DNA from: Bacilli bacterium
GTDB taxonomy: Bacteria; Bacillota_I; Bacilli_A; RF39; UBA660
Direction: 5' to 3'
Length of the DNA stretch: 64,000 bases
Assembly (NCBI GenBank): GCA_017544165.1
Contig: JAFYER010000005.1
Location: forward strand, 62,001-126,000
The translations under genes and the position numbers were made by a program. The number at the start of each line of letters is the position of its first letter. Position 1 is the first letter of the stretch. This document shows positions 1-64,000 of the stretch, piece by piece. The notes below the pieces were generated by a model. It was not told where the DNA came from and ran no database searches. It saw only the letters and a list, made by a program, of their open reading frames with translations.

Positions 1-12
1 TATTTTAATCCA

Positions 13-44
13 TGCTATAATTTAATAGTTAAATAGATAGGAGT
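13..44 (+). promoter_or_regulatory. Extended -10 promoter and RBS for rnc-smc
   Basis: An extended -10 (TG, one base, TATAAT at 16-21) is followed by a Shine-Dalgarno AGGAG at about 40-44, seven bases before the rnc ATG. The -35 would lie at or beyond the window edge, so only the -10 can be judged. Confidence 0.6.
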
Positions 45-50
45 AAAAAT

Positions 51-698
51 ATGGACTTTTTAACTAAATATGGCATTATAATTAACGACGAAGACTTACT
101 TTTAACGGCACTTACACATTCCTCTTACGCTAACGAAAATAATTGTGAAAGCTATGAAAGATTAGAATTTTTAGGTGATGCTGTTTTACAAGTAATTATG
201 AGTGAATATTTTTATTTAAATTCTAATTTAAAAGAGGGGCAAATGTCCAAGGAAAGGGCTAAATTTGTTTGCGAAGAAGCGCTAGCTTTCTATGTAAAAA
301 AAGTTGGTTATGATAGTTTAATTAAAGTTGGACATGGACTTATTAATAATATTAATGACACTATAATAGCAGATACATTTGAATCAGTTTTAGCCGTGAT
401 ATATTTAAAATGCGGCATTGATGCATGTAAAAAATACGTTAATGAGATTATTATACCTTATGTTAAAGAAAATAAAGACTTTTTTAGTGACTATAAAACG
501 AAATTGCAAGAATTGGTTCAAACAGATCGTAAATCACTAGAATATATCTTAATTAAAGAAGAGGGAGAAGCACATAATAAAGAATTTACAGTGAATGTTG
601 TTGTGGACGATATAATTTTAGGTACAGGCAAAGGTCACTCTAAAAAAGAAGCCGAGCAAAACGCTGCTTGTGAAGCTTTAAGGAAAAGTGCAAGGTAA
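51..698 (+). CDS. rnc: Ribonuclease III
   Basis: Endoribonuclease that cuts double-stranded RNA in rRNA and mRNA processing. At 215 aa it has a normal bacterial length. The RNase III signature ERLEFLGDAV lies at residues 36-45, and the second acidic pair (D108, E111) supplies the remaining Mg2+ ligands. A dsRNA-binding domain fills about 146-213, ending in the typical GxGxSKKEAEQNAA helix. ATG has a good AGGAG upstream. smc follows five bases after the stop, the rnc-smc arrangement common in Bacillota, so the pair is probably cotranscribed. Nothing unusual in the active site. Confidence 0.97.
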   Translation: MDFLTKYGIIINDEDLLLTALTHSSYANENNCESYERLEFLGDAVLQVIMSEYFYLNSNLKEGQMSKERAKFVCEEALAFYVKKVGYDSLIKVGHGLINNINDTIIADTFESVLAVIYLKCGIDACKKYVNEIIIPYVKENKDFFSDYKTKLQELVQTDRKSLEYILIKEEGEAHNKEFTVNVVVDDIILGTGKGHSKKEAEQNAACEALRKSAR

Positions 699-703
699 GT
701 ACT

Positions 704-3619
704 ATGTATATTAAAAATATAAAAATACAAGGTTTTAAATCCTTTGCGGACAAGCTTGAACTAGATTTTAATACCGGTATTAGTGCAATTGTAGGTCCAA
801 ATGGTTCTGGTAAAAGTAATATTGTCGATGCAATATTATGGGTATTAGGTGAGCAAAGCGTTAAACTTCTTCGTGGCGATAGTGCCATGAGCGATGTTAT
901 TTTCAGCGGCTCAAAATCTCGTGATGCTCTAAAAAAAGCAAGTGTAGCTATCACATTTGACAACACTGATCACGTATTACTAACTGAGTTAAACGAAGTT
1001 GAAGTAAAAAGAGTTATTTACTCCACAGGAGAAAATGAATATTACATAAATAATGCTCATGTAAGGCTTAAAGATATTAGTGATTTATTAATTGATGTAA
1101 CTTCTAAGTTTAATATTGTCACACAAGGAAATATTAATGCTTTAGTAGAAAATAAGTCTAGTGAAAGAAGAGCATTATTTGAAAGTGCAGCAGGCGTTTT
1201 AAAATATAAAAAAAGGAAGGAAGAAGCTCTTCGAAAATTAGAAAGCACCAAGGAAAATTTGACGAGAGTTAATCTTATAATTAAGGAATTAAAGACAACT
1301 CTTGACCCACTTGAAAAACAGAAAAATGATGCAAAAAAATATATAGAAATTAAAAATAATTTAGAAAACATCGAGATATCTTTAATTGCTAGCGACATAA
1401 CGAGTCTAACAAATAAATCTGATAAATTAAAAAATGAAAATAGTAATTTAACTCTACAAATTGATCAAATAAATAATAATGGTTCATCATTAATAGATAA
1501 ATTAAAGTTAGATAAAATAAAATTAGAGGAAAATATTAGTTCAAATCTTCAAAGAATTAGTGATTTAAAAACTGATTTAGCTTCTTTACAAGGGCAAAAA
1601 CAAGTAATGATTGAAAGATCTAATTATGCTTTAGATAAAGGCGTTATTGATAATAATCTGCTTAAACTAAATGAAGAAAAAAGTAGTTTTGAAAGTAATA
1701 TTGGTGTTTTAGAAAATGAAATTGAAATCTTAAAGAAGAAAATTCAAGATTATACAAAAAAATTGGGCGAAATAACCGATGAGGAAATAAAAACGAAGGT
1801 TAAACTAGGCAATATTCAAAATGATATTAATAAGACTAACGCCAATATTTTATTGATTCAAAACAAGATTAAGATTGAAAACTCTAATATTGAAAATAAT
1901 TCATTTCTACCAAAAAGTATTTCTACAATTATCAATAATCATTCCTTAAAAGGCATACATAATACTATTGGCAATTTAATTGAGGTAAATGATAAGCATA
2001 GCATTGCTATTAGTACGGCTTTAGGCCAAAGTGCAAATTTTATAATTGTAGATAGCATGAAAGATGCTAAAAGAGCAATTGAATATTTAAAAGAAAATCA
2101 TTTGGGTAGAGCAACGTTTTTCCCAATTGATACTATAAAATCGCGAAAAATATCGAAAGATATTGAGTATACATTATCTTCACTTTCTGGATTTATAGGA
2201 ATAGCATCTAACTTAGTTAAACACAATGAAATATATAATGACATTATTGAAAATCAATTAGGTAATGTAATTATTGTTGATTCAATTGATGATTTATTTG
2301 AGATAGCTAAAATTGTCGAATATAAATATAAAATTGTATCACTACAAGGAGATGTTATATTTCCAGGTGGATCAGTTTCTGGTGGTACTTTTAAAGAAAA
2401 TAATAATAAGTCTCTTATTATTAAGTTAAATGCTGATTTGCAAAATGCTGAAAATAGTTTACAAACTAGTCAAATGAATAAAAAAGCTGAAGAAAGTAAG
2501 TTAGAGATAATCCAATCGAAAGAAAGCGAAATTCATAAGATAATAACTGAGAATAGAATTATACTTGAAGCAAAAGAAGATAGTTTGCAAAAATGTAGAG
2601 ATGATTATAGTAGCTTAATTAATAGTTTAAGTGATTTAAAGGATATTAAAGCTGGTAAAATTGATGATAGTTTAAATAAACTTATTAATACTATAAGTGA
2701 TAAAGAAAAGACTCTTAAACTAGAAGAGATATCCCAAAATGATTTGAAAAGTAAATTATTTGATATAACTAATCAAATATCTGAAGAAGAAAGAAATATT
2801 CAGGAAAATAACGCAAAATATCGTAATATTGAAAGCAAAATTCAAAATAATGAAGTTAATATAGCTAAGTGTGAGGTTCAAATTGATAATTTGTTAAATA
2901 CTTTATCCGAAGAGTATAATATGTCTTATGAGCACGCTATTGATAATTATTATTTAGATCTTGATGTCGATGAGGCTCGAACAATGGTAAGTAAGTATAA
3001 AACTGACCTAAAGGGTCTTAACAATGTGAATTTGGGAAGCATTGAAGAATATGACCGTTTGAAAAAACGCTTCGATTTTCTTGATAAACAAAGAAATGAT
3101 TTGGAGATTTCTTCTGGTGAACTATTAAATATAATCAAGGAAATGGATGATATTATGATTGACAAGTTTAAAAAGACTTTTGATCTAATATCTAAAGAAT
3201 TTACTAAGATATTTAGAATTATGTTTAAGGGTGGTAATGGCCTGTTAAAACTTACTGATGAAAGTGATTTATTAAATACTGGTATAAATATTATGGCCGT
3301 ACCTCCGGGCAAGAAACTTAATTCCACAGCATCACTTTCAGGTGGTGAAAAGGCTCTTACTGCTATATGTTTAATTTTCTCAATTCTTAAAGTTAGACCA
3401 GCACCATTTATAGTACTAGATGAGGTTGAAGCTGCTTTAGATGAGGAAAACGTAAATATGTTTGGCGAATATTTAATGAATATCAAAAAAGATAGTCAAT
3501 TTATCTTAATTACACATAAAAAGAAAATGATGGAATATGCCGATATTTTATATGGTGTTACTATGCAAGAAAGTGGTGTTTCTAAACTAGTTAGTGTTTC
3601 TCTGGAGGATGCCAATTAA
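704..3619 (+). CDS. smc: Chromosome segregation SMC ATPase, short-armed
   Basis: Condensin ATPase that dimerises through a hinge and organises the chromosome with ScpA/ScpB. Walker A GPNGSGKSN is at residues 31-39, the ABC signature LSGGEK at about 878-883 and Walker B FIVLDE ends near 907. The hinge lies around 400-545 between two long coiled coils rich in Lys/Glu/Asn. At 971 aa it is about 200 residues shorter than typical bacterial SMC (about 1,170-1,190), and the loss falls in the coiled-coil arms because both heads and the hinge are complete. The start is five bases after rnc. No ftsY follows, unlike many relatives. Confidence 0.95.
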   Translation: MYIKNIKIQGFKSFADKLELDFNTGISAIVGPNGSGKSNIVDAILWVLGEQSVKLLRGDSAMSDVIFSGSKSRDALKKASVAITFDNTDHVLLTELNEVEVKRVIYSTGENEYYINNAHVRLKDISDLLIDVTSKFNIVTQGNINALVENKSSERRALFESAAGVLKYKKRKEEALRKLESTKENLTRVNLIIKELKTTLDPLEKQKNDAKKYIEIKNNLENIEISLIASDITSLTNKSDKLKNENSNLTLQIDQINNNGSSLIDKLKLDKIKLEENISSNLQRISDLKTDLASLQGQKQVMIERSNYALDKGVIDNNLLKLNEEKSSFESNIGVLENEIEILKKKIQDYTKKLGEITDEEIKTKVKLGNIQNDINKTNANILLIQNKIKIENSNIENNSFLPKSISTIINNHSLKGIHNTIGNLIEVNDKHSIAISTALGQSANFIIVDSMKDAKRAIEYLKENHLGRATFFPIDTIKSRKISKDIEYTLSSLSGFIGIASNLVKHNEIYNDIIENQLGNVIIVDSIDDLFEIAKIVEYKYKIVSLQGDVIFPGGSVSGGTFKENNNKSLIIKLNADLQNAENSLQTSQMNKKAEESKLEIIQSKESEIHKIITENRIILEAKEDSLQKCRDDYSSLINSLSDLKDIKAGKIDDSLNKLINTISDKEKTLKLEEISQNDLKSKLFDITNQISEEERNIQENNAKYRNIESKIQNNEVNIAKCEVQIDNLLNTLSEEYNMSYEHAIDNYYLDLDVDEARTMVSKYKTDLKGLNNVNLGSIEEYDRLKKRFDFLDKQRNDLEISSGELLNIIKEMDDIMIDKFKKTFDLISKEFTKIFRIMFKGGNGLLKLTDESDLLNTGINIMAVPPGKKLNSTASLSGGEKALTAICLIFSILKVRPAPFIVLDEVEAALDEENVNMFGEYLMNIKKDSQFILITHKKKMMEYADILYGVTMQESGVSKLVSVSLEDAN

Positions 3620-3622
3620 TAA

Positions 3623-3652
3623 TTGACAACCAAATGTTAAGTAAGTTATAAT
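3623..3652 (+). promoter_or_regulatory. Consensus sigma-A promoter of the HTH gene
   Basis: TTGACA (3623-3628), an 18-base spacer and TATAAT (3647-3652) lie between the smc stop and the next gene. The downstream gene can therefore be expressed apart from rnc-smc. Confidence 0.8.
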
Positions 3653-3680
3653 TGAAATGTAAAGAAGGTAGGGTAGTAAA

Positions 3681-4451
3681 ATGAATTTATTAAATGATCT
3701 ATTACAAGATATAGGTATTTCAAAGGTAAAGTTGGCTAAGTATTTAGGCGTTTCTCGACAAATGGTTTATAATTACTTAACTTTGGATAGCATTGATAAA
3801 TGGCCAAAGGAAAAGAAAGTATTATTGTTACAATTATTGGATATTCCTGATGGTTCTGATGAGTCTTTAAGGGCAATAAAACCGACAACTAGTTATTTAT
3901 TAGAGGTCGAGAAAAAATTAAATCAAAATTGTCGCAAAGATGATGCCATAATCAGTAATTTTGATTTAACCGGTCTTGATAAGGAAAGTAAAGCTTTATT
4001 GGGTGAAATAGTTTATTTACTGAAAGAAAAATTAGTTGAGGGTGGCTATACAAATAACGCAACTGTAAGATACTTATATTATTTACTTCAATCAATTAAT
4101 AATGTACCAGAAATAAAATATATTTTAGGATACATTGCTAAAACTAATGGCTTTATCAAACCTGATGAATTTGCATATGATGAAGATCGTCAATTTATTT
4201 TTGAAGGCATTTTGTATTCAGGATTAACTTTATACAACAATGGGGGAGCATCTAAGAGCAAAGTTGCCGAATCTCGCCGTAGATTTATCCAAGAAATAGA
4301 GGCTAAAAACGAAGAAAAAATGAGCAGAACTCAAGTATTAAATACAATCAAGGTACAAGCTCTACACGAACTTGGTTATGACGATATAAATGAATCAAAC
4401 GCTGCTGAGGTTTTCGAAAAGATAGCAGAGATACAATCTCGTAAAGTATAA
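3681..4451 (+). CDS. HTH-domain protein of unknown function
   Basis: A 256-residue protein. The first 50 residues form a Cro/C1-type helix-turn-helix: residues about 12-32 read as helix, turn and recognition helix around LAKYLGVSRQMVYNYL. The rest is mainly alpha-helical, with no membrane segment and no family I recognise; residues about 185-256 are Lys/Glu/Arg-rich. It has its own consensus promoter and an AAGGTAGGG Shine-Dalgarno, and is closed by a clear terminator, so it is a monocistronic unit. It may be a transcription factor, but the C-terminal part gives no clue to a ligand or partner. DNA binding is inferred from the HTH only. Confidence 0.75.
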   Translation: MNLLNDLLQDIGISKVKLAKYLGVSRQMVYNYLTLDSIDKWPKEKKVLLLQLLDIPDGSDESLRAIKPTTSYLLEVEKKLNQNCRKDDAIISNFDLTGLDKESKALLGEIVYLLKEKLVEGGYTNNATVRYLYYLLQSINNVPEIKYILGYIAKTNGFIKPDEFAYDEDRQFIFEGILYSGLTLYNNGGASKSKVAESRRRFIQEIEAKNEEKMSRTQVLNTIKVQALHELGYDDINESNAAEVFEKIAEIQSRKV

Positions 4452-4453
4452 AA

Positions 4454-4478
4454 AGAGTAGGGAACAAGCCCTACTTTT
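4454..4478 (+). terminator. Intrinsic terminator after the HTH gene
   Basis: A 7-bp stem AGTAGGG/CCCTACT (4456-4462 with 4469-4475) around a six-base loop, followed by a short T run. It starts just after the stop codon. Confidence 0.8.
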
Positions 4479-4882
4479 AATATGTGTTAAATTATATAAC
4501 TAATTTCATTATAAAACATATATTTGTATTAATAAGTAGTATATTTATTAATTAAATTCATTATAATTACAATATGTATAATTGAATAATTTCTAGATAA
4601 AATCGACTACCCCTACTTATAACCTTATATAATTATATAAATAGGATATATATTATATAACCTTATAAATATATATAATAAGGTTATAAATAATAAATCA
4701 ATTAATTAATGAGGATTTGAAAAACAATTTACATAATTTTTTTAAACAATTTTTAAAGTTTAATATTATTTATTGCGTGTATATATCAATAAAAGCTTCA
4801 TTATATTATATAAATATATTTATCTTTTTAACGCTTCGTATAATGAATATTATGTTAACCTAGACTTCTTTTTAAAAAGATT
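4479..4882. other. AT-rich convergent intergenic region with repeats
   Basis: About 400 bases with no gene between two convergent genes. It holds three copies of the 11-mer TATAACCTTAT: direct at 4618-4628 and 4656-4666, inverted at 4678-4688, the last two forming a perfect 11-bp stem. A 9-bp inverted repeat TTCATTATA/TATAATGAA (4797-4805, 4839-4847) and a 14-bp palindrome at 4867-4880 lie nearer the PIG-L gene and may act in 3' end formation. No RNA gene or origin signature was recognised. Confidence 0.6.
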
Positions 4883-6208
4883 TTATTTATGTTTCACCCT
4901 ATTTTTAATTATAATTACTCCTAAAAATGCTATGCATACTAATGTGCATCCTATAATTCCTGGAATATTGTTATTTTTTATTTCTTTCTTAAAATCTATT
5001 ATAGCTTTTTTAGAGCTTTCAATTATATTAATATTTTTGTCTTCAATAGTAATGTTTTCAAACATATCATTATATTCTTTATCTTCCCCTACACTACTAT
5101 AATATAAGCCATAATATGCTGGATTGTATTTTTCTATTTCTTTAGCGGTTTTATATTCATTATTATCCCCATTTAACCATGCTGTAAACCAAGTATATTG
5201 TTGTGAGTAATGTTTCGCATAGCCTAGTTTTGATATTTCGTATGCGGTTTTTCCATCATAATGTGAAAGGGGTATATCATAATCAAGTACTATTTTATTT
5301 TGATCATATAAATGTAAATATAATTTTTTAATATTCCATGAGCCATGCTTTTCAAATGATTCTTTATCAAAGTCACTATTATTTGCTTCAATAATAGCAT
5401 CTTTTAAAATATCGGTATTTAAAATATGTTGTCCGTGACCATATTCACCGTTAATATCATGACCTACTACTACAAGCGGTTTATATTTTCGTATTTGCTC
5501 AACTTCATATTTTAAAGCATCCTCTCTTGTATAACCACTTTTATTTAAGTTAGTTAATGCACCCTCAAGGCTTTCTGAATATGCATCTGGAAATTCACTA
5601 AATACTGGATAATATTTAATACCAATTGCCCATAGGCCCTCAAGCTGCTCATGATAACGATTAGTATTATTAAAATGGTTTGCAAAATATACTACTTGGA
5701 TTTTTTTGCCTCTATCAATGTAAGTTGGCATTAACCCTGCAAAAAATAGTTGTTCATCATCTCCGTGAGTGGAAAAAAGCATTAAATCTGCTTTATCTAA
5801 TTTTTGCCAATCTTCAACCCAATCAGGAAGCTTAACGGTATTAAAAAGAAATATTTCTGAAATAGAATAATCATCATCATATTTAATTGCAACATTATTA
5901 CTTTTGCCATCAAGTTTTATAAGTTCGTGTAGATAACCATTTTGGCCGATTTTAATATCACTTATAGATCCTTCAGTAGAATTCTTATCATAATAAATAT
6001 AAATATGTGTTATATTTTCATCACAAGAGATATTAATAATATCTTCCTTAGTAAAACTTTCATAAGTAGTATAACGGGTATCATTTATTTTTGAATAAGT
6101 TTTATCATTTATTGTTATTTTGCAATTATCCGTTATTTCCCCTTCTTGTGCATAGACAATCTTATAGCTTAACATAAGAATAATTAATAAAAATATTTTC
6201 TTTTTCAT
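4883..6208 (-). CDS. Secreted, membrane-anchored PIG-L family deacetylase
   Basis: A 441-residue LmbE/PIG-L (GlcNAc-type) deacetylase-like protein. Zn-binding motifs are visible: HGDDE at 148-152 (H148, D150, D151) and a GHGQH segment with H258 and H261. An N-terminal signal sequence (residues 1-20) and a C-terminal transmembrane helix (about 412-433) with a KHK tail place the catalytic domain outside the cell. Family members remove acetyl groups from GlcNAc-containing lipids or conjugates; the substrate here is unknown. The ATG follows an AGGTGT ribosome site. It lies 21 bases after a ZIP transporter, so a zinc-supply link is possible but inferred. Confidence 0.85.
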   Translation of the reverse strand: MKKKIFLLIILMLSYKIVYAQEGEITDNCKITINDKTYSKINDTRYTTYESFTKEDIINISCDENITHIYIYYDKNSTEGSISDIKIGQNGYLHELIKLDGKSNNVAIKYDDDYSISEIFLFNTVKLPDWVEDWQKLDKADLMLFSTHGDDEQLFFAGLMPTYIDRGKKIQVVYFANHFNNTNRYHEQLEGLWAIGIKYYPVFSEFPDAYSESLEGALTNLNKSGYTREDALKYEVEQIRKYKPLVVVGHDINGEYGHGQHILNTDILKDAIIEANNSDFDKESFEKHGSWNIKKLYLHLYDQNKIVLDYDIPLSHYDGKTAYEISKLGYAKHYSQQYTWFTAWLNGDNNEYKTAKEIEKYNPAYYGLYYSSVGEDKEYNDMFENITIEDKNINIIESSKKAIIDFKKEIKNNNIPGIIGCTLVCIAFLGVIIIKNRVKHK

Positions 6209-6229
6209 AGTAACACCTATTTTATTATA

Positions 6230-6970
6230 TCATAACAAGCTGTTTATAAAAATAATTATTAGTCCACTTGTTATTCCAAGAAAGCACTCTTTTATCATTG
6301 CCTTATTTATTTTTGGGTATATTTCTTCGATTGCGAGATTAATCATTAAAAAAGCTACCATTATAAGAATAATTGCAAGTATATTATTATTTATAACTTT
6401 TACAATAAACATATATGAAAGTAATGCTCCTAGTGGCTCAGCTAAGCCAGATATAAATGCATATAATATGGCTTTGGCTCTATTTTTAGTAGAATAATAT
6501 ATTGGCATTGCAATTGATATTCCTTCAGGTATATTATGAATAGCTATTGCAATTGATAATTTAATACCTAATTTAACGTTATATAAGCTACTTAAAAAAG
6601 TTATTATTCCTTCGGGAAAATTATGTACCATTAATATTATCATCGAAATTATCCCAAGTTTATATAGATTGTTGTCAATTTTTCTAAGTATTAGATTGAT
6701 TATTTTTAAAAGAAGAAAACTAGTGATAAATGCGATAAAAATTATACATATTATAATAAGTAAACTATATGATTTTACCATTGTTTTAAATCCATCTGGT
6801 AATAAATCAAAAATACTAATTCCAAGTATTATTGTAAATGAAAATGCTAAACACAAAGTAATAAATTTATCGTATTTTCGAGGATTAATTGGCACGAAAA
6901 TAAAAAGCGCTCCAATTAGAGTTGATAAACCTGCAAGAGAGGATATAATTAATGAATATAATACGTTCAT
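6230..6970 (-). CDS. ZIP family metal transporter
   Basis: An integral membrane protein of 246 aa with about eight hydrophobic helices. The two metal-site helices carry the ZIP hallmarks HNFPEG (about 115-120) and HNIPEG (about 144-149), which line the divalent-metal pathway. ZIP proteins import Zn2+ and sometimes Fe2+ or Mn2+; the bacterial prototype is ZupT. It sits 21 bases before the zinc-type PIG-L deacetylase gene and about 50 bases after a small membrane protein, all on the minus strand. Metal specificity cannot be read from sequence alone. Confidence 0.9.
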   Translation of the reverse strand: MNVLYSLIISSLAGLSTLIGALFIFVPINPRKYDKFITLCLAFSFTIILGISIFDLLPDGFKTMVKSYSLLIIICIIFIAFITSFLLLKIINLILRKIDNNLYKLGIISMIILMVHNFPEGIITFLSSLYNVKLGIKLSIAIAIHNIPEGISIAMPIYYSTKNRAKAILYAFISGLAEPLGALLSYMFIVKVINNNILAIILIMVAFLMINLAIEEIYPKINKAMIKECFLGITSGLIIIFINSLL

Positions 6971-7021
6971 ACTAAATTATATATATTATAGCATAAAAAA
7001 AAGACTAACTAGTAGCCTTTT

Positions 7022-7276
7022 TTAAAATAAGCCATTTGTAAGCCAGGTAGGTAAATTACCATCTATTGCACATTTGATTAGTTTTAAAACCAATGTTATA
7101 AAGACGACAACTAACGTTGAAATAGATAAGTATTTTGATCTTTCATTTTGCAAGGTAGAAATTCCCAGTATAATTGCGATTCCTGTAAAAACATAATACA
7201 TTACAAAAATTGCGATAATTGAACAAAAAAATGATACAAAAGATAAAATCATGCTTAAATTATTATTATTTTTCAT
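7022..7276 (-). CDS. Small two-helix membrane protein
   Basis: An 84-residue protein with two hydrophobic segments separated by a short loop (NERSKYLS), resembling small DUF4190-type membrane proteins. I prefer the ATG at 7276 over a GTG at 7282 because the GTG is part of the ribosome site AGAGGTG. It precedes the ZIP gene on the same strand with a gap of about 50 bases. Function unknown. Confidence 0.65.
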   Translation of the reverse strand: MKNNNNLSMILSFVSFFCSIIAIFVMYYVFTGIAIILGISTLQNERSKYLSISTLVVVFITLVLKLIKCAIDGNLPTWLTNGLF

Positions 7277-7414
7277 CTCCACCTCTTACTATAATAAATT
7301 ATACATTTATCATAATTAATAATCAATACTTCATTTACTCATTTACATTCACTATCCATTTATTTCCATATTATTTTTAGCATTTCATCCCATACTATTA
7401 CTAGGAGGTATATA

Positions 7415-7522
7415 ATGAAAAATAGTTCAAATGCTAGAAATAATTCTTGCCATGCTCGTAGTAATGCGCGTAATAATGCAAAATCAAATGCAAGAAGTAA
7501 TGCAAAGCAAAATACAAAATAG
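7415..7522 (+). CDS. Tiny basic repeat peptide (35 aa, A-[RK]-x-N repeats)
   Basis: A 35-codon ORF with a perfect AGGAGGT Shine-Dalgarno (7403-7409) five bases before ATG. The peptide is almost entirely Asn, Ala, Ser, Arg and Lys. From residue 14 it repeats a four-residue unit A-[RK]-x-N five times (ARSN, ARNN, AKSN, ARSN, AKQN), with one earlier copy at 7-10 and single Cys and His at 12-13. It has no hydrophobic segment and a strong positive charge. The stop overlaps an AAAATAG/CTATTTT inverted repeat that may terminate this gene and the convergent Xer gene. It could bind nucleic acid; no family was recognised. Confidence 0.6.
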   Translation: MKNSSNARNNSCHARSNARNNAKSNARSNAKQNTK

Positions 7523-7528
7523 CTATAA

Positions 7529-8422
7529 TTAGTCTATTTTATTTCTTGGATGATAATTATAATCGCTTTTAATCTTCTTATCGACCAAATGAGAATATAT
7601 TTGGGTTGTAGTTAAATTGCTATGTCCAAGAAGCTCCTGAATTACTCTTAAGTCTGCCCCATTATTAAGTAAATGAGTGGCAAAAGAGTGACGCAAAGTA
7701 TGTGGTGAAACGCTTTTTTTAATGCCGCTTTCATTGCATACTTTTTTTAATATTTTAAAAAAGCTTTGTCTAGATATTTTAGTTCCAAGATTATTAATAA
7801 ATACGTATTCGCTTATTTTATCCTTAAGTAAAAAAGTTCGATAATTATCGATGTAATTTTTAAGAGCATTAATCGCAGAGTCATTCATAGGAACGATTCG
7901 TTCTTTATTACCTTTACCATAAATTCTTATAATACATTCATTAAAATCAATATTATTTATTTTTAGCTCACATAGTTCTGATACTCTAAGCCCACAGGCA
8001 TAAATTGTTTCAAGCATGGCTATATTGCGATAGTCAATAGGCTTAGTAGGATTGATATTTAAAATTTTATCCACTTCCTCAATTGTCAAATATTCAGGTA
8101 ATTTTTTCTCTAATTTAGGTAATTTTATCGATTCAGTGGGGCTTTTAATTATAATCTTATTATTTATAAGAAAACTATAAAAAGAATTAATAACCGTCAA
8201 ATAATGGGCTCTAGTTCGAGATGTTATTCCATCTTGATATAAAAAATCTCTAATGTCATCTGCATTTAATAGTATTATATTTTTGTCTTTGCAAAAAGAA
8301 GAAAAGTGATACAGATTATAATAATACGATTTATATGTATTATTAGATAGTTTTCTTTCATATTTTAAATAATCTAAATACTTATTTATATATTCATTTT
8401 TAATTTCATCGATTACTTTCAT
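7529..8422 (-). CDS. Tyrosine recombinase, XerC/XerD-like
   Basis: A site-specific recombinase of about 297 aa with an N-terminal SAM-like core-binding domain and a C-terminal catalytic domain. Catalytic residues are visible: Arg in CGLRVSELCELK, the HTLRHSFATH box, the LGHSNLTTTQIYSH box with its nucleophilic Tyr, and the beta-hairpin Lys in GKGNKER. ATG 8422 is preferred over GTG 8431 because it lies after a GTGAG ribosome site. No integrase partner or att site is nearby, which suggests dimer resolution rather than a mobile element. A second Xer lies at 58.1 kb; which is XerC and which XerD cannot be settled here. Confidence 0.9.
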   Translation of the reverse strand: MKVIDEIKNEYINKYLDYLKYERKLSNNTYKSYYYNLYHFSSFCKDKNIILLNADDIRDFLYQDGITSRTRAHYLTVINSFYSFLINNKIIIKSPTESIKLPKLEKKLPEYLTIEEVDKILNINPTKPIDYRNIAMLETIYACGLRVSELCELKINNIDFNECIIRIYGKGNKERIVPMNDSAINALKNYIDNYRTFLLKDKISEYVFINNLGTKISRQSFFKILKKVCNESGIKKSVSPHTLRHSFATHLLNNGADLRVIQELLGHSNLTTTQIYSHLVDKKIKSDYNYHPRNKID

Positions 8423-8479
8423 ATATCTCACTTAATCTATTATAATTTACTTTTATTTATTATGCAAATTAAGATAAAA

Positions 8480-8508
8480 TTGCTTATATACATAATAAGC
8501 GTTATAAT
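8480..8508 (+). promoter_or_regulatory. rarA-gpsA promoter with inverted repeat in spacer
   Basis: TTGCTT (8480-8485), a 17-base spacer and TATAAT (8503-8508). The inverted repeat GCTTAT/ATAAGC overlaps the -35 end and spacer, a classic position for a repressor site. Confidence 0.6.
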
Positions 8509-8523
8509 TATATTGAGGTAAAT

Positions 8524-9717
8524 ATGGAAATATTAGCAGACAAAATTAGACCTAAAACGCTCGACGAAATATTAGGCCAAAAGCATTTAATTGGCAAAGA
8601 TAAACCTATTTATAATTTAATTAAAAACAAAAAAGTATTTTCGATGATTCTTTTTGGTAGACCTGGCACTGGTAAAACAACCCTAGCCAATGTGATAGCT
8701 AATGAGATTGATAAAAAATCATTTTTTTTAAATGCCGTAATGAATAACAAAGCCGATTTTGAATATGCCATTAGCGAAGCAAAAATGCTCGGAGATGCTA
8801 TTATAATCATTGATGAAATTCATCGCATGAATAAAGATAAACAAGATATATTATTACCATATATTGAAAATGGGACGATTATATTAATTGGTCTTACTAC
8901 GGCAAATCCTTATATGAAAGTAAATCCAGCAATTAGAAGTCGTGTTTCAATATTTGAGCTATATGAACTAAATCCAAATGATATTGCTTTAGGATTAACG
9001 AAAGCTTGCGAGTATTTAGATAAAATTAAAATTGACGACGAAGCAATAAAATATATCGCTACCCTAGCCTGCGGTGACATGCGTTTTGCTTTAAATTTGC
9101 TGGAGATTTCTTATTATAGTTGTAAAACTAAAAAAATAACTATAGATCATATAAAAGAGATTAATAGTAAGCCTAATGTTTATATCGATGCTAATGAAGA
9201 TGGCCACTATGATATGCTAAGTGCACTTCAAAAATCGATAAGAGGTTCTGATGTCGATGCATCTATTCATTATTTAGCTAGATTAATTATGGCTGGTGAC
9301 TTAGATTCTATTGAAAGACGATTATCAGTCATTGCATATGAAGATATTGGCCTTGCTAATCCTGGCATTGGTCCTCGACTTGAAAGTGCTATTAATGCGG
9401 CAGAAAGAGTTGGATTACCTGAAGCCCGTATTCCCCTAGCGGAAATTGTTATTGAAATGGCCCTATCGCCTAAAAGTAATAGTGCAATTTGCGCTATAGA
9501 TAGTGCCTTAAATGATATTAATCTAGGAAAGGCTTTAAAGATACCAAAGCATATTGTAAATGGTTCTAAAGATTATAAATATCCCCATAATTATAAAAAT
9601 GATTACGTCAAGCAACAATACTTACCTGATGAGATCAAAGATAAAAAATATTATATTCCTAAAGATAATAATATCGAAAATAATTTAAATAAAGTTCATA
9701 AAGAAAGGATTGGTTAA
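8524..9717 (+). CDS. rarA: Replication-associated recombination ATPase RarA/MgsA
   Basis: A AAA+ clamp-loader-like ATPase that acts at stalled replication forks. At 397 aa it has nearly the usual length. Walker A GRPGTGKTT is near residues 45-53 and Walker B IIIIDEIHR near 95-103. The TTANPYMKVNPAIRSR sensor segment and the C-terminal MgsA tetramerisation region (from about 235, with RRLSVIAYEDIGLANP) follow. Start has a GAGGT ribosome site. gpsA begins two bases after the stop, so the two are cotranscribed. Confidence 0.93.
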   Translation: MEILADKIRPKTLDEILGQKHLIGKDKPIYNLIKNKKVFSMILFGRPGTGKTTLANVIANEIDKKSFFLNAVMNNKADFEYAISEAKMLGDAIIIIDEIHRMNKDKQDILLPYIENGTIILIGLTTANPYMKVNPAIRSRVSIFELYELNPNDIALGLTKACEYLDKIKIDDEAIKYIATLACGDMRFALNLLEISYYSCKTKKITIDHIKEINSKPNVYIDANEDGHYDMLSALQKSIRGSDVDASIHYLARLIMAGDLDSIERRLSVIAYEDIGLANPGIGPRLESAINAAERVGLPEARIPLAEIVIEMALSPKSNSAICAIDSALNDINLGKALKIPKHIVNGSKDYKYPHNYKNDYVKQQYLPDEIKDKKYYIPKDNNIENNLNKVHKERIG

Positions 9718-9719
9718 AA

Positions 9720-10694
9720 ATGAAAATTGCAGTACTTGGAACTGGGGCATATGGTCTTGCTATAGCCCATTCACTAGCCAAAAATAAGCATAGCATTGTT
9801 ATGTGGACTGAAAATGAAAATAAATATAGTGAATGGTTAAATACTAAAAATCTAGCTTCAATAATACCCGATTATAATATGCCCGAAAATATTGAGGTAA
9901 ATAATGATATTGAATATGTTGTTAAGGATGCTAAAGCTATCTTTATTACATGCGCTTCACGATATGTTTATTCAGTAGCAAATCAAATTAAGAATTTATA
10001 TAATAAAACTATTCCTATTTGTATAGCTAGTAAAGGTATTGAAGAAATAACTTGTAGATTTATGTCAGATGTAGTTAAGGATGTATTACATTCAAGTAGT
10101 ATATGTGTTATATCTGGCCCTACTTTTGCCATTGATATTCTTCATAATGAACCCGTTGCATTGGCTATTGCTAGCACTAATTTCAAAGCGCGAAGTTTTA
10201 TAACTAAACTATTAAGCAGTGATACATTAAAATTAAGAAAGTCAAATGATTTAATTGGTGTGCAAATATGTGGTAGCGTTAAAAATATTATTGCAATTGC
10301 TTCTGGTATATTAGCGGGTTTAGGTTATTCAGAAAGCACTCAGGCTTTTTTAATTAATGAGTCTTTACACGACATTAAAGAGCTTATTGGTTATTTAGGT
10401 GGTAAGAAAAAAACAATATTATCTTATGCTGGAGTTGGTGACCTTTTAATGACTAGTATGTCTAAAAAAAGTAGGAATTACTCTTTTGGATTAGTATGCG
10501 CAACTGGTGATTCAAAACAAATCAATGATTTTTTGGATACTCATACAGTCGAAGGCTACTTCACACTTAAAATAGTAATTAAATTAATTAAAAGTAAAAA
10601 AATCAATATACCTATTATATACCTCATTAATAACATAGTCGAAGGTAAAAAAGATCCTCATGAACTTGCTAATTTCTTAATTAATAAAAAATAA
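9720..10694 (+). CDS. gpsA: Glycerol-3-phosphate dehydrogenase [NAD(P)+]
   Basis: Makes sn-glycerol-3-phosphate from dihydroxyacetone phosphate, the entry to membrane phospholipids. It has 324 aa, as expected. The N-terminal Rossmann motif GTGAYG is at residues 7-12. ASKGIE and SGPTFAIDI follow. The catalytic Lys lies in the GSVKNIIAIASGI segment, and the C-terminal domain carries GVGDLLMT. It is translated two bases after rarA and closed by a strong terminator. It supplies the backbone that the PlsC-like protein at 33 kb could acylate, though no direct link is shown. Confidence 0.95.
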   Translation: MKIAVLGTGAYGLAIAHSLAKNKHSIVMWTENENKYSEWLNTKNLASIIPDYNMPENIEVNNDIEYVVKDAKAIFITCASRYVYSVANQIKNLYNKTIPICIASKGIEEITCRFMSDVVKDVLHSSSICVISGPTFAIDILHNEPVALAIASTNFKARSFITKLLSSDTLKLRKSNDLIGVQICGSVKNIIAIASGILAGLGYSESTQAFLINESLHDIKELIGYLGGKKKTILSYAGVGDLLMTSMSKKSRNYSFGLVCATGDSKQINDFLDTHTVEGYFTLKIVIKLIKSKKINIPIIYLINNIVEGKKDPHELANFLINKK

Positions 10695-10696
10695 AA

Positions 10697-10721
10697 CAAG
10701 CACAAATATGCTTGCTTTTTT
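10697..10721 (+). terminator. Terminator after gpsA
   Basis: The 6-bp stem CAAGCA/TGCTTG (10697-10702, 10709-10714) is followed by C and six T. It overlaps the stop of the convergent gene at 10720. Confidence 0.85.
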
Positions 10722-11718
10722 ATTCTTCATCAGTATCAATGATATCATCAGCCTCATCGGGAATAGGTTCATCGTTGGTATCTACTGACTTTTCATCATT
10801 AAGGCTATATCTTTCAATAATATTATCAGTGTCATCTTTTATAACTAAATTCTCATCCACGATTGAATAAGTGATGTTCTTATTATTATTTTTAAATGTT
10901 TTTATTGAATCTAAGTTTAAGTCATAGTTGTATATTAATATATCACCATCTTTATTAGTTATAATTAATATTTCATTGTATAATTCATATTTTGTTATTT
11001 TAATTGATTTTAGCATTTCTTCGCCACTGTAGTTATATATATGATAAAAATCATCCTTCACAGTATAAATAAAATTATCATCGTAGTTATTAATATTTCC
11101 ACTAATATTTGTTGATAATGCATTTCCCTCTACATCTATAATAGTGTAATTACCCCCATCATCTCTTACAATTAAGCGTATTTCTTCGGGCAATCTTGTA
11201 ATCATATCTTTGCTAACTCCAATATATGAATAAATGTTTTGTAACTTATATATTACGCTTTCAGTATCAAATAAACCATATTTACCATCTTCATTTTGAA
11301 GAACAATATATGAATCAGCAATATTTATTCCATAATTTTTATATGACTTAAATGTACCAATTTTAATTTTATTTTTTAAACTATATAATACTAATTCTTC
11401 ACCATCTTGGATAAAGACATATCCATCTCCAAAAACCCCCATGGGCTCTTCATTATCACTTTTGTAATAAGAAAAATCATTACTATCATCAATGTTCTCA
11501 AAAGCACTATCGCATTGAGCATTTTGACATTCATAGGTACCAATTAATTTATTATTTAAGTAATAATAAAGTTTATTATCAATTTTATGAAGATGTTCAG
11601 GATTATCTCCTCTTATAGTTAAATAAATCTTATTTCCTAAACCAACTGCAGTAAATGGTAACGAAATAATAAGTAATATAACTATTAAGGGCAACACAAG
11701 CCTATTGTTCGTTTTCAT
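10720..11718 (-). CDS. Membrane-anchored beta-repeat protein, single module
   Basis: A 332-residue protein with one N-terminal hydrophobic anchor (about 7-28) and a long extracytoplasmic part of short beta-strand repeats, as in WG or propeller-like folds. The tail is acidic (last 25 residues mostly D/E). Near the start lies a module with IGTYECQN and a second Cys soon after, which recurs twice in the neighbouring 682-residue protein, so the two are paralogues. Its GGAGTG ribosome site and ATG lie inside the 3' end of that gene (17-base overlap), so translation is coupled. No enzymatic motif seen. Function unknown. Confidence 0.75.
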   Translation of the reverse strand: MKTNNRLVLPLIVILLIISLPFTAVGLGNKIYLTIRGDNPEHLHKIDNKLYYYLNNKLIGTYECQNAQCDSAFENIDDSNDFSYYKSDNEEPMGVFGDGYVFIQDGEELVLYSLKNKIKIGTFKSYKNYGINIADSYIVLQNEDGKYGLFDTESVIYKLQNIYSYIGVSKDMITRLPEEIRLIVRDDGGNYTIIDVEGNALSTNISGNINNYDDNFIYTVKDDFYHIYNYSGEEMLKSIKITKYELYNEILIITNKDGDILIYNYDLNLDSIKTFKNNNKNITYSIVDENLVIKDDTDNIIERYSLNDEKSVDTNDEPIPDEADDIIDTDEE

Positions 11719-13750
11719 TTATTGCACTCCAGTTTTTATCATATTTGTAATCAACTGAGGCATCGGATGTTTGCATAATACTAATTACATATGAATCGGA
11801 ATATTCTGTAATTTTATATGACTTTTCTAACTCAGCAATACTTACTTCTAAATCTTTTTCAAGCTTTCCCTGCTTACCATTTTCATATAAATATATATTT
11901 AATTTTTTATTTTTAATACCTACAAAAAAATCATCATAAAGTTTTACATAGTCTAATTCATTTGAAACAATTGTTCCACTTGATGGCGTAGACATGTTGT
12001 ATACCAAGTATCCTTTGTCTTTAACTACTAAATACTCATTTTGAAAGTCTATCATTTTAAATTTACTTGTGGCAAGTAAATCACCAGTTTTAGTGTATAA
12101 ATAATTTACATTACCTCTTGTTGCGATAATATTATCGTTTAAAAGAGATAAATTCTTTGTCCCGTTTCCATCTTCTTTAAATGATATAACACCAACTGGA
12201 GTTCCTTCTTTAAATGTAATTACGCCATAATTATCTTCCGTATTTTGGGCGTAAATAAGATTATTAATGCTATTGATAAATGTTATAGAATTATTGCCTA
12301 AGCCACTGTCTACAACTTTATATCTTGCTTTTTGAGTGTTACTTTTTAAATCATATAATATTATAATACTACTATCATCTTTAGAATCTTTTATAAATAC
12401 ATAATTTTCATTAAAAATAGGTATATATCCTTCACCTTCATACATAATATTGCCATCTTTTGCAACGAAACAATTGCCAAAATTCTTGCTACTTGCATTT
12501 ATTTTGTTTTGATTATTGCATTTATAGCTCCCTAATAATTCAGTTTTATCGAGATCTTTATAAAAATATAAAGTACCATCTAAATAACTTACATAATCAT
12601 ATTCTTCACTTAGTATAGACTCATATACATTAATTGTTTTTACACTTTTTGAGGATGAATCTTCGATTGAAATTGTACCATCAGCATTAATAGTTATAGT
12701 ATAAGCCTTTTTTGTATCAACTAGTAAATTGTCTTCGTCAAATATAAATTTCTTTTGATATGTATTAGATTTTATTCTAAAACCATTATTGAGTTTTGTA
12801 AGTTCACTACTGTATACAAACATCTTACCTTCATCAATTACAAATACGTAACTAGCTTTAAAGTCGATATAATTATATGAGCCCTCTAGAGCTCTGTTTC
12901 CAGCATAATCATAAAGATAATATTCTGTACCATCAGCTAATGCAACGTAATTAGAATCAAAGCATTTAATATCTTTATTAAAGAAATTAGTAATTCTTTT
13001 TTCATCAAGATCAATTAGAAAAGACTTGTCATTTTCTTTGGCAACGAATATTTTATTATCATCTATTATTCCTAAATATTCATAATCAAAATCAATAATT
13101 GTTTCCATGTCGTCTTCGAAAGATATAATTCCATATTTCTCGTCTTTGTCTTTTGCGACAATAAAATCTTCCTCGATATTGCCGTTTTTTATTAATAACA
13201 ATTCTTTTTCTATTTTTTTATCTTTAATATTATATAAGTTTATTTGGTTATCATCATATACAAACACAAAATTTTCGTTATATATTTTAGAATTTTTTTC
13301 TATAGGATGGCCTTTTTTATCGACATATAAAGGCGAGTTGAAATTATCTTCATTTGTTAGTTTTGCTATATAGCATTCCTCGACGTCTTTATTTTTACAT
13401 TCATATGTGCCGATGCTTTTAGAATCTTCATCTAAGAAAGTAAGAACACCATTTTTATATATATAATTCTCTTTTTCCAAAACGACATTTTCGACAACTG
13501 TTTCAGGTTTCTTTTCATCTTCTTTTATTACAAAAAAATATATACAAAGTCCTACTACTAATAAAATAGCTAATATTATGCAAATGATTGTAATTATTTT
13601 TGATTTCTTACTCATCTTATTCCAAAAAAATTCTTTTTTATGCTTTTTTCTTTTTTTCTTTACTATTAATTCATCCTCGTTTAGTGTAATGTTTTCAGCA
13701 GCATTACTTATCTCACCAGAGTTAATTTCAACAATTGTATTTTCGTCCAT
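11702..13750 (-). CDS. Membrane-anchored beta-repeat protein, double module
   Basis: A 682-residue paralogue of the protein at 10720-11718. A short cytoplasmic N-terminus with a KKKRKKHKK cluster precedes a transmembrane helix (about 50-72). The outside part has two copies of the cysteine module, one with SIGTYECKN and a later one with LLGSYKCNN, each leading a run of short strands with YVFV, YLYD and YGVI-type segments. ATG 13750 is chosen over GTG 13759 because the GTG falls in the AGAGGTG ribosome site. The gene overlaps its paralogue and looks like an internal duplication of the single-module form. Function unknown; it could be a surface scaffold or sensor. Confidence 0.75.
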   Translation of the reverse strand: MDENTIVEINSGEISNAAENITLNEDELIVKKKRKKHKKEFFWNKMSKKSKIITIICIILAILLVVGLCIYFFVIKEDEKKPETVVENVVLEKENYIYKNGVLTFLDEDSKSIGTYECKNKDVEECYIAKLTNEDNFNSPLYVDKKGHPIEKNSKIYNENFVFVYDDNQINLYNIKDKKIEKELLLIKNGNIEEDFIVAKDKDEKYGIISFEDDMETIIDFDYEYLGIIDDNKIFVAKENDKSFLIDLDEKRITNFFNKDIKCFDSNYVALADGTEYYLYDYAGNRALEGSYNYIDFKASYVFVIDEGKMFVYSSELTKLNNGFRIKSNTYQKKFIFDEDNLLVDTKKAYTITINADGTISIEDSSSKSVKTINVYESILSEEYDYVSYLDGTLYFYKDLDKTELLGSYKCNNQNKINASSKNFGNCFVAKDGNIMYEGEGYIPIFNENYVFIKDSKDDSSIIILYDLKSNTQKARYKVVDSGLGNNSITFINSINNLIYAQNTEDNYGVITFKEGTPVGVISFKEDGNGTKNLSLLNDNIIATRGNVNYLYTKTGDLLATSKFKMIDFQNEYLVVKDKGYLVYNMSTPSSGTIVSNELDYVKLYDDFFVGIKNKKLNIYLYENGKQGKLEKDLEVSIAELEKSYKITEYSDSYVISIMQTSDASVDYKYDKNWSAINENEQ

Positions 13751-13816
13751 AATATACACCTCTATTATTAAATTATATTATATCAAAATGCATTAATATT
13801 TGCAATTTATTATATG

Positions 13817-13838
13817 AAAAAAAGCCATTTATATGGCT
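13817..13838 (-). terminator. Terminator of the engB-der operon
   Basis: Read on the minus strand, the stem AGCCAT/ATGGCT (13823-13828, 13833-13838) is followed by a T run (13817-13823). It begins at the der stop codon. Confidence 0.8.
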
Positions 13839-15144
13839 AATCATCATTTTTATTTTTAAATTGAAGAATAATTGGTGTACCTTCGAGATCAAAAGATTTA
13901 CGTAATTCATTTTCCAAATATCTTTTGTAAGAAAAGTGAACTAAATTTTTATTATTAACTTCAAAAGTTATTTTTGGAGGCTTAAAGCCAGTTTGATGTG
14001 TAAAATAGATCTTTAATCGTTTTCCTTTAAAAGATGGAGGATTATGCATAGAAACCGCTTCTATAATAACATCATTTAATATGGATGTTGGTAATTCCTT
14101 ACTATAATTAATAAAGGATTTGATTATCGCAGGCATTAATTCACCAATTCGTTTTTTAGTCTTGGCAGAAACAAAAATAACTTTTGCATAGTCAGCAAAA
14201 TCAAATTCTAATTCAATTTTTTGTTTCCATTTTTTAAAAACCTCATTTGAATTTTTAATGGTATCCCATTTATTGACCGCAATTACTAATGCTTTTCCTG
14301 CGTCTATTGTGTATGATGCAATATGCTTATCATGCTCAATTATTCCTTCTTCGGCATTAATTACTAGAACGCATACATCGCTGCGATCAATAGCTTTCAT
14401 GCTACGCATAAAAGAATATTTTTCAATATTTTCATATATTTTGCCTTTTTTACGTAATCCAGCCGTGTCAATTGCGGTATATTCAAGACCATTATATTTA
14501 AATTTTGTATCTATCGCATCACGAGTTGTTCCTGCAATTTTAGATACAATTAAACGATTTTCATTTAAAAGGGCATTTATCAGACTACTTTTTCCTACAT
14601 TTGGCCTTCCTATAAAACAAAATTTTATGGTATCATCATCAATAATTTCACTGCTTTCATCAATATTTTCAACAATCATATCAAGCAATTTTGTAAAACC
14701 AATATTGTGTTCAGCGGATACTCCTACTACACTCTCAAAACCTAGTTCATAATAATTATATAAATTATTCTGTCTTGTTTTATTATCTAATTTATTAACT
14801 ACAATAATAACCTTTTTATTAGATTTATGTAAAATATTATTGACAAGTATATCATCATTATCAAGTTCAGTAAGCCCATCAACTACAAAAAGTATTACAT
14901 CTGATTCATCTATTGCAATTTGTGCTTGAACGATTATTTCTTTGCCAAAATCACAATTTTCAGCGGTTATACCGCCTGTATTAATTAAATGAAATGATTT
15001 ATTTTTATAATTAACTATTCCATAGATACGATCTCTAGTTATATTGGGAGTATCCATTATAATGGCTTTTTTCTCTTTTATTAAACGATTAAAAATGGTA
15101 CTTTTACCAACATTTGATTTTCCAATTAAACAAACTGTTTGCAT
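13837..15144 (-). CDS. der: Ribosome biogenesis GTPase Der (EngA)
   Basis: An essential double GTPase for 50S assembly, 435 aa. The first G domain begins at once with GKSNVGKST, followed by DTPNITRD. The second carries GRPNVGKSS, DTAGLRKKGKI and NKWD. The C-terminal KH-like domain runs from about 350 and ends in basic and acidic residues. ATG 15144 is preferred over GTG 15162 because the ribosome site AGGGTG lies between them and the protein then starts like its homologues (MQTVCLIGKSNVGKS). It overlaps nothing after this correction and is the last gene of the minus-strand operon that includes engB. Confidence 0.95.
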   Translation of the reverse strand: MQTVCLIGKSNVGKSTIFNRLIKEKKAIIMDTPNITRDRIYGIVNYKNKSFHLINTGGITAENCDFGKEIIVQAQIAIDESDVILFVVDGLTELDNDDILVNNILHKSNKKVIIVVNKLDNKTRQNNLYNYYELGFESVVGVSAEHNIGFTKLLDMIVENIDESSEIIDDDTIKFCFIGRPNVGKSSLINALLNENRLIVSKIAGTTRDAIDTKFKYNGLEYTAIDTAGLRKKGKIYENIEKYSFMRSMKAIDRSDVCVLVINAEEGIIEHDKHIASYTIDAGKALVIAVNKWDTIKNSNEVFKKWKQKIELEFDFADYAKVIFVSAKTKKRIGELMPAIIKSFINYSKELPTSILNDVIIEAVSMHNPPSFKGKRLKIYFTHQTGFKPPKITFEVNNKNLVHFSYKRYLENELRKSFDLEGTPIILQFKNKNDD

Positions 15145-15151
15145 AAACACC

Positions 15152-15583
15152 CTATGAAACACATTTATACTTGTTGTTTAAACTATCAGGAATATTTGAT
15201 TTCGTACTAATACAAGAATACACTCTATTATTTTTTAAATAGATTCTAATCTTTGCACTATTTGCTTCTTTTCCTTCATTAGTTTTAAATGAAGTGCTTT
15301 CATTATCACCAGTTAAATATTTTGATGATATTAAATCGGAAATTTTTTTATCAATGCATTTGTAACTAGTACCATTTATTGTGCAGTTGCTTGTCAATAA
15401 ATTTTTATTATCTTGACCCCAATTAGTTGCAGCCCCTAAAGCAAGTTGCAACTTTGTATCAAACATATTTTCATCAATTTTTGCTTTAATGCTAGTTATA
15501 CTTACAGTCCCAATCAACGAAACTACGCCAATTATAGCAATAGTAGCTAGTAATTCAGTTAATGTAAATCCTTTTTTATTCAT
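15152..15583 (-). CDS. Lone type IV pseudopilin-like protein
   Basis: A 143-residue protein opening with a textbook prepilin leader, KKGFTLTELLA, followed by a 20-residue hydrophobic helix. The prepilin peptidase would cut before the Phe, and the conserved Glu at +5 is present. The globular part has a Cys pair in the middle (NCTINGTSYKC) and two near the end (CIST, KCVS), fitting two disulfides. No pilus ATPase, platform protein or prepilin peptidase lies in the window. The gene sits between engB and der with an AAGGAG ribosome site, an unexpected place. It may be a competence-type minor pilin whose machinery is elsewhere. Confidence 0.85.
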   Translation of the reverse strand: MNKKGFTLTELLATIAIIGVVSLIGTVSITSIKAKIDENMFDTKLQLALGAATNWGQDNKNLLTSNCTINGTSYKCIDKKISDLISSKYLTGDNESTSFKTNEGKEANSAKIRIYLKNNRVYSCISTKSNIPDSLNNKYKCVS

Positions 15584-15594
15584 ATTAATCTCCT

Positions 15595-16176
15595 TTATAG
15601 ATATGAAGAAATAATATCTAATACTTCTTCTCTTCCCTTTCTAGTTATTGTCGAAAATGGAATAAAATCATTATTCTCATCTAATTTTAACAAGTCTCTA
15701 AATACCTTGTCTTGCTTTACACGGGCATTTTTAGATACTTTATCATATTTCGTAGCTATAATAGTAATTTTTAAATTATAATACTTTAAAAAATCATACA
15801 TAAGTAGATCATCATCACTTGGCTTATGTCGATAATCAATTAGTAAAAAAACGTGTTTTAATTCTGCCCTAGTTTTAAGATACTCCTCAATCATCATTCC
15901 AAATTTTTTTTGTTGTTCTTTTGAAACAGATGCATATCCATAACCAGGAACATCGACTAAGTAAAATGTATCATTAACTTCATAAAAATTTAAAGTCTGT
16001 GTTTTACCAGGTTTTGATGAAGTTCTTGCAAAATTTTTTCTTTCTATTAATGTATTTATAAAACTACTTTTTCCTACATTACTCTTTCCTACTAGTAAAA
16101 ATTCACACTTTTTATCTGTAGGGTATTGACTTATTCTTACCGCAATCTGCGGTTCTTTAACAGATAATATTTCCAT
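15595..16176 (-). CDS. engB: Ribosome biogenesis GTPase EngB (YsxC)
   Basis: A GTPase of 193 aa needed for 50S assembly. G1 GKSNVGKSS, the G2 segment SSKPGKTQT, G3 DVPGYGYA and G4 TKYD are all visible. ATG 16176 has a GGTGA ribosome site six bases upstream; the in-frame TTG at 16188 has none. It is the first of three genes in an engB-pseudopilin-der run, 11 bases ahead of the pseudopilin. Confidence 0.95.
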   Translation of the reverse strand: MEILSVKEPQIAVRISQYPTDKKCEFLLVGKSNVGKSSFINTLIERKNFARTSSKPGKTQTLNFYEVNDTFYLVDVPGYGYASVSKEQQKKFGMMIEEYLKTRAELKHVFLLIDYRHKPSDDDLLMYDFLKYYNLKITIIATKYDKVSKNARVKQDKVFRDLLKLDENNDFIPFSTITRKGREEVLDIISSYL

Positions 16177-16226
16177 TATGTTCACCAATAAAATTATAGC
16201 CTATATTAGTTTAAAAAGCAAATTCC

Positions 16227-17684
16227 TTATTTCGAATTTTTAATCTTTTCATATAATATTCTACCCATTTGAATACCAGAGGATGATGCCATAATAAGGC
16301 CTGTAGTAAGACCACCACCATCTCCAATTGAATATAAATTATTAATGCTTGTTTCAAAATTCTTGTCTAATTTTACAACGTTACTATAGAATTTTATTTC
16401 GGGTCCATACATTAAATTATCTGGATTAGCAAAACCAGGAATAACTTTATCTATAGCCTTAATTGTTTCAATAATATCGGTAAGTGTGCGATATCCCATT
16501 GCAAAAGAAATATCTCCTGGTGTAACATCAGTTAGTGTCGGAACTACACTATTATTGTCTAAATCTTTTTGCCAAGTTCTTTTACCATTCAATAGGTCAC
16601 CAAATCTTTGTATAACTAACTTTCCTGCACCTAATTGATTTAAATTCTCCGCTATATTTCTTCCATAATCAAGTGGTCTATCAAATGGCGTACTAAAATG
16701 ATGAGAAACAAGAATGGCTAAATTTGTATTAGTACTTTTTTTAGTTTTATAGGAGTGGCCGTTAGCTAGTATTATATTGTTATCATATACCTCAGTAGCG
16801 ACAAAACCGCTTGGATTTTGACAAAAAGTTCTAACCTTATCCTTAAATGGTTTAACTCTAGCAATAAATTTTGCTTCATATAAGTATTTATTTACATCTT
16901 TCATTATTTCATCTGGTAGCTCATACCTAATGCCAATATCAATAATTCCAGAATCAGTTTTAATTTTGTATTTATTACATATCTCGGCAAGCCAGTTTGC
17001 ACCCTTACGCCCAACTCCTAAAACAATATGATTAGCATATATTACATTTTCTTCATCTTGATGGAATGAATTAGCAATTTTAACACCGACACACTTATTA
17101 TTTTCTATTATTAAATCTTTGACTGTCGTATCAAACATTATATCTATTTTTTCATTTAAATAATCTTCTATTTTGTTAAAAAGTTCATGCGTTTTTTCAG
17201 TGCCAATATGTCTAATTGGATAAGTAACTAGTCTTAAATCATTTTCACTGGCTTTTTTCTGAAGCTCATTAATCTCTTTTTCATATTTAATCCCTTGCAG
17301 TTCGGGATCAGCCCCAAATTTTAAATAAATCTGGTCGGTATAGGCTATTATATCTTTAATTTCATCAGATGTGTAAAACTCTTTAAAAAAGCTTCCATCA
17401 TTACCTCCTAAATATATTTCACCTGCATGACCAGTTTTAGATAAATGATATGAATTTAATTTTCCATCTGAAAAGGCTCCAGCCCCTGAAAAACCAGCGG
17501 TAATAGCACAATAAGGTTTGCAATGTATGCACCGACCTATTTCCTCACGCGGACAAAATCTTTTCTTAATTGATTTGCCTTGTTCAATTATTAATATTTT
17601 AATATTAGAATTTTTTTGAATTAATTCGTAAGCAGTCATTATTCCTGATGGTCCAGCTCCAACTATTAATACATCATACTTCAT
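16227..17684 (-). CDS. FAD-dependent oxidoreductase, COG2509 type
   Basis: A 485-residue flavoprotein. The N-terminal Rossmann dinucleotide motif VGAGPSG is at residues 7-13, a second FAD contact GDGGGLTTGLIMASSSG is near the C-terminus, and the family hallmark FSGAGAFSDGKL follows at about 70-81. A cysteine cluster at about 45-61 (CPREEIGRCIHCKPYC) is typical of this uncharacterised family and could bind a metal cluster. The substrate is not known. Its start overlaps the preceding gene by 11 bases, so it is cotranscribed with the lipoprotein-like and M23 genes upstream. Confidence 0.85.
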   Translation of the reverse strand: MKYDVLIVGAGPSGIMTAYELIQKNSNIKILIIEQGKSIKKRFCPREEIGRCIHCKPYCAITAGFSGAGAFSDGKLNSYHLSKTGHAGEIYLGGNDGSFFKEFYTSDEIKDIIAYTDQIYLKFGADPELQGIKYEKEINELQKKASENDLRLVTYPIRHIGTEKTHELFNKIEDYLNEKIDIMFDTTVKDLIIENNKCVGVKIANSFHQDEENVIYANHIVLGVGRKGANWLAEICNKYKIKTDSGIIDIGIRYELPDEIMKDVNKYLYEAKFIARVKPFKDKVRTFCQNPSGFVATEVYDNNIILANGHSYKTKKSTNTNLAILVSHHFSTPFDRPLDYGRNIAENLNQLGAGKLVIQRFGDLLNGKRTWQKDLDNNSVVPTLTDVTPGDISFAMGYRTLTDIIETIKAIDKVIPGFANPDNLMYGPEIKFYSNVVKLDKNFETSINNLYSIGDGGGLTTGLIMASSSGIQMGRILYEKIKNSK

Positions 17685-18294
17685 TATAAACCTCTTCTGT
17701 TTTAATATTAAATATACTTCCGTTACTTACTACAATTATGACTTTTAATTCTGTATTATCGTATGTTGACTTATACCAGTAAGTATAGGTACTCATGTTT
17801 TTAGTGGAACTTACAAAATAATAATCATACTTTGGATTATTAACTGTAACACTATAGTCAGGATAAAAATAACTTTCATATAATATCGTCAGATAATTAT
17901 TACAAATAATCTGTCTATTAGGTTCAATTTCATAGTCTTCACTATAATATTTGTCAAAACCAATGTCCCGATATTTAATATAGCATTTGCCATTTTTTAC
18001 ATAGACACCTGATGTGTTTTGATCTGTTGTATAGTACGCATTACTGCGTATAATATAATCATCTAATAAAATCTCTTCGTCATTGTGAGTTAAATGGCTT
18101 AAATATTCGTCAATTATGTTTTTATCTTCTTTTCTAATCTTTTTTTCGTCATATTTATCAGTTTTATAAAAGCTAATGATTGTGTCAGCAACAAAAAGAT
18201 AATATGAGTCATCATTTTTATTAAACTTGCTAAATATAATAACCCCTATTATAAGTAATAATATAATTCCTAAAATTAAATAACTTTTTTTCAT
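17674..18294 (-). CDS. Membrane-anchored protein of unknown function
   Basis: A 206-residue protein with one N-terminal hydrophobic helix (about 5-22) and a Tyr/Asp-rich extracytoplasmic part. No lipobox Cys is present, so it is an anchored rather than lipidated protein. Two Cys (in GKCYIKY and IICNN) could form a disulfide. It shares a TAATG overlap with the M23 peptidase gene upstream, so the two are translationally coupled and may act together outside the cell. No family recognised. Confidence 0.65.
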   Translation of the reverse strand: MKKSYLILGIILLLIIGVIIFSKFNKNDDSYYLFVADTIISFYKTDKYDEKKIRKEDKNIIDEYLSHLTHNDEEILLDDYIIRSNAYYTTDQNTSGVYVKNGKCYIKYRDIGFDKYYSEDYEIEPNRQIICNNYLTILYESYFYPDYSVTVNNPKYDYYFVSSTKNMSTYTYWYKSTYDNTELKVIIVVSNGSIFNIKTEEVYNEV

Positions 18295-19547
18295 TATCCA
18301 CCTGCCACTATACTAAATGCACTCGTTCCTACTGGGAGATCAAATACTCCTTCAGTTGCAGCAGTCCGAAGACCACCATTATAATTATTATTTCCGTACA
18401 ATGTTATATGTAAATGTGGTGCCCATCCAGGTGATTCAGCTGAACCGGCTGCATTACCGACAAAACCAATTAATTGACCTTTTTTAATTGTTTTATGGCA
18501 TGCTGATTGAGGGCATCGATAAACAATTCCTGACATATGTGTCATGAAAACTGTATCGATTGATGTTCCATTTATTGTTGTAGGAGTTGACATTTTAATT
18601 GATACAGTATAAGCTGTCTCATCCCAGCCTTTATTAGTTGTATGTCCCCATTCTGAATATATCATCGTTCCATCAACTGGCGAATATATTGGTGTTCCAA
18701 AGTTAGCCATTATATCCATACCATTATGATCATATACAAAGTGATAAGAACCATTTACAGGAGTTGTTGGGAAGACAAAATAACTATTATGAACAGTATA
18801 ACCAGACAACTGAGTCGGTATACTTTGATAATTAGCAGGCCATGCTCCCAATGGCAAACCGGATGCGGCATCTTTCGGATAAACAAAGTTACTTGCATTT
18901 ACTACCCCTGGATAACAATTTATAGCAGATGACGGATCAGGTTCAGAAGAAAATACAACACCAGTTTGGCATTTTCCATCACCACCGGTAGTTTGACCAC
19001 CCACTCCAGGTCGTGGTTCGCTCGGATCAGGGTCTTCAGTTTGTATATTCTTAAGTTGTTCTGCTAACTTTCTTTTTATATCACTATCTAAGATGGATTT
19101 TAGAGAAGTTAATCTATTCAAAAGATTTGTTTTTGAAGAACCATTTTCTAAACGGTTTACTGCATATAAAGCATCTTCATAATCAAATCGGCTAAGGGAA
19201 TTTTCAGCGGTTTTAACTAGTTCTTGAGCGTCTCTAATTAAAAACGCCGCTATTTTATCCTCAGTAGCATTATCAAAGCAATCTTTATATTTCATATCCG
19301 AAGGTGTCAGCGATATTACCGCTTCTACAAAGTTTGGTATAAAGAATATAAAAGCAGCAATAAAAAATTTTATAACCGATAAAGTAATTATTTCTTTAAA
19401 ATTATTTGAATTTACCATTGCTTTATAAAGCCCAATAATCGTTATAATTATTAATATAACTGGCACGACAATTTTGATAACTAGAATTAGTTTATTTATA
19501 ATTAGCATTGCGCTTAAAATATCGGGATTTTCGCATATATTATTCAC
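18294..19547 (-). CDS. M23 metallopeptidase with VirB2-like N-terminus
   Basis: A 417-residue predicted wall hydrolase. Two N-terminal membrane helices (about 15-45 and 60-82), flanked by Cys 5 and a Cys near 90, resemble VirB2/TrbC-like two-helix modules. A helical linker (about 95-175) and a low-complexity Pro/Gly hinge follow. The C-terminal LytM/M23 domain shows the zinc motifs HNGMD, MTHMS and PHLHIT (HxH), so it looks active against peptidoglycan peptide bridges. It starts with GTG, preceded by GGAGAG. The following gene overlaps by one base. Fusion of this membrane module to a peptidase is the unusual point. Confidence 0.85.
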   Translation of the reverse strand: MNNICENPDILSAMLIINKLILVIKIVVPVILIIITIIGLYKAMVNSNNFKEIITLSVIKFFIAAFIFFIPNFVEAVISLTPSDMKYKDCFDNATEDKIAAFLIRDAQELVKTAENSLSRFDYEDALYAVNRLENGSSKTNLLNRLTSLKSILDSDIKRKLAEQLKNIQTEDPDPSEPRPGVGGQTTGGDGKCQTGVVFSSEPDPSSAINCYPGVVNASNFVYPKDAASGLPLGAWPANYQSIPTQLSGYTVHNSYFVFPTTPVNGSYHFVYDHNGMDIMANFGTPIYSPVDGTMIYSEWGHTTNKGWDETAYTVSIKMSTPTTINGTSIDTVFMTHMSGIVYRCPQSACHKTIKKGQLIGFVGNAAGSAESPGWAPHLHITLYGNNNYNGGLRTAATEGVFDLPVGTSAFSIVAGG

Positions 19548-19676
19548 TACTACTCACTCTCCACTCAATAGTATAATTATAACATTACAATTTATATTAA
19601 GGCAATATCATGTAATTAATAATTGTATCTTAATAAATATTGAGTTAAAATATATTTCGCCTGTGGGGTTTTGAAG

Positions 19677-19822
19677 ATGAGATATACGTGGGATAAAAAA
19701 TTAATTTTAAGACTATATAAAGACAAAGCAGTTCGTGAGGAATTAACAGGACTATTACAAACCTATTTAGGTATATTTGACTATTTAAATAACTCGCATT
19801 TCCCCCTAAAAGAACCATCGAA
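19677..19822 (+). pseudogene. Probable N-terminal piece of the M3-like peptidase (frame-shifted)
   Basis: An open frame starting at ATG 19677 (TTG 19671 is an alternative) encodes about 48 plausible residues (WDKKLILRLYKDKAVREE, then LLQTYLGIFDYLNNSHFP) before the reading frame moves to that of the peptidase at 19823. A GTGGGG ribosome-like site lies upstream. The switch fits a one-base change in the run of C or A at 19802-19811. It may be a real mutation, an assembly error or a frameshift; on its own this piece is not a gene. Confidence 0.5.
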
Positions 19823-20725
19823 ATGGATCGAGATTTTATTTCAACATACACTTTTGTTGAAGATATAATGAATGAATTTCTTTATAAATGTAAATCCCCA
19901 ACTATTACCGATGAGGGATTTTTACACAAATTTACTAAGGAAGATGCACTGAATTTAACTGCAAGTTTCTATAATTCTTTAGATGAAGATATCCAAAAAT
20001 ATTTCGATAGATTATTTAAGGAAAGGTTTAATCATTTACGGTTTACTTGTTCGATTAATTCGATTTTATTTTCAGGTGGAACCTTTCATAGTAATATTGC
20101 AGACGAAACATTTATAGTTTCCCAATATAATAAAACTTTTGCAAATATTCTTACTTTAATTCATGAATATGCCCATGCGATAAGTTTTCAATTAAATAGA
20201 AATAAAATGACTGAAGTTCAAAATGACCTTTTTTGTGAAATTGAAGCGGTCTTTATGGAATTAGTAGCAATGGACTATTTTGAAAAAAATTTTCCAGAGT
20301 ACAAGAATGATATTTATGAATCGCGATTAGATTGCTATATATCCACAATTAGTGATGCAATTTCTGTTTGTGATAAATTTGAATTTGATAATATTTTTAA
20401 AGATTTTTCTATTGACCCAAATAAGAAATCGTTTTTACAAATAATTAAACTATTAAAAAGAGAAACTAATTTAAATTATTCACAGTTATTATGCATATTT
20501 AATTTGCCAGCAATTGTAATAAGTAAATATCCACTTGGGACACTTGTAGCAATTGAATTATACAAAGTTTATGAAGAAAATCCTAATGAAGCATTTAACT
20601 TGTATCGAAGAATAATACAGCTTAATGGTATGCCAAGTAAGCAAATGTATGAAGAATTAAAAAAGATGGGACTTAACCCATCTAGTAATATAGAGACATT
20701 TGAAAGAAAGCTTACAAGAAACTAA
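19823..20725 (+). CDS. M3-like zinc metallopeptidase (possibly 5'-frameshifted)
   Basis: A 300-residue protein with the zincin motif HEYAH at about 112-116 and a downstream glutamate in a CEIEAVFMELVAMDYF helix, the arrangement of M3 oligoendopeptidase F-like enzymes (HExxH plus E). It is half the usual M3 length (about 600 aa), so it would be a small divergent member or a truncated one. The ATG at 19823 has no ribosome site, whereas a good upstream frame with one lies at 19677; together they would give about 348 aa. The gene ends in a 4-base overlap with ffh on the other strand. Confidence 0.7.
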   Translation: MDRDFISTYTFVEDIMNEFLYKCKSPTITDEGFLHKFTKEDALNLTASFYNSLDEDIQKYFDRLFKERFNHLRFTCSINSILFSGGTFHSNIADETFIVSQYNKTFANILTLIHEYAHAISFQLNRNKMTEVQNDLFCEIEAVFMELVAMDYFEKNFPEYKNDIYESRLDCYISTISDAISVCDKFEFDNIFKDFSIDPNKKSFLQIIKLLKRETNLNYSQLLCIFNLPAIVISKYPLGTLVAIELYKVYEENPNEAFNLYRRIIQLNGMPSKQMYEELKKMGLNPSSNIETFERKLTRN

Positions 20726-22029
20726 AATGGCATTTTCATATTACCATTACTAAATTCTTTCATCATTTTTTTCATTGATTCAAATTGATTTAATAGTTGA
20801 TTGACTTCTTCGACACTTCTTCCAGAACCTTTTGCAATTCTCTTTTTTCTTTCAGCTTTAAGTATTTCGGGATGTTTTCTTTCATATGGTGTCATTGATG
20901 TGACTATAGCTTCAATATGAGACATTTGTTTAGGATCAATATTAATATTATTTAAGCCCATTTTACGAGCACCTGGCATCATTTTTAATAGATTTTCTAA
21001 AGGCCCTAATTTTTTTATTTGATTTAAATTATTTAAGAAATCCTCAAGGTCATATTTACCTTTTCGCATCTTAGCAATATCCATTTTTGCATCTTCTTCA
21101 GACATTACATCTTCAACTTTTTCGGCAATAGATAAGATATCACCCATATCAAGAATTCTCTCAGCCATTCTTTCAGGATTAAATTCAGATATACCATCTA
21201 GTTTTTCAGAATCTCCTATAAACTTTATCGGAACATCTGTAAGATGCCTTACGCAAAGAGCAACTCCACCTTTTGTATTGCTATCCATTTTAGTAAGAAT
21301 AGCGCCTGTAAGTTCCAGGTTATCGTTAAATCCATTAATGACATTTATGGCATCTTGGCCAATCATTGCGTCTACTACTAATATTTTTTCATCTAATGGA
21401 AATGCATCTTCAATTCTTTTTAGTTCTGCCATCAAATTTTCATCGACTTGTAATCTACCTGCGGTATCTATAATTATATAATTATTGCCATTTTCATTTG
21501 CATAATCAATGGCATCTTTAACTATATCAACGACATCTTTACTATCTTTTTTAAATACGTCTACTCCAAGTTGCTTTCCAATTACCTCAAGCTGTTCAAT
21601 AGCGGCTGGTCTATAAATGTCACAAGCTACTAATAATGGCTTTTTATGATGTTTTTTTCTCAAAAAATTAGCAAGTTTTCCAGCTGTAGTAGTTTTGCCA
21701 CTTCCTTGCAATCCCACTAACATAAGCATTGGACATTTTTTATCGACAACTAAACTAGCTTCCTTTTCTCCTAATAAATTAACTAACTCATCCTTGACAA
21801 TTCTAATAAAAACTTCGTCTGGCTTTAATGATTTAGCAACTTCTTCGCCTAATGCTTTTTCTTTAACTATTTCCGTAAATTCTTTGACAACTTGATAATT
21901 AACATCAGCTTCTAGTAAAGCCATTCTAATTTCTCTTATTGCTCCTGAAATATTGTCTTCGGTAATTTTTCCCATTCCCCGAATATTTTTTATTGCATTT
22001 GATAAACGATCACCTAAATAATCAAACAT
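20722..22029 (-). CDS. ffh: Signal recognition particle GTPase Ffh
   Basis: The protein part of SRP, targeting nascent membrane proteins. It has 435 aa. An N-terminal four-helix bundle precedes the G domain, with GLQGSGKTTT, DTAGRLQVDE and TKMDSNTKGG. The Met-rich M domain from about 295 includes MMPGARKMG, the signal-peptide groove, and ends MKMPF. The usual partner genes ylxM and ftsY are not adjacent. It follows a 461-residue unknown gene by 16 bases in the same direction. Confidence 0.97.
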   Translation of the reverse strand: MFDYLGDRLSNAIKNIRGMGKITEDNISGAIREIRMALLEADVNYQVVKEFTEIVKEKALGEEVAKSLKPDEVFIRIVKDELVNLLGEKEASLVVDKKCPMLMLVGLQGSGKTTTAGKLANFLRKKHHKKPLLVACDIYRPAAIEQLEVIGKQLGVDVFKKDSKDVVDIVKDAIDYANENGNNYIIIDTAGRLQVDENLMAELKRIEDAFPLDEKILVVDAMIGQDAINVINGFNDNLELTGAILTKMDSNTKGGVALCVRHLTDVPIKFIGDSEKLDGISEFNPERMAERILDMGDILSIAEKVEDVMSEEDAKMDIAKMRKGKYDLEDFLNNLNQIKKLGPLENLLKMMPGARKMGLNNINIDPKQMSHIEAIVTSMTPYERKHPEILKAERKKRIAKGSGRSVEEVNQLLNQFESMKKMMKEFSNGNMKMPF

Positions 22030-22045
22030 TTTTTAAAACTCCTTT

Positions 22046-23431
22046 CTATCTTTCTAAATCTTCACTTTTTAAAGATTTACCATAATTAAATCCCATTAAA
22101 TATAAATTATCTAAAAATTCATTCTTAAAATGAATTTCCTCTCTCGTTTTAAGATGAAGATTTGCTGAAGAGCCAGCATTATTCAAAATCTCGATATCAT
22201 CTGTCAATAATATCATTTTATAATAACAGGCAATATTTTTATCAAACACCCTTCTTACGTAATCTTCCGCTTCTTTCTCTTCCATTCTCGCATCTATTAC
22301 AGTTTTACGATAACGTATTGGCATAAAATCTTGAACATCAATTTCATATATTCCAAGACCGTTTAATAGTCCAAACGTGATTATTAAGGAAATAAAATGA
22401 TCTGGATTATAAAAACGGAAACTTGATGTCTTTGGTGTCATACTTTTTATTATATCAGATATTTCGGCATTTGAGCGAGTTATTTGCGATGACTGAACAG
22501 CAATAATATTTGCAATTTTTTCACCAAATTCATTATCAGTAATTGACATGCGCACATTTGGAAGCTCAAAACGATGCTTTTTAAGCATAAATGCGAAGTA
22601 CCATGGAGTTTCATATTCAATATCACTCCTTTTCGTTTTAAAATATAATTCGTCATCAAATGCACTTCCTAAATATGCTAAATCGTTTAGACTAGGCATA
22701 ATCGTATCGTTTAAAAAATCAGTATATTTAATAAAATATTTGCTTACATTTGCAAGTTCATACGATGTTGCATTTAGAATAACCGCTTCAAAAACAAGTT
22801 TGGTTAAATCATCACTATTATAAAAATTTACAAAGTTTTCAACTTTAAATAAGTTATAAGGAGAATTGCTGGTTTTTAATGTATCAATAAATCTTTTTAG
22901 AACGTTATTGAAAATTGCTGCATCGTGAATATGAATTAATGGTAAATCTATCTCACCAATCCTCGATGGTTGACCAATTGTTATAGAATTTCCTAAGATA
23001 CCGACATGAGCATTATTAGATTTCACATTATGTACAGATGGCCTACAAAAACAGCCTAGTTTTCCATCATAAGCGGGACTATATATTTTCTTCACTACAT
23101 TAATAAATAAATCTACATAATAATTTTCGTCAAATAATCGTAGATATCGACTTTTATAATCAGCGATTATATCAAAAATATTACTGCAATTAGAATATGG
23201 TATATTACGGATAATATTATCAAAGCAAACTCTTACTTCACTGTAATCATATCTTCCATCAAAACTAAATCCTATTACAACATTTACTACTTCCGTTAAA
23301 ATACTTTCAAGTTTCTCAGATGCTTCTATATTAAAATGATGTTTCCATGGTAAAAATGCTTGGCCGTTTTCAACCATAAATGGAATAATCGAATTAATAG
23401 ATTCTCGAAATATATTACATAGTATATACAT
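22046..23431 (-). CDS. Unknown 461-residue protein upstream of ffh
   Basis: A protein I do not recognise. It has no signal peptide, no clear membrane helix and no nucleotide-binding motif. Mid-region features include a short Cys cluster GCFCRPSVHN (about 143-152) and a Gly/Ile-rich stretch (VGILGNSITIGQPSRIGEIDLP) that could be a beta region, followed by His-rich LIHIHDAA. The rest looks alpha-helical with many aromatic residues. ATG has an AGAGGT ribosome site. It lies between priA and ffh, 16 bases before ffh, with its own start about 58 bases after priA, so coexpression with ffh is likely. Confidence 0.7.
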   Translation of the reverse strand: MYILCNIFRESINSIIPFMVENGQAFLPWKHHFNIEASEKLESILTEVVNVVIGFSFDGRYDYSEVRVCFDNIIRNIPYSNCSNIFDIIADYKSRYLRLFDENYYVDLFINVVKKIYSPAYDGKLGCFCRPSVHNVKSNNAHVGILGNSITIGQPSRIGEIDLPLIHIHDAAIFNNVLKRFIDTLKTSNSPYNLFKVENFVNFYNSDDLTKLVFEAVILNATSYELANVSKYFIKYTDFLNDTIMPSLNDLAYLGSAFDDELYFKTKRSDIEYETPWYFAFMLKKHRFELPNVRMSITDNEFGEKIANIIAVQSSQITRSNAEISDIIKSMTPKTSSFRFYNPDHFISLIITFGLLNGLGIYEIDVQDFMPIRYRKTVIDARMEEKEAEDYVRRVFDKNIACYYKMILLTDDIEILNNAGSSANLHLKTREEIHFKNEFLDNLYLMGFNYGKSLKSEDLER

Positions 23432-23489
23432 ATTAACCTCTTGGTGATATATCTTAACATATATAATATATTTTAGGCAATTAAATCTT

Positions 23490-25661
23490 TCAAAAATGGC
23501 TTGGATTAAAGCAAATTTCGATATTAATCATATTATTTGTAGTATATAATTCATCTAGTTGTTTAAGAGCATCACATAATTTTTCATCATATGTATATTT
23601 AATAATAATTTGAAAATTGTAAACATTTTTAATTTTAAAAACCGATGCAGGCGTTGGCCCATATATTATTGATTTTTTATCAATATTTTGCTTCAAAAAA
23701 TTTTTAATCTTGTTTGCATTATTACTGGCTTGTTCATAATCAGAGGACTTAATATTTATGGTAACTATATATGTATAAGGTGGATATTTTAATTTATGAC
23801 GTATATCCATTTCATAACGATAAAACCCTTCATAATCATTATTTCTTACAAAATTTAATGTATCATTATCAGGGTTATATGTTTGAATTATTACCTCGCC
23901 TTGTTTATTGAACCTACCTGCTCTACCAGAGGTTTGATATAAAAGACTAAACGTTTTTTCATTTGCTCTAAAATCTGGAATATTAAGAGATGTATCAGCA
24001 TTTATAATACCTACTAAAGTAACATTTTTAAAATCTAAACCTTTGCTAATCATTTGTGTACCTAGTAAAATATCATATTCGTTATTAGAGAAAGAATCAA
24101 TTATTTTTTGGTAACTACCTTTCTTACTTGTTGTATCTTGATCCATTCTAATAATTCGAGCAAATGGATATAATTTTTTTAATTCATCTTCGAGCTTCTG
24201 AGTACCTAATCCTAGGTAGTTTAAACTATTTTCATGACACTTAGGACAAACATCGTCTTTTTTTAAACTATAACCACAATAATGGCATCTCAAGTTATTC
24301 GAAGATTTATGATAAGTAAGTGTAATATCACAATTTGGGCATTTATAAGTGTATCCGCAGTTACCACATGTTATAAAAGTCGAAAAGCCTCTGCGATTTA
24401 AAAGAAGAATAATTTGCTCATTTTTAGCAAATCTATCACTAATTTTTTCTTTAAGTAATTCTGAAAAAATAAAGTTTCTTTTTTTCACTTCATTAGTCAT
24501 ATCTACTAATTCAATTTCCGGTAGTGAGAGATTATTTGCCCTTTTATTTAATACAAGTAGTTTATATACACCCTTCATAGCTCTAGCTTTCGATTCTAAT
24601 GATGGTGTTGCTGAGGATAGTATTAAAGGAATATTATGATACTTAGCCCTAAATTTGGCTACTTCAATTGCATTATAGCGAGGATTAGTATCTTGATGGT
24701 AAGTTTCACTATGCTCTTCATCAATTATTATAATACCAAGGTTTTTAAGAGGTACAAATATACTTGACCTGGTCCCAACAACTATTTTAACTTCATCACG
24801 CAAAATTTTTTGATATTCGTCATGCTTTTCGCCAATGGAAAGGCCACTATGAAAAATCGCTACATTGCTACCAAATCGATCATAAAATCTTTGCACCGTT
24901 TGTGTAGTAAGACATATTTCAGGTACTAAAACAATAGCGCTTTTGCCCATTTTTAATACTTTACTTATTAATTGCATATAAACTTCTGTTTTACCTGAGC
25001 CTGTAACACCCTGCAATAAATATACATTATAACTGTTTAAATTCTTTTCGACACAATCAAAAGCAATTTGCTGTTCGTCATTTAATTTATTTTCTTTGTG
25101 AATAATATCCATTATGTCAATGCGATATTTTTGTTTTTTTTCAAGCCTAATTAATTCTTTTTCTTTAAATAATTTAATTATATTATTATCAATTATTTTC
25201 CTTGGCTGCTTATCCGTCATTAAAAGTTCTAAAACTTCTAATTGCTTATAAGCTTTTGGATGCATTAATATATACTCATTTGCTTTATTTTTGTCATCTA
25301 AAACAACAAATTCTTCATATTTACTAAAATTTTTATCGTTTTTTATTTTATAAGGTGCTGGAAGCATTGCCTGGTAGGCCGATATTAATGTACATAAAGT
25401 TTCCTTTTGCAAAAACCTACCAATTAAAAGTTGTTCTTCATTTAAACATAATTCTTCATCAACCGCTATTAATTCTTTTAAATCGTAATCAGGTCTATTA
25501 TCACTAATTCCAATCACAATACCATTTACAATATTTTTAGAAAAAGGTACCTTAACCTTCATACCTATTTTGATAATTTTTTGATATTTAAGTGGAATTA
25601 AATAAGTAAATTCTTTATCTAAAGATTTAACTGGATACTCAATTATTATCTGAGCGTACAT
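23490..25661 (-). CDS. priA: Primosomal replication helicase PriA
   Basis: A superfamily 2 helicase that restarts stalled forks, 723 aa. An N-terminal 3'-DNA-binding domain precedes helicase motifs GVTGSGKTEVY (Walker A), DEEH (Walker B) and SATPS. The zinc-binding region carries four Cys pairs between about 430 and 475 (CGNCGYTYKCPNC, then CHYCGY and CPKC). Motif V/VI segments GTQMISKGLDF and QTSGRAGR follow. It starts inside the 3' end of the sipW-type gene (23-base overlap) with an AGGTG ribosome site. Confidence 0.96.
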   Translation of the reverse strand: MYAQIIIEYPVKSLDKEFTYLIPLKYQKIIKIGMKVKVPFSKNIVNGIVIGISDNRPDYDLKELIAVDEELCLNEEQLLIGRFLQKETLCTLISAYQAMLPAPYKIKNDKNFSKYEEFVVLDDKNKANEYILMHPKAYKQLEVLELLMTDKQPRKIIDNNIIKLFKEKELIRLEKKQKYRIDIMDIIHKENKLNDEQQIAFDCVEKNLNSYNVYLLQGVTGSGKTEVYMQLISKVLKMGKSAIVLVPEICLTTQTVQRFYDRFGSNVAIFHSGLSIGEKHDEYQKILRDEVKIVVGTRSSIFVPLKNLGIIIIDEEHSETYHQDTNPRYNAIEVAKFRAKYHNIPLILSSATPSLESKARAMKGVYKLLVLNKRANNLSLPEIELVDMTNEVKKRNFIFSELLKEKISDRFAKNEQIILLLNRRGFSTFITCGNCGYTYKCPNCDITLTYHKSSNNLRCHYCGYSLKKDDVCPKCHENSLNYLGLGTQKLEDELKKLYPFARIIRMDQDTTSKKGSYQKIIDSFSNNEYDILLGTQMISKGLDFKNVTLVGIINADTSLNIPDFRANEKTFSLLYQTSGRAGRFNKQGEVIIQTYNPDNDTLNFVRNNDYEGFYRYEMDIRHKLKYPPYTYIVTINIKSSDYEQASNNANKIKNFLKQNIDKKSIIYGPTPASVFKIKNVYNFQIIIKYTYDEKLCDALKQLDELYTTNNMINIEICFNPSHF

Positions 25662-26118
25662 TTAGGCACCTATTAATAATATAGAGAATAATAGGAATAA
25701 TTACTACTAAACTCATCAACCAGTATTTATATTTATTTAGTGTTTTGACATTTATCACATTAAATACCATTTTGCCATTTATATCATCAACAGTAGGATC
25801 ATATCCGTCAATAAAGTTATTATTATCCCCTTTTGTAACGTAAGACGCAGTCTTTTTTTGTATAACCCGATGACATATAGACATTCCCTCATCATTCGTA
25901 TAAATAATTATATCATTTTCCTTATATTCAGGGTCTTTACGTACAAGTAAAATATCACCATTTTCAATAGTTGGAGACATACTTGTTCCACCGGCTGTGT
26001 AAATGGTAAAACCTAAAAAATTTCCATCTTTATTAAAGGCAAAAAAGCCAATACATACAAGAAGGAATAAGAAAATACATGTTATAAAACTCAATATTAT
26101 TCTCAATATATTTCTCAT
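25639..26118 (-). CDS. SipW-type (ER-type) signal peptidase
   Basis: A 159-residue type I signal peptidase of the ER/archaeal class. The nucleophile is S46 in GTSMSPT. The general base is histidine (H83 in ICHRV), not the lysine of bacterial LepB. Two membrane helices flank the catalytic domain (about 7-28 and 133-152). This class usually serves TasA-like substrates; a good substrate candidate lies at 34.8 kb. There is no Shine-Dalgarno before ATG; instead TATAAT ends six bases upstream, so the mRNA may be leaderless. It is followed by priA with overlap. Confidence 0.88.
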   Translation of the reverse strand: MRNILRIILSFITCIFLFLLVCIGFFAFNKDGNFLGFTIYTAGGTSMSPTIENGDILLVRKDPEYKENDIIIYTNDEGMSICHRVIQKKTASYVTKGDNNNFIDGYDPTVDDINGKMVFNVINVKTLNKYKYWLMSLVVIIPIILYIINRCLNVRSDNN

Positions 26119-26158
26119 AAATTAATTATACCATAACAGCTTCCTGTAATAAAGAATA

Positions 26159-27154
26159 TTATACATCAAAATTGCACCCGACATCTTTATGATTTAAATC
26201 GTTATATAGGGCATATGTCAAGCATTTTAACCCACCATGACACAGTTCGGCATTATCACAAAGTTTACAATCATCTGGAATTTTATTTTTGCGTAACTCT
26301 TTTAATAAAGGGTGATTTATATACAAATCATACATGTCATCTTTTAAAAGATTGCCAACTACAATGGGCATTCTACGGCAAGGGACTAAGTCACCATTTT
26401 CCATAACAGTTAAAAGAGTATCACCAGCGGTGCATCCATAGGCAAAATCATTAGTCATTTGAAACTGCAATGCCCTATACATCGATACCGTAGGTATAGT
26501 AATATTTTTCTTTAATAATTTTTCACGCTCTTTATTCATGATATTTAAATATGACCTAGTTTGATTATAAGTAAGCATTAAAGATTTGTCTTCTTTGCCT
26601 AAAGGAATGTATCTATCTGACCATACATTATTAACATTATGCTTTTTGGCAAATTTTACTACTTTGGGAAATTCCATATAATTAATATTTGTAGCAGTAA
26701 AAGAAATAGATGTAAATATTCCTTCTTTTTTTAAATTATCGACGCCTTTACCAATTTGCTTATAAGTACCCTTTCCTCTTATATGATCATTGGTTTTTTT
26801 ACCTCCTTCAAGACTTACTTGAACATAATAAGGATTATATGAGGCGATTTTCTTAGCCATTTTAGCATCTATCAATGTACCATTAGATAGTATTGAAAAA
26901 CTTATTAAATCACTATCTTGCTTAATTAAATCAAGCACTTTAAAAAAGAAAGGGTTACAGATAGGTTCACCACCTGTAAGATTAATATGCCCTTTCATTT
27001 TCATTTTTTTTAATAGTTTTTTATATTGCTCATATATATTTTTTAATTCATCAAATTTAAGACACACGGGTTTATGACCATCTTGATAACAGTGCAAACA
27101 ATGTAAATTACAATGCTCGCTTAAATGCCATTGTAAAATAAATCTGTTTACCAT
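26159..27154 (-). CDS. Radical SAM/SPASM enzyme coupled to a Cys-repeat substrate
   Basis: A 331-residue radical SAM enzyme. The [4Fe-4S] motif CxxxCxxC is C15, C19, C22. The SAM-binding GGEP motif follows at LTGGEPICN. A C-terminal SPASM domain carries further Cys, including C296, C299, C305, C311 and C327, for auxiliary clusters. Such enzymes modify peptides or proteins. The ATG at 27154 lies inside the last codons of the DUF2207 gene (7-base overlap), and the ribosome site GGAGG is made by that gene's Gly codons, so translation is tightly coupled. The neighbour's CSSC-GGG tail is the obvious possible substrate; this is inferred. Confidence 0.88.
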   Translation of the reverse strand: MVNRFILQWHLSEHCNLHCLHCYQDGHKPVCLKFDELKNIYEQYKKLLKKMKMKGHINLTGGEPICNPFFFKVLDLIKQDSDLISFSILSNGTLIDAKMAKKIASYNPYYVQVSLEGGKKTNDHIRGKGTYKQIGKGVDNLKKEGIFTSISFTATNINYMEFPKVVKFAKKHNVNNVWSDRYIPLGKEDKSLMLTYNQTRSYLNIMNKEREKLLKKNITIPTVSMYRALQFQMTNDFAYGCTAGDTLLTVMENGDLVPCRRMPIVVGNLLKDDMYDLYINHPLLKELRKNKIPDDCKLCDNAELCHGGLKCLTYALYNDLNHKDVGCNFDV

Positions 27155-29190
27155 GACCCACCGCCTCCACACGACGAACAACCTCCACCGCATGAAGAAC
27201 AGCCCCCGCCACAAGAAGAACAACCAGAGGAGCTAGAACTATTAGATGGAGTTGGATAATATACATTGTTACAAAAACTTAAATATGAACTATCGTTAGA
27301 ATAGTCAAACGAACCCATATCTACTTGTGGATAATAAATATCCTCAAACTTACTAACCCATTTCTTAGAAATACCTAGTACATAAGTATAAGGCAAAATA
27401 TTATAAAAATAGCTAGGATTTTGAGATACAAGTCTTTCTAATTGCTCTTTCTCAACTTTAATTAGGAAATTTCTAAATCCAAGAACTTTCGCTTTAATTT
27501 CTTCACCATACGTTGTTTTTCTTCCCATAAATATAATGAAGAATATACTTATTGGAATGCAATATAAACATACTTTATAAAGAATAAATAGTCTAGGATC
27601 TAAGTCTTCGAATATTGAATAAGCAAAAATATAACAAACGGCGGTTAGTATTACGCGCATAATAGCGCCAAATATTTTCGAACTAGCTTTAGAATCCTTG
27701 ATTTTCTCTTTTATATCACTTTCTAAAGCAGATTGAATTTCACCAAATAGTTTATAAAAGGTCAAGTGCTCACTTAAATAAAAAGATGAACCTTGGCTTA
27801 TTAAATTATCGAAAATACATCTTTCATATTCGTTTAATGCCGGCAAGTTCTCTAATTTTGCATTATACTCAGCTAGTTCTTTTTGATATTTTTCATATTC
27901 ATATTTTTCATTTTTCTTAGCATTATTAACAATATCCTCAATTTCATCATTATTATCGCTAATTATTTTTAAATATCCTTTTGAAACAAGTGCATCCTTT
28001 ACCTTTAAAAACTTATCAATATTTGCCTCGATTACGTGTATATCACTTGTTCTAAATAAATATTTCATCATAGTTAATTCATCACCAGATAAGTCAGGAT
28101 ATTTATCACCCTTAAATAATTTTTGCACTTCAATCTTTCTTTTGGGAGCATCTTTAACAATATACGGTTTTTTCGGTTCAGTAATACAATTAGTAATCTT
28201 GATTTTCTTTTTATCTTCTGTATCTATTTTAATATAGCCTTTACTAGCTAATGATAATACAAGTGAAATAGTTAACTTCTTCATGTTATTATTGCCGTAA
28301 ATATATCCAATTTCTGCCGAGCTTAAATTATCAGGAGGATAAAATTCAACAGTAGGAACTCTTTTTGGATAATTTTTACCATACTTATACCACGTAATAA
28401 TGGTAATAATAGTTAAAATAATTCCTACTAATATAGATATTAATGATTTTACACCATAGTTAAAGCTTCCACCAACAAAATAATTATCAGGCAAAACAAT
28501 ATCAAAAGTAAGAGATGATTTCAACGGTTCTTTAGATTTTGCTTTTATGGTGTTTTCTATTACGAATATTTCCATGCTACCAGTAATATCATCTTTACGG
28601 TATTTATCCGCAAAAAATTTAATATCTTCTTTATTAAATGATTTTGGTAAAACAATTTCCATAGAGGCATTATTAATATCAGTGCCCCAATAATCACCAT
28701 ACGCGTGGAATATGAATTCATCAAATCCATTAAAAGGGTCTTTACCCATATCATAAGTATAAGCAATTGTATATAATTTATCACCATAACTTACAAATGA
28801 ATTTGCACTACCAATTTTTATCCTTTTCTTCTTTTTAACTACATCTATAGTATAGGGATCATCTAAAGAACGATAATCACTTATAATAGATTTTCTTTTA
28901 ATAGTTTTATTGTCTTTTGATGTATATTCATACCACTCAGGCGTAAATTTATAAATGCCATGATGATTAGTATTATACCAATTAACCGTTATTTTTTCAG
29001 TGACATTAACTTTTAAATCTTCTTGAACGTCAAGTTTTACATCATAAGCAGAAATAGTAAATCCATCAGCTATAGAAACAGTATTTCCAGAACTATTAGA
29101 GGAATATGCAATGATATAAAAAAAAATAAATAAGATTATACAAAAAACTATTACTTGGCCACTATTACCGTTATTACTCTTTGTTTTCAT
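27148..29190 (-). CDS. DUF2207 membrane protein with CxxC-GGG tail
   Basis: A 680-residue membrane protein: signal anchor (about 10-29), outside DUF2207 domain (to about 235), a helix (about 246-268), a cytoplasmic part with a winged-helix-like segment, two more helices (about 508-555) and a C-terminal tail. The tail holds three CSSC units separated by GGG (Cys 657, 660, 664, 667, 671, 674) and ends GGGGSW. Topology puts this tail in the cytoplasm. Most relatives have Gly-rich tails ending in W; the six regularly spaced cysteines are notable. It is encoded directly after lemA, the usual partner. Confidence 0.85.
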   Translation of the reverse strand: MKTKSNNGNSGQVIVFCIILFIFFYIIAYSSNSSGNTVSIADGFTISAYDVKLDVQEDLKVNVTEKITVNWYNTNHHGIYKFTPEWYEYTSKDNKTIKRKSIISDYRSLDDPYTIDVVKKKKRIKIGSANSFVSYGDKLYTIAYTYDMGKDPFNGFDEFIFHAYGDYWGTDINNASMEIVLPKSFNKEDIKFFADKYRKDDITGSMEIFVIENTIKAKSKEPLKSSLTFDIVLPDNYFVGGSFNYGVKSLISILVGIILTIITIITWYKYGKNYPKRVPTVEFYPPDNLSSAEIGYIYGNNNMKKLTISLVLSLASKGYIKIDTEDKKKIKITNCITEPKKPYIVKDAPKRKIEVQKLFKGDKYPDLSGDELTMMKYLFRTSDIHVIEANIDKFLKVKDALVSKGYLKIISDNNDEIEDIVNNAKKNEKYEYEKYQKELAEYNAKLENLPALNEYERCIFDNLISQGSSFYLSEHLTFYKLFGEIQSALESDIKEKIKDSKASSKIFGAIMRVILTAVCYIFAYSIFEDLDPRLFILYKVCLYCIPISIFFIIFMGRKTTYGEEIKAKVLGFRNFLIKVEKEQLERLVSQNPSYFYNILPYTYVLGISKKWVSKFEDIYYPQVDMGSFDYSNDSSYLSFCNNVYYPTPSNSSSSSGCSSCGGGCSSCGGGCSSCGGGGSW

Positions 29191-29728
29191 TCAAATTTAC
29201 CTCTACATTATGCTTTTCTTCAACTGATGCCTCAAACATTTTTAATGATTTATAACCAAATAATTTTGCAACAATATTCGAAGGAAATGTCTCAACAAGA
29301 TTATTATAGACCCTTACAACAGCGTTATAATATTTGCGAGAACTTGCTATTTCATCTTCAATTAGACTCAAAGATTTTTGAAGCTCTAAAAAATGCGTGT
29401 TAGCTTTTATTTCAGGATAGCTTTCAACCAAAGCAAATAACTTAGTAAGTTGATTTGTGACTTTTCCGTTAGTCTCAAGCTTTTCATCATTATTTAAGTT
29501 ATCATAATTACTTCTTTGTGCAATGATTTCTTTTAAAGTATTAGACTCATAACTAGCATAGCCTTTAACAGTTTCAACTAAATTAGGTATTAAATCCCAA
29601 CGCTTTTTCAAATAGACATCCATGGTCGCGAACGCTTCATTAACAGCATTTTTTCGTTTTTTAAAAAGATTAAAAAGCATTAAAAATCCTAAAATTAAAA
29701 TAACTAATAATATAATAACTATCTTCAT
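29174..29728 (-). CDS. lemA: LemA family protein
   Basis: A 184-residue LemA protein: one N-terminal membrane helix (about 4-22), then a long coiled helical domain with the typical NAVNEAFATMDVYLKKRWDLIPNLVE segment and a C-terminal IASSRKYYNAVVRVYNN region. LemA genes are regularly paired with DUF2207 or TPM-domain genes, as here (17-base overlap). The function of the family is unclear; a membrane scaffold role is proposed in the literature. It follows the PPTase gene by about 28 bases. Confidence 0.92.
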   Translation of the reverse strand: MKIVIILLVILILGFLMLFNLFKKRKNAVNEAFATMDVYLKKRWDLIPNLVETVKGYASYESNTLKEIIAQRSNYDNLNNDEKLETNGKVTNQLTKLFALVESYPEIKANTHFLELQKSLSLIEDEIASSRKYYNAVVRVYNNLVETFPSNIVAKLFGYKSLKMFEASVEEKHNVEVNLNENKE

Positions 29729-29756
29729 AGAGCACCTACCTTACTCATTATACAAT

Positions 29757-30179
29757 TTATTTTAAACAAATAGCAATATAATAATTTTTATATTTTTTGA
29801 TTTTTATGTTATTAATTGTTTGTGTATCGGCATTTATAAGACCATATGATAATCCCTGGCCCACCATTTTAACAAAGCTTTCTTTTTTTACCCAAATTTT
29901 AGTAAAATCATTTGCATTTTTTATAAGCTTTTTTTCATTTTCGTTACATATCTTATTTATAATTTTGGCTTTATAGGTTATTTTTTGAATATCAACACCA
30001 ATTTCCTTGTCACTGACAGCTAATACAGCATATTTATCAGAATGACTTACATTAAAAAAAATGGGATTATCCTTAAAGTATGGCTTTCCATATTTATTAT
30101 AAATAATCTCATTATTTAAGTTATGTTTTCTTAATAAATCACAAGTAGGTATATTTCTACTAATATATAACTTATACAT
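29757..30179 (-). CDS. 4'-phosphopantetheinyl transferase, Sfp-like short
   Basis: A 140-residue enzyme that would load the phosphopantetheine arm onto the ACP encoded just upstream. Key motifs are GVDIQ (Mg2+ and CoA binding) and WVKKESFVKMVGQGLSYG. It is shorter than Sfp (about 220 aa). ATG 30179 is chosen; it lies inside the last codons of the ACP gene (8-base overlap). An in-frame TTG lies at 30188. The Asp of GVDIQ and the KESFVK core are intact, so it looks active. Confidence 0.9.
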   Translation of the reverse strand: MYKLYISRNIPTCDLLRKHNLNNEIIYNKYGKPYFKDNPIFFNVSHSDKYAVLAVSDKEIGVDIQKITYKAKIINKICNENEKKLIKNANDFTKIWVKKESFVKMVGQGLSYGLINADTQTINNIKIKKYKNYYIAICLK

Positions 30180-30396
30180 GACTTTCAATATATTTTATTA
30201 TATCTTCGACTGTCTGAAGATTTTTAATATCTTGATCAGGAATCTCAATATTATACTTTTGTTCGAAAGCCACTACTAAAGAAACTAAGTCGAGTGATTC
30301 AACATCTAAATCAGCAGTTAAATTAGTTTTTTCAGTGATTTTTTTCTTGCTTATCCCTAGCGTTTTTGATATCAATTCAATTATTTCATTTTTCAT
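30172..30396 (-). CDS. Acyl carrier protein
   Basis: A 74-residue acidic carrier protein. The attachment serine is S34 in LDVESLDLV, followed by the family's helix II and IEIPDQDIKNLQTV. The DVESLD context fits a carrier protein; it may be a dedicated carrier rather than the fatty acid synthase ACP, since it sits between a ligase (2-base gap) and its own PPTase (overlapping). No fatty acid synthesis genes are nearby. Confidence 0.92.
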   Translation of the reverse strand: MKNEIIELISKTLGISKKKITEKTNLTADLDVESLDLVSLVVAFEQKYNIEIPDQDIKNLQTVEDIIKYIESHV

Positions 30397-30398
30397 GT

Positions 30399-31979
30399 TT
30401 ATTTTTCCTTTCCAATTAAATCCCTAACAATTTTTTTACTGCTATTTTTGGGAAATTCTTCACTACGAAGTTCAACATATGCAATTTGATTATTCTTTGG
30501 TTTATCTTTATTATATTTATAAATTAAATCATCAAAATATTCTTGATTCCCTATATAATCCTCATTTGGATATATTATAGCAATTATCTTATTATCTTTC
30601 GGATAGACAACAACTTCACAAACCGCATTATCTCTTTGCAAAACATTCTCGATAGTCTCGGGGCTAATATTCTCGCCATTTGATAGAATAATTAAATTTT
30701 TCTTTCTACCTGTTATAAAAACAAAGCCGTCATCATCAACATATCCAAGATCGCCTGTATGAAAATACCCATCCTTCAAAACGGCAGCATTACTTTTAGG
30801 ATCTTTGTAATAGCCTTTCATGACATTATCACCCTTAACACAGAGTTCGCCATCAATAACTTTTACTTCAACGCCTTTGCAAGGTATACCGACGCTTCCA
30901 TCTTTATAGTTTTCAACTTGATTGACTGATACAACCGGCCCACATTCAGTAATACCATAACCATTTAAAATATTAATACCGATACTTCTAAACCATTTAA
31001 TATAAAATTTATCTAAGTACGCCCCACCACAAATAATTGTATCAAGGTTTCCACCAAACTCATTTAAAATTGATTTAAACATTTTTCTTCTTCTATCAAT
31101 GCCAATTTTTAAAAGACCATTACTCATCCTAATTGAAAGCTTTAAAAGCATTTGTTTATGATGAGATCTTGCATTTTTCCATATTTGTTTATAAAACGTC
31201 TCGATAAATAAAGGAACCGCAAAAATCGTCTGAGGTTTATATTCTTTTAAGTCTTTCATAATATTTTTTAGACTATTACTAATCAAAACTGGCATACCAT
31301 AATTATAAGCCATGAGTACAGCGGTAATCAATCCAAAAGCGTGATGAAAAGGCAAATAATCAACTACTGGTCCATATGGGTCATAACATGATGAAGCCCC
31401 GACAATATCAAAAGCCATATTTTTTTGAGACAACACAACAGCTTTGTTAGGGCCAGTTGTTCCAGAAGTAAAGAAAATAGCTGCATCTTTATCATCATCT
31501 ACTTCAACCTTAAAGCCTGTTATCATTCTTCCTTTTGTAATATATTTATCTAAATCCTCTAGCTTATAGGTTTTCATGAATAAAATTTCTTTAATAAAGG
31601 AACAATATTTATTTGAAAAACAAATTATTTTAGTATCAGATAATCTTAAAAGCTTATTTACTTTGCTTTTATCAGAATCTTTATCAATAATTACCGCAAT
31701 ATTCCCACTTAAAATGATTGCCATAAAAAAAATCAACCAGTTGTAACTATTTTCACCTATTAAGGCAATATGTTTATTGAAATTAGTCTTAGCAAGATAA
31801 GCACTTAATGCCATTATTTCGTTATATACTTCACCATAAGTTTTGTTAATTATAACGTTATCTTCGCGATAAGAAAACGCAACCTTTTTAGGCATTTTAT
31901 TCTTTTTATTTTCAATAATCTCAAATAAATTACTTACATTTTTAACATCATAATATTCATGGTTATTCTTTAAATTCAT
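30399..31979 (-). CDS. AMP-dependent acyl-CoA/acyl-ACP ligase
   Basis: An ANL-superfamily adenylating enzyme of 526 aa. P-loop FFTSGTTGPNK, the substrate-pocket motif NGYGITECGP, HTGDLGYVD and the C-terminal catalytic Lys in NSSKKIVRD are present. It activates a carboxylic acid as AMP ester and passes it to a thiol, probably the ACP encoded two bases downstream. The substrate is likely a fatty acid but cannot be proven. ATG 31979 is chosen because GGTG lies six bases before it; the upstream ATG 31991 has no ribosome site. A -10 TATAAT lies at 32005-32010. Confidence 0.9.
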   Translation of the reverse strand: MNLKNNHEYYDVKNVSNLFEIIENKKNKMPKKVAFSYREDNVIINKTYGEVYNEIMALSAYLAKTNFNKHIALIGENSYNWLIFFMAIILSGNIAVIIDKDSDKSKVNKLLRLSDTKIICFSNKYCSFIKEILFMKTYKLEDLDKYITKGRMITGFKVEVDDDKDAAIFFTSGTTGPNKAVVLSQKNMAFDIVGASSCYDPYGPVVDYLPFHHAFGLITAVLMAYNYGMPVLISNSLKNIMKDLKEYKPQTIFAVPLFIETFYKQIWKNARSHHKQMLLKLSIRMSNGLLKIGIDRRRKMFKSILNEFGGNLDTIICGGAYLDKFYIKWFRSIGINILNGYGITECGPVVSVNQVENYKDGSVGIPCKGVEVKVIDGELCVKGDNVMKGYYKDPKSNAAVLKDGYFHTGDLGYVDDDGFVFITGRKKNLIILSNGENISPETIENVLQRDNAVCEVVVYPKDNKIIAIIYPNEDYIGNQEYFDDLIYKYNKDKPKNNQIAYVELRSEEFPKNSSKKIVRDLIGKEK

Positions 31980-32054
31980 ACTCTTCACCATAGTTTCTAT
32001 TAGTATTATATCAAATGATTTACATTTTTTGTAGGTAAAAATCTACTTTTATGA

Positions 32055-32060
32055 TAAAAT
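32055..32060 (+). promoter_or_regulatory. Extended -10 promoter for GT8-PlsC genes
   Basis: TGA followed by TAAAAT at 32055-32060 forms an extended -10 on the plus strand, about 78 bases before the GT8 start. A GTAG/CTAC inverted repeat lies just upstream. The minus-strand -10 TATAAT at 32005-32010 for the ligase is in the same 146-base divergent region. Confidence 0.5.
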
Positions 32061-32137
32061 AGACATATAGATTGTAGCATAACACTACATCTAATAATAT
32101 ATAAAAAGAAAATTTTATATGTAAAAAGGAGATTATT

Positions 32138-33100
32138 ATGAACAAAAAAACTATACCAGTATTTTTCGCACTTGACGAAAACTATGCGCCATACTTTTCA
32201 GTGGCTCTTGCATCACTAATTGATCATGCAAATAAAGAAAACGATTATACAATAAATGTTGTATACTCCAATATTTCTGATGAGACAAAGGAAAAATTAG
32301 CTTCAATGGCAACAGATAACATTCATATTATTTTTACAGATATTGATGAAAAAATTGAACCAATTGCAGCAAAACTTAAAAATCAAAGCTCGAAGACTCA
32401 CTTCCCTATCTCAGTATATTTTAGATTATTCTTGCCAAGTATGTTCCCTGAATATGACAAAGGAATATATGTAGATTGTGATACATGTTTTAATGCCGAT
32501 ATTGTTGAATTATATAATTATGACCTTGAAGATAATGTTATAGGTGCAATAAAAGATATTTCTATTCAAAGAATTGCCCCATTTATTGAATATATTGAAA
32601 ACGCTGTCGGAATTGACGGAAATATGTATGTAAATTCAGGAGTTATTCTTATGAATATGAAAAAACTTCGTGAAATTGATTTTGAAAACCACTTTTTATA
32701 CATTCTATCAAAATATGACTTTGAAATAGTTGCTCCAGATCAAGATTATCTGAACGCTCTTTGTAAAGACAATATTAAATTTTTACCAGTTGAGTGGAAT
32801 GCCATGCCCATCGAAGGTGAAAAAGGTGTCGATGATCCAAAATTAATTCATTATAACTTATTTTTAAAGCCATGGCATTATAGTGGTATTGCTTATGAAG
32901 AATATTTTTGGAAATATGCAAATAAATCCCTATTTAAAGATCGTATTTATCAAGAAAAAGAAAGATTTACCGAAGATAGAAAAGCTCAAGATGGTGTTAC
33001 TTTAAAGGCAATGCTTAAACAAGCTAAAGATATTCAAGAAAATGAATATACATTTAAAAAAGTATTTGAAAGCGGTTTAGAAAAGAGACTTAATTTATGA
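32138..33100 (+). CDS. Family 8 glycosyltransferase (LgtC-like)
   Basis: A 320-residue retaining glycosyltransferase. The metal-binding DxD is D113-C-D115. The family hallmarks YVNSGVILMNMKKLR, PDQDYLNAL and IHYNLFLKPWHY (donor site near the C-terminus) are present. It transfers a hexose from UDP-sugar to an acceptor, in this family a glycan or lipid. It is translated from an AAGGAG site and shares an ATGA overlap with the acyltransferase downstream, so the sugar product may be the acceptor for acylation. Acceptor unknown. Confidence 0.92.
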   Translation: MNKKTIPVFFALDENYAPYFSVALASLIDHANKENDYTINVVYSNISDETKEKLASMATDNIHIIFTDIDEKIEPIAAKLKNQSSKTHFPISVYFRLFLPSMFPEYDKGIYVDCDTCFNADIVELYNYDLEDNVIGAIKDISIQRIAPFIEYIENAVGIDGNMYVNSGVILMNMKKLREIDFENHFLYILSKYDFEIVAPDQDYLNALCKDNIKFLPVEWNAMPIEGEKGVDDPKLIHYNLFLKPWHYSGIAYEEYFWKYANKSLFKDRIYQEKERFTEDRKAQDGVTLKAMLKQAKDIQENEYTFKKVFESGLEKRLNL

Positions 33101-33960
33101 TAGTTGGCGGCAGTAAAAAACAAGTTATAGAAAATATCAAAACTAATATAAAAAATAACGAATTAAACAAAAAAGTTGAAGTAGATGACCCTAACCTTTC
33201 CGAGGAAGAACTAGATAATTTAATCGATAAATTTTATAAGATTAGACAAAATAAAGTACAGTTTAAAGTTAAAAGTAAATTAGCTAAAAAGATGGTAAAT
33301 GATTTAAATAATAAATTAAATGCTAATATGGAAATAATTGGTATCGAAAACATCAAAGATATAAATACAGGAGCCATTATTACGAGCAACCACTTTAATC
33401 CTCTTGATAGTTTACCTATTAGAAAAATGGTTAAAGAATTATTTAAAAAAGATTTATATACCGTAACTGATGCTGCTAATCTTGCTCTACCTGGTGATCT
33501 ATCATTTATTGTAAATTATCTTGATAATATACCTCTTAAAAGAACACCTAATTTTATAATCAGAAACTTTATGCCAAACTTAAAAAAAGTTTTAGATGAT
33601 AAAAACTATGTTCTTATTTATCCCGAAGAAGAGATGTGGTTTAATTACAGGAAACCTAGGCCTTGTAAAAGAGGCGCTTACCAATTTGCCGCTGATGCAA
33701 ACGTTCCTATCATCCCCTGCTTTACGCAAATGGTTGATTTAGAAAAAGATGATAACGAAGAGTTTAAAGAAGTAAAATACATAGTTCATATATTAAAACC
33801 AATTTATCCGAAAGAAAATATTACCTCAAGAGAAAATAGCATCGAAATGGCTGAAAATGACTATAAACAAAAAATTGAAGCTTATGAAAAAGCCTATAAT
33901 AAAAAATTAGATTATACATTTTCTTACGAAGATATTGCGGGATACAAAAAGAAAGACTAA
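33097..33960 (+). CDS. PlsC-like acyltransferase
   Basis: A 287-residue protein with the acyltransferase HX4D motif (H99 to D104, in NHFNPLD) and block II/III motifs (LKRTPNF, then YPEEEMWF). CKRGAYQFA follows as block IV. It lacks a long N-terminal membrane helix; the first 75 residues are a charged helical extension not seen in PlsC, which suggests a specialised function. It overlaps the GT8 gene by four bases. A ligase-ACP-PPTase operon divergently transcribed could supply its acyl donor, so acylation of a glycolipid is a plausible but unproven role. Confidence 0.85.
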   Translation: MIVGGSKKQVIENIKTNIKNNELNKKVEVDDPNLSEEELDNLIDKFYKIRQNKVQFKVKSKLAKKMVNDLNNKLNANMEIIGIENIKDINTGAIITSNHFNPLDSLPIRKMVKELFKKDLYTVTDAANLALPGDLSFIVNYLDNIPLKRTPNFIIRNFMPNLKKVLDDKNYVLIYPEEEMWFNYRKPRPCKRGAYQFAADANVPIIPCFTQMVDLEKDDNEEFKEVKYIVHILKPIYPKENITSRENSIEMAENDYKQKIEAYEKAYNKKLDYTFSYEDIAGYKKKD

Positions 33961-33976
33961 CAAATCTTTCTTTTTT
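33946..33976. terminator. Bidirectional terminator, acyltransferase/hydrolase
   Basis: An A5-G-A3-G-A stem (33946-33956) pairs with TCTTTCTTTTTT (33965-33976). It has a T run in both directions and lies between convergent genes. Confidence 0.75.
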
Positions 33977-34739
33977 ATTTTAACTGATTTTTAATAAACT
34001 CTAAAATATAATTTTGAGCAAGTTTTTGATATTCTTTAAAGAAAATATGATGTGAGGCACCCTTTATTACAATAAGCTCAGCATTAGAAAGTACTTCTAA
34101 AGCTTTCTTAGAATAATCCAGCGAAACTAAATTATCTTTATCACCATGGAGTATTAATACAGGATTTGTAATCTTTTCTAAAAAATCATAAATATTAGTA
34201 TTCCAAGCATCTTTTATAAAAATTTTACCTACATCCATCCATCCTTTAAAGGACAGCTCTTTTGGCACGTCCTCTAAGGAATGAAAAAAATCGTGTACTG
34301 AATCATAAACGTTAAAACCAGGATATAATAATATTAAAGAATTAATTAAATCATTATTTTTCGAAGCATATAATGAAGCAACTGCTCCACCCAAACTAGC
34401 TCCAATAATAAATAAATTATTATTATCAAAATAAGGTTGTTTTCTAAAGAAACATATAACGCAAGACAAATCATTTTCTTCGGTTAGAATCGACATTTCA
34501 GTTGTTTTACCATCACTTTTACTATTATTACTTCCACCACAGTAATCAAAAACATAGCAACCTATCCCATTAGAGGCTAAATATTTAGCATAATTAATAC
34601 CTCTCTCATGATTATTAGCTAGTTCATGGGAATAAACAACTATAGGTATCTTTGCCTCAACAAGAGGTTTAAACAAGATACCATGTATTTTTTTGCCATT
34701 ATTATTTATTATAATTTCGCTTTTTACATAACTTTTCAT
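33975..34739 (-). CDS. Alpha/beta hydrolase
   Basis: A 254-residue serine hydrolase of the alpha/beta fold. The nucleophile elbow is GASLGG (S115), the oxyanion region YSHEL follows the first strand, the acid lies in LHGDKDNLV and the histidine in GASHH. Esterase or acylhydrolase activity is likely; the substrate is unknown. ATG 34739 is taken because AAGGAAG lies upstream; the annotated longer frame to 34778 has no ribosome site. It shares a terminator with the convergent acyltransferase. Confidence 0.85.
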   Translation of the reverse strand: MKSYVKSEIIINNNGKKIHGILFKPLVEAKIPIVVYSHELANNHERGINYAKYLASNGIGCYVFDYCGGSNNSKSDGKTTEMSILTEENDLSCVICFFRKQPYFDNNNLFIIGASLGGAVASLYASKNNDLINSLILLYPGFNVYDSVHDFFHSLEDVPKELSFKGWMDVGKIFIKDAWNTNIYDFLEKITNPVLILHGDKDNLVSLDYSKKALEVLSNAELIVIKGASHHIFFKEYQKLAQNYILEFIKNQLK

Positions 34740-34804
34740 AAAAACTTCCTTGCAAAATTTAAGAGATAGAAAAAACAATAAAACAATTTTTCTATCAAAA
34801 TTAA

Positions 34805-36592
34805 TTATTCAATTTTGTATGGATCATTCCATTTACCTGTACCCCCACTAAATATAGTATCAGATTTTAAATATAAGACAGGTCTAACGTTCCAAGTAGA
34901 GAAATTAGCAGCTCCAAAGCTGCCAACACTTCCCCCTTGATAAACGTTATAAAGAGAAAAACAACCTGTTGATGGACTGGGAGAAATTGTCCACTGAATA
35001 GTTCCACTGGTTCCAGGCGAAGTGGATGTAATACCTGTAAATAATAGCCAGCTATTTAACGCACAATCTGTTTTATAGCTTCCACTATCCCAATCACTCA
35101 TATTATGTCCTAAGCAAGCATCCCTATCGTAAGTGCTACCACCATTTGATGCATATCCATAATCACTTGCGTACATTAATCCTATTTTTCCATACCAATA
35201 TACCGGTCTATTTTCAAATAAGTTATCATCAACGCATAGTTTATAGGTACTATTATAATTTCTTTCATAATAATAGAAAGATGTAGCCGGTGACATCGGA
35301 GAAGGCTGATGCAAATACCATTTAACCGATGCTATCTTTGTTAAGTAAGACGCACTAATTTTAACTATGCTACCTGATGTAGAAGTGTATCCGTTTATGG
35401 ATGCTACACCCGGAATATATATATTACTCCCATTTCCATCTAAATAGCTATATGTTGAATTATAAAAACTATATCCATTTCCTGAAACCATATTATTTGT
35501 TATTGAATAGCCAGTATGTAATTGAACATTATTTACATCGTATCCTGTCTTTAAATAATTAGTACCATTCAACATAAGCATTAACTGACTATCGCTCCAA
35601 TCGCTAGATCCATAATCTGCAAGTGAAGAGCCAACACCTGTTTGTTTATTATCCCATGCAAACTGCCCTAATGAATCATTTCTAATAATTTTTACTAAAC
35701 TACCTGTACTGATGCTATTACACTCATTAGCGGTACCATATGAACCTGTACAATAAGTTGTATCAGGCATAACTCCAATTATTCGCCATAATTCACCATT
35801 AAAAGATATGTAGTTATCGGGATTTTTACCAGCATATCGCCATTCGTTAGCATGATCTGACGTTAAAATCCAAGGCGTACTACCAACTGCTGAAGTTCCA
35901 GATTTTGGCGCTGTATCTATTAAATATCTAACCAAAGAAATAGAATTTGATCCTACTTTACATTTAACATTCGATACATTAAATTTACCAGATAATGATT
36001 TGCCCGCTAAGGCACCTTGATCAGCATTCGCATTATAAAATTTTGATATTATAGTCCATGTAGCAGTTGAAGTAGTACTTCCAGATCCTTCAATTTGTGC
36101 CCCTTTAACAACCAATGAACTAGAATTATTCCATGGTAGATTGGCAAAGTCGTTCTCGTTTTGAATATAATTCAATCCTTCACTAACATTAGAATTATTA
36201 GTTAAAGTAGCTTGAACTGTAAATTCATTCCCAGTTGCTCCAGGAGAGTGAGCCTGATATTTATCTGTACTTGTCCATTCATAAACTATATCATATGTAC
36301 AAACTATATTACTAGCTGTATTAGGTTGAAAATTAACTGTAAGAGTAGTTGTATTTTGAGCTACTACATTACCAATAAAATTAGGTTTAAGGTCAGATGC
36401 ATTAAAACTCAAACTCATTTGTCCACCCAAAACATCAAAAACAATATTATTCTCATCAGTTAAGAGGTTAACATTAGCCGTATTATTTACATTAAAATTA
36501 CCCATAACAAAAAAAGCATATGTAGAATATATTGCTAGTATTAATATAAATAATAGCGATAAAATCAAAATAGATGAATTCTTTTTACTCAT
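34805..36592 (-). CDS. Surface protein with SipW-type signal
   Basis: A 595-residue exported protein. The N-terminus (about 8-30) is hydrophobic and ends in YSTYAFFVMGN, the look of a SipW-type signal peptide. About 30-200 resembles TasA-like beta domains. The C-terminal half carries a WRIIG-type core, a WSDSQLMLMLNG segment and a final VRPVLYLKS region with a Gly-rich end, a domain common in gut Bacilli surface proteins (DUF6273-like). It has no LPXTG. Cys pairs suggest disulfides. The processing enzyme is probably the SipW-type peptidase at 25.6 kb. Function unknown. Confidence 0.7.
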   Translation of the reverse strand: MSKKNSSILILSLLFILILAIYSTYAFFVMGNFNVNNTANVNLLTDENNIVFDVLGGQMSLSFNASDLKPNFIGNVVAQNTTTLTVNFQPNTASNIVCTYDIVYEWTSTDKYQAHSPGATGNEFTVQATLTNNSNVSEGLNYIQNENDFANLPWNNSSSLVVKGAQIEGSGSTTSTATWTIISKFYNANADQGALAGKSLSGKFNVSNVKCKVGSNSISLVRYLIDTAPKSGTSAVGSTPWILTSDHANEWRYAGKNPDNYISFNGELWRIIGVMPDTTYCTGSYGTANECNSISTGSLVKIIRNDSLGQFAWDNKQTGVGSSLADYGSSDWSDSQLMLMLNGTNYLKTGYDVNNVQLHTGYSITNNMVSGNGYSFYNSTYSYLDGNGSNIYIPGVASINGYTSTSGSIVKISASYLTKIASVKWYLHQPSPMSPATSFYYYERNYNSTYKLCVDDNLFENRPVYWYGKIGLMYASDYGYASNGGSTYDRDACLGHNMSDWDSGSYKTDCALNSWLLFTGITSTSPGTSGTIQWTISPSPSTGCFSLYNVYQGGSVGSFGAANFSTWNVRPVLYLKSDTIFSGGTGKWNDPYKIE

Positions 36593-36665
36593 ACAACCAT
36601 CCTATACTATAATTAATTTTAGCATATTTAATAATTGAATACAATTAGTTTTTTAAATTAAATAA

Positions 36666-37556
36666 TTAATATGACGATATTATTTTTTCTATATCTTTAA
36701 TTATTGCTTTCTTTACTTTCATATCCGCTAAAAGGTCTATCGATGATTTTCGATAACCAATATGATTTACTGAATTTCCTGAATGATATATTTTATTCTT
36801 ATCTATAATAAAGTATCTATCGTGATATTCATCATTATAAATTATAGTTAAATTATCATATGTAGCATTATATTTTTCTATATCGGTTTTAGTTAATTTT
36901 GTATTTTTACCCGTAATTATAAATACTTTACAATTAAGATTTTTTATCATATCAAGTATTGTTTTATCTGTATATCTGTCTATAATAATTAATTCATCTT
37001 TTGCTTCACTAAATATATCAATTATTTTTGAGTATGCATCATAAATTTTTCCATCAAAATAAACTTCTTTTTCTTCTATATTTTCATATAGTTTATTAAA
37101 TGATTCTTGAAGTATTTTAATTTCGCTTTCATGACGAATTGTCATATCATTATAAAATCTTTGCTCTAATAAACCGATACTTATAAAGTGTTTCATATAT
37201 ACAAAAGTATCCATTATTTTTAAAGTAATATCAACTGCTTCTTTTGATTTCAATATTGTGGCTAGCATATATACTCCTTGTTCAGTAAAAACTCTTGGAT
37301 TTTTAAATCTATCTCCACGTGTCTCTTTTTTTTGGTCGAAAATATCGACCAAAAGATTTTTACTTTCTTCATCTGTTAGTATCCACGAAAACCTTTCTGG
37401 AAATTTAGTCATGTTATTTTTTACATTTTCATTTATTCTTTTGGTTTCAACATGATATAATTTGGCTAAATCAGAATCAAGCATAACTTGTTTGCCTCTT
37501 CCTTCATAAATCATATCTTCAATTTTAAGATTATCTACTAATATAGCTTCGTTCAC
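36666..37556 (-). CDS. ORF6N-domain protein with PLD-like C-terminal domain
   Basis: A 296-residue protein. The N-terminal ORF6N (KilA-N-like) domain of phage antirepressors covers about 5-120 with the VMLDSDLAKLYHVETKRINE segment. A helical linker follows. The C-terminal part (about 165-290) has IIDRYTDKTILD and YHDRYFIID, resembling the PLD-like half-site of this family; only one HDRYFIID-type site is seen, so a full HKD pair is absent. GTG start with AGGAGGT eight bases upstream. It sits alone next to cell-wall genes. It may be a phage-derived leftover or defence-type protein. Confidence 0.8.
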   Translation of the reverse strand: MNEAILVDNLKIEDMIYEGRGKQVMLDSDLAKLYHVETKRINENVKNNMTKFPERFSWILTDEESKNLLVDIFDQKKETRGDRFKNPRVFTEQGVYMLATILKSKEAVDITLKIMDTFVYMKHFISIGLLEQRFYNDMTIRHESEIKILQESFNKLYENIEEKEVYFDGKIYDAYSKIIDIFSEAKDELIIIDRYTDKTILDMIKNLNCKVFIITGKNTKLTKTDIEKYNATYDNLTIIYNDEYHDRYFIIDKNKIYHSGNSVNHIGYRKSSIDLLADMKVKKAIIKDIEKIISSY

Positions 37557-37607
37557 TTCGAACCTCCTGAATTATTAGCAAAATATTAGCAAACTTTTGT
37601 TTTTATT

Positions 37608-38693
37608 TCAACTATTTTTGGCAATATTTAAAATTATACCAATACTTGCCATGCTTACGAGTAAACTACTTCCACCATAAGAAAGAAACGGCAGTGTAAC
37701 ACCTGTAACAGGTATTATACCAACTACTACACATAGATTTAAAAGAGCTTGTACAATTATTTGAATGCCTAAACCAAAACATAAATATTTTGCGAATAGT
37801 TCTTTTTGTTTTAACGAGATCTTTAAAATAAAATAAAAAATAAATGCAAAAAATGAAGTTACTATTAAGACACCAAGAAATCCAAATTCTTCGGAGATAA
37901 TCGAAAAAATAAAATCCGTCTGCGGCTCTGGTAAATAAAACTGTTTTTGAATCGAATTACCAAAACCAAGACCAAATAATCCACCTGGACCTATTGCATA
38001 TAATGACTGAATTATTTGATAACCACTACCCAATGGATCACTCCAGGGATTTAAAAAAGATATTATTCTTTTAAGGCGATATGGTGCAACTATAATTAAT
38101 CCTGTTATACCAAGTAATCCTAAAAGACCTAAAGATGCAAAAAAAGATAATTTTACACCAGATATAAAAATAATAATCATTAAGGCAATTGTCATAACCA
38201 TTGCGCTACCGAAATCCGGTTCTAACATAATAAGGCCAAATATAATGCCTATAATTAAGAGGATTGGAAAAACTCCTTTTTTAATACTGATTAGATTTTT
38301 TTGATTATTTGCTAAATATTTTGCTAAAAAGATTATCATTCCTAGTTTAGCAAACTCACTAGGTTGTAAGCCAAATGGTCCTATTTTTATCCAACTTCTA
38401 GCCCCATTTTTTAAACTACCTATCCCAGGAATGAGAACAATTATTAATAGAAGTACTGATAAAGCTAAAATGATATTTGCATACTTCTGATAAATATGAA
38501 AGTCGATTTTCGAAGTTGTAAAAAGTCCCAATAAACTAACTAAAAAGAAAATTAATTGTAATTTAGCAAAATGAAATGAATCATTAAATCGATATTTAGC
38601 CCATATCGAAGATGCTGAATATATCATTATAATACCAAAAATGGATATTAATATAGAAAGTATTAATAATCGTTTTGCATATTTTTTCATCAA
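37608..38693 (-). CDS. ftsW: SEDS glycosyltransferase FtsW/RodA/SpoVE type
   Basis: A 361-residue polytopic protein with about ten membrane helices. SEDS hallmarks are visible: WIKIGPFGLQPSEFAKLG and NPWSDPLGSGYQIIQSL, then IGPGGLFGLGFGNS and EEFGFLG. It polymerises lipid II into glycan strands. Because it follows mraY and a PASTA-containing PBP it is likely the divisome FtsW rather than RodA; the symbol is provisional. TTG 38693 or ATG 38690 are near-equal starts. Confidence 0.92.
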   Translation of the reverse strand: MMKKYAKRLLILSILISIFGIIMIYSASSIWAKYRFNDSFHFAKLQLIFFLVSLLGLFTTSKIDFHIYQKYANIILALSVLLLIIVLIPGIGSLKNGARSWIKIGPFGLQPSEFAKLGMIIFLAKYLANNQKNLISIKKGVFPILLIIGIIFGLIMLEPDFGSAMVMTIALMIIIFISGVKLSFFASLGLLGLLGITGLIIVAPYRLKRIISFLNPWSDPLGSGYQIIQSLYAIGPGGLFGLGFGNSIQKQFYLPEPQTDFIFSIISEEFGFLGVLIVTSFFAFIFYFILKISLKQKELFAKYLCFGLGIQIIVQALLNLCVVVGIIPVTGVTLPFLSYGGSSLLVSMASIGIILNIAKNS

Positions 38694-38724
38694 TTAATCT
38701 TATGATTATAAATAATTATAATAA

Positions 38725-39705
38725 CTAAGTGTAATATATTAAAGAAATTAATGAGCAAATAATCGATATCATATAAAATAGTTTAATAATATCTGATTCA
38801 ACCATACCCTCTTCCTCGAAGTGATGATGTAATGGACTTTTTTTAAATAATCTTTTTCTAAATATTTTGATACTAAGGATTTGTAGTAAGCTTGATAAAG
38901 TTTCAATTACAAAAACAAAACCAATAATTAATAAAGAAAGCTCTATTTTTAAAATGATACTTATAGCTGCTATAGAGCCTCCTAAAGCAAGAGAACCTAA
39001 ATCACCCATAAATATTTTCGCAGGATAAAAATTAAAATGTAAAAAGCCAAGTAATGACCCAACCATAATAAAACAAAAGATAGCTATTAATTCATTTCCC
39101 ACGATATGATTATACTTCCATGCTATTATGCCATAAGTTAAAAATGCAATTAAAGATATACCTGCACATAAGCCATCAAGACCATCTGTTATATTTACAG
39201 CATTGGTGGTACTAATCATTAAAAGTAAAATAAAAATGCCATATAAATAGTTTAAATCTATTTTAAAATTTAAGAAACTAATTACTGTGGAATTGCCCAT
39301 CAATATAAATATTATAAAAATAGATAAAGCTATAAGTATTTCAATAATAAATTTCTTAAGGATAGATAGCCCTTTATTATTATGATATTTAATCTTTAAA
39401 AAGTCATCTAAAAAGCCAAGAAAAGCATAAAGAATAAAAGAAATAATTACTATAATAAAATTAATTGCGAAAGAAACATTTTTATTTATAAAGAGAAATG
39501 AAAGAATAATAACACTTGGAAGTATAAATATTAATCCTCCCATCGTTGGCGTTTTATCTTTGACCAAATGTCTTAGATTAATACTTCTTGATACATTTTG
39601 AACAAGGCCAATTTTTTTAAATAATGGCACAATAATAAAACCAAGGCTAATAGCTATAACATAGCCAAGAAATATACTAAGGATTGATTTAGATAATATA
39701 AACAT
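38725..39705 (-). CDS. mraY: Phospho-MurNAc-pentapeptide transferase MraY
   Basis: A 326-residue integral membrane enzyme that forms lipid I from UDP-MurNAc-pentapeptide and undecaprenyl phosphate. Catalytic Asp motifs are present (TDGLDGLCAG, FMGDLGSLALGG). The HHHFE loop is intact. It has about ten hydrophobic segments. The gene lies between the PBP (11-base gap) and ftsW (about 30 bases), a partial dcw cluster without mur ligases. Confidence 0.95.
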   Translation of the reverse strand: MFILSKSILSIFLGYVIAISLGFIIVPLFKKIGLVQNVSRSINLRHLVKDKTPTMGGLIFILPSVIILSFLFINKNVSFAINFIIVIISFILYAFLGFLDDFLKIKYHNNKGLSILKKFIIEILIALSIFIIFILMGNSTVISFLNFKIDLNYLYGIFILLLMISTTNAVNITDGLDGLCAGISLIAFLTYGIIAWKYNHIVGNELIAIFCFIMVGSLLGFLHFNFYPAKIFMGDLGSLALGGSIAAISIILKIELSLLIIGFVFVIETLSSLLQILSIKIFRKRLFKKSPLHHHFEEEGMVESDIIKLFYMISIICSLISLIYYT

Positions 39706-39716
39706 ATTTTGCCTCC

Positions 39717-41621
39717 TTAGGAAAGCATTAATGAAATAGTTCCTTTTTCTTTAATATACATGCCCTCTTCCGGTGATTGATAAAATACTTTTTCACCATT
39801 ACCACTATATGTAATATTAAATGACTTAAGTTCCTTTTTCGCTTGTTCTAAAGTCATACCTGTAACATTTGGTACCATAACGTATTTTTGATCAAGATAA
39901 GTATATTCCTTGGGCATACCATCTTTTGAAGGTTCAATATTTAGGACATCTACAACTGCTTTCATGACATTTCTAGCTACCGGAGCGGATGCAGTTCCTC
40001 CATATTGAGAAACATTATGAGCATTGTCAATAGCTACATAAACTACAGCTTGAGGGTTATCCGCAGGTAAAAACCCAATAAATGAAAGGATATAACTACT
40101 TGATGAATAATGACCATTTTCTACTTTTTGAGCTGTACCTGTTTTCCCGCCAACTCGATAGTTTTCAATATAAGCATTCCTACCCGTTCCATTTGCTACA
40201 ACGCTTTCTAAAGCAAATCTTACAAGTTTTGAAGTATCTTCAGAAATCACTTTTCTTTTAAGTTCTTTATCTTTTGAATTGATAATAATATTCGCCTGGC
40301 TATCAATTAAATTTTTGACAATGTATGGGGTATATAAATCACCTCCATTAATAGCAGCGCTAACCGCTGTAACTTGCTGTATTGGCGTAACACTAATTCC
40401 TTGGCCAAATGCTGTCGTAGCTGTTTCAACCAAACCCATTTTTTCTTTTTTAAATAAAATACCTGATCCTTCCCCATTTAAATCAATTCCTGTCTTTTCC
40501 CCAAAACCAAATTTTTTTATATAATCCATCAGCTTATCAGTTCCAAGTTTTAAACCCATACTGACGAATCCAGGATTACAGGAATTCTCCACAACTTGTA
40601 AATACGTTTGATTACCATGGCCTCCATGTTTCCAGCAGTGAAGTGTTGCTCCATCGACGCTGATTGAACCGCTATCAACAAAATAATCATTAAATAAATC
40701 AATCGTCTTTTCCTCAATCGAGGATGCAAGCGTGATAATTTTAAAAGTAGAGCCCGGTTCATATGTTTTCCATATTGGTAAATTTCTATTTATAATTTCT
40801 GTTGTTGAATTTTGGTAATTATTTGCATCAAATGAAGGCCTTGATGCCATAGCAAGAATTTCCCCATTATTGGGATTTTGAACGATAATTAAAGCGTTAT
40901 CAGGACTATATTTATCCATTATATTATCAAGTTCATTTTCGACTACTTTTTGAATTTCAATATCAATAGTAAGCTGTAAAGATAATCCCTTTTTTGCGGG
41001 TTCATAAACTTCGCTTTTTTCAAGCCTGTTTCCTTGACCATCAGAAAAATACTTTATTGAACCATTTTCTCCGGTCAAATACTTATCATATTCGAGTTCT
41101 AATCCTGATAAACCTTGATTATCAATACCAACATATCCAAGACTATGAGCAAGCATCGTTTCATAAGGATAATATCTTTTACTTTCTTTAACTAAATATA
41201 CTCCATCATATCCTAAATTTTCTATTTTTTCCGCTATATCGTAAGAAAGTCTTCGTCCTTCAGGATGAACTCTTTCAATTGATTCTTTTTTAGAGACATG
41301 CTTATACATTTCATCATAAGATACATTTAGTATTTCTGCTAAATCTTTAGCAACTTTTTCTTTATCAATTATTTGTCTTGGTACTAAAACAAGTGATGTC
41401 GTTGTAATATTAGTAGCAAGTATATTTCCATTACGATCAAGTATTTCACCACGATTAGCTGCTATTGGAAGTTTCCTTGAATATAAATCATCAGAAAGTT
41501 TTTTAAGTTTGTCATAAGAAAAAACTTCAATATAAAAAACTTTGATTATAACAACAACTAAAATAAAAATAACCCCTAAAAAAACAAATCTTATTCTAGT
41601 ATGAATAATACTTTGAAACAT
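39717..41621 (-). CDS. Penicillin-binding protein with one PASTA domain
   Basis: A 634-residue class B PBP (transpeptidase). One N-terminal membrane helix (about 13-32), a dimerisation/pedestal domain, then the transpeptidase with STFK (Ser near 290), SCN in ENSCNPGF and KTG in GGKTGTAQK. A single PASTA domain (about 575-634) ends the protein. It resembles FtsI/PBP2x/SpoVD, the septal enzyme working with FtsW; no sporulation genes are seen. ATG with an AGGTG site. Confidence 0.93.
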   Translation of the reverse strand: MFQSIIHTRIRFVFLGVIFILVVVIIKVFYIEVFSYDKLKKLSDDLYSRKLPIAANRGEILDRNGNILATNITTTSLVLVPRQIIDKEKVAKDLAEILNVSYDEMYKHVSKKESIERVHPEGRRLSYDIAEKIENLGYDGVYLVKESKRYYPYETMLAHSLGYVGIDNQGLSGLELEYDKYLTGENGSIKYFSDGQGNRLEKSEVYEPAKKGLSLQLTIDIEIQKVVENELDNIMDKYSPDNALIIVQNPNNGEILAMASRPSFDANNYQNSTTEIINRNLPIWKTYEPGSTFKIITLASSIEEKTIDLFNDYFVDSGSISVDGATLHCWKHGGHGNQTYLQVVENSCNPGFVSMGLKLGTDKLMDYIKKFGFGEKTGIDLNGEGSGILFKKEKMGLVETATTAFGQGISVTPIQQVTAVSAAINGGDLYTPYIVKNLIDSQANIIINSKDKELKRKVISEDTSKLVRFALESVVANGTGRNAYIENYRVGGKTGTAQKVENGHYSSSSYILSFIGFLPADNPQAVVYVAIDNAHNVSQYGGTASAPVARNVMKAVVDVLNIEPSKDGMPKEYTYLDQKYVMVPNVTGMTLEQAKKELKSFNITYSGNGEKVFYQSPEEGMYIKEKGTISLMLS

Positions 41622-41650
41622 ATTCTCACCTATAAAAATATATGTAAAAT

Positions 41651-41677
41651 AAAAAAAAGCTTACATATTAATGTAAA
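41651..41677 (-). terminator. Terminator of the sortase-adhesin unit
   Basis: The stem TTACAT/ATGTAA (41661-41666, 41671-41676) includes the adhesin stop codon and is followed on the minus strand by a GC then a T run (41651-41658). Confidence 0.6.
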
Positions 41678-44600
41678 CTTTTCTTTTTAAATATATCAAA
41701 CCTATTAGTGATATATAAAGCATTAACGTATTAGCATTATATGCTACACTAGTATTTGCTTCAATACCTGTATGAGGTGGTTCAATAGTCCCTACTGCCT
41801 CATAACTATTAGTAATTACAAATCCGTTTTCAGCATCACCGGTTTTACTTGTAATATAATTATCAACTGATAATTCATCAACGTCATATGTAATTTCTTC
41901 ACCATTAATATATAGAGGTAAATCTTCGATAGTAATAGTCCAATCATCATCAGCAGTAATTTCATATGTATCATATAAATCACCATTAGCAAGTAATATT
42001 ATTGAAATAGAACTTGGTCGATTTTCTTCGTTTCCTTCATCTTCCCAATTTTTAGTTACTTCAATAGATATAGTTTGTAATGTATTAATGATTGTTAAAC
42101 CATCTTCACTATATGATGTGTCATATCCAGGTACTTCTACAGTTTCTTTTACTGTATATGTTATCTTTTCACCATCAATATAAGCTGGTAAATCTTCGAT
42201 AATCAATATCCATTCACCGTCTTCATCAGGTTCCATAACAATTTCGTCACCATAGTCTTCACTATTAGCTTGTAATTGAATAGTTATAGATTCAGGACGA
42301 TTTAATTCATCATCATTATCTTCCCAAACTTTTGTAATTGTAATGCTAGTTAATACTGTATTAGTAAATGTAAATCCTTCGTCGATATCTCCAGATTTAT
42401 TTGAAATATAACCTGGAACATCTTCTTCTTCGACATCGTATTCAATAACTTCGCCAGCTTCATCATAAATAGGTAGATTTTCAAATACAAATGTCCAATT
42501 ATTATCTGCATTTAATTCTGCTTCATCACCATTTGATAGGTTAACTATAACGCTATCAGGTCTAACACCTAATTCATCATCACCATCATCCCATACTTTG
42601 GTTACAGTAATATCGATACCAACATTTCTATTAGTATAAATTACAGAATAAACCATATTAGGTTTTTCAATAGTGCCTGTTAAAGTTTCACTATCTCCAA
42701 TAATTTCAATAGGCTCCTCTTCATCTGGATCATTGATAGTTAATTTAGTTTCTGAGAAAATAAACTTTTCATTTATATTAGATTCAGTAATTGTATAAGT
42801 TGTGCCAGATAATAAGTTAATAATACGAAGGTTCCAACCTTTTTTAATTCTTACGATAAAATCTTCACCACTTGGAGCGTAATAATAGTCAGTTCCTTCC
42901 TCTTTAGTGGCGCCAATTACAACAAGCCCATCCTCTTCTGTAATAAATGTATCACTAGTCTTAGATTCTTTTACTGAGAACCAAATATCCTCCCCATTTT
43001 TATCGACAACATTAATAGTAAATTCAAATAATTCATCATCAAAGGTTGGGAAACTTGGATCATCATATGTAACATCTTTTTCAATGTCAATATAACTACG
43101 GCGTTCATTTACAGCAGTTAATTCTGCTACACCCTCATTAAGTTCACCGACAACATAATAAACGCCATCAATTAAATAATATGTACCCTCTTCAGGTTCT
43201 ACATCGCCATTGTTAATTAATAAAGTTAATTCTCCATTAATAAGCATTGGTCTTACGATATCACTTTTAAGCTCCCAATTATACGCATCGGAACCAAGTT
43301 CACCAAATGAGTAATCATGACCAGAAGTAAGTAACTCAATAGAACCATCCTCATGAATAAGCATAATGCCAACAGAAATGTATGATGAAGAGCTATAATT
43401 ATTATCTTCATTTAATTCAATTGTATTAAATATTTCACCATCTTGAAGTACGTTAATTTGAATTGGTCTTTTAGGTCTAGTATCAATGTTGTTAACCCAA
43501 TCTTTTGTAATTGCTAATGATTGTGTATAGATCGTATTAACAGGGTCAGGATTATCAAAGTTAGATATTCCATTATTAGTTCCTCCTGGACGAGTATCTA
43601 CAAATGTAATATATGCTTCAGTATTTGTCTTTAATGTATAAGAAACATCATCGCCTTCGCCATTTCTTTCAATATATTGTTGTACCTCAGGATCTAATGT
43701 ATCGTAATTTTCAGGATGATTTTTTAAATCAGCAATTGTATCTAATGTATATTGGCTTGGCCAAACTTTAAATGTAACAGTGTATGTTACACCATTAAGT
43801 AGTACACCGTGGCTAGATAAATCCCATACTACAGAGTCGTTGCCATTCTCATCAGTTATAAGTTCTGCTGCAGTTGGAGCTTCAGAATGTAAACCATTAC
43901 CTTCAGCTGTCCATTGGATTTTAAATATAGTTTTAGTTATATTGTTTTCATCAGTAAAGCTTACGATATCACCAGTTATTGAGTGACTACCTTTACTATC
44001 TGTCCATGTTCCAGTATAATTAGTTCCATTATTTGTGAATGTAATTGTACTACCGGTAGTAGAATTTGAATAAGTATCGTTTTGACCCTCAACTGGAGTA
44101 ACATCCATTGATAGCCAATATTCATAAGAGGTTTCATCAATATCAAGTAAATGGAATGTTCCTTTAATAGAAGATGTAGTACCATCAACAACTTGAACTG
44201 AGCTAACGCCCATTGCTTGAATAACTTGACCTTTAATGTCATCAATTGCAGTTTGTAAGAAAGATGTCTCAGAAGCATTATAGTAATTAGGAGCAGAAAC
44301 TGTATTTTCGCCAACAGTTCTTTCTTCACCAGCAGCTTGGAATGAATTATACATTAAGTCATCTAAAAGGTCGGCTTCATCACCATAGATATAAATACCA
44401 TATAGTTCTGTATTTTCACCACCTTGAACGCTTCTAGCGAAAGGTAGAGCCTCATTATAATATCTTAAAAGTGTACTTAAAGAACTGCTTGGAGCTACAA
44501 TAGTACTAATACCATTGGCAGCAGTTGGAGCACCATCTGTAACAAATATTACATAAGTTTTATCATGATCTGAATTAGTTATAATTCCTTCAGTAAGCTC

Positions 44601-45590
44601 TAGAGCTGCTTGCCAGTTTGTTCCTAAAGTTCCGTAATTAAAATTAGTTCTTCCGTTTGTGCCATTAGAATCAAAAAAACTTAAAATCGAATCTAAATTA
44701 GTAGTTAGTCCTCTTCTCGTATTTCCAGTTGCATCGAATGTAACTAGAGCCATCTCAATATTTGATGGATCAGTCTTGTCTTGATACTCAGCTAAACTAG
44801 AAATAAATCCATGTACGACAGCTTCAGCTTGATCACCACGTCTATAACTACTAGTACCAGCTGTTGTAGACATACTTTGTGATGTATCATAAACGATAAT
44901 AACATTAACGTTTGTTTTATTATTACTTTCAGGAATGGAATCACCTGTAACTTCTAACGATAAAGTATATGTACCATCTTCGTTATCAATTAAATCTTTG
45001 TTGTGTTCAGGTTCACCCTCTGGATCAGTAACCTTGATAATATATTCATCACCATTTGTTGTATGAATTACTAAAGTCTCTTCAGTATCAAATGATCTTA
45101 AACTTTTAATTGCATAATCATTTGAGCCTTCTACTTTAGTTATACTTAATATAGTTTCATCACTTGTATAAATTTCATAAACATCTGATGTTACTATATT
45201 AATGTTTAGTTTTTGGTTTAATTGAGAAAGTAAGATTGTACTTCCGCCCTTAATATTAAAACTATATCCATCATGAGTAAATGTTACTTGATAATTATTT
45301 GTACCAAGTTGATATGAAACTTCTTCCATATTATCAACTGTATCAATAACCTCTACTACATTATTTTCACTTTCATTAAATTCTTCTGTTATAACCTCTA
45401 TTAGATTGTCTTCATCTATTGTATCTATTACAACTTCACTTAATTCTTCTTCACCATTTGTTTCTGTTACAACATCTACAATATTATTTTCATTATTAAT
45501 TAAGTTTTCAATTTCATCTGCATTTGTGTTAAGAGTAAACGCAAATAATGAAATCATAAATACTAATATATATGTAATTATTTTTTTCAT
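41661..45590 (-). CDS. Sortase-anchored VWA/Cna-B adhesin
   Basis: A 1,309-residue surface protein. After a signal peptide (about 1-24) comes an acidic Asn/Glu-rich N-terminus, then a von Willebrand A domain with MIDAS motif DTSQS near residue 235. Next are a divergent Cna-like domain (LAITKDWVNN) and another beta domain. Three Cna-B repeats follow, each with TKVW or TKNW at the front and FTN or ITN at the end, the Lys and Asn that form isopeptide bonds. The end has sorting signal PPHTG, a hydrophobic stretch and a basic tail. ATG 45590 has AAGGAGGG encoded within the sortase gene (TAATATG junction). It is likely a pilus-tip-like adhesin, alone with its sortase. Confidence 0.92.
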   Translation of the reverse strand: MKKIITYILVFMISLFAFTLNTNADEIENLINNENNIVDVVTETNGEEELSEVVIDTIDEDNLIEVITEEFNESENNVVEVIDTVDNMEEVSYQLGTNNYQVTFTHDGYSFNIKGGSTILLSQLNQKLNINIVTSDVYEIYTSDETILSITKVEGSNDYAIKSLRSFDTEETLVIHTTNGDEYIIKVTDPEGEPEHNKDLIDNEDGTYTLSLEVTGDSIPESNNKTNVNVIIVYDTSQSMSTTAGTSSYRRGDQAEAVVHGFISSLAEYQDKTDPSNIEMALVTFDATGNTRRGLTTNLDSILSFFDSNGTNGRTNFNYGTLGTNWQAALELTEGIITNSDHDKTYVIFVTDGAPTAANGISTIVAPSSSLSTLLRYYNEALPFARSVQGGENTELYGIYIYGDEADLLDDLMYNSFQAAGEERTVGENTVSAPNYYNASETSFLQTAIDDIKGQVIQAMGVSSVQVVDGTTSSIKGTFHLLDIDETSYEYWLSMDVTPVEGQNDTYSNSTTGSTITFTNNGTNYTGTWTDSKGSHSITGDIVSFTDENNITKTIFKIQWTAEGNGLHSEAPTAAELITDENGNDSVVWDLSSHGVLLNGVTYTVTFKVWPSQYTLDTIADLKNHPENYDTLDPEVQQYIERNGEGDDVSYTLKTNTEAYITFVDTRPGGTNNGISNFDNPDPVNTIYTQSLAITKDWVNNIDTRPKRPIQINVLQDGEIFNTIELNEDNNYSSSSYISVGIMLIHEDGSIELLTSGHDYSFGELGSDAYNWELKSDIVRPMLINGELTLLINNGDVEPEEGTYYLIDGVYYVVGELNEGVAELTAVNERRSYIDIEKDVTYDDPSFPTFDDELFEFTINVVDKNGEDIWFSVKESKTSDTFITEEDGLVVIGATKEEGTDYYYAPSGEDFIVRIKKGWNLRIINLLSGTTYTITESNINEKFIFSETKLTINDPDEEEPIEIIGDSETLTGTIEKPNMVYSVIYTNRNVGIDITVTKVWDDGDDELGVRPDSVIVNLSNGDEAELNADNNWTFVFENLPIYDEAGEVIEYDVEEEDVPGYISNKSGDIDEGFTFTNTVLTSITITKVWEDNDDELNRPESITIQLQANSEDYGDEIVMEPDEDGEWILIIEDLPAYIDGEKITYTVKETVEVPGYDTSYSEDGLTIINTLQTISIEVTKNWEDEGNEENRPSSISIILLANGDLYDTYEITADDDWTITIEDLPLYINGEEITYDVDELSVDNYITSKTGDAENGFVITNSYEAVGTIEPPHTGIEANTSVAYNANTLMLYISLIGLIYLKRKVYINM

Positions 45591-45591
45591 A

Positions 45592-46311
45592 TTAATAAAC
45601 CCTCCTTGCAATAATTAATAAATATTTTTTATTATAGTTTTCAAATCCTTTTTTAAAACTACATGTCTGTAAAATTAAAATTTTATCATCGGGTGATATG
45701 TTCTCCCCCGTATCATACATTGAATTGCTTTTCAATTTTTCTAAATGTGCAAACCAATCGTCTTTATTTGCAAAATCGATATTTAAATAATACCAATCTT
45801 TTGTTTCGACATATACAGAAAATATTTTATATCTCCACAAACCCTGCTCGGTAATGAGCTCTATATAAGGGTGATCATCATAATAATCTTTGCCGTAGTA
45901 ATTTTCTAATTCTTTAAAAGGTACGTCATAAGTTTTTGAATTGTGTCCATAAATTAATAAGGATGGAGACTTTTCAATATCGACGCGATAATCCATAAAA
46001 GGATTTCCAATAACATCTTTTTGCCCATAAATGTTTGTCGTCAAATATTTATTGTTATCAGTTGTCTTTGTAACGATAACGCTTAGTTCAGTATCAGGAA
46101 TATTTAATATACCCGTTATTTCATCATTATCATATTCTTGTTGTAAATCTTTAATACTAACGGTCTTATCATTATAATTATCTAGTTTGATTACAGATAA
46201 GTCTTTAGCTTTGGCATCAACTTTATCCGAAGATAGATTATAAATGATATATATTGATGTCAGTAATAAGATAACAAATAAAAATTTACTAAATAGTCTT
46301 TTACTCCTCAT
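45592..46311 (-). CDS. Class B sortase
   Basis: A 239-residue transpeptidase that anchors proteins to the wall. It has an N-terminal membrane helix (about 9-27). Catalytic His is H123 in IYGHNSKT, Cys is C217 in LQTCSF, and the Arg is R236 or R237 in IIARRV. Length, the HPYIELIT segment and DTGENISPDDKIL follow the SrtB class. The substrate is surely the adhesin encoded one base downstream, whose signal PPHTG differs from the canonical NPQTN of Staphylococcus SrtB. ATG has GGAGAG. Confidence 0.92.
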   Translation of the reverse strand: MRSKRLFSKFLFVILLLTSIYIIYNLSSDKVDAKAKDLSVIKLDNYNDKTVSIKDLQQEYDNDEITGILNIPDTELSVIVTKTTDNNKYLTTNIYGQKDVIGNPFMDYRVDIEKSPSLLIYGHNSKTYDVPFKELENYYGKDYYDDHPYIELITEQGLWRYKIFSVYVETKDWYYLNIDFANKDDWFAHLEKLKSNSMYDTGENISPDDKILILQTCSFKKGFENYNKKYLLIIARRVY

Positions 46312-46640
46312 TGTTTAATCTCTCCATTTTGCTTCTATTTATTTTATGGTAATATTTTCCAAAATTATTCATATAAAATTTTTAAATAATTCTGGGACAT
46401 AAAAACTTATAACAGTTGTTACCTATAATAACCAAATAGATATTAAAAGTCAACATTAAATTTAACATTTTTTACAGCAATTTCTTATAAATGAAAAATA
46501 TATTTCGGGGGGTAAGCTTAATGTTGTAAAATCATAATACTAAAAAAAATCACCAGTAAGATACTTAATGAGAAAAATAATTGAGTTAGTTTATGTAATA
46601 CCCCCCGTAAAACCCCCTAAAAATGTATTGCTTAGGAATA
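46312..46640. other. Upstream region of the sortase operon
   Basis: About 330 bases without a gene. It holds a promoter (46425-46453), a palindrome over the probable start site (46410-46421), a GC-rich 9-bp inverted pair CGGGGGGTA/TACCCCCCG (46506-46514, 46599-46607) and a further C5 run at 46613-46617. These G/C runs stand out in an otherwise AT-rich sequence. Confidence 0.6.
46425..46453 (-). promoter_or_regulatory. Sortase-adhesin promoter
   Basis: TTGACT (46448-46453), a 17-base spacer and TATTAT (46425-46430) on the minus strand. The 12-bp palindrome TAACAGTTGTTA (46410-46421) overlaps the expected start site and could be an operator. The 5' leader is about 107 nt. Confidence 0.7.
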
Positions 46641-46663
46641 AAAAAAACGAGTTTATAAACTCG
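46641..46663 (-). terminator. Terminator of the AAA+ operon
   Basis: CGAGTTT/AAACTCG (46648-46663) followed on the minus strand by seven T. It lies just after the AAA+ stop. Confidence 0.85.
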
Positions 46664-46667
46664 CGAT

Positions 46668-48164
46668 TTACGAAGCACTTATTGCTCGATCCTTACCCCA
46701 TTTTTTAATTGCTTCTATCCTTTCAGGATTAGTTTTAGAAATGGAAGATGCTTTATTAAAATACTCCTCTATAAGTTCTTTAGAAAGTGAAAGCTGATCA
46801 GCTATAACATCGTATGATATGTTACGAATAGTAGCCTCTATATCAGAAGAAGCAAACCCATTAGTTAGCATAATTAATTTATTAATAAACTCATCATCAA
46901 CTCTAACTTGTAAATATTTTGCAAAATACAATTGTAATATTTCTTTACGTTCTTTTTCGTTTGGCAAGTCGACAAAGAAGATTTCATCAAACCTGCCTTT
47001 TCTTAGAAGCTCAGCTGGAAGCGATGTTACTTCATTGGCAGTGGCAACTACAAATACTTCTTTATCGCTTTCTTGAAGCCAGTATAAGAATTGACCAATC
47101 ATTCTCGATGTTACCCCCGAAGAATCATTTGCCCCCGATAATCCCTTCTCAATTTCATCTATCCATAATATACATGGTGACACATGCTCAGCGGTTTTCA
47201 AAGCCTGTTTTAATTGTTCTTCGCTTTGACCAACATATTTACCCTGTACAGTAGCAAAGTCTAAAAGATATAATGGCAAATTCCATAGTTTAGAAATTGC
47301 CTTAGCTGTTAAAGATTTTCCACAACCTGGAACACCAACAACTAAAATACCTCTTGGTGGTTTAATACCCCTCTTTTTTAAATCTTCTTTTTTTGATACA
47401 TCAAATAACTGTTTTTTTGAAGTTAACCATTTTTTTAAATTGTCTAATCCCCCAAAAACTACATCGTCAATTGAAACTTGTTCAAGGCCATCCATATTTG
47501 CAAACAAATTGCTTTTAGCGAATTTTAAATCAATTAAGTCTTCATCAGTTATACTTCGTTTGGCAATAAGAACAGATAACACATTTTTAATCTCCGCTTC
47601 ACTAAGTCCAAGTAGAATCGTCGAAGCTTCTTTATATTTATTTTCATCCCAAGAAACTTCAATTTCATTTTTATATTTATCAATACAATTATGTAATAAA
47701 GATAATATTTCTTCTTCATTTGGCAAAGCTAAATCAATGTTCATTCCGAGCCTACGAAGATTAGGCCACACAGATTGTTCCGTAATAATTATAATACTAC
47801 ATGATCTTTCCTCGGCTAATGTTACAACATCACATAAAAACTCTGATGTAACATTATCTTCAGATATATCACTGACATCACAAAGTACATATGTAACATT
47901 GCGCTTATTTTTTAAATCGTCTGCAATAAAAGATAAAACACTAATTAAGTTTTTTTCGTTACTAATTATCTCTCTTGAATTTATATCATACATCCCCTTT
48001 GACATACTATGAATATAAATATTTGTGGCAAAATTATCATGAATTTGGGATATCATTTTTACTACTCTATCTTTTTCTAGCGTATTTAAAATTATTATAG
48101 GTATACGAGCCATTAAATAACTCTCAAGTTTTTCTTTAGCTAAATTATAATTCATCTTTCTCAT
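46668..48164 (-). CDS. Ycf46-like AAA+ ATPase
   Basis: A 498-residue single-domain AAA+ ATPase. An N-terminal domain (about 1-220) without membrane helix precedes the ATPase domain. Walker A GVPGCGKS lies near 270-277, Walker B ILWIDEIEK near 325-333 and the arginine finger segment LLRKGRFDEIFFVDLP follows sensor 1 TANE. It resembles cyanobacterial and plastid Ycf46 (COG0464 group). It may unfold or remodel a protein, and the small proteins encoded with it are candidate partners. ATG 48164 overlaps the preceding gene by 20 bases; ATG 48155 is the alternative. It ends in a strong terminator. Confidence 0.88.
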   Translation of the reverse strand: MRKMNYNLAKEKLESYLMARIPIIILNTLEKDRVVKMISQIHDNFATNIYIHSMSKGMYDINSREIISNEKNLISVLSFIADDLKNKRNVTYVLCDVSDISEDNVTSEFLCDVVTLAEERSCSIIIITEQSVWPNLRRLGMNIDLALPNEEEILSLLHNCIDKYKNEIEVSWDENKYKEASTILLGLSEAEIKNVLSVLIAKRSITDEDLIDLKFAKSNLFANMDGLEQVSIDDVVFGGLDNLKKWLTSKKQLFDVSKKEDLKKRGIKPPRGILVVGVPGCGKSLTAKAISKLWNLPLYLLDFATVQGKYVGQSEEQLKQALKTAEHVSPCILWIDEIEKGLSGANDSSGVTSRMIGQFLYWLQESDKEVFVVATANEVTSLPAELLRKGRFDEIFFVDLPNEKERKEILQLYFAKYLQVRVDDEFINKLIMLTNGFASSDIEATIRNISYDVIADQLSLSKELIEEYFNKASSISKTNPERIEAIKKWGKDRAISAS

Positions 48165-48585
48165 TCTCCTTTATTACATATTGATTTATAATTCTAATCT
48201 TTTCCTCATCTATGAAAAAACTTTTTAAACTGCCCAGCATATTATTGACATTATTTTTTAATGATAATTTAAATGCTTCCCGATTTTCTTCTTTAATATG
48301 TTTAACATTTATAAACTTTTTTAATAGTTTTATTTCATTATTAATTATACTCATTTCAAGGGCAAGTTCATCTGAACTGAATGTAGAGTTTTTTATTTTT
48401 GATATAGTATTATCTAAAATATATCCAAGTCTTTCCGTCATAAAGTAATTAACTTGAACGATAAAACGATCATATCGCCTACCATTTAGCGAAATATCAG
48501 CATTAGCTATTTTATCAATATCATTATCACTAATTGGTGATGTAATCATGTCATCAAGATAATTTACTAATTCATAATATGTCAT
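48145..48585 (-). CDS. Small helical protein of the AAA+ operon
   Basis: A 146-residue protein predicted all-helical, charged, with no membrane helix and no known motif. It begins by a four-base ATGA overlap with the 30-residue peptide gene and ends inside the AAA+ gene start. I do not recognise a family. It could be an adaptor or a substrate of the ATPase. Confidence 0.7.
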   Translation of the reverse strand: MTYYELVNYLDDMITSPISDNDIDKIANADISLNGRRYDRFIVQVNYFMTERLGYILDNTISKIKNSTFSSDELALEMSIINNEIKLLKKFINVKHIKEENREAFKLSLKNNVNNMLGSLKSFFIDEEKIRIINQYVIKENEKDEL

Positions 48586-48674
48586 CCGTCCATTTCCCCC
48601 CGATCAACAGGATTAAATGGTGGCAGCAAATCCCAATCAGGAATTTCAATATTATCTTTCGTTTCTTCTTCCAT
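48582..48674 (-). CDS. 30-residue acidic peptide
   Basis: An ORF of 30 codons with a strong AGGAGGT site, six bases before its ATG. The sequence is acidic with a core EIPDWDLLPPFNPVDR (residues 10-25), rich in Pro and aromatic residues as in short docking peptides. It starts about 10 bases after the 557-residue gene stop and ends in an ATGA overlap with the 146-residue gene, so it is fully embedded in the operon. Its position and ribosome site make it credible; function unknown. Confidence 0.7.
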   Translation of the reverse strand: MEEETKDNIEIPDWDLLPPFNPVDRGEMDG

Positions 48675-48684
48675 AATCTACCTC

Positions 48685-50358
48685 CTAAAAATTGCTATCA
48701 TCAAATTTATTTAAAAAGCGTATAATAAAATCATGATTGTCTTTTGCCCTTTTTTTCATGAAATGGACATCAACTATTTCTGCCATAACATTTTCTAAAT
48801 TAAAATAACAATTATCTAATTCCTCGTTATATTCCTTAAAGATAATATCACGAGTTTTAAGTGATTCATTCACAAAATAAATACCCAGGATAAGTCCTAT
48901 TATTATTAATGACAAACCGATAGCAAAATTTAGTGATATGCTAAATACTACGCCAAGTAATCCTAGAATAAATGCTATAATAGTTTTAATATTTAATAAA
49001 GGATATTTGCGAAGGTTGCTATTTAATTTGTTATCGATATGCGACTTCAAATCCATTTTAAGATTATTTTCATTTGAACCATCTAAAGTGCTTCCTTGCC
49101 ATTTTTCTATTGTAATTAATGTATTATAACTTATATCATCATTAAGCGGTAATGTTTCCTCAATAGCCTTTTGGATAATGTCTTTCAAATAGCTTATTGA
49201 AAGCTTTTTAGAATTAATTGAAACCTTAGAAGTCGATAATAAGATATTGCTAAAAATAGTATATAAATCATTTTGAACACTATAAGCCCTAGAGGCAAAC
49301 TCAAATTGTAAATTTGCTTTATTTGTATCACCTTCATTATCGATTATTAAACGATTTTTAATAATGCTTTGTTTAAGATTATATTCATTATCTTCATAGT
49401 TATCCACCATTTCTGTAATAACTGTTTTTACATTTTTGTCTTTATTTACGCTATTATCAATAAGCTCGTTAAACGCATAATAAATATTATAGTAAGTCTT
49501 GGCATTACTAACCACGGATAGTACGCTATTTAAGTTATTAGCATACCGATTTATATACACAAAACTATCAGCATTGGCGTTTTCTTTTTTACTATCCAAA
49601 AAATAGCCCCATCTTTTCACCTGATAATCGATAATATCACTATCAGAATTTAAAGTACTACAAAAATCATTTAAATAGCGCTTAATTAATGCACACATAT
49701 TATTTGGAATAACATTACTTGCGTAAGCATCAAGCAAAAAAACAAAACTACTATCTAGCGCTTTTGGATTTTGTTTATCGAGATAGTATTTTAACCACAC
49801 TTCGGCTGCTTTATCCCGCCCTAGTTCTAAATGGACAAGAAAAAGTAACAAAGCCGTTTTCCTTTCATCTAATTTTAATGCTTCTTTTAAAGCAGAATTA
49901 GCTTTAGCCTTATTATTACTAAACCAACTGCTAATTGCTAATAAAACGTATGATAAATAATAACCCGGTGCTTTGAGCAAAATACCTTCTGATTCATCTA
50001 TTAAGTGATGTTTACTAACAAAATCATGTTTAACACTTTCAAGAAGGCCTTTAGTCATTAAGCGAATATTATCATAACTTCCATACTTTTTATTTAACTC
50101 AGCTTCCTTTAGGATAATATCATTTTGAGCATTAGATACTATAGTATTGTTTCTAATATCTTGCATAAAAAGCTTTATTTCTTCCTCGAGAGAAAGTACT
50201 GAAGATTTAATATCGTTTACATCATTATTAAAAGAAGATATTTGACCGTTAATATCTATTATATCTCCAGTTACGGAATTAATATTTTGATTTAACACTT
50301 GAATATTTTTTTCTAAAACATCTAAATTAGCCGCAGATATTAATAATGGATTACTCAT
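48685..50358 (-). CDS. Coiled-coil/TPR-like membrane protein of the AAA+ operon
   Basis: A 557-residue protein. N-terminal residues 10-75 have heptad character; about 110-230 look like helical TPR-type repeats (LLAISSWFSNNKAKANSAL, then LALLLFLVHLELGRDKAAEVW-like helices). Two adjacent membrane helices lie near 455-500 and a helical C-terminal tail follows. No signal peptide, so both ends are probably cytoplasmic. I do not recognise a family. It lies between mscS (17-base gap) and the 30-residue peptide (10 bases). Confidence 0.7.
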   Translation of the reverse strand: MSNPLLISAANLDVLEKNIQVLNQNINSVTGDIIDINGQISSFNNDVNDIKSSVLSLEEEIKLFMQDIRNNTIVSNAQNDIILKEAELNKKYGSYDNIRLMTKGLLESVKHDFVSKHHLIDESEGILLKAPGYYLSYVLLAISSWFSNNKAKANSALKEALKLDERKTALLLFLVHLELGRDKAAEVWLKYYLDKQNPKALDSSFVFLLDAYASNVIPNNMCALIKRYLNDFCSTLNSDSDIIDYQVKRWGYFLDSKKENANADSFVYINRYANNLNSVLSVVSNAKTYYNIYYAFNELIDNSVNKDKNVKTVITEMVDNYEDNEYNLKQSIIKNRLIIDNEGDTNKANLQFEFASRAYSVQNDLYTIFSNILLSTSKVSINSKKLSISYLKDIIQKAIEETLPLNDDISYNTLITIEKWQGSTLDGSNENNLKMDLKSHIDNKLNSNLRKYPLLNIKTIIAFILGLLGVVFSISLNFAIGLSLIIIGLILGIYFVNESLKTRDIIFKEYNEELDNCYFNLENVMAEIVDVHFMKKRAKDNHDFIIRFLNKFDDSNF

Positions 50359-50375
50359 GCTTTGCCTCCACTTTC

Positions 50376-51239
50376 TTATTTATTTTTAGTTTTTTTACTT
50401 TTGACAGGCTCGCCATTTTTTGTGATAACATTTATATAGTTATATGGAATTTCAATGCCTTCATTATCAAATCTTTTTTTAATAATATAATAAAGATTAA
50501 ATATATTTTCGTGAGTCATAGAATTATCTGCACCCCATACCCATCCACGAAGAACAATACTCGACTCATCCCATCTTATAACCCGAACTTTAGGAAATTC
50601 AACGTGTTTGTTTATACCATTAGTATTAGGATTATAAAGCTTATTCATTTCTTCTTTTAAAATCTTAATTGCTTTATCGACATCAGCTGTATACGCAATA
50701 GGAAATTCAACGAAGCGACAAACCTCATTATCAGTATGATTATAGTTTTCAATTGTCATGTCATCTAATCTTGAGTTGGGAATAATTACTCGACGATTGT
50801 CAATTGTTCTTATGACTGTGTGCCGGAGGGTAATATCCTCGACATATCCACTCAAATCAATATCTACACATTTAACATAGTCACCTATTTCAAATGGATC
50901 ACTAAAAGCTATTCCCAAACCGCAGAAAAAATTTGATAAAGTTTTTTGAGCAGCATAACCAAGTATTAACGATATGATTCCAGCACCAGAAAGTACACTC
51001 CACGAGATAGAATGAAAGCTGGGTATTTGAAATAAACACGCAATAAATGTAACAATAAATAAAATAATGTTTTTTATTCTTTTAATTATTTTAATATTAG
51101 TTAAAATCGACTTTTTTTTCTTTATATTTTTATTATTATAGCTATGGTAAAGCAAATAATTTAATAAAACATTAATAATTGCCATCGATAAAACAATAAT
51201 AATGATTTTTAAAATAACCGGTAAAACTTCTTCTTTCAT
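50376..51239 (-). CDS. MscS family mechanosensitive channel
   Basis: A 287-residue small-conductance mechanosensitive channel. Three N-terminal membrane helices end in the pore helix TM3, GAGIISLILGYAAQKTLSNFFCG. The cytoplasmic beta domain begins with DPFEIGDYVKC and IVEDITLRHT-like strands, followed by IIPNSRLDDMTIENY. It releases solutes during osmotic down-shock. The gene precedes the 557-residue protein by 17 bases, as part of a longer operon. Confidence 0.9.
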   Translation of the reverse strand: MKEEVLPVILKIIIIVLSMAIINVLLNYLLYHSYNNKNIKKKKSILTNIKIIKRIKNIILFIVTFIACLFQIPSFHSISWSVLSGAGIISLILGYAAQKTLSNFFCGLGIAFSDPFEIGDYVKCVDIDLSGYVEDITLRHTVIRTIDNRRVIIPNSRLDDMTIENYNHTDNEVCRFVEFPIAYTADVDKAIKILKEEMNKLYNPNTNGINKHVEFPKVRVIRWDESSIVLRGWVWGADNSMTHENIFNLYYIIKKRFDNEGIEIPYNYINVITKNGEPVKSKKTKNK

Positions 51240-51262
51240 ACTAACAACTCCCTTTTTTCATT

Positions 51263-52216
51263 TCATATAACAAATACAACAATATAATAAATAAAATAAA
51301 TAGCTAACATAATGAATCCTTGAAGTTTAGAAATGGTTTTGTTTGTTTCTGCAAAAACAAACAATAATAGTGAAGATAAAACAAGCATTATTAAATCAAC
51401 AGGATGAAAACTTGATGGTGTAATAGCTCCATATATGACAACTGGTATTCCAAGAACTACACATATATTAAATATGTTGCTACCTATAATATTACCGATT
51501 AATAAATCTTGTTCTCCCTTCTTTGAGGATACCATCGTAGTAACAAGCTCAGGAAGAGATGTTCCTATCGCAATAATCGTGAGAGCAATTAACCTATCGC
51601 TCAATCCTAATATTTTAGCAACCCCCGAAGCATTGTCTACGACTAAATCACTTCCAAATATTATCCCTAATAATCCAATAACTACATATAATAAGGATTT
51701 AAATATGCCAAATTTAGGTTTCTCATCTCCGTCTATTTCCTTTTTATGTTTAGTAAGAGATATTAAATAATATAAAAATATGGTAAAGTAAAGCAAAATA
51801 ATTATTCCATCACTTCTTGATATTTGATTAGCAAGGCCATTTGCAAGCCTAATGTCTAAAAAAAGTACCACAAGTGCTGTAGAAAACAAAAGACAAAGCG
51901 GCAATTCTTTTCTTACAGTATTTACCTTTACTTTAACCGGATGAATTACTGCAGCAAATCCTAATATCAAAAGAGAATTGGTTATACAACTACCTATTAC
52001 ATTTCCTAATACCATATCAGTATTACCTGATGCCAAAGCATTCATTGAGACAGCAAATTCAGGGGCTGATGTACCAAATGCTATAATTGTTAAACCAATT
52101 AGCATTTTAGACACTTTGAAATTTTGAGCTGTCGAAGAAGCACCATCGACAAATATGTCAGCGCCTTTTATTAAAAAAACAAATCCCAATACTAATAGTA
52201 AGATGTGAATAAGCAA
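51263..52216 (-). CDS. Calcium/cation antiporter, YrbG-like
   Basis: A 317-residue CaCA-family exchanger with ten membrane helices. The two alpha repeats show the ion-site motifs GTSAPEFAVSMNA (N-half) and GTSLPELVTTMVSS (C-half), with EGs-type helices near GNVIGSCITNS and GNIIGSNIFN. It would exchange Ca2+ or Na+ for cations. It starts with TTG, seven bases after an AGGAGGAG site (unusual start, well placed). It begins 28 bases after the inactive signal peptidase. Confidence 0.9.
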   Translation of the reverse strand: MLIHILLLVLGFVFLIKGADIFVDGASSTAQNFKVSKMLIGLTIIAFGTSAPEFAVSMNALASGNTDMVLGNVIGSCITNSLLILGFAAVIHPVKVKVNTVRKELPLCLLFSTALVVLFLDIRLANGLANQISRSDGIIILLYFTIFLYYLISLTKHKKEIDGDEKPKFGIFKSLLYVVIGLLGIIFGSDLVVDNASGVAKILGLSDRLIALTIIAIGTSLPELVTTMVSSKKGEQDLLIGNIIGSNIFNICVVLGIPVVIYGAITPSSFHPVDLIMLVLSSLLLFVFAETNKTISKLQGFIMLAIYFIYYIVVFVI

Positions 52217-52244
52217 AAAAATCTCCTCCTTAAAAATACTAATT

Positions 52245-52763
52245 TTATTTTACAGGTCCAAGTTTAGTTATAGGCCATAGTCTAAATACTATCTTTCCAA
52301 CTATATCGCTTTTTGATATTAACCCTACTTTTTCATTACGACTATCAAATGAAAAAGTACGATTATCACTCATTAACAAATATTTATCATCAGGAATTTT
52401 TTCATACAAAAAATCTTCGGTTACATCTTTAGAAAGGAAAAACTCGTCTACATACTCGTCATTTACATATAATTTATGTTCCTTATATTCTATCTTTTCA
52501 CCCGGAAGCCCGATAACACGAGCTATAAAATGTTTGGGATCCTTATAACAAACAGAAACTACATCTTTTCTTTTAATATCACCAAAATGATACGAAGCTT
52601 TTTCGATTAATACAATATCATTATTACTTAAATTGGGTTCCATATAATCATTTGATACTTTTTGAAACGTTATTACAAATAAAAGTAGAAAAGCCATAAT
52701 ACCTAAAAAAAGAATAACTTTTATACTATCAAATAGTCCTTTTATTATATTTTTTAATATCAT
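52245..52763 (-). CDS. Inactive signal peptidase I homologue (pseudoenzyme)
   Basis: A 172-residue S26 signal peptidase fold: one N-terminal helix (about 13-32), then boxes B-E, all recognisable by their VIGLPGEKIEY and LMSDNRTFSFDSR segments. It aligns without gaps to the intact paralogue at 63236-63760, but the nucleophile is Tyr (Y40, where the paralogue has S40 in SSMKPT) and the general base is Ala (A81, where the paralogue has K81 in LVKRVIG). The codons TAT and GCT were checked in the DNA. Such a catalytically dead paralogue is known as SpsA in Staphylococcus. A binding or regulatory role is likely. It heads the operon with the cation antiporter. Confidence 0.9.
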   Translation of the reverse strand: MILKNIIKGLFDSIKVILFLGIMAFLLLFVITFQKVSNDYMEPNLSNNDIVLIEKASYHFGDIKRKDVVSVCYKDPKHFIARVIGLPGEKIEYKEHKLYVNDEYVDEFFLSKDVTEDFLYEKIPDDKYLLMSDNRTFSFDSRNEKVGLISKSDIVGKIVFRLWPITKLGPVK

Positions 52764-52786
52764 ATATGCTCCTTATTATATCTAAT

Positions 52787-52816
52787 ATTATATCACTAAA
52801 TATATGAAGATGTAAA
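52787..52816 (-). promoter_or_regulatory. Promoter of the pseudo-signal-peptidase operon
   Basis: TTTACA (52811-52816), 18-base spacer and TATAAT (52787-52792) on the minus strand, with TAGTGA directly before the -10 and GTGCG before the -35. The promoter of the active signal peptidase shares all of these features at 63782-63811. Confidence 0.75.
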
Positions 52817-52821
52817 CGCAC

Positions 52822-52854
52822 AAAAAAGCCAGCTTATCATCGCCGGCTTTTTTT
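52822..52854 (-). terminator. Terminator of the structured RNA
   Basis: The stem GCCGGC/GCTGGC (one G-U pair) lies between an A run and a T run on the minus strand, a strong intrinsic terminator. It is 30-odd bases upstream of the next promoter. Confidence 0.9.
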
Positions 52855-53198
52855 ACAAATATGCATTTAATTATAATCAGTGCACCAATTACAACCAAAT
52901 GTTTACTTCCAAATGGATTTTGATCTGTCCACCCCCATTACTTCCTATTTGTCCTTTTGATGGCTAATGGGTTTAATGTTCAATAATATACCATCTAGTA
53001 ACTACCATACCTTAAGTTTCTTAATATAGAATAATTATTTCTAATTACTAATATTATATAGCGCTAAAGCATTACTAGATAGTTGTTAACATACTATCAA
53101 ACATTAATGGAGTGCCTATCTTAACATTTTAATATCTCTATTAAAATGCCGTTCATCGTTATACAATGTTCAACTTTCGTATCTTCACCTTGTATAAC
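52822..53198 (-). ncRNA. Structured non-coding RNA, about 377 nt, unidentified
   Basis: A free-standing RNA with its own promoter and terminator and no ORF. Perfect or wobble stems: a 5' hairpin GTTATACAA/TTGTATAAC (53190-53198, 53158-53166); a 10-bp hairpin CATTTTAATA/TATTAAAATG (53139-53148, 53125-53134, loop of four); a long-range 9-bp stem ATCTAGTAA/TTACTAGAT (53072-53080, 52993-53001); and a 13-bp long-range stem with two G-U pairs (53095-53107, 52973-52985) nested around it. The last part is less clearly folded and holds GGGGGTGGACAG. It does not match tmRNA, RNase P RNA, SRP RNA, 6S or T-box by the hallmarks I know. Confidence 0.75.
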
Positions 53199-53204
53199 AA
53201 TTTT

Positions 53205-53233
53205 AATATATCATATGCAAAAATCATTGTCTA
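53205..53233 (-). promoter_or_regulatory. Promoter of the structured RNA
   Basis: TAGACA (53228-53233), exactly 17 bases of spacer and TATATT (53205-53210) on the minus strand. The predicted start, about seven bases downstream, falls on the first base of the 5' hairpin near 53198. Confidence 0.75.
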
Positions 53234-53276
53234 TATTTTTTAAGTAAATTTTTATGGCAATGTAAAAATTTGTCAA

Positions 53277-54101
53277 TTATTTATCATAAGTGTCGAGAAA
53301 GCTTACGTAACTACCATCTTTTTTATAACCTAAAACACAATTTAAATTAATATTATCAAGTGATTTAAATATATTATTATCAATTTCAGGATTCATCTTT
53401 CTTAAGTTACTTATCAAAAGCTTTATTTCTTTTCTCTTGCTAGATGTTACCTCTAAGTAGTTTTCAGAGGTAAACTTACAAGCACAATTTAAAAATTCTA
53501 AATTATTACTTTTTTGCCATGCGACAATAGCAGCTTCCTTTACCAAATATAATGGTCTAATTAATTCTATTCCTTCATAATTTTCACTATGAAGTTTTGG
53601 AAGCATTGTCTTAACTTCACTACCATAAAACATCGAAAGAAGTGTCGTTTCAATTACATCATTAAAATGATGGCCCAAAGCTATTTTGTTACAGCCAAGT
53701 TGTTTTGCGTAATTATATAAATGACCTCTTCGCATTCTGGCACATAAATAGCAAGGGCTTTGTGATGCTATTGCATCAACTGAAGCAAAAATATCCGTTT
53801 TAAAAATTTCTAAGGGAATATTTAATAATTTAGCATTATTAATAATCTTTTCTCTATTTTCTTTTTTATATCCTGGATCCATTGTAACAAAGTAGGCTTT
53901 GAAATCAATCTTACCATGTCTTTGAATTTCTTGAATACATTTAGCAAGCAAGAATGAATCTTTGCCACCAGAAATACAAACCATAATCTTATCCCCATCT
54001 TGAAGTAAATTATAATCTGTAATTGCCTTAGTAAATTTACGCCAAATATCTTTACGAAATTTCTTAATAATGCTTCTTTCAACTTCTTTATAAAATTCCA
54101 T
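53277..54101 (-). CDS. TtcA-like tRNA thiolation enzyme
   Basis: A 274-residue PP-loop ATPase. SGGKDS at 44-49 binds ATP; C117/C120 in SPCYLCARMRRG and the later C206/C208 pair (CAC) can hold the [4Fe-4S] cluster of the TtcA/TtuA family. GHHFNDVIETTLLSMFYG is the family helix. It probably adds sulfur to a tRNA base; cytosine 32 is the TtcA target, but the exact base is uncertain. It has only a weak ribosome site (AGTGA). Followed about 45 bases later by the ncRNA promoter. Confidence 0.88.
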   Translation of the reverse strand: MEFYKEVERSIIKKFRKDIWRKFTKAITDYNLLQDGDKIMVCISGGKDSFLLAKCIQEIQRHGKIDFKAYFVTMDPGYKKENREKIINNAKLLNIPLEIFKTDIFASVDAIASQSPCYLCARMRRGHLYNYAKQLGCNKIALGHHFNDVIETTLLSMFYGSEVKTMLPKLHSENYEGIELIRPLYLVKEAAIVAWQKSNNLEFLNCACKFTSENYLEVTSSKRKEIKLLISNLRKMNPEIDNNIFKSLDNINLNCVLGYKKDGSYVSFLDTYDK

Positions 54102-54150
54102 ATTTTCACTGCTTTCTTTTCATATGTAATTATACATTAAATTGCTAAAT

Positions 54151-54178
54151 AAAAAAACCTGAAATAGAATTTCAGGTT
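54151..54178 (-). terminator. Terminator of the envelope operon
   Basis: AACCTGAAA/TTTCAGGTT (54156-54164, 54170-54178) with a T run on the minus strand. It begins at the PAP2 stop. Confidence 0.85.
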
Positions 54179-54788
54179 ATAGCCATTTCTTTTTATCATT
54201 AATCATTGAAAACAATACTAGTATTGCTAAACTCATTAATGCTCCTCCAAAAATATCAGAAAAATAATGAGCTCCTAAATATATACGTGATATACCCACA
54301 CATAATATTAGTAATCCTAAAACTATTGAGTATATAATTTTATATTTTTTTGAATAACGACTTTTTATTAATAAATATATGAAAAATCCATATAAAGTGG
54401 TGCTTGCCATCATGTGCCCTGAGGGATATGAGAAAGTATTTTCAATAACCGTCATGTAAATTGGCCTAGGACGGCGAATAATAAGTTTAATAACATTATT
54501 AATAATGGTTGATATAATTAGCACACCAACTGTCGAAAATGCATACTCTTTTCTTTTTTTAATTAAATAAATAATAAATAATCCAGCAGCTACCCCAACT
54601 ATAAATGACGTACTACCGCAAAAAGTAAAAGCTTTCATTACCTTAGTAGTTACCTCACTATGAAGTTTGATAACTAAATTATGAATTGTATTATCAAAAG
54701 ATACATATTTGTTTGTGACAACTAATACGGTATTAATAATAAATAAAACTATTAAGCTTATAAATATATATAACTTACTTTTTTTCAT
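54177..54788 (-). CDS. PAP2 family membrane phosphatase
   Basis: A 203-residue polytopic acid phosphatase. The PAP2 motifs are complete: KLIIRRPRP, YPSGHMMAS and SRIYLGAHYFSD. In bacteria such enzymes dephosphorylate undecaprenyl pyrophosphate, phosphatidic acid or similar lipids. ATG 54788 follows a GGAG site and lies inside the end of the GT2-GtrA gene; the longer frame to 54836 is unlikely. Last gene of the NAGPA-unknown-GT2/GtrA-PAP2 group. Confidence 0.9.
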   Translation of the reverse strand: MKKSKLYIFISLIVLFIINTVLVVTNKYVSFDNTIHNLVIKLHSEVTTKVMKAFTFCGSTSFIVGVAAGLFIIYLIKKRKEYAFSTVGVLIISTIINNVIKLIIRRPRPIYMTVIENTFSYPSGHMMASTTLYGFFIYLLIKSRYSKKYKIIYSIVLGLLILCVGISRIYLGAHYFSDIFGGALMSLAILVLFSMINDKKKWL

Positions 54789-55824
54789 GTTTTGCTCCAA
54801 TAAAAATAAACTCACGTTGAATAATAAAATTAACAATAAATATCACGATGTCAACGACAATTTTAATTAATACTTCACTTACTTTACTAAATATTTTAGC
54901 AAAATATGTTACACCAAATCCCGAAACAAACATTTGAACTATTACCAATATGACGTATTTAATAAATGATGATTTATTCTTATTTTTAAATACCATATTA
55001 GCATTGACAAAATAGTTATAGGTACTTGATATTATTCTGGCTATTATCGTCGATATTAAAATATATCCATTACATTTAATAATCTTACTAAACATAGCAA
55101 ACAATAAAATATCAATAACAAATGATGAAACTGATGCAAATATATACTTAATAAATAGTTTATATATTGCGAGCGAATCCTTGATCGGATTAAAATGACT
55201 TTCTGTATTACCATTTATGTAAATGGTTTCAATTGGAACTTCAATAATTGGAACATCTTTGGAAATTGTATCGATTAGCTGATTAGTTTCATATTCAAAA
55301 CGATCTCCACTTGTTGTCATAAATTTCATCATTACTTCAGAAGAAAGCCCCCGAAGACCCGTTTGTGTATCGCTAACACCTACCCCAACAAAAAGTTTTA
55401 GCACTCTTCTTGTCATTTTATTACCAAACCGATTACGTGCTGGAACATGTTTTTGATCAAAATCTCGACAGCCAAGAATAAGTGCATCTTGATGTTCTAA
55501 TACTTTTTTAGCACACTTTATTATATCCTTAACACTATGTTGGCCATCACTATCAGCAGTAACAACCCCTTTAATATTGGGATATTCATTTAGAATATAA
55601 TTAAAGGCATCTTTCATAGCTCGACCTTTGCCCAAATTAATATAATGATGCAAAACAAGAATACCATTTTTTTCTAATTTTTTAAAATATTCTTTATACT
55701 CATCCCGACAACCATCATCGTAAACTAAAATGTTTCTAAATTCTTTTTTTAAATCCCTCAAAAAATTATCTAGAAGGTCAATATTAGGATTTAAAGTAGG
55801 AACTATTATAAATATATCGTCCAT
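54775..55824 (-). CDS. Family 2 glycosyltransferase fused to GtrA domain
   Basis: A 349-residue two-part protein. The N-terminal GT2 domain (about 1-215) has DDG near 36-38, TADSDGQH near 90-97 and a DTQTGLRGL segment, a polyprenol-phosphate sugar synthase type (DPMS-like). The C-terminal GtrA-like domain (about 225-345) has four membrane helices and probably moves the lipid-linked sugar. The fusion joins synthesis to flipping. It begins one base after the unknown gene upstream; the PAP2 gene overlaps. Confidence 0.9.
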   Translation of the reverse strand: MDDIFIIVPTLNPNIDLLDNFLRDLKKEFRNILVYDDGCRDEYKEYFKKLEKNGILVLHHYINLGKGRAMKDAFNYILNEYPNIKGVVTADSDGQHSVKDIIKCAKKVLEHQDALILGCRDFDQKHVPARNRFGNKMTRRVLKLFVGVGVSDTQTGLRGLSSEVMMKFMTTSGDRFEYETNQLIDTISKDVPIIEVPIETIYINGNTESHFNPIKDSLAIYKLFIKYIFASVSSFVIDILLFAMFSKIIKCNGYILISTIIARIISSTYNYFVNANMVFKNKNKSSFIKYVILVIVQMFVSGFGVTYFAKIFSKVSEVLIKIVVDIVIFIVNFIIQREFIFIGAKHEKK

Positions 55825-55825
55825 A

Positions 55826-56971
55826 TTATTTTCCCCCCTCTGTTACTGATTTCATTGATATTAAACGATATGCATCTTGATAGAAAACATAATAGAAAAT
55901 GTCATGCAATGTATCAGTTTTCTTCTGACCATCAGAGAGTGTCATATTTTTTTCTAAATAAATTTCAACTGAAAAAGCTTTATCATTATAAACAGTAATA
56001 TTAGAAACTTTTTCATTAGTAAAAGGAACTTTATCTAAATCGTGAATTGAAGTAAATTGGATATCAATTTGGGTTGCCCATGAATAAGCTCTTTTGTACA
56101 TTGTTGTACCCTCAATTAGATTTGGTGTCAATGTATAAAGCCCCCATCTATTGCCATCAAGATCAGCTGTCAAAAACTTAGACCAGTTTTCAGCAAATAA
56201 TAATGGGTCAAAATCCTTATTGGCTAATTTCTTATACGCATCATCCAGAGAATCTGTATGATAAAAATCACTAGCAAAATATTCGCTGCCTTTAACTTGA
56301 GCATCTATTGTCTTATCAGATTTATCCTTAATAACTATTTCAGGTTTAGCAGTAAGGCCTTTTACTTTGTAATGATTTAGTTTTGGAAGGTCGACATAAT
56401 CATAAGCATCTTCGAAACCTTCAATTTTTTCAGTGCCTACTAAATCATCATTTTTTACTAAATTATTATTAATATATAACTTGTAATCACTATTTAAATA
56501 GAAATCAAAACTATACAACCCTTCATCATTATAGCTTTGCATTTCCGCAATTTCCCAAACATTAAATGTTAAAAGGCCTAGTCTTTTCTCTTCCTTACTT
56601 CCATCAAGTGTGACGGTTCCAATTAATAAATCATCGGCATATAAATCGTAAATATTTTTTTCATCAGTCTTCTTATATGTAAGCTTAGCATCTTTTAAAA
56701 GATCCTTATAACCTTTTTCTAATGAAGATTTCTTTTCATAAGGGCTTGAAACTTTAGCTAAACTAAAGTACTTTTTAATATTGCCATTTTGACTAGATTT
56801 TTGTATATCTGTAAGTAAACTGTTTAGGTAATTATCAATATCACTTTTCTCATATGCTTTTAAAGAATTATTGACATAAATTAATATAAACTCCCCACAT
56901 ATAAATAAAATTATTGTAAAAATAATAAGAGATTTTTTATAACCAGACATTCTTTTTCTTTTTTTACTCAT
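55826..56971 (-). CDS. Membrane-anchored protein of unknown function in the envelope operon
   Basis: A 381-residue protein. A basic N-terminus (KKRKRMSGYKK) and one membrane helix (about 15-34) leave a large outside part of alpha/beta character with Lys/Asp-rich segments. No catalytic motif recognised. ATG 56971 is chosen because AGGTGAG lies before it, overlapping the NAGPA stop; the GTG 56980 frame is less likely. Coupled between NAGPA and GT2-GtrA. It may be an accessory factor for an envelope glycan. Confidence 0.7.
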   Translation of the reverse strand: MSKKRKRMSGYKKSLIIFTIILFICGEFILIYVNNSLKAYEKSDIDNYLNSLLTDIQKSSQNGNIKKYFSLAKVSSPYEKKSSLEKGYKDLLKDAKLTYKKTDEKNIYDLYADDLLIGTVTLDGSKEEKRLGLLTFNVWEIAEMQSYNDEGLYSFDFYLNSDYKLYINNNLVKNDDLVGTEKIEGFEDAYDYVDLPKLNHYKVKGLTAKPEIVIKDKSDKTIDAQVKGSEYFASDFYHTDSLDDAYKKLANKDFDPLLFAENWSKFLTADLDGNRWGLYTLTPNLIEGTTMYKRAYSWATQIDIQFTSIHDLDKVPFTNEKVSNITVYNDKAFSVEIYLEKNMTLSDGQKKTDTLHDIFYYVFYQDAYRLISMKSVTEGGK

Positions 56972-56980
56972 TTTGCTCAC

Positions 56981-58003
56981 CTACTTTGCTATTAAAAACG
57001 CCTCAGGTAAACGCCAAGATGAATTTGAATAGTATAGTGTAACGGAAGTCATTAAATATTTATCTTTATAATACATTGTCGAAGAAGATCCTCCATCAAT
57101 ATTGGCAGCATTAACAGCACCATATCTTTCCATTATTTCAATTAAATCATTTGCGGTTGCTCCAAGATGGCCAGAAGCTCCTCTTCCATCTGTAACAAGT
57201 AATAAGACAGTTCCATCTTCTCTTTGACCAATTGCTGTTCTCGGATTTGCTCCTGAACCTAAACCATTAGATTCTCTTTTTTCACCATTAACAATTAATT
57301 TAACAAAGTGATTATTAGCATCTGAAGCTTCTTCTTGGAAAGTAACAGCATCTCTTATTTTTTCATCTGCTACAAGTTTTTCTACTTGATCAGTAGAAAG
57401 ACCTGAAACAGAAAGAATCCTTAAAATATTATTTTCATCAAAGCCTACCATATAGTAGCCAACACCATAAGGACTATTCCAAACAATTTCTCCTTGAGAT
57501 ACAACAACTCCCATTGGATAGCCACCCTTATTAGCTGAAGATTGATAAATACCACCATTTATACCACCAATAGCATCAAAATTTTTAACAATTTCATCAA
57601 GCGTTTTACCATACTCAGAAAAAGGTTTTGTTGTCCCAACAAACACTTTTGAAGGATCATGGACTATCATCATTGTTCCAAAGAAATTACTTCCCGTAAC
57701 TTCCTCAATTTCAATTTCTTCGCTAGCCTTTACTTCAATTAATTCAGTATCGACATCTGAAGTCATTTCTGCTAAAGAATTGCTATCAACAATCTCTTGA
57801 ACCTTACTATCAGGAAGGACTAAACCTACAACAAATTTAAAAGCACCAGTTTCCAAAAAAGTAGTTACAAAAATATTACGAGCTTTTTTGGATGGTCCAT
57901 AGCATATAAGTAAAAAAGTTGCATATAAAGTTATAACTGTAACCAAAAGAAAAACACCTACAAAAGACAATGCTTTTAAAATAAAATTAACTATTTTTTT
58001 CAT
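56981..58003 (-). CDS. Phosphodiester glycosidase (NAGPA domain), membrane-anchored
   Basis: A 340-residue protein with an N-terminal membrane helix (about 8-32) and a NAGPA/YlmG-type domain. Family motifs are visible: GGINGG near residue 140, NPRTAIG near 255 and the NIDGGSSS stretch near 300-307. Enzymes of this group hydrolyse sugar-1-phosphate diesters, as in wall teichoic-type glycans or mannose phosphate. In the operon the substrate is probably a surface polymer or lipid-linked sugar. Followed directly by the unknown anchored protein. Confidence 0.85.
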   Translation of the reverse strand: MKKIVNFILKALSFVGVFLLVTVITLYATFLLICYGPSKKARNIFVTTFLETGAFKFVVGLVLPDSKVQEIVDSNSLAEMTSDVDTELIEVKASEEIEIEEVTGSNFFGTMMIVHDPSKVFVGTTKPFSEYGKTLDEIVKNFDAIGGINGGIYQSSANKGGYPMGVVVSQGEIVWNSPYGVGYYMVGFDENNILRILSVSGLSTDQVEKLVADEKIRDAVTFQEEASDANNHFVKLIVNGEKRESNGLGSGANPRTAIGQREDGTVLLLVTDGRGASGHLGATANDLIEIMERYGAVNAANIDGGSSSTMYYKDKYLMTSVTLYYSNSSWRLPEAFLIAK

Positions 58004-58080
58004 AATTCAACATCCTTTACTGATAGATTTTCAACATATATATCATATCAAAATTGAAATTTTTAATCAATGATAATTTC

Positions 58081-58953
58081 CTATTTCCTAGGCATATTTT
58101 TTAAATAAACTTCCTTTAAATAATCGCTTGTAATATGGGTATAAACTTCAGTGGTATTTAAACTGCTATGGCCTAAAAGCTCTTGAACTGATTTTATATC
58201 GGCCCCACCATTTAATAGATGAGTTGCGAAAGTATGCCTAAATGTATGCGGTGTAACATTATTCTTTACCGCAGCGCTTACAGCCAGTTTTTCGATTATT
58301 TTCTCGATACCTCTTACGGTGATTTTATTGCCTTTATTATTAAGTATTAAATATTCATTATTGCTATTTCTTATCATTAAATACTTATCTAAAATAATTT
58401 CTGCATACTGCCCATAATAAACTATTCTTTCTTTTTTACCTTTACCAAGTACTCTTATAGTTTTTTCGTTAAAATTGATACTCTCTGTTTTTAAATTGAC
58501 AAGTTCTGAAACCCGCATACCGGTAGCATAAAGCATTTCAATAATTAATTTGTTGCGGATATTTAATATATTATCTTCGGGAATACTATCATATATTTTT
58601 CGATATTCTTCGTAAGATAAAAAATTTGGCAGTTTCTTATCAAGTTTAGGATTACTTACAAATTTAAAAATATTGGAATCTAATTTTTTTTCTTCGATTA
58701 AAAAATCAAAAAAACTACGAAGTGAACTTAAAATTAAACTAATTGACCTATTTGTATAATTTTGATGATCTAAAAACTTCAGATAATCGATGATATTATC
58801 TTTCGTAAGCATATTAAAACTAAGTTTCTTTTTATCTAAATATTCAAAAAACTTTGTTACATGAATTGAATAGTTTTTAATTGTATATTCCGAATAATTT
58901 AATTCGTATTTTAAATATTCTTCATATTTTCCTAAATAATCTTTTATATTCAT
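58081..58953 (-). CDS. Tyrosine recombinase, XerC/XerD-like (second copy)
   Basis: A 290-residue paralogue of the recombinase at 7.5 kb. The catalytic Arg (GMRVSELVNLK), the HTFRHTFATH box, LGHSSLNTTEVYTH with its Tyr, and the GKGKKERIVYYG Lys hairpin are all intact. Both copies have the same length class, so the window probably holds the XerC and XerD pair that resolves chromosome dimers at dif. It is separated from the envelope operon by about 80 bases. Confidence 0.92.
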   Translation of the reverse strand: MNIKDYLGKYEEYLKYELNYSEYTIKNYSIHVTKFFEYLDKKKLSFNMLTKDNIIDYLKFLDHQNYTNRSISLILSSLRSFFDFLIEEKKLDSNIFKFVSNPKLDKKLPNFLSYEEYRKIYDSIPEDNILNIRNKLIIEMLYATGMRVSELVNLKTESINFNEKTIRVLGKGKKERIVYYGQYAEIILDKYLMIRNSNNEYLILNNKGNKITVRGIEKIIEKLAVSAAVKNNVTPHTFRHTFATHLLNGGADIKSVQELLGHSSLNTTEVYTHITSDYLKEVYLKNMPRK

Positions 58954-58996
58954 ATTTCTAGTATATCATTTAAAAAAAAGACAATCAAATAATTGT

Positions 58997-59389
58997 CTAT
59001 ATTTTTGTAAGCATAATAGTCTTATAAACTTCTTTCAAATGCTCTTTTTTATCGTGATCCATGTTTATAAAATTTAAATGAATTTGATAGCCGCTATCAA
59101 GACTAATTAATAATTCTACTTTACCAGGCTTAAAATTGATTGCGCTCGTAGATATGGAGTTATAAGGAATAATATGAATTTTTTTATAATAAACCGCTAA
59201 CATATCGCGGTCAAACAATATCATTCTTTTATTTGTAAATACTGCATAATCCTTACTATTTTTATAAGCTAATAATATCTTTTCGTTATTGCTTACGTAT
59301 TCAAGTGCATACTCAGGTAAATCATCTTTTCTTACTTCATTACTCAAATCAAAATATTTAGTTAATTCTTTAAATTTTATATACGCCAT
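58997..59389 (-). CDS. Bacterial PH-domain protein
   Basis: A 130-residue cytoplasmic protein with the bacterial PH fold (bPH_1-like): YAVFTNKRMILFDRDM, then KKIHIIPYNSISTSAI and a final amphipathic helix. No signal or membrane helix. Proteins of this family occur widely; the function is unknown. The gene lies about 45 bases upstream of the Xer gene on the same strand. Confidence 0.75.
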   Translation of the reverse strand: MAYIKFKELTKYFDLSNEVRKDDLPEYALEYVSNNEKILLAYKNSKDYAVFTNKRMILFDRDMLAVYYKKIHIIPYNSISTSAINFKPGKVELLISLDSGYQIHLNFINMDHDKKEHLKEVYKTIMLTKI

Positions 59390-59431
59390 AACTTCATCCC
59401 TATCTAAGTATATTTTAACATTATCTTAAAT

Positions 59432-59471
59432 CAAAAAAAAGGACATTTACACTTTTTGTAAATATCCTTTA
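59432..59471 (-). terminator. Terminator of the Ig-repeat gene
   Basis: On the minus strand AAAGGATATTTACA pairs with TGTAAATGTCCTTT (one mismatch) and a T run follows. It lies just after the stop of the giant gene. Confidence 0.85.
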
Positions 59472-59478
59472 AAAAATA

Positions 59479-62400
59479 TTAATGAATATTATTAATTCTA
59501 ATATTTTTATAAGTTGAGTTACCTGCTAAATCTTTAACAGTTATAAATTCATTTGTATTAGCAGTATAAACTTTTGTAAATGTTTTAGCATCTACTCTTG
59601 TCCAACCATCAATATCTTGTAAATCTTCATTACCAGTAATAGTAACAGTTACAGGTCCACTTGTATTTGATGTTGTACTATATGATACGGTTACAGATGG
59701 AGCTGTTAAATCAGGTGTAAATGAATATGTATTAGTATTACCAGCTACATCGGCAAAATCAACAGTCACGCTAGTAGCTCTAGTAAAATCTTGGTAATAT
59801 TCTGTATCACTAACTTTTGTCCAGCCACTTGAAGTAATTGTTACAGCTTCACTAAAGATTAGAGTAACCTTATCTGTTTTTCTATAAGAACCAGTAACAA
59901 CTTGATTAATTGAACTTACTTCAGGAGCAGTTTTGTCAATATTAGTTATTACAATATTTGCACTGGCACTATTGCCAACTAAATCGTACACAATTACTGA
60001 TTCATTTATATTATCAGTATATTCTTTTATAAATTTAGTTGATGATACTTTTGTCCAGCCTTCAATATCTTGTAAGTCTTTATCTGAAGTAATTGTTGCA
60101 GTTACATCTTGATTTGTTAGATTTGTTTCACTATAACCAACTTCTAGATTAGGTGCTGTTTTATCAATATTTTCAATAACGATATTATCAGTAGCAGTAT
60201 TTCCCGCTAAGTCATATACAGTAATTGATTCATTAACATTACCATCAAATGCTTTAGTAAACGTCATACTATCAGCAGTTGTCCAACCAGAAATATCTTG
60301 TAATTTTTCACTAGCAGAAAGTGTTACAGTTACATCTTGATTTGTTGGATTTGTTTCACTATATGAAATTGATATTGTAGGAGCCGTTCTATCGATGTTT
60401 TCGATTACAATACTAGCAGTTGAACTATTTCCTACTAAATCAGTTGCAGTTATAGTCTCATTTGCATTTTCAGCATATTCTTTCGTAAATGTCTTAGCAT
60501 CTACTTTTGTAAAGCCATCAATATCTTGAATATCTTCATCTGAAGTAATTGTTGCAATTACATTTTGATTAGTTGGATTTGTTTCACTATATGAAACATT
60601 TAATGTAGGAGCTGTTTTATCAATATTAGTTATTTCAATATTAACAGTTGCTGTGTTACCTGCTAAATCATAGAAAGTTACTGTTTCAGTAGCATTATCA
60701 TCATATGTTTTAGCATATGTATTTTCACTATCAGTAGCAGCCCATCCATCAGTTTCTTGTAGTTTTTCATCTGAAGTAACTGTTACAACTACCTCGCCAT
60801 TAGTTGGTTCTGTAGTACTATAAGAAGATATGCTAACTGTAGGAGCTGTCTTATCAATATTTTCAATTACAACATTAACAGTTGCAGTATTACCTAGTAA
60901 ATCGCTTACAGTTATAGTTTCTGTAGCATTATAAGCAAATTCTTTAGTAAATTCTTTAGCTGATACTTTTGCCCAGCCTTCGATATCTTGAATATCTTCG
61001 TTAGATGAAATAGTAGCAACTACACTTTCGTTTGTAGGATCTTCAGTGCTGTAAGATACAGTAATTTCAGGAGCTGTTTTATCAATATTAGTTATTTCAA
61101 TATTAACAGTTGCAGTATTGCCCGCTAAATCCTTAACTTCAACACTTTCTGTAGTATTTTCTTCATATGTTTTTGTAAATTCAGTTGCTGATACTTTTGC
61201 CCAACCTTCGATATCTTGTAAGTCTTTGCTTGAAGTAATTGTTGCAACAACATTATCTTTAGTTGGATTAGTATTGTCATAAGATACGCTTACTTCTGGA
61301 GCTACTCTATCAATATTTTCAATACTGATATTTGCCGTAGCTTGATTACCAATTAAATCTAATACAGTAATTGTTTCAGTAGTATTATCTTCATAAACTT
61401 TTGTAAATTCAGTTGCTGATACTTTTGTCCAGCCCTCAATATCTTGTAAATCTTCATTTGAATTAATGGTTACAGTTACATTTTCATTTGTAGGATCTTC
61501 AGTGCTGTATGATACTGTAATTTCAGGAGCTGTCTTATCAATATTAGTTATTTCAATATTAACAGTTGTAGTATTACCAACTAGATCTTTTACAATAATA
61601 CTTTCAGTAGTATTTTCTTCATATACTTTTGTAAATTCAGTTGCTGATACTTTTGTCCAGCCTTCGATATCCTGTAAGTCTTCATCTGAAGTAATTGTTG
61701 CTGTTACAGCCTTATCAGTAGTAACAGAAGGATCATAAGATATAGTAATCATTGGAGCAGTTGCATCAATTGAATAGCTATAAGTATTTGTATTACCAGC
61801 TTCATCAGTAAATTCAATAATGCCATCAAGTGACATTGTAAATGTTGAAGTATAAGTTATAGAGTCACTACTTGACCATGTATTATCACTAATAGTTACT
61901 TTTTCATCAAATGTTACAGTAGCTTTAATCATAGGTGAACTACTACTTTGAGCTTCTGTTTCAAATGAAACAACCTCAGGAGCTACTCTATCGATATTTG
62001 TTACTTCGACAGCAACAGTTGTACTATTTCCAGCAATATCGATAATTGTTATATCTTCAGTAGTATTTTCACTATAAGTTTTTGTAAATGACTTATCATC
62101 TGTTTTAGTCCAACCTTCAATATCTTGAATGCTTTCATTAACAGATAGTGTAGCTACAACATCTTCATTTGTAGGAACAGTCTTACTATAAGATACTACA
62201 CCTTCAGGAGCAATAGTATCAATGGTAAAGTTAACCGTTGTTTCGTTAAATGCTTTATCTACAACAGTAAGAGTATATACACCATTACTAACAGTATCGC
62301 CATTTTCAAATGATACTTCTTCACCATCTTTAGTAAGTGTTGCATCAAATTCATTATCATCAGTAATTTGAATAGCCGTTTCTTTATTTAATATTGCTTC

Positions 62401-63114
62401 GTCTTCAATATTAACTTCAGGAGCAGTTTCATCATTTAATACATTAAGTATCTCATCTAAAGTTTCTGTAAGTTCTTCTTTTAAATCATCGTTTGTTAAA
62501 TTAGAAACTTTATCGCCAACTTCATTTTCATCAGCAAAATCGCGAGCTTCATCAATATCTTTTACGCTTTCAGCATTTTCAACCATTTCTGATAAGCTTT
62601 CAACAAGTTCTTTAGTTTCAATAGCGTTTGCTACTTCCTCTAAACGTGATTCTAGTTCACTTTTCTTATCGCTATCAGTAACTTTTTCTACTAATTTTTC
62701 AGCAGCATCATAAGAATCTTGATCTAATTTGTCTTCAGCATTTTCAACAGCTGCTAAAGCCTTTTCATAAGAATCATCAACCTCGTCTTCAGTTGACTCA
62801 TTATTAGTCTCAGTAGGTGTAGTATTAGTTTGACTATTGTCAGTAGTGGTATTTGTATTATCTGTAGTAGTATTACTTGCTTGACCATTATTAGTTGTAT
62901 TATTTACATTGTTGTTTGTCGTATTATTCGTAGTACTATTTGTTGTACTATTTGTTTTACCATCATCAGTAGTGTTATTGACTACTTTATTGGTATTTGT
63001 TGCATTTACATTATTGTCATCATCATTATCTTTGCCACTCGCAAAAGCAAAAACTGTTAAACCGATTAACAATAATATAATTATTGCAATAATAATTTTT
63101 TTCTTGTTATTCAT
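59479..63114 (-). CDS. Giant membrane-anchored Ig-like repeat protein
   Basis: A 1,211-residue surface protein. One N-terminal anchor (about 5-25), a Thr/Asn-rich low-complexity stretch (about 35-105), a helical acidic region (about 110-225) and then twelve tandem Ig-like modules of about 84 residues. Each starts near ID..APE and carries a DLQDIEGWTKV-like strand; several are nearly identical. No LPXTG or other wall anchor is present, so the N-terminal helix holds it. The AGGAGG ribosome site is strong. It is probably an adhesin or spacer stalk. The near-identical repeats could change number by recombination. Confidence 0.88.
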   Translation of the reverse strand: MNNKKKIIIAIIILLLIGLTVFAFASGKDNDDDNNVNATNTNKVVNNTTDDGKTNSTTNSTTNNTTNNNVNNTTNNGQASNTTTDNTNTTTDNSQTNTTPTETNNESTEDEVDDSYEKALAAVENAEDKLDQDSYDAAEKLVEKVTDSDKKSELESRLEEVANAIETKELVESLSEMVENAESVKDIDEARDFADENEVGDKVSNLTNDDLKEELTETLDEILNVLNDETAPEVNIEDEAILNKETAIQITDDNEFDATLTKDGEEVSFENGDTVSNGVYTLTVVDKAFNETTVNFTIDTIAPEGVVSYSKTVPTNEDVVATLSVNESIQDIEGWTKTDDKSFTKTYSENTTEDITIIDIAGNSTTVAVEVTNIDRVAPEVVSFETEAQSSSSPMIKATVTFDEKVTISDNTWSSSDSITYTSTFTMSLDGIIEFTDEAGNTNTYSYSIDATAPMITISYDPSVTTDKAVTATITSDEDLQDIEGWTKVSATEFTKVYEENTTESIIVKDLVGNTTTVNIEITNIDKTAPEITVSYSTEDPTNENVTVTINSNEDLQDIEGWTKVSATEFTKVYEDNTTETITVLDLIGNQATANISIENIDRVAPEVSVSYDNTNPTKDNVVATITSSKDLQDIEGWAKVSATEFTKTYEENTTESVEVKDLAGNTATVNIEITNIDKTAPEITVSYSTEDPTNESVVATISSNEDIQDIEGWAKVSAKEFTKEFAYNATETITVSDLLGNTATVNVVIENIDKTAPTVSISSYSTTEPTNGEVVVTVTSDEKLQETDGWAATDSENTYAKTYDDNATETVTFYDLAGNTATVNIEITNIDKTAPTLNVSYSETNPTNQNVIATITSDEDIQDIDGFTKVDAKTFTKEYAENANETITATDLVGNSSTASIVIENIDRTAPTISISYSETNPTNQDVTVTLSASEKLQDISGWTTADSMTFTKAFDGNVNESITVYDLAGNTATDNIVIENIDKTAPNLEVGYSETNLTNQDVTATITSDKDLQDIEGWTKVSSTKFIKEYTDNINESVIVYDLVGNSASANIVITNIDKTAPEVSSINQVVTGSYRKTDKVTLIFSEAVTITSSGWTKVSDTEYYQDFTRATSVTVDFADVAGNTNTYSFTPDLTAPSVTVSYSTTSNTSGPVTVTITGNEDLQDIDGWTRVDAKTFTKVYTANTNEFITVKDLAGNSTYKNIRINNIH

Positions 63115-63180
63115 TTAAACCTCCTAAAAAATATTCGAATATAGTCTAGACGAATTTCCCTACATCCAAATTCATAGTCT

Positions 63181-63221
63181 ATTATAAATAATTAATTAAT
63201 TTTTTTCAACGTATTTACGTT
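63181..63221 (-). promoter_or_regulatory. Promoter and palindrome of the Ig-repeat gene
   Basis: TTGAAA (63204-63209), a 17-base spacer and TATAAT (63181-63186) on the minus strand. A palindrome AACGTA/TACGTT (63208-63221, two-base centre) overlaps the -35 outer edge, a possible operator. TAGACTAT occurs twice in the leader. Confidence 0.65.
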
Positions 63222-63235
63222 AAATAATTGTCTAC

Positions 63236-63760
63236 TTATTTTTTCTTCATAAAGCCAATTTTATTAAGGGGCCATATGCGAAAAATAGCTTTACCAATTA
63301 TGTCACTTTTTTGAATTAGTCCAACCTTTTCATCTCTACTATCAAGTGAGTCACTGCGATTATCTCCTAGAACAAAAAACATATCATCAGGAATTTTACT
63401 AAAAGAAAAATCCTCGGTTACAATATTATTTAAATAAGGCTCATCAACTTTAGAACCATCTACAAATAACTCTCCATTAACATATTCAATAGACTCTCCT
63501 GGTAAACCAATAACTCTTTTTACTAAAAATTTAGAATCAGCATAATAAAAAGAAATAATATCACCACGCTTAACATTTTTAAAACGATAACTAAGTTTGT
63601 CAAGTAAAACGATATCTTGATTATTAAGGGTTGGTTTCATTGAACTACCCACTATCTGCTGAAAACCAACGACGTAAATTGCAATAAGTAATACAACTAT
63701 TATAAAAAATATAAGTTTAATTGAATCAATAATAAACTCTTTTATATCTAAAAAATCCAT
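63236..63760 (-). CDS. lepB: Signal peptidase I, active form
   Basis: A 174-residue type I signal peptidase of the bacterial LepB class. One N-terminal helix (about 14-33), nucleophile S40 in GSSMKPT, general base K81 in LVKRVIGLPGE, and the boxes D/E (VLGDNRSDSLDSRDEVG-like) are all present. It removes signal peptides from exported proteins. It is preceded by a promoter almost equal to that of the inactive paralogue at 52.2 kb. The gene follows rpmF after a terminator. Confidence 0.95.
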   Translation of the reverse strand: MDFLDIKEFIIDSIKLIFFIIVVLLIAIYVVGFQQIVGSSMKPTLNNQDIVLLDKLSYRFKNVKRGDIISFYYADSKFLVKRVIGLPGESIEYVNGELFVDGSKVDEPYLNNIVTEDFSFSKIPDDMFFVLGDNRSDSLDSRDEKVGLIQKSDIIGKAIFRIWPLNKIGFMKKK

Positions 63761-63781
63761 TTTATATCTCCTTATATAAAT

Positions 63782-63811
63782 ATTTTATCACTATGGCAAA
63801 TGGATTGTAAA
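63782..63811 (-). promoter_or_regulatory. Promoter of active signal peptidase
   Basis: TTTACA (63806-63811), 18-base spacer and TAAAAT (63782-63787), with TAGTGA directly before the -10 and ATGCG before the -35. Same plan as 52787-52816. Confidence 0.75.
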
Positions 63812-63816
63812 CGCAT

Positions 63817-63838
63817 AAAAAAACAATCTTGCGATTGT
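63817..63838 (-). terminator. Terminator after rpmF
   Basis: ACAATC/GATTGT (63823-63828, 63833-63838) with loop of four and a T run on the minus strand. It begins after the rpmF stop at 63844. Confidence 0.85.
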
Positions 63839-63843
63839 CATTT

Positions 63844-64000
63844 TTATTCTTCAGTTTCAGTTTTAAGTACTTCTTTGCCTTTATAGTTACCACATTTTGT
63901 GCAAGCTCTATGAGGTCTTAATGTAGCACCACACTTAGGACATTTAGTTAAAGCACCTACTTCTTTCTTAAGATGAGTTCTTCTCATCCTCTTTTTTGTT
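63844..64000 (-). CDS. rpmF: Ribosomal protein L32 (partial)
   Basis: The C-terminal 51 residues of L32 are present; the N-terminus lies past the window end. The zinc motif CPKCG ... CTKCGNYKGKEV is complete, with the preceding RMRRTHLKKEVGALTKC segment of the family. It encodes a 50S subunit protein. Its short acidic tail (KTETEE) is ordinary. Stop TAA at 63844-63846. Confidence 0.93.
   Translation of the reverse strand, partial: TKKRMRRTHLKKEVGALTKCPKCGATLRPHRACTKCGNYKGKEVLKTETEE

Follow-up and report, generated by a model that had tools for sequence, protein, structure and literature searches.

A candidate radical SAM/SPASM maturase for the cysteine/glycine tail of DUF2207 membrane proteins

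Introduction

The RiPP maturases CteB, SkfB, SuiB and ChlB act on precursors that are small peptides, and the auxiliary cluster of CteB leaves a coordination site free for a thiol of the substrate. The substrate of anSME is a protein, not a peptide; this enzyme has no RRE domain, converts Cys to formylglycine and recognizes the target motif C-x-P-x-R. In the ACGX system (TIGR04340; acgM on a Roseburia plasmid record), a radical SAM/SPASM enzyme made up of this single domain pair is encoded beside a Cys/Gly-repeat polypeptide, its substrate being a small repeat peptide. SbtM (TIGR04082), another radical SAM/SPASM enzyme acting on Cys, also targets a small peptide and takes four hydrogens from a Cys peptide to give a thiooxazole, according to the available part of the report (PMC11002830).

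DUF2207 proteins are presented, in the accessible text of PMC10457818, as a widespread membrane-protein family without assigned function, having a large, Gly/Ser-rich intracellular C-terminus. For TIGR04222 membrane proteins, Cys residues in a Ser/Gly-rich C-terminal tail, predicted to be periplasmic, have been proposed as substrates of MNIO enzymes (PMC12452194, in the portion at hand). No paper pairing DUF2207 or ACGX with a radical SAM enzyme was found among open-licence PMC papers, and broader searches of the same collection yielded no description of an enzyme paired with a tailed membrane protein. Here, we describe a locus in which a DUF2207 protein with a Cys-rich end is encoded together with a radical SAM/SPASM enzyme.

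A Cys-tailed DUF2207 gene overlaps a radical SAM/SPASM gene

The window, a stretch of 64,000 nucleotides from a Bacilli bacterium (contig JAFYER010000005.1), carries lemA, a DUF2207 gene and a radical SAM/SPASM gene on its minus strand, joined by head-to-tail overlaps (Table 1). The membrane protein belongs to its family by Pfam, with DUF2207 and DUF2207_C both above cut-off, and its C-terminal sequence, ...GCSSCGGGCSSCGGGCSSCGGGGSW (end of the ORF, SSSSSGCSSCGGGCSSCGGGCSSCGGGGSW), contains Cys at residues 657, 660, 664, 667, 671 and 674 (counted back from the end), arranged as three CSSC units with GGG between them and followed by a GGGGSW end. The enzyme is a member of the radical SAM/SPASM superfamily, scoring above cut-off for PF04055 Radical_SAM (77.2 bits) and PF13186 SPASM (29.7 bits) and possessing both the C-x3-C-x2-C motif and the seven-Cys SPASM motif. 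Its ATG at 27154 lies inside TCATGGTAA, so that its first seven bases, ATGGTAA, are the last codons and the stop of DUF2207; GGAGGCGGTGGG, which encodes tail glycines, directly precedes this start, and about 22 codons separate the first Cys codon from the shared bases further downstream. A sequence-only reading of this locus had described three GGG-spaced CSSC units spanning Cys 657-674, an enzyme beginning in the last DUF2207 codons behind Gly codons, and a cytoplasmic tail. The first two statements are confirmed by the 680-aa ORF and the position of the ATG; the third is supported by the topology prediction, which gives the protein four hydrophobic segments and, by the positive-inside rule, a cytoplasmic C-terminus, and by the available text on DUF2207 proteins (PMC10457818). 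The positions cited in that reading, 27148-29190, do not take in the enzyme, which occupies 26159-27154. Elsewhere in the window, a Pfam search of positions 34805-36592 gave no match.

Table 1 Features of the DUF2207-radical SAM/SPASM locus (window coordinates)
Feature	Position	Strand	Remarks
DUF2207 membrane protein gene	27148..29190	-	680 aa; PF09972 66.8 bits, PF20990 102.4 bits; four predicted transmembrane segments; Cys/Gly tail
DUF2207 tail CSSCGGGCSSCGGGCSSCGGGGSW	27151..27222	-	residues 657-680; candidate substrate
Radical SAM/SPASM enzyme gene	26159..27154	-	331 aa; 7-nt overlap with DUF2207 stop (27148-27154)
Radical SAM cluster motif CNLHCLHC (C-x3-C-x2-C)	27089..27112	-	enzyme residues 15-22
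SPASM region, seven Cys (241, 259, 296, 299, 305, 311, 327)	26174..26434	-	Pfam, alignment
GGAGGCGGTGGG, tail Gly codons, possible ribosome-binding site for enzyme gene	27157..27168	-	by eye
lemA, upstream neighbour; not constant in system	29174..29728	-	Pfam LemA

Enzyme and tail occur in the same genomes

Within the window's family, six of 213 sampled genomes contain a close enzyme ortholog (E <= 1.2e-131), and the same six contain a Cys-tailed DUF2207. A seventh enzyme match, G016 (E 1.8e-36), is a member of the ACGX family (550 bits). Tails were sought here with the loose pattern CxxCGGG, which 15 of the genomes match; six of these matches are DUF2207 tails, and the nine remaining comprise seven situated 80-267 residues ahead of the frame's end, one with an internal stop and that of G109. 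Among sampled sister genomes of the same genera, those without the enzyme are likewise without the tail (G001 and G006 of g1, G219 of g39, G255 of g114 and G100 of g85), and G004, from outside the sample, has both. Among 48 distinct DUF2207-like frames from this sample and G004, the seven with Cys tails are the seven beside the enzyme. Forty of the remaining 41 have no Cys in their last 40 residues, and one, an open-ended fragment, has a single Cys; 33 of these enzyme-less frames end in a Cys-free Gly/Ser tail and the rest have no tail (two run off the contig). Cys-tailed DUF2207 and Cys-free paralogs are found within one genome in G046, G047, G218 and G232.

In the Pseudobutyrivibrio family, CxxCGGG proved uninformative, 204 of 250 genomes matching it mostly by chance, and was replaced by a strict pattern with the end GGGG-S-W-stop, which is blind to other tail ends such as GGGGAD (L137, L139) and those of TIGR04222 tails. 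Three of the 250 genomes (G260, G396, G426) contain the enzyme (E <= 2.6e-131), and the strict pattern occurs in just those three. In a phylum-level draw of 392 genomes, each listed under the same class or family, it was found in the window genome only. Matches of this kind would have a chance of about 8e-12 in the 213-genome sample and about 4e-7 in the 250-genome sample if draws were independent, values that are illustrative only because the sampled genomes are related and the counts are not independent trials.

The tail directly precedes the enzyme gene, with or without LemA

A scan of GTDB genome contigs for enzyme relatives returned at least 80 loci; orthologs without tails could lie outside this set. 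Thirty-three loci among the matches listed encode a 61-80% identical enzyme, and in all 33 the tail lies directly upstream, within an intact frame in 32. These 32 intact loci overlap by 7 nt in 31 cases and by 4 nt in L107. L120 retains the tail GCSSCGGGGSW-stop and the 7-nt overlap, but its DUF2207 frame is broken. Its genome, G270, has an intact Cys-tailed DUF2207 at another place with no enzyme next to it, the enzyme adjoining the broken copy; this separation counts against the pairing. The locus set and the genome sample overlap, L103, L123 and L135 corresponding to G004, G129 and G232; L132 comes from Pseudobutyrivibrio ruminis DSM 9787.

The genes flanking the pair differ between G000/G004, G129, G218/G046 and G047. 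Among the matches listed, phmmer detects LemA directly upstream in 10 of the 29 loci with enough flanking sequence (10 of 25 counting close orthologs only). LemA is therefore rejected as a fixed partner, and what stays constant is the combination of tail and enzyme: the search for lemA-DUF2207-radical SAM triads suggested by the sequence-only reading bears out the pair and not the constancy of LemA. That reading had also named an enzyme occurring mostly apart from Cys-tailed DUF2207 genes as the finding that would speak against it. In the loci and genome samples analysed, the opposite was observed, close orthologs and tail being found together, and the chance coupling it had offered as an alternative is contradicted by co-occurrence (6 = 6 of 213, 3 = 3 of 250) and adjacency.

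The Cys tail is conserved and recurs on other membrane proteins

The tail set comprises 34 tails, from the window and L103-L135 among the matches listed, of which 33 are distinct as DNA. All 33 distinct versions keep the end C-[SG]-[SG]-C-G-G-G-G-S-W-stop, with synonymous changes among the codons for Cys, Ser and Gly; judged by sequence, this conservation exceeds chance. Distances between enzymes correlate with those between DUF2207 bodies (r 0.925, 32 pairs, 0/2000 permutations).

Less similar enzymes are also found with Cys-rich tails. In L137 and L139, enzymes of 40-44% identity lie behind DUF2207 proteins with (CSS)n tails ending in GGGGAD. In L136 and L138, from two Nitrospinota MAGs, a 42-44% identical enzyme lies behind a TIGR04222 membrane protein with a GCGGCG-type Cys/Gly tail; since this host is unrelated, the tail and not the protein body is what the system has in common. 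In L140 (Electrothrix), the gene after that of a 34% identical enzyme encodes an unnamed membrane protein of 157 aa that also has a Cys/Gly tail. The genes in L136, L138 and L139 are separated by gaps of 68-75 nt, without overlap, and their tails are still Cys-rich. The 24 tail-linked enzymes placed in the tree form one clade (support 100/99), with six ACGX enzymes set apart (100/100); L140 has a long branch, which makes its position uncertain. The SPASM spacing C-x17-C ... C-x2-C-x5-C-x-GG-[LA]-K-C-x15-C is found in 21 of 21 aligned clade members; the second half of the motif thus reads C-x2-C-x5-C-x5-C, where the usual SPASM motif has x3 in place of the last x5.

The enzyme resembles several families and scores far below the cut-offs of ACGX, SbtM and anSME

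An AlphaFold model of the enzyme (mean pLDDT 86.8, 21 sequences) displays a radical SAM and SPASM fold throughout, with no extra domain and no RRE-like extension. Its nearest solved folds are CteB (Z 28.1), anSME (Z 27.7), SuiB (26.6), ChlB (26.2) and SkfB (25.6), all SPASM enzymes that modify peptides or proteins; by sequence, SkfB and the CteB entry come closest in the PDB. The four RiPP maturases resemble the whole model (Z 25.6-28.1), with CteB aligning from residue 91 on; CteB and SuiB align from about residue 91-106 onwards, so their N-terminal parts have no counterpart in the enzyme. The fold of anSME is alike over nearly the full length, but the enzyme scores 63 bits against an NCBIfam cut-off of 349 for that family.

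The top NCBIfam scores of the window enzyme are 145.1 bits for ACGX TIGR04340 (cut-off 400) and 125.7 bits for SbtM TIGR04082 (cut-off 350); for the L137 enzyme, SbtM is the best match, at 169 bits. Membership of ACGX is rejected by score, by neighbour and by the separate clade: the gene beside the enzyme encodes a DUF2207 protein with a CSSC-GGG tail, and no ACGX repeat peptide is encoded nearby. The two systems further differ in SPASM spacing and in substrate, a small repeat peptide there and a membrane-protein end here. Membership of SbtM fails by score as well; the relationship is detectable (125-169 bits), but of the 516 positions of the SbtM profile the window enzyme matches just the C-terminal part (from about 199), and SbtM's small-peptide target is unlike a membrane-protein tail. 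Nor does the locus encode a small leader-bearing RiPP precursor, the linked Cys-rich sequence being the end of a 680-aa protein.

A search for MNIO genes (PF05114) matched none of seven study genomes, including both with TIGR04222 tails, and matched two of 14 control genomes; MNIO is thus rejected as the enzyme for the tail in the genomes tested. The MNIO/TIGR04222 system differs from ours in its oxygen-using, unrelated enzyme family and in its tail, predicted to be periplasmic in the accessible part of PMC12452194 and cytosolic here.

A proposed maturation of the tail and its alternatives

We propose, with a probability of roughly 0.8, that the DUF2207 tail and the enzyme constitute a substrate and its dedicated radical SAM/SPASM maturase, a leaderless, apparently RRE-less enzyme modifying the cytosolic tail of a membrane protein. 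This reading draws on co-occurrence, adjacency and fold. As far as sequence can tell, the coupling of gene and tail is not due to chance, and the common clade, model fold and predicted topology have the same basis. Among the genomes examined, close enzyme relatives are confined to those bearing the tail; the enzyme therefore most likely modifies the tail, which we infer to be its substrate. Its action most likely falls on the tail Cys, with thioether and thiooxazole as candidates.

Under this proposal, DUF2207 would insert into the membrane with its C-terminus in the cytosol, and ribosomes would re-start in the overlap, such that the enzyme would be made beside the new tail. The enzyme would then cleave SAM and abstract hydrogen in the Cys/Ser/Gly tail, converting Cys to a cross-link or heterocycle, either thioethers (-2 Da each) or 5-thiooxazoles (-4 Da each); the smallest unit kept in close orthologs is C-x-x-C-GGGG-S-W. 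Because the enzyme model displays no RRE-like extension and no constant protease or exporter gene adjoins the pair in the contexts viewed, the modified tail would probably remain attached to the membrane protein and act there as a rigid or metal-binding segment, either purpose being a guess. The periplasmic location predicted for TIGR04222 tails in the available text of PMC12452194 sits awkwardly with a cytosolic enzyme unless modification precedes export; the window's own case is free of this conflict.

As to the chemistry, thioethers like those of sactipeptides or ranthipeptides, linking tail Cys to carbons of Gly, Ser or Cys, are a tentative choice, to which we give somewhat less than even odds. 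A thioether maturase, CteB, is the top structural match, SkfB and the CteB entry are the top PDB sequence matches, and the seven SPASM Cys are like the standard motif; however, anSME draws level with CteB in Z, most acceptors would have to be Gly or Ser, and the highest NCBIfam scores point to ACGX and SbtM rather than to thioether families. It is doubtful, though a substantial possibility, that the tail Cys become 5-thiooxazoles as made by SbtM, giving a membrane-tethered metal ligand and making the enzyme an oxygen-independent counterpart of MNIO enzymes. SbtM, with its four-hydrogen removal (PMC11002830, as partly available), ranks in the top two by NCBIfam score, and the TIGR04222 tails proposed as MNIO substrates in the accessible part of PMC12452194 have the same host protein as L136 and L138, where MNIO was not found. 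Yet the scores are below half of the SbtM cut-off, and a common host protein does not show common chemistry. Broader still, and rather unlikely in our estimate, is that DUF2207 and TIGR04222 Gly/Ser tails are a general platform for Cys chemistry on which the radical SAM clade and MNIO convergently make thiooxazole-type metal ligands, membrane-tethered and uncleaved.

Another SPASM reaction, such as anSME-like conversion of Cys to formylglycine or epimerisation, appears improbable: anSME shares the top rank among structural matches and acts, as proposed here, on a Cys of a protein, but the tail does not contain the motif that anSME targets. We attach similarly little weight to an unmodified, metal-binding Cys tail beside an enzyme that acts on another substrate, with overlap and co-inheritance as operon effects. 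CxxC units can bind metal unmodified, and overlap alone would help to hold two genes together; against this, the tails of L136, L138 and L139 are Cys-rich despite their gaps, the tail sits on an unrelated protein beside the same enzyme clade, and enzyme-less DUF2207 paralogs have no Cys. That the repeated Gly codons owe their conservation to ribosome binding ahead of the enzyme gene, with Cys as by-product, is highly improbable, for although GGAGG-type Gly codons directly precede the start codon, Cys codons reach far upstream of the shared bases and Cys is kept as an amino acid while the DNA varies and where no overlap exists.

If tail maturation by the enzyme holds, the substrate range of radical SAM maturases would extend to the C-terminus of a large membrane protein, apparently with neither leader nor RRE involved, and the MNIO/TIGR04222 proposal would have an oxygen-independent parallel. 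A dedicated radical enzyme would also offer a chemical handle on the function of DUF2207 Gly/Ser tails.

Distant relatives and their neighbours

ACGX-type relatives, 26-30% identical to the window enzyme, occur at 10 places in nine Pseudobutyrivibrio-family genomes, in addition to G016 (L098). ACG-repeat frames adjoin them at 10 of these 11 places, L218 being the exception, and the two places scored against NCBIfam both pass (550 and 589 bits). A search of a plasmid collection for enzyme copies returned one distant match, annotated as an ACGX enzyme. Beside the 42 distant relatives L141-L182 among the matches listed, our screen recognized no neighbouring membrane protein with a Cys/Gly tail. 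L143 has a 96-aa frame with a Cys/Gly stretch at its end, about 1.6 kb upstream of the enzyme, and in L147 the opposite strand carries Cys-rich frames, interrupted by a stop, about 2.2 kb upstream of the enzyme.

Genomic context of the enzyme and its relatives

In genome G270, the radical SAM/SPASM enzyme gene adjoins a frame-broken DUF2207 gene, and an intact Cys-tailed DUF2207 copy is encoded at another place in the genome (loci L120 and L184). Judged from this arrangement of genes, the G270 enzyme is therefore suggested to act in trans on the Cys-tailed protein. Close DUF2207 relatives devoid of any Gly/Ser tail were observed at loci L099 (genome G256), L100 (G180), and L101 (G208), each with a LemA-like gene directly upstream.

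The genes flanking the lemA-DUF2207-enzyme unit in the window are listed below. Their order upstream of lemA is identical in G004, a genome harboring both enzyme and tail. The signal peptidase I gene is followed by a PriA-like gene, and this succession of enzyme, signal peptidase I, and PriA-like genes likewise recurs in G004 and is absent from the remaining gene contexts viewed.

ACGX-type enzymes accompanied by ACG-repeat peptides were found in the Pseudobutyrivibrio family (loci L216, L217, and L219-L225) and in G016 (L098); one further ACGX-type enzyme, annotated acgM, is carried on a Roseburia plasmid.

Additional window proteins

Pfam searches at E 1e-5 yielded no match for the 1211-aa repeat protein or the 595-aa protein. 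The 1300-aa VWA/Cna_B protein is likely a surface adhesin.

Features in the window and at locus L147
Feature	Position	Strand	Remarks
4'-phosphopantetheinyl transferase, acyl carrier protein, AMP-binding ligase genes	29757-31991	-	upstream of lemA
Signal peptidase I gene	25639-26118	-	TIGR02228, 73 bits; directly downstream of enzyme
1300-aa protein, VWA and three Cna_B stretches	41661-46311	-	sortase gene adjoins
1211-aa protein, repeated 'NIDKTAPxxSVSYS' units	59479-63114	-	no Pfam match at E 1e-5
595-aa protein, hydrophobic N-terminal segment	34805-36592	-	no Pfam match at E 1e-5
Cys-rich repeat frames, type SSCxxGxCxC, one internal stop	L147:2385-2837	-	~2.2 kb upstream of distant enzyme relative

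What the first reader, a model, noticed from the sequence alone, without database searches (positions are those of the whole stretch)
46668..52763. Seven-gene operon: pseudo-SPase, antiporter, MscS, TPR-like membrane protein, micropeptide, helical protein, AAA+
All genes are on one strand with gaps of 28, 23, 17 and 10 bases, then ATGA and 20-base overlaps, between one promoter and one terminator. Known families (CaCA, MscS, AAA+) are joined to three unknown proteins and an inactive protease. I know no described system with this set. A membrane stress or ion response complex with AAA+ remodelling of the membrane TPR-like protein is a hypothesis.
Basis: partly seen in the sequence, partly recalled or inferred. 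Interest (0 to 1): 0.78.

Follow-up and report, generated by a model that had tools for sequence, protein, structure and literature searches.

The report
Conserved four-gene AAA+ membrane cassette
Four of the seven genes, including a tiny 30-residue protein, form a set that has stayed together in distantly related bacteria around an ATP-driven motor and a membrane scaffold, and no description of it was found; the other three genes (an inactive protease, an antiporter and a mechanosensitive channel) look like local neighbours.

Summary
The seven ORFs, gaps and overlaps are as described, but the seven are not one conserved unit. The last four (557-aa TPR-like protein with a hydrophobic hairpin, 30-aa peptide, 146-aa helical protein, AAA+) are: AAA+ and 557-aa protein occur in the same 4 of 117 family genomes (the window's and three others), adjacent. 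In 84 mapped loci from four phyla the detected core genes share one strand and order (6 showed the scaffold alone), often with a fifth ~160-aa protein not found in this genome. The peptide is real: its P-x-W-x-x-x-P motif follows the scaffold gene in 77 of 84 loci, 0 of 84 antisense. Of 87 other loci, none encodes the SPase or MscS near the core and one has an antiporter about 4 kb away. The SPase-like protein has lost Ser, Lys and a nearby Gly, like S. pyogenes SipA; a sortase/Cna_B locus lies next door. Best reading: a membrane-anchored AAA+ remodelling complex with small adaptors beside lineage-specific envelope genes. The function is inferred. No family model named the scaffold or 146-aa protein, and no paper on the set was found in an open-access library.

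The parts
48685..50358 (-). core gene 1: 557-aa TPR-like scaffold; N-terminal helices read as coiled coil, helical repeat region, hydrophobic 452-500 (read as TM hairpin), long C-terminal helix
   Evidence: AF2 pLDDT 83.7, pTM 0.67; hydropathy; homologues in 4 of 117 family genomes and 84 of 88 mapped loci, most of them fetched by this protein
48582..48674 (-). core gene 2: 30-aa peptide (IPDWDLLPP...), the shortest member seen of a peptide family with motif P-x-W-[DNS]-[LIV]-x-P
   Evidence: motif 77 of 84 sense vs 0 of 84 antisense; AGGAGG before ATG
48145..48585 (-). core gene 3: 146-aa helical-type protein without hydrophobic segment, ATGA overlap with gene 2
   Evidence: relatives in 66 of 88 mapped loci; alignment A2; hydropathy
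46668..48164 (-). core gene 4: 498-aa AAA+ ATPase, N-terminal domain without P-loop plus C-terminal AAA domain (residues 273-399) with all ATPase motifs
   Evidence: Walker A GVPGCGKS, Walker B LWIDEIEK, RKGRFDE
46647..46664 (-). terminator-like hairpin and T-run after the AAA+ stop
50376..51239 (-). accessory: MscS-type channel
   Evidence: 0 of 87 other core loci; same contig but 13 kb off in G102
51263..52216 (-). accessory: CaCA-type calcium/sodium antiporter, TTG start
   Evidence: TIGR00367 over cut-off; 1 of 87 other core loci, L078; homologues on other contigs in G069, G102, none in G007, G057
52245..52763 (-). accessory: signal-peptidase-I-like protein lacking catalytic residues (Y40, A81, S132)
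   Evidence: 0 of 87 other core loci; active-looking paralogue at 63236-63760
52787..52816 (-). promoter-like site (TTTACA-18-TATAAT, TG extension)
   Evidence: consensus match only

Best explanation
Genes 4-7 encode a self-contained membrane-anchored AAA+ remodelling complex. The 557-aa protein is the membrane receptor and scaffold: a cytosolic coiled coil and TPR-type helical platform on a two-helix membrane hairpin. The 498-aa protein is the motor: a classical-AAA ATPase ring whose C-terminal domain hydrolyses ATP and whose N-terminal domain is a degenerate, non-catalytic remnant. The 146-aa protein and the micropeptide are adaptors that tie motor, scaffold and client together through short linear motifs. 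The complex would pull apart or rearrange membrane-proximal protein assemblies. The SPase-like, CaCA and MscS genes are lineage-specific envelope genes probably co-transcribed here: possible clients or co-regulated neighbours, not core parts. Shown: gene set, conservation, order, intact and lost motifs. Inferred: complex formation, topology, ATP-driven remodelling, nature of the clients.
For: AAA+ and 557-aa protein occur in the same 4 of 117 family genomes (own one included), adjacent and in the same order; in G057 the four core genes stand alone with opposite-strand genes on both sides. In 84 mapped loci from Bacillota, Pseudomonadota, Spirochaetota and Fusobacteriota the detected core genes are on one strand and the order scaffold, helical, AAA+ is never broken (6 of 84 showed the scaffold alone). 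Pairwise distances of the three large core proteins correlate at r = 0.93-0.96 (not corrected for shared ancestry). Micropeptide motif in 77 of 84 loci, 0 of 84 antisense. The AAA domain has all ATPase motifs and its best solved relatives are VCP/Cdc48 ATPases. The scaffold has one hydrophobic block at 452-500 and mostly TPR-protein structure matches. 16 of 68 sampled operonic neighbours elsewhere carry a zinc ribbon, a few are envelope enzymes.
Against: No physical interaction, activity or client is shown. The TPR match is weak (no Foldseek E at or below 0.001; best VIA Z 9.9 over 99 residues, rmsd 5.3, which for helical repeats may mean only a common arrangement). Profile comparison of N- and C-terminal AAA halves is weak (27%, E 6.7e-4). 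The window copy lacks the AAA+ C-terminal tail that most other copies carry, and the fifth protein was not found in its genome, so it may work differently or be decaying.
Confidence: 0.5

Rival explanations
1. Sporadic defence or conflict system: the AAA+ and scaffold sense an attack at the membrane and switch on a response.
For: Patchy occurrence (4 of 117 family genomes; 5 of 392 phylum genomes, own one included); presence on two plasmid types; the full-length AAA+ matches a phage-protein family of unknown function (phrog_8638); partial AAA matches to IetA; among 115 flanking proteins PADLOC matches included JetA, JetB, JetC, Drt2, PDC-S08 and 3 to mad3, with SspA and DndA (first 25 of 38 families shown); JetA, JetB and JetC lie in a row about 0.5 kb 5' of the core in Anaerocolumna L112.
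Against: No PADLOC match for the scaffold or 146-aa protein; the families seen most often among the same 115 flanking proteins are not defence-specific (nucleotidyl transferase, ABC, gyrase, MnmE, first 25 of 118 shown); no effector domain recognised; defence neighbours were counted without a control set.
Confidence: 0.2
2. One reading: a membrane-stress or ion-response complex in which antiporter, MscS, pseudo-SPase and AAA+ act together.
For: Tight spacing and one plausible promoter and terminator in the window; an antiporter about 4 kb past the core in L078; an MscS 13 kb from the core in G102.
Against: Near the core in 87 other loci: SPase 0, MscS 0, CaCA 1; in G057, G069 and G102 the homologues are absent or on other contigs, bar the G102 MscS.
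Confidence: 0.1
3. The SPase-like protein is a SipA-like pilus-assembly factor serving the adjacent sortase and VWA/Cna_B surface protein, and is only co-transcribed with the AAA+ core.
For: Loss of Ser, Lys and the neighbouring Gly, the same three sites changed in S. pyogenes SipA (PMC4049620 passages; placing P0001 Ser132 at the Gly site by the DNR motif is from recall); sortase at 45592-46311 and a VWA plus 3x Cna_B protein with an EPPHTG sorting-type end at 41661-45611.
Against: A terminator-like site and the six other operon genes lie between it and the sortase; no chain named SipA among its 9 PDB sequence matches at E 0.001; no second pilin gene identified.
Confidence: 0.3
4. Assembly chaperone of a secretion or DNA-translocation apparatus.
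For: A HerA-like ATPase family in 10 of 88 loci and a zinc-ribbon membrane protein family in 8 of 88, the former directly 5' of the scaffold in 8 of the 10; HerA domain shown for L075; in G102 the core is followed by VirB4-like and coupling-protein-like genes (named by eye).
Against: Such genes are in a small minority of loci and none was recognised beside the window operon.
Confidence: 0.12

Closest known systems
Bacterial AAA+ with two AAA domains, N-terminal copy inactive, found with PspA; and Vps4-like AAA+ with a TPR+6TM protein (PMC11237479, passages and section 18 read)
   Same: AAA+ with a degenerate N-terminal half; in the second case a TPR membrane protein takes the place of Snf7; membrane remodelling proposed
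   Different: No PspA in 8 genomes searched, 7 of which carry the scaffold family; scaffold reads as 2, not 6, TM helices; micropeptide, helical and ~160-aa partners not mentioned in the section read
FtsH ternary systems, MoxR-vWA conflict systems (PMC7159879, passages and sections 21 and 24 read)
   Same: AAA+ with inactive first and active second domain, extra alpha-helical proteins, small peptides in the operon
   Different: No MoxR or vWA co-chaperone gene in the window operon; the copies fetched here are mostly from Bacillota, while the paper reports multicellular deltaproteobacteria, actinobacteria and planctomycetes
Ycf46-like AAA+ family (name recalled; no call gave it for this protein)
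   Same: Similarity over 90-99% of the length at about 31-36% to AAA+ of cyanobacterial and Bacillus plasmids
   Different: In a Bacillus plasmid the AAA+ sits with DUF1257 and DUF2997 genes (DUF2997 also under the Pseudanabaena hit), not with this scaffold and peptide
Streptococcus pyogenes SipA (PMC4049620, passages read)
   Same: SPase-I-like, catalytic Ser and Lys replaced, nearby Gly also replaced, sortase locus nearby
   Different: P0001 has Tyr, Ala and Ser at these sites and sits in the AAA+ operon, not inside a pilus operon

Membership tests
classical AAA ATPase | Walker A, Walker B and second region of homology with arginine | tested here: met
   PF00004 E 1e-29; invariant G277 P279 G280 G282 K283 S284, D336 E337, R388 G390 R391 F392 D393 in 11 aligned proteins
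two-AAA protein with inactive N-terminal copy | N-terminal half homologous to AAA but without a P-loop | tested here: inconclusive
   no P-loop seen in residues 1-225; N vs C profile comparison 27%, E 6.7e-4
PspA/ESCRT-type AAA+ system | PspA partner encoded in the genome | tested here: not met
   PF04012 in 0 of 8 genomes, 7 of them with the scaffold family; rings in 9 of 14 controls. Snf7 was not searched
MoxR-vWA FtsH ternary system | MoxR and vWA genes in the operon | tested here: not met
   none among the seven window proteins; the only vWA seen nearby is in a surface protein
TPR protein | recognisable TPR repeats or fold | tested here: inconclusive
   no TPR model in Pfam for P0004; structure matches mostly to TPR proteins but weak
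signal peptidase I (active) | Ser-Lys dyad | tested here: not met
   Tyr40 and Ala81 at the sites
SipA-like pilus factor | SPase fold without dyad, needed for pilus polymerisation | not testable with these tools
   sequence loss shown; function needs experiment
MscS channel | MscS beta-domain | tested here: met
   PF00924 E 2.5e-19
CaCA antiporter | Na_Ca_ex domains | tested here: met
   PF01699 in two stretches, TIGR00367 over cut-off
known anti-phage system | match to system components beyond the AAA domain | tested here: not met
   only the AAA+ matches; none for P0001-P0004 or P0006 at E 0.1; the 30-aa peptide was not scanned

The most novel reading that the evidence does not exclude
A widespread, undescribed bacterial counterpart of the p97/Vps4-type machines: a membrane receptor with a TPR groove, a AAA+ ring and a micropeptide together read a code of short terminal motifs (the R-K-V-L-V tail of the AAA+, similar basic-hydrophobic ends on the scaffold, the W-x-x-x-P peptide) to recruit and extract membrane clients. 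The ~160-aa protein with invariant Cys, His, His and Glu would be a fifth part, lost together with the AAA+ tail in the window's lineage.
Probability: 0.12. Interest if true: 0.85.

Novelty: new variant of a known kind. Interest (0 to 1): 0.6.

Why it matters
The scaffold, the 146-aa protein and the ~160-aa partner have no named family in Pfam, NCBIfam or PHROGs, and the first two none in PADLOC; the micropeptide is recognised only where relatives carry a zinc ribbon. Yet the set has kept its gene order across phyla and occurs in culturable bacteria (Streptococcus oralis, Enterococcus, Companilactobacillus, Achromobacter, Variovorax). It is therefore a testable AAA+ system in tractable organisms, and it gives a 30-residue ORF a clear conserved context.

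Tried and rejected
Seven-gene unit: rejected as a conserved unit. Empty site in the same-genus genome G007: the 5' neighbour gene is present but the gene next to it differs from the window's, so no empty site could be shown. PspA link: not found. The ~160-aa protein was searched in G000, G057, G069, G102 with a 28-row model and not found, but that search had no positive control and the genomes are 88-97% complete. Fold of the ~160-aa protein: pLDDT 76.6; no significant match (best Foldseek E 0.23, best VIA Z 3.7), which shows nothing about novelty. Profile of the 146-aa family against PDB gave weak annexin matches (no single stretch passing) and helical-stem matches; taken as noise. PADLOC hits near the core were counted on 115 of 190 listed flanking ORFs, from 14 of 21 isolate loci, without a control. 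Operonic neighbours: 68 hand-picked from the lists (short ORFs and some others left out), only the first 25 of 119 families shown. The terminal-motif rule was chosen after seeing the sequences; strict rule: AAA+ 66 of 74, scaffold 4 of 84, helical 5 of 66, ~160-aa 0 of 66, peptide 0 of 59, non-core ORFs of 100 aa or more 6 of 908, so only the AAA+ tail is supported by it. Against a strict tail/fifth-protein link: 6 AAA+ have the tail with no ~160-aa gene found in the locus, 3 the reverse (some are contig ends or ORF-rule faults). Absence of both in the four family copies is one clade, hence one event, and the tree warns of long branches that may be joined falsely, the window's among them. Gene maps used a simple longest-ORF rule: 2 of 88 loci (L101 Bifidobacterium, L115 Comamonas) gave no core gene, L056 and L105 no scaffold, and several GC-rich ones miss genes. 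In the peptide test 7 of 84 loci had no motif, at least 2 of them because the contig ends. No search found a paper describing the set: in an open-access library only; from these I opened PMC11237479 and PMC7159879, and PMC4049620; the rest I saw as listings.
Full report
The seven ORFs run on the minus strand: SPase-like 52763-52245, CaCA 52216-51263 (TTG start), MscS 51239-50376, 557-aa protein 50358-48685, 30-aa peptide 48674-48582, 146-aa protein 48585-48145, AAA+ 48164-46668. A good promoter-like site lies just upstream and a hairpin with a T-run three bases after the last stop, but the scans as a whole give no more sites than shuffles, so single-operon status is plausible and not proven.

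Family searches named four of the seven: S26 peptidase, Na/Ca exchanger, MscS, AAA. The 557-, 30- and 146-aa proteins have no family above cut-off in Pfam or NCBIfam; the 557- and 146-aa proteins have none in PADLOC and nothing informative in PHROGs. The SPase-like protein keeps the family's sequence but has Tyr40, Ala81 and Ser132 where its paralogue at 63236-63760 (48% identical) has Ser, Lys and Gly.

Neighbourhood conservation was then tested. In 117 genomes of the same family (own one included) the AAA+ is found in 4 and the 557-aa protein in the same 4, next to each other. In G057, G069 and G102 the order is 557-aa, small peptide, 143- to 147-aa protein, AAA+, with no SPase, antiporter or MscS in the 15 to 19.5 kb read (peptide of G069 read). 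Their homologues of the three upstream genes are absent or lie elsewhere. The nearest case is an MscS in G102, on the same contig but about 13 kb from the core.

Outside the family the same set appeared in a Komagataeibacter plasmid, a Comamonas megaplasmid and a Fusobacterium record, and a scan of the 84,980-species genome collection with an alignment of the 557-aa family confirmed 212 relatives, of which the best 80 were fetched. Gene maps of 88 loci (those 80, seven others and the window) show the 557-aa family in 84, AAA+ in 74, the 146-aa family in 66, a ~160-aa family in 66, and the small peptide in 58. The loci were mostly chosen by the 557-aa family, so its own count is by construction; the others are results. 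Some absences are contig ends or faults of the simple ORF rule. In the 84 maps with the scaffold, the detected scaffold, helical, AAA+ and ~160-aa genes are on one strand, and the order scaffold, helical, AAA+ is never broken; the ~160-aa gene is either first or last; 6 maps show the scaffold alone. A tblastn of the window's first three proteins against the 87 other loci found SPase in none, MscS in none and an antiporter (43% identity) in one, L078, on the same strand about 4 kb past the core.

The 30-aa ORF is a real gene. A motif P-x-W-[DNS]-[LIV]-x-P occurs within 1.1 kb 3' of the 557-aa gene in 77 of 84 loci and in 0 of 84 on the opposite strand of the same stretches. Called relatives are 57 to 284 residues, many with a zinc ribbon before the motif; the window's is the shortest seen. 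The AAA+ carries a basic-hydrophobic C-terminal tail (usually T-R-K-V-L-V) in 66 of 74 loci against 6 of 908 non-core ORFs. The window copy and its three family relatives lack that tail, fall in one clade (100/99, with a long-branch warning), and no ~160-aa protein was found in their genomes (no positive control). The window system thus looks like a reduced variant.

Structure: the 557-aa model (pLDDT 83.7, pTM 0.67) is almost all helix, with one hydrophobic block at 452-500. Its solved neighbours are mostly TPR proteins but weak, so TPR-like is fair as a description only. The ~160-aa partner has invariant Cys96, His105, His116 and Glu143 in 28 aligned rows and a mixed alpha/beta model without a significant match.

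Mechanism. What is shown: a conserved gene set with an ATPase that has all motifs, a helical scaffold with a hydrophobic hairpin, a small helical-type protein and a motif-bearing peptide, diverging in step (r 0.93-0.96 among the three large core proteins, not corrected for ancestry). What is inferred: that they form one complex which uses ATP to rearrange membrane-proximal proteins. The three upstream genes in the window are best seen as local envelope genes. For the SPase-like one a second role is likely enough to test: S. pyogenes SipA has lost Ser, Lys and the nearby Gly and is needed for pilus polymerisation (PMC4049620, passages read), and a sortase plus a VWA/Cna_B surface protein follow the operon.

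Known relatives. The nearest ideas in print that I found are Vps4-like AAA+ with TPR membrane proteins and two-domain AAA+ beside PspA (PMC11237479, section 18), and FtsH ternary conflict systems (PMC7159879, sections 21 and 24). None has this gene set in the parts read, PspA was not found in 8 of 8 genomes tested, and MoxR and vWA genes are absent from the operon. Ycf46 is a recalled name for the wider AAA+ family; in a Bacillus plasmid such a AAA+ sits with DUF1257 and DUF2997 genes instead. Distribution is patchy (5 of 392 phylum genomes, own one included), and one locus has JetA, JetB and JetC just 5' of the core, which also fits a defence role; that rival is kept at 0.2.

Noticed in passing
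window 41661-46311: Sortase followed by a 1316-aa VWA plus three Cna_B surface protein ending in EPPHTG and a membrane stretch: a pilus- or adhesin-like locus directly 3' of the operon.
   Followed up: partly
window 59479-63760: Active-looking signal peptidase (Ser and Lys present) beside a 1211-aa repetitive protein with an N-terminal membrane stretch.
   Followed up: partly
L075:5378-8969; also L053, L057, L071, L073, L077, L085: Zinc-ribbon membrane protein and HerA-like ATPase genes directly 5' of the core in several Clostridia.
   Followed up: partly
L112:3027-7985: JetA (partial), JetB and JetC matches in a row about 0.5 kb 5' of the core in Anaerocolumna; a viperin-like (pVip) match at 17184-18587.
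   Followed up: partly
L078:17894-18835: The only other core locus of 87 with a relative (43%) of the window's antiporter, about 4 kb past the core on the same strand.
   Followed up: partly
G375:C1:38471-41780 (L156, L157): Two neighbouring matches of the 557-aa family in one genome; one match reads a stop codon.
   Followed up: no
L012:11579-18155 and L142: In G102 the core lies in a stretch with VirB4-like, coupling-protein-like and multi-TM genes (named by eye), with an MscS 13 kb away.
   Followed up: partly
L048:5956-9039: Related AAA+ on a Bacillus licheniformis plasmid sits with DUF1257 and DUF2997 genes, a different partner set for the same AAA+ family.
   Followed up: no
L046 (NZ_CP084075.1): A 2.1-Mb Fusobacterium record is filed as a plasmid; its size suggests a chromosome.
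   Followed up: no

Follow-up and report, generated by a model that had tools for sequence, protein, structure and literature searches.

A covarying structured RNA family in Bacilli, partly located in recombinase elements, with palindromic loops that suggest self-assembly

What kind of RNA is encoded between two protein-coding genes of an RF39-order Bacilli genome (GCA_017544165.1, G000 below)? The 64,000 nucleotides analysed here (contig JAFYER010000005.1, positions 62,001 to 126,000; hereafter the window) carry a signal peptidase I gene (lepB, 52245-52763) and a TtcA-like PP-loop gene (53277-54101), both on the minus strand, and the interval between them had been read in a preliminary description as a stand-alone RNA with its own promoter and terminator. 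We placed the RNA gene on the minus strand, with its 5' end at 53198 and its 3' end at 52822 (377 nt), where the minimum free energy of the transcript was -104.1 kcal/mol (z = -7.7; 0/100 dinucleotide shuffles as good) against only z = -2.2 for the opposite strand. The -35/-10 pair with 17-nt spacing that had been described was present as TAGACA (53228-53233) and TATATT with TG upstream (53205-53210); a consensus scan alone does not lift this promoter above chance in such AT-rich DNA (17 sites vs 15.2 expected), and its position recurs in relatives, three of which (G187, G191 and G204) carry a TATAAT box equally far upstream and share GUU(G/A) at their starts. Measured from this recurring start, the two of these copies whose 3' ends are present are 375 and 384 nt long, compared with 377 nt in the window. 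The claims of a strong terminator and of no reading frame were likewise borne out: an intrinsic terminator hairpin with a U run lies at 52822-52853 (12 pairs, 95% kept in the family, 4 with two-sided changes), and the RNA gene contains no ORF that reaches 50 aa. The window also holds a second signal peptidase I gene (63248-63745), about 10.5 kb from the first and 49% identical to it, and a third is found elsewhere in the genome.

We then examined whether the RNA has relatives. A congener (G003) carries a copy with 69% identity, flanked by genes in the order seen in the window, and RNAalifold assigned to the alignment of the two sequences 94 pairs, none broken and 16 with two-sided compensatory change. 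A covariance model built from this pair recovered six further copies, from six additional genera of the same Bacilli family, down to an E-value of 4e-5, which brings the total to eight genomes in seven genera; at most three candidates per genome were scored among the 386 genomes sampled, and the count of 7/386 is a lower bound. The distribution is patchy, with copies in two of ten genomes of the window's genus and in one of 18 of the genus of G187. When the eight members were aligned by MAFFT rather than fitted to a structure, the structure derived from that same alignment comprised 78 pairs in eight helices, with 91.3% of 587 cells paired and two-sided compensatory changes in 44 of the 78 pairs. 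Sliding the partners by one to three columns lowered pairing to 40-44%, and none of 500 shuffles reached any of five covariation measures, a result in which independence is overstated because some of the eight sequences are close kin. One of the eight is cut short (G204) and another lacks its 5' end (G296). Covariation, which the preliminary description had proposed as a check, is strong. Model R2, which scores the RNA gene of the window at 237.9 bits (this being one of its training sequences), gave no match at E <= 1 in 646 kb beyond the family members. We regard this as almost certainly a real, conserved structured RNA family.

From 5' to 3', the RNA opens with the 9-bp hairpin that had been noted at the first base (P0, 53158-53198; 53190-53198 with 53158-53166), which was also seen by eye in relatives, where it was neither aligned nor counted. 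The second hairpin that had been reported is likewise present, with 12 bp in the minimum free energy fold rather than the 10 first given (P2, 53123-53150); its place is conserved and its sequence is not, relatives have shorter versions, and it was not seen in G102. The nested long-range stems that had been proposed are present too; the conserved helices on the 5' side are a long-range closing helix 1 (53109-53114 with 52904-52909; 93.5% of cells paired), helix 2 (53093-53107 with 52973-52987; two-sided changes in 9/15 pairs), helix 3 (53078-53083 with 52990-52996; 5/6 pairs) and helix 4 (53063-53073 with 53001-53011; 6/11 pairs). The alternative folding suspected for GATAGT/ACTATC is settled by the relatives, which pair 53093-53098 with 52982-52987 and 53078-53083 with 52990-52996. 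On the 3' side follow the P5 hairpin (52934-52971; 97.5% of cells paired), whose loop holds a conserved CAAAUAG motif (52945-52951), the P6 hairpin (52912-52933; two-sided changes in 6/7 pairs) and the P7 hairpin (52864-52901; 10/16 pairs), with a UGCA tetraloop that reads UGCA or UAUA in the six members ungapped there. Directly 5' of the terminator, the alignment shows a conserved segment, GCAUAUUUG (52856-52864), with no consistent partner; long-range pairing between it and the 5' end, suggested by the G003 fold, was rejected as inconsistent across relatives. There is moderate support for a candidate pseudoknot between the strand before helix 1 (GAU[A]GGC, 53114-53120) and the P5 loop (GCCAUC, 52959-52964): five or six of six pairs form in 6/8 members, with both sides changing (exhaustive permutation, p = 0.013); G000 reaches six pairs only with a bulged A, and G296 has only three. 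A Shine-Dalgarno-like AGGAGGUGAUG followed by a 12-codon frame in G187, and partly in G204, was discarded as a gene, being kept in no other member and falling in P2. The same AGGAGGUGAUG (locus L138, 5' strand of P2), complete only in G187, is complementary to the usual 3' end of 16S rRNA.

Three loop sites vary among members while remaining palindromic. Site A, in a bulge (GUUAAC, 53085-53090), is UUCGAA in G370 and palindromic in 8/8 members; site B, on the 5' side of an internal loop (GCGC within AGCGCU, 53061-53064), is GUAC in G370 and G102 and palindromic in 8/8; and site C, on the 3' side of the same internal loop (CUUAAG, 53011-53016), is CUAUAG in G191 and CCUAGG in G102, a palindrome in 7/8, with UCAUGA one column over in G370. 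Among gapless six-column windows of the alignment, only three had more than 43% palindromic rows (columns 67 and 152, and the P7 loop at 289), and the stem explains part of the UGCA palindrome of P7. Column shuffling gave p = 0.015 for site A, 0.037 for site B and 0.00015 for site C, values that ignore relatedness and apply to sites chosen after inspection, the variation itself coming from only three members (G370, G102 and G191). With the consensus fold imposed, the unpaired probability was 0.87-1.0 for site A, 0.69-0.86 for site B and 0.72-0.84 for site C, apart from 0.40 for site C in G191; in the unconstrained fold of G000, site C was only 32% unpaired. Within each member's own molecule, the only exact Watson-Crick partner of sites A and C is the site itself. 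Near neighbours within one loop cannot pair with each other, so that the natural partner would be the corresponding loop of another copy.

Palindrome switching in a loop also underlies the case for the B3 contact of OLE and the B8 contact of GOLLD, intermolecular contacts seen by cryo-EM (PMC12286853), and on this likeness we propose pairing with a second molecule here. Two traits of homo-oligomeric ornate RNAs are found in this family, namely a covarying complex fold, no ORF and a stand-alone gene, as well as loops that switch between palindromes, the last within a set of only eight sequences. Sites A, B and C would each pair with the same loop of another RNA copy to yield a homo-oligomer, three separate self-contacts would need a geometry that accommodates them, and the assembly might, as a guess, have a structural or scaffold role of benefit to the element or the host. 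We consider it probable that these structured RNAs form a new, partly mobile family whose members homo-oligomerise, with self-assembly inferred from the eight sequences. A more specific version, in which an ornate RNA clearly smaller than those known forms homo-oligomers through three separate contacts, made by the palindromes of the bulge and the internal loop, and travels as serine-recombinase cargo, is put forward tentatively, at somewhat less than even confidence.

The alternative that survives best is a structured RNA that functions as a monomer, with a bound protein or ligand or as a trans regulator, and keeps its palindromes for another reason or by chance. CAAAUAG and GCAUAUUUG, conserved without a fixed partner, look like binding sites, and the raiA motif, a large RNA found by cryo-EM to be monomeric (PMC12286853), provides a precedent. 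A sequence-specific binder, however, would not need sites A to C to vary and yet stay palindromic, and we hold the monomeric reading to be unlikely, although deserving of weight.

The copies differ in genomic setting. In G191, an element of about 10.5 kb splits a PBP2/SpoVD-like gene; the RNA is the first gene inside its left junction, followed by AbiEi/AbiEii, an mTERF-like protein, an 884-aa protein, others and a large serine recombinase, beyond which the PBP gene resumes with its second half. The same left junction, with the RNA following it, is found in G187 and G204, where the left ends alone were available for comparison. Large-serine-recombinase elements can act as carriers of the family. 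No such element is visible around the window copy, 5/8 members show no visible mobile element around them, and no recombinase was recognised beside the RNA among the ORFs annotated in G370 and G102. Around relatives of the PP-loop gene, 80 loci contained no RNA copy and did not show the lepB-RNA-ttcA order, so that no empty site could be defined. ROOL and GOLLD RNAs are known from phages and mobile DNA. Both are longer than the present RNA, and unlike them the family was not found in the collections searched: phage and plasmid DNA gave short chance matches at most, and pattern scans of viral contigs returned unrelated sequence only, none of it fitting the family models. The G191 recombinase had no relative in viral contigs either.

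These elements have further features of their own. The 884-aa protein of G191 (L145:12309-14963) shows a weak HNH_4 similarity, with only a marginal DUF7947 match above the Pfam cut-off. In G187 (L144:2888-4820), the same PBP gene is met, about 75 codons ahead of the RNA junction, by the end of another large serine recombinase, upstream of which lies a TraG/TraD-like coupling protein; apparently, two elements occupy one PBP gene. By eye, the frame of the G191 recombinase (L145:18426-20000, L146, L145:9735) ends inside the att site, and through the presumed circular junction it would run on as ...CCLINDTLTITRG..SKYTKKYDV..; this tail now sits detached at the left junction of G191, and G187 and G204 have one that resembles it. 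On this reading, integration would exchange the last residues of the recombinase.

The position of the RNA as the first gene in the G191 element, the junction common to G187 and G204 and the adjoining AbiE system in G191 could also mean that the RNA is a working part of the recombinase element, in integration, maintenance or defence, with the window copy as a leftover. We judge this very improbable, because in G000 and G003 the RNA remains folded, at 69% identity between the two, although neither copy lies in such an element; the lack of a recognised recombinase in G370 and G102, where the ORFs annotated are incomplete, also speaks against it.

A role as riboswitch or cis-regulatory leader for the gene that follows would fit the presence of lepB downstream in the direction of the RNA and the identical gene order in G003. 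Downstream genes nevertheless vary among members (AbiEi, an ASCH domain protein, a radical SAM protein and an adhesin-like fragment) rather than forming a conserved same-direction gene, the next gene in G102 is on the opposite strand, every copy with its 3' end present closes with a terminator hairpin, and lepB has a promoter-like site of its own after the RNA (11/12 matches). The differing neighbours and the opposite strand in G102 argue for a free-standing RNA, and the leader reading retains almost no probability. The locus is, from these features, a predicted non-coding RNA gene that stands alone, about 377 nt long and equipped with a putative promoter and a terminator of its own, in line with what had first been claimed. 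Beside the G370 copy and rpsI, we also observed a gene (L149:10131-11321) for an endonuclease-like protein with a DUF4379 treble clef and a weak DUF2726.

The preliminary description had left a choice between a new RNA family and a very divergent known one, with an Rfam scan as the check. No known class was found: the whole window had no match at gathering thresholds in Rfam 15 (4,227 families), relaxed E-values brought up short leader and sRNA models, mostly over the terminator and none near its gathering score, the six relatives' loci had no match at E <= 1, and the OLE, ROOL and GOLLD models matched neither the window nor the relatives' loci. The preliminary description had noted the lack of tmRNA, RNase P and T-box marks; the RNA is neither tmRNA nor RNase P RNA, which had no match in the window and are encoded elsewhere in the genome (G000:C5, tmRNA, 122 bits; G000:C11, RNaseP_bact_b, 277 bits). 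Size and multibranched shape would suit a strongly diverged representative of a described class (tmRNA, RNase P, 6S, SRP RNA, raiA, ROOL, OLE or T-box), a reading that is nonetheless highly improbable given the missing Rfam matches in window and relatives and the in-genome check, which covered RNase P and tmRNA. Comparison thus shows the family to be new to Rfam; a literature search yielded nothing that could be connected with the RNA, and absence from Rfam is not proof of being undescribed.

The closest known systems help to place the family. OLE is likewise a large ornate Bacillota RNA; it forms a homodimer with a symmetric kissing loop, and the palindrome of that loop switches from relative to relative (PMC12286853). 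It differs in its length of about 600 nt, in the lack of an Rfam match here and in the hairpin-loop position of the palindrome, those of the present RNA occupying a bulge and an internal loop. ROOL and GOLLD resemble it in being ornate and in having conserved intermolecular contacts, with 8 and 14 chains per cage (PMC12286853), although their Rfam models do not match. The raiA motif RNA is also a stand-alone structured Bacillota RNA, with an Rfam family of its own, but it is set apart by its monomeric state in the cryo-EM work (PMC12286853) and by the absence of a model match. HEARO and related omega RNAs have a similar length (HEARO, 343 nt) and occur in mobile DNA, whereas no IsrB, IscB or TnpB gene was recognised beside any copy of the present family.

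In 2025, OLE, ROOL and GOLLD were reported to assemble protein-free through several conserved contacts (PMC12286853). A smaller RNA of this type, in which several self-contacts are predicted, would simplify the study of the purpose of such assemblies and of their generality, and the RNA family described here is a ready candidate for Rfam.
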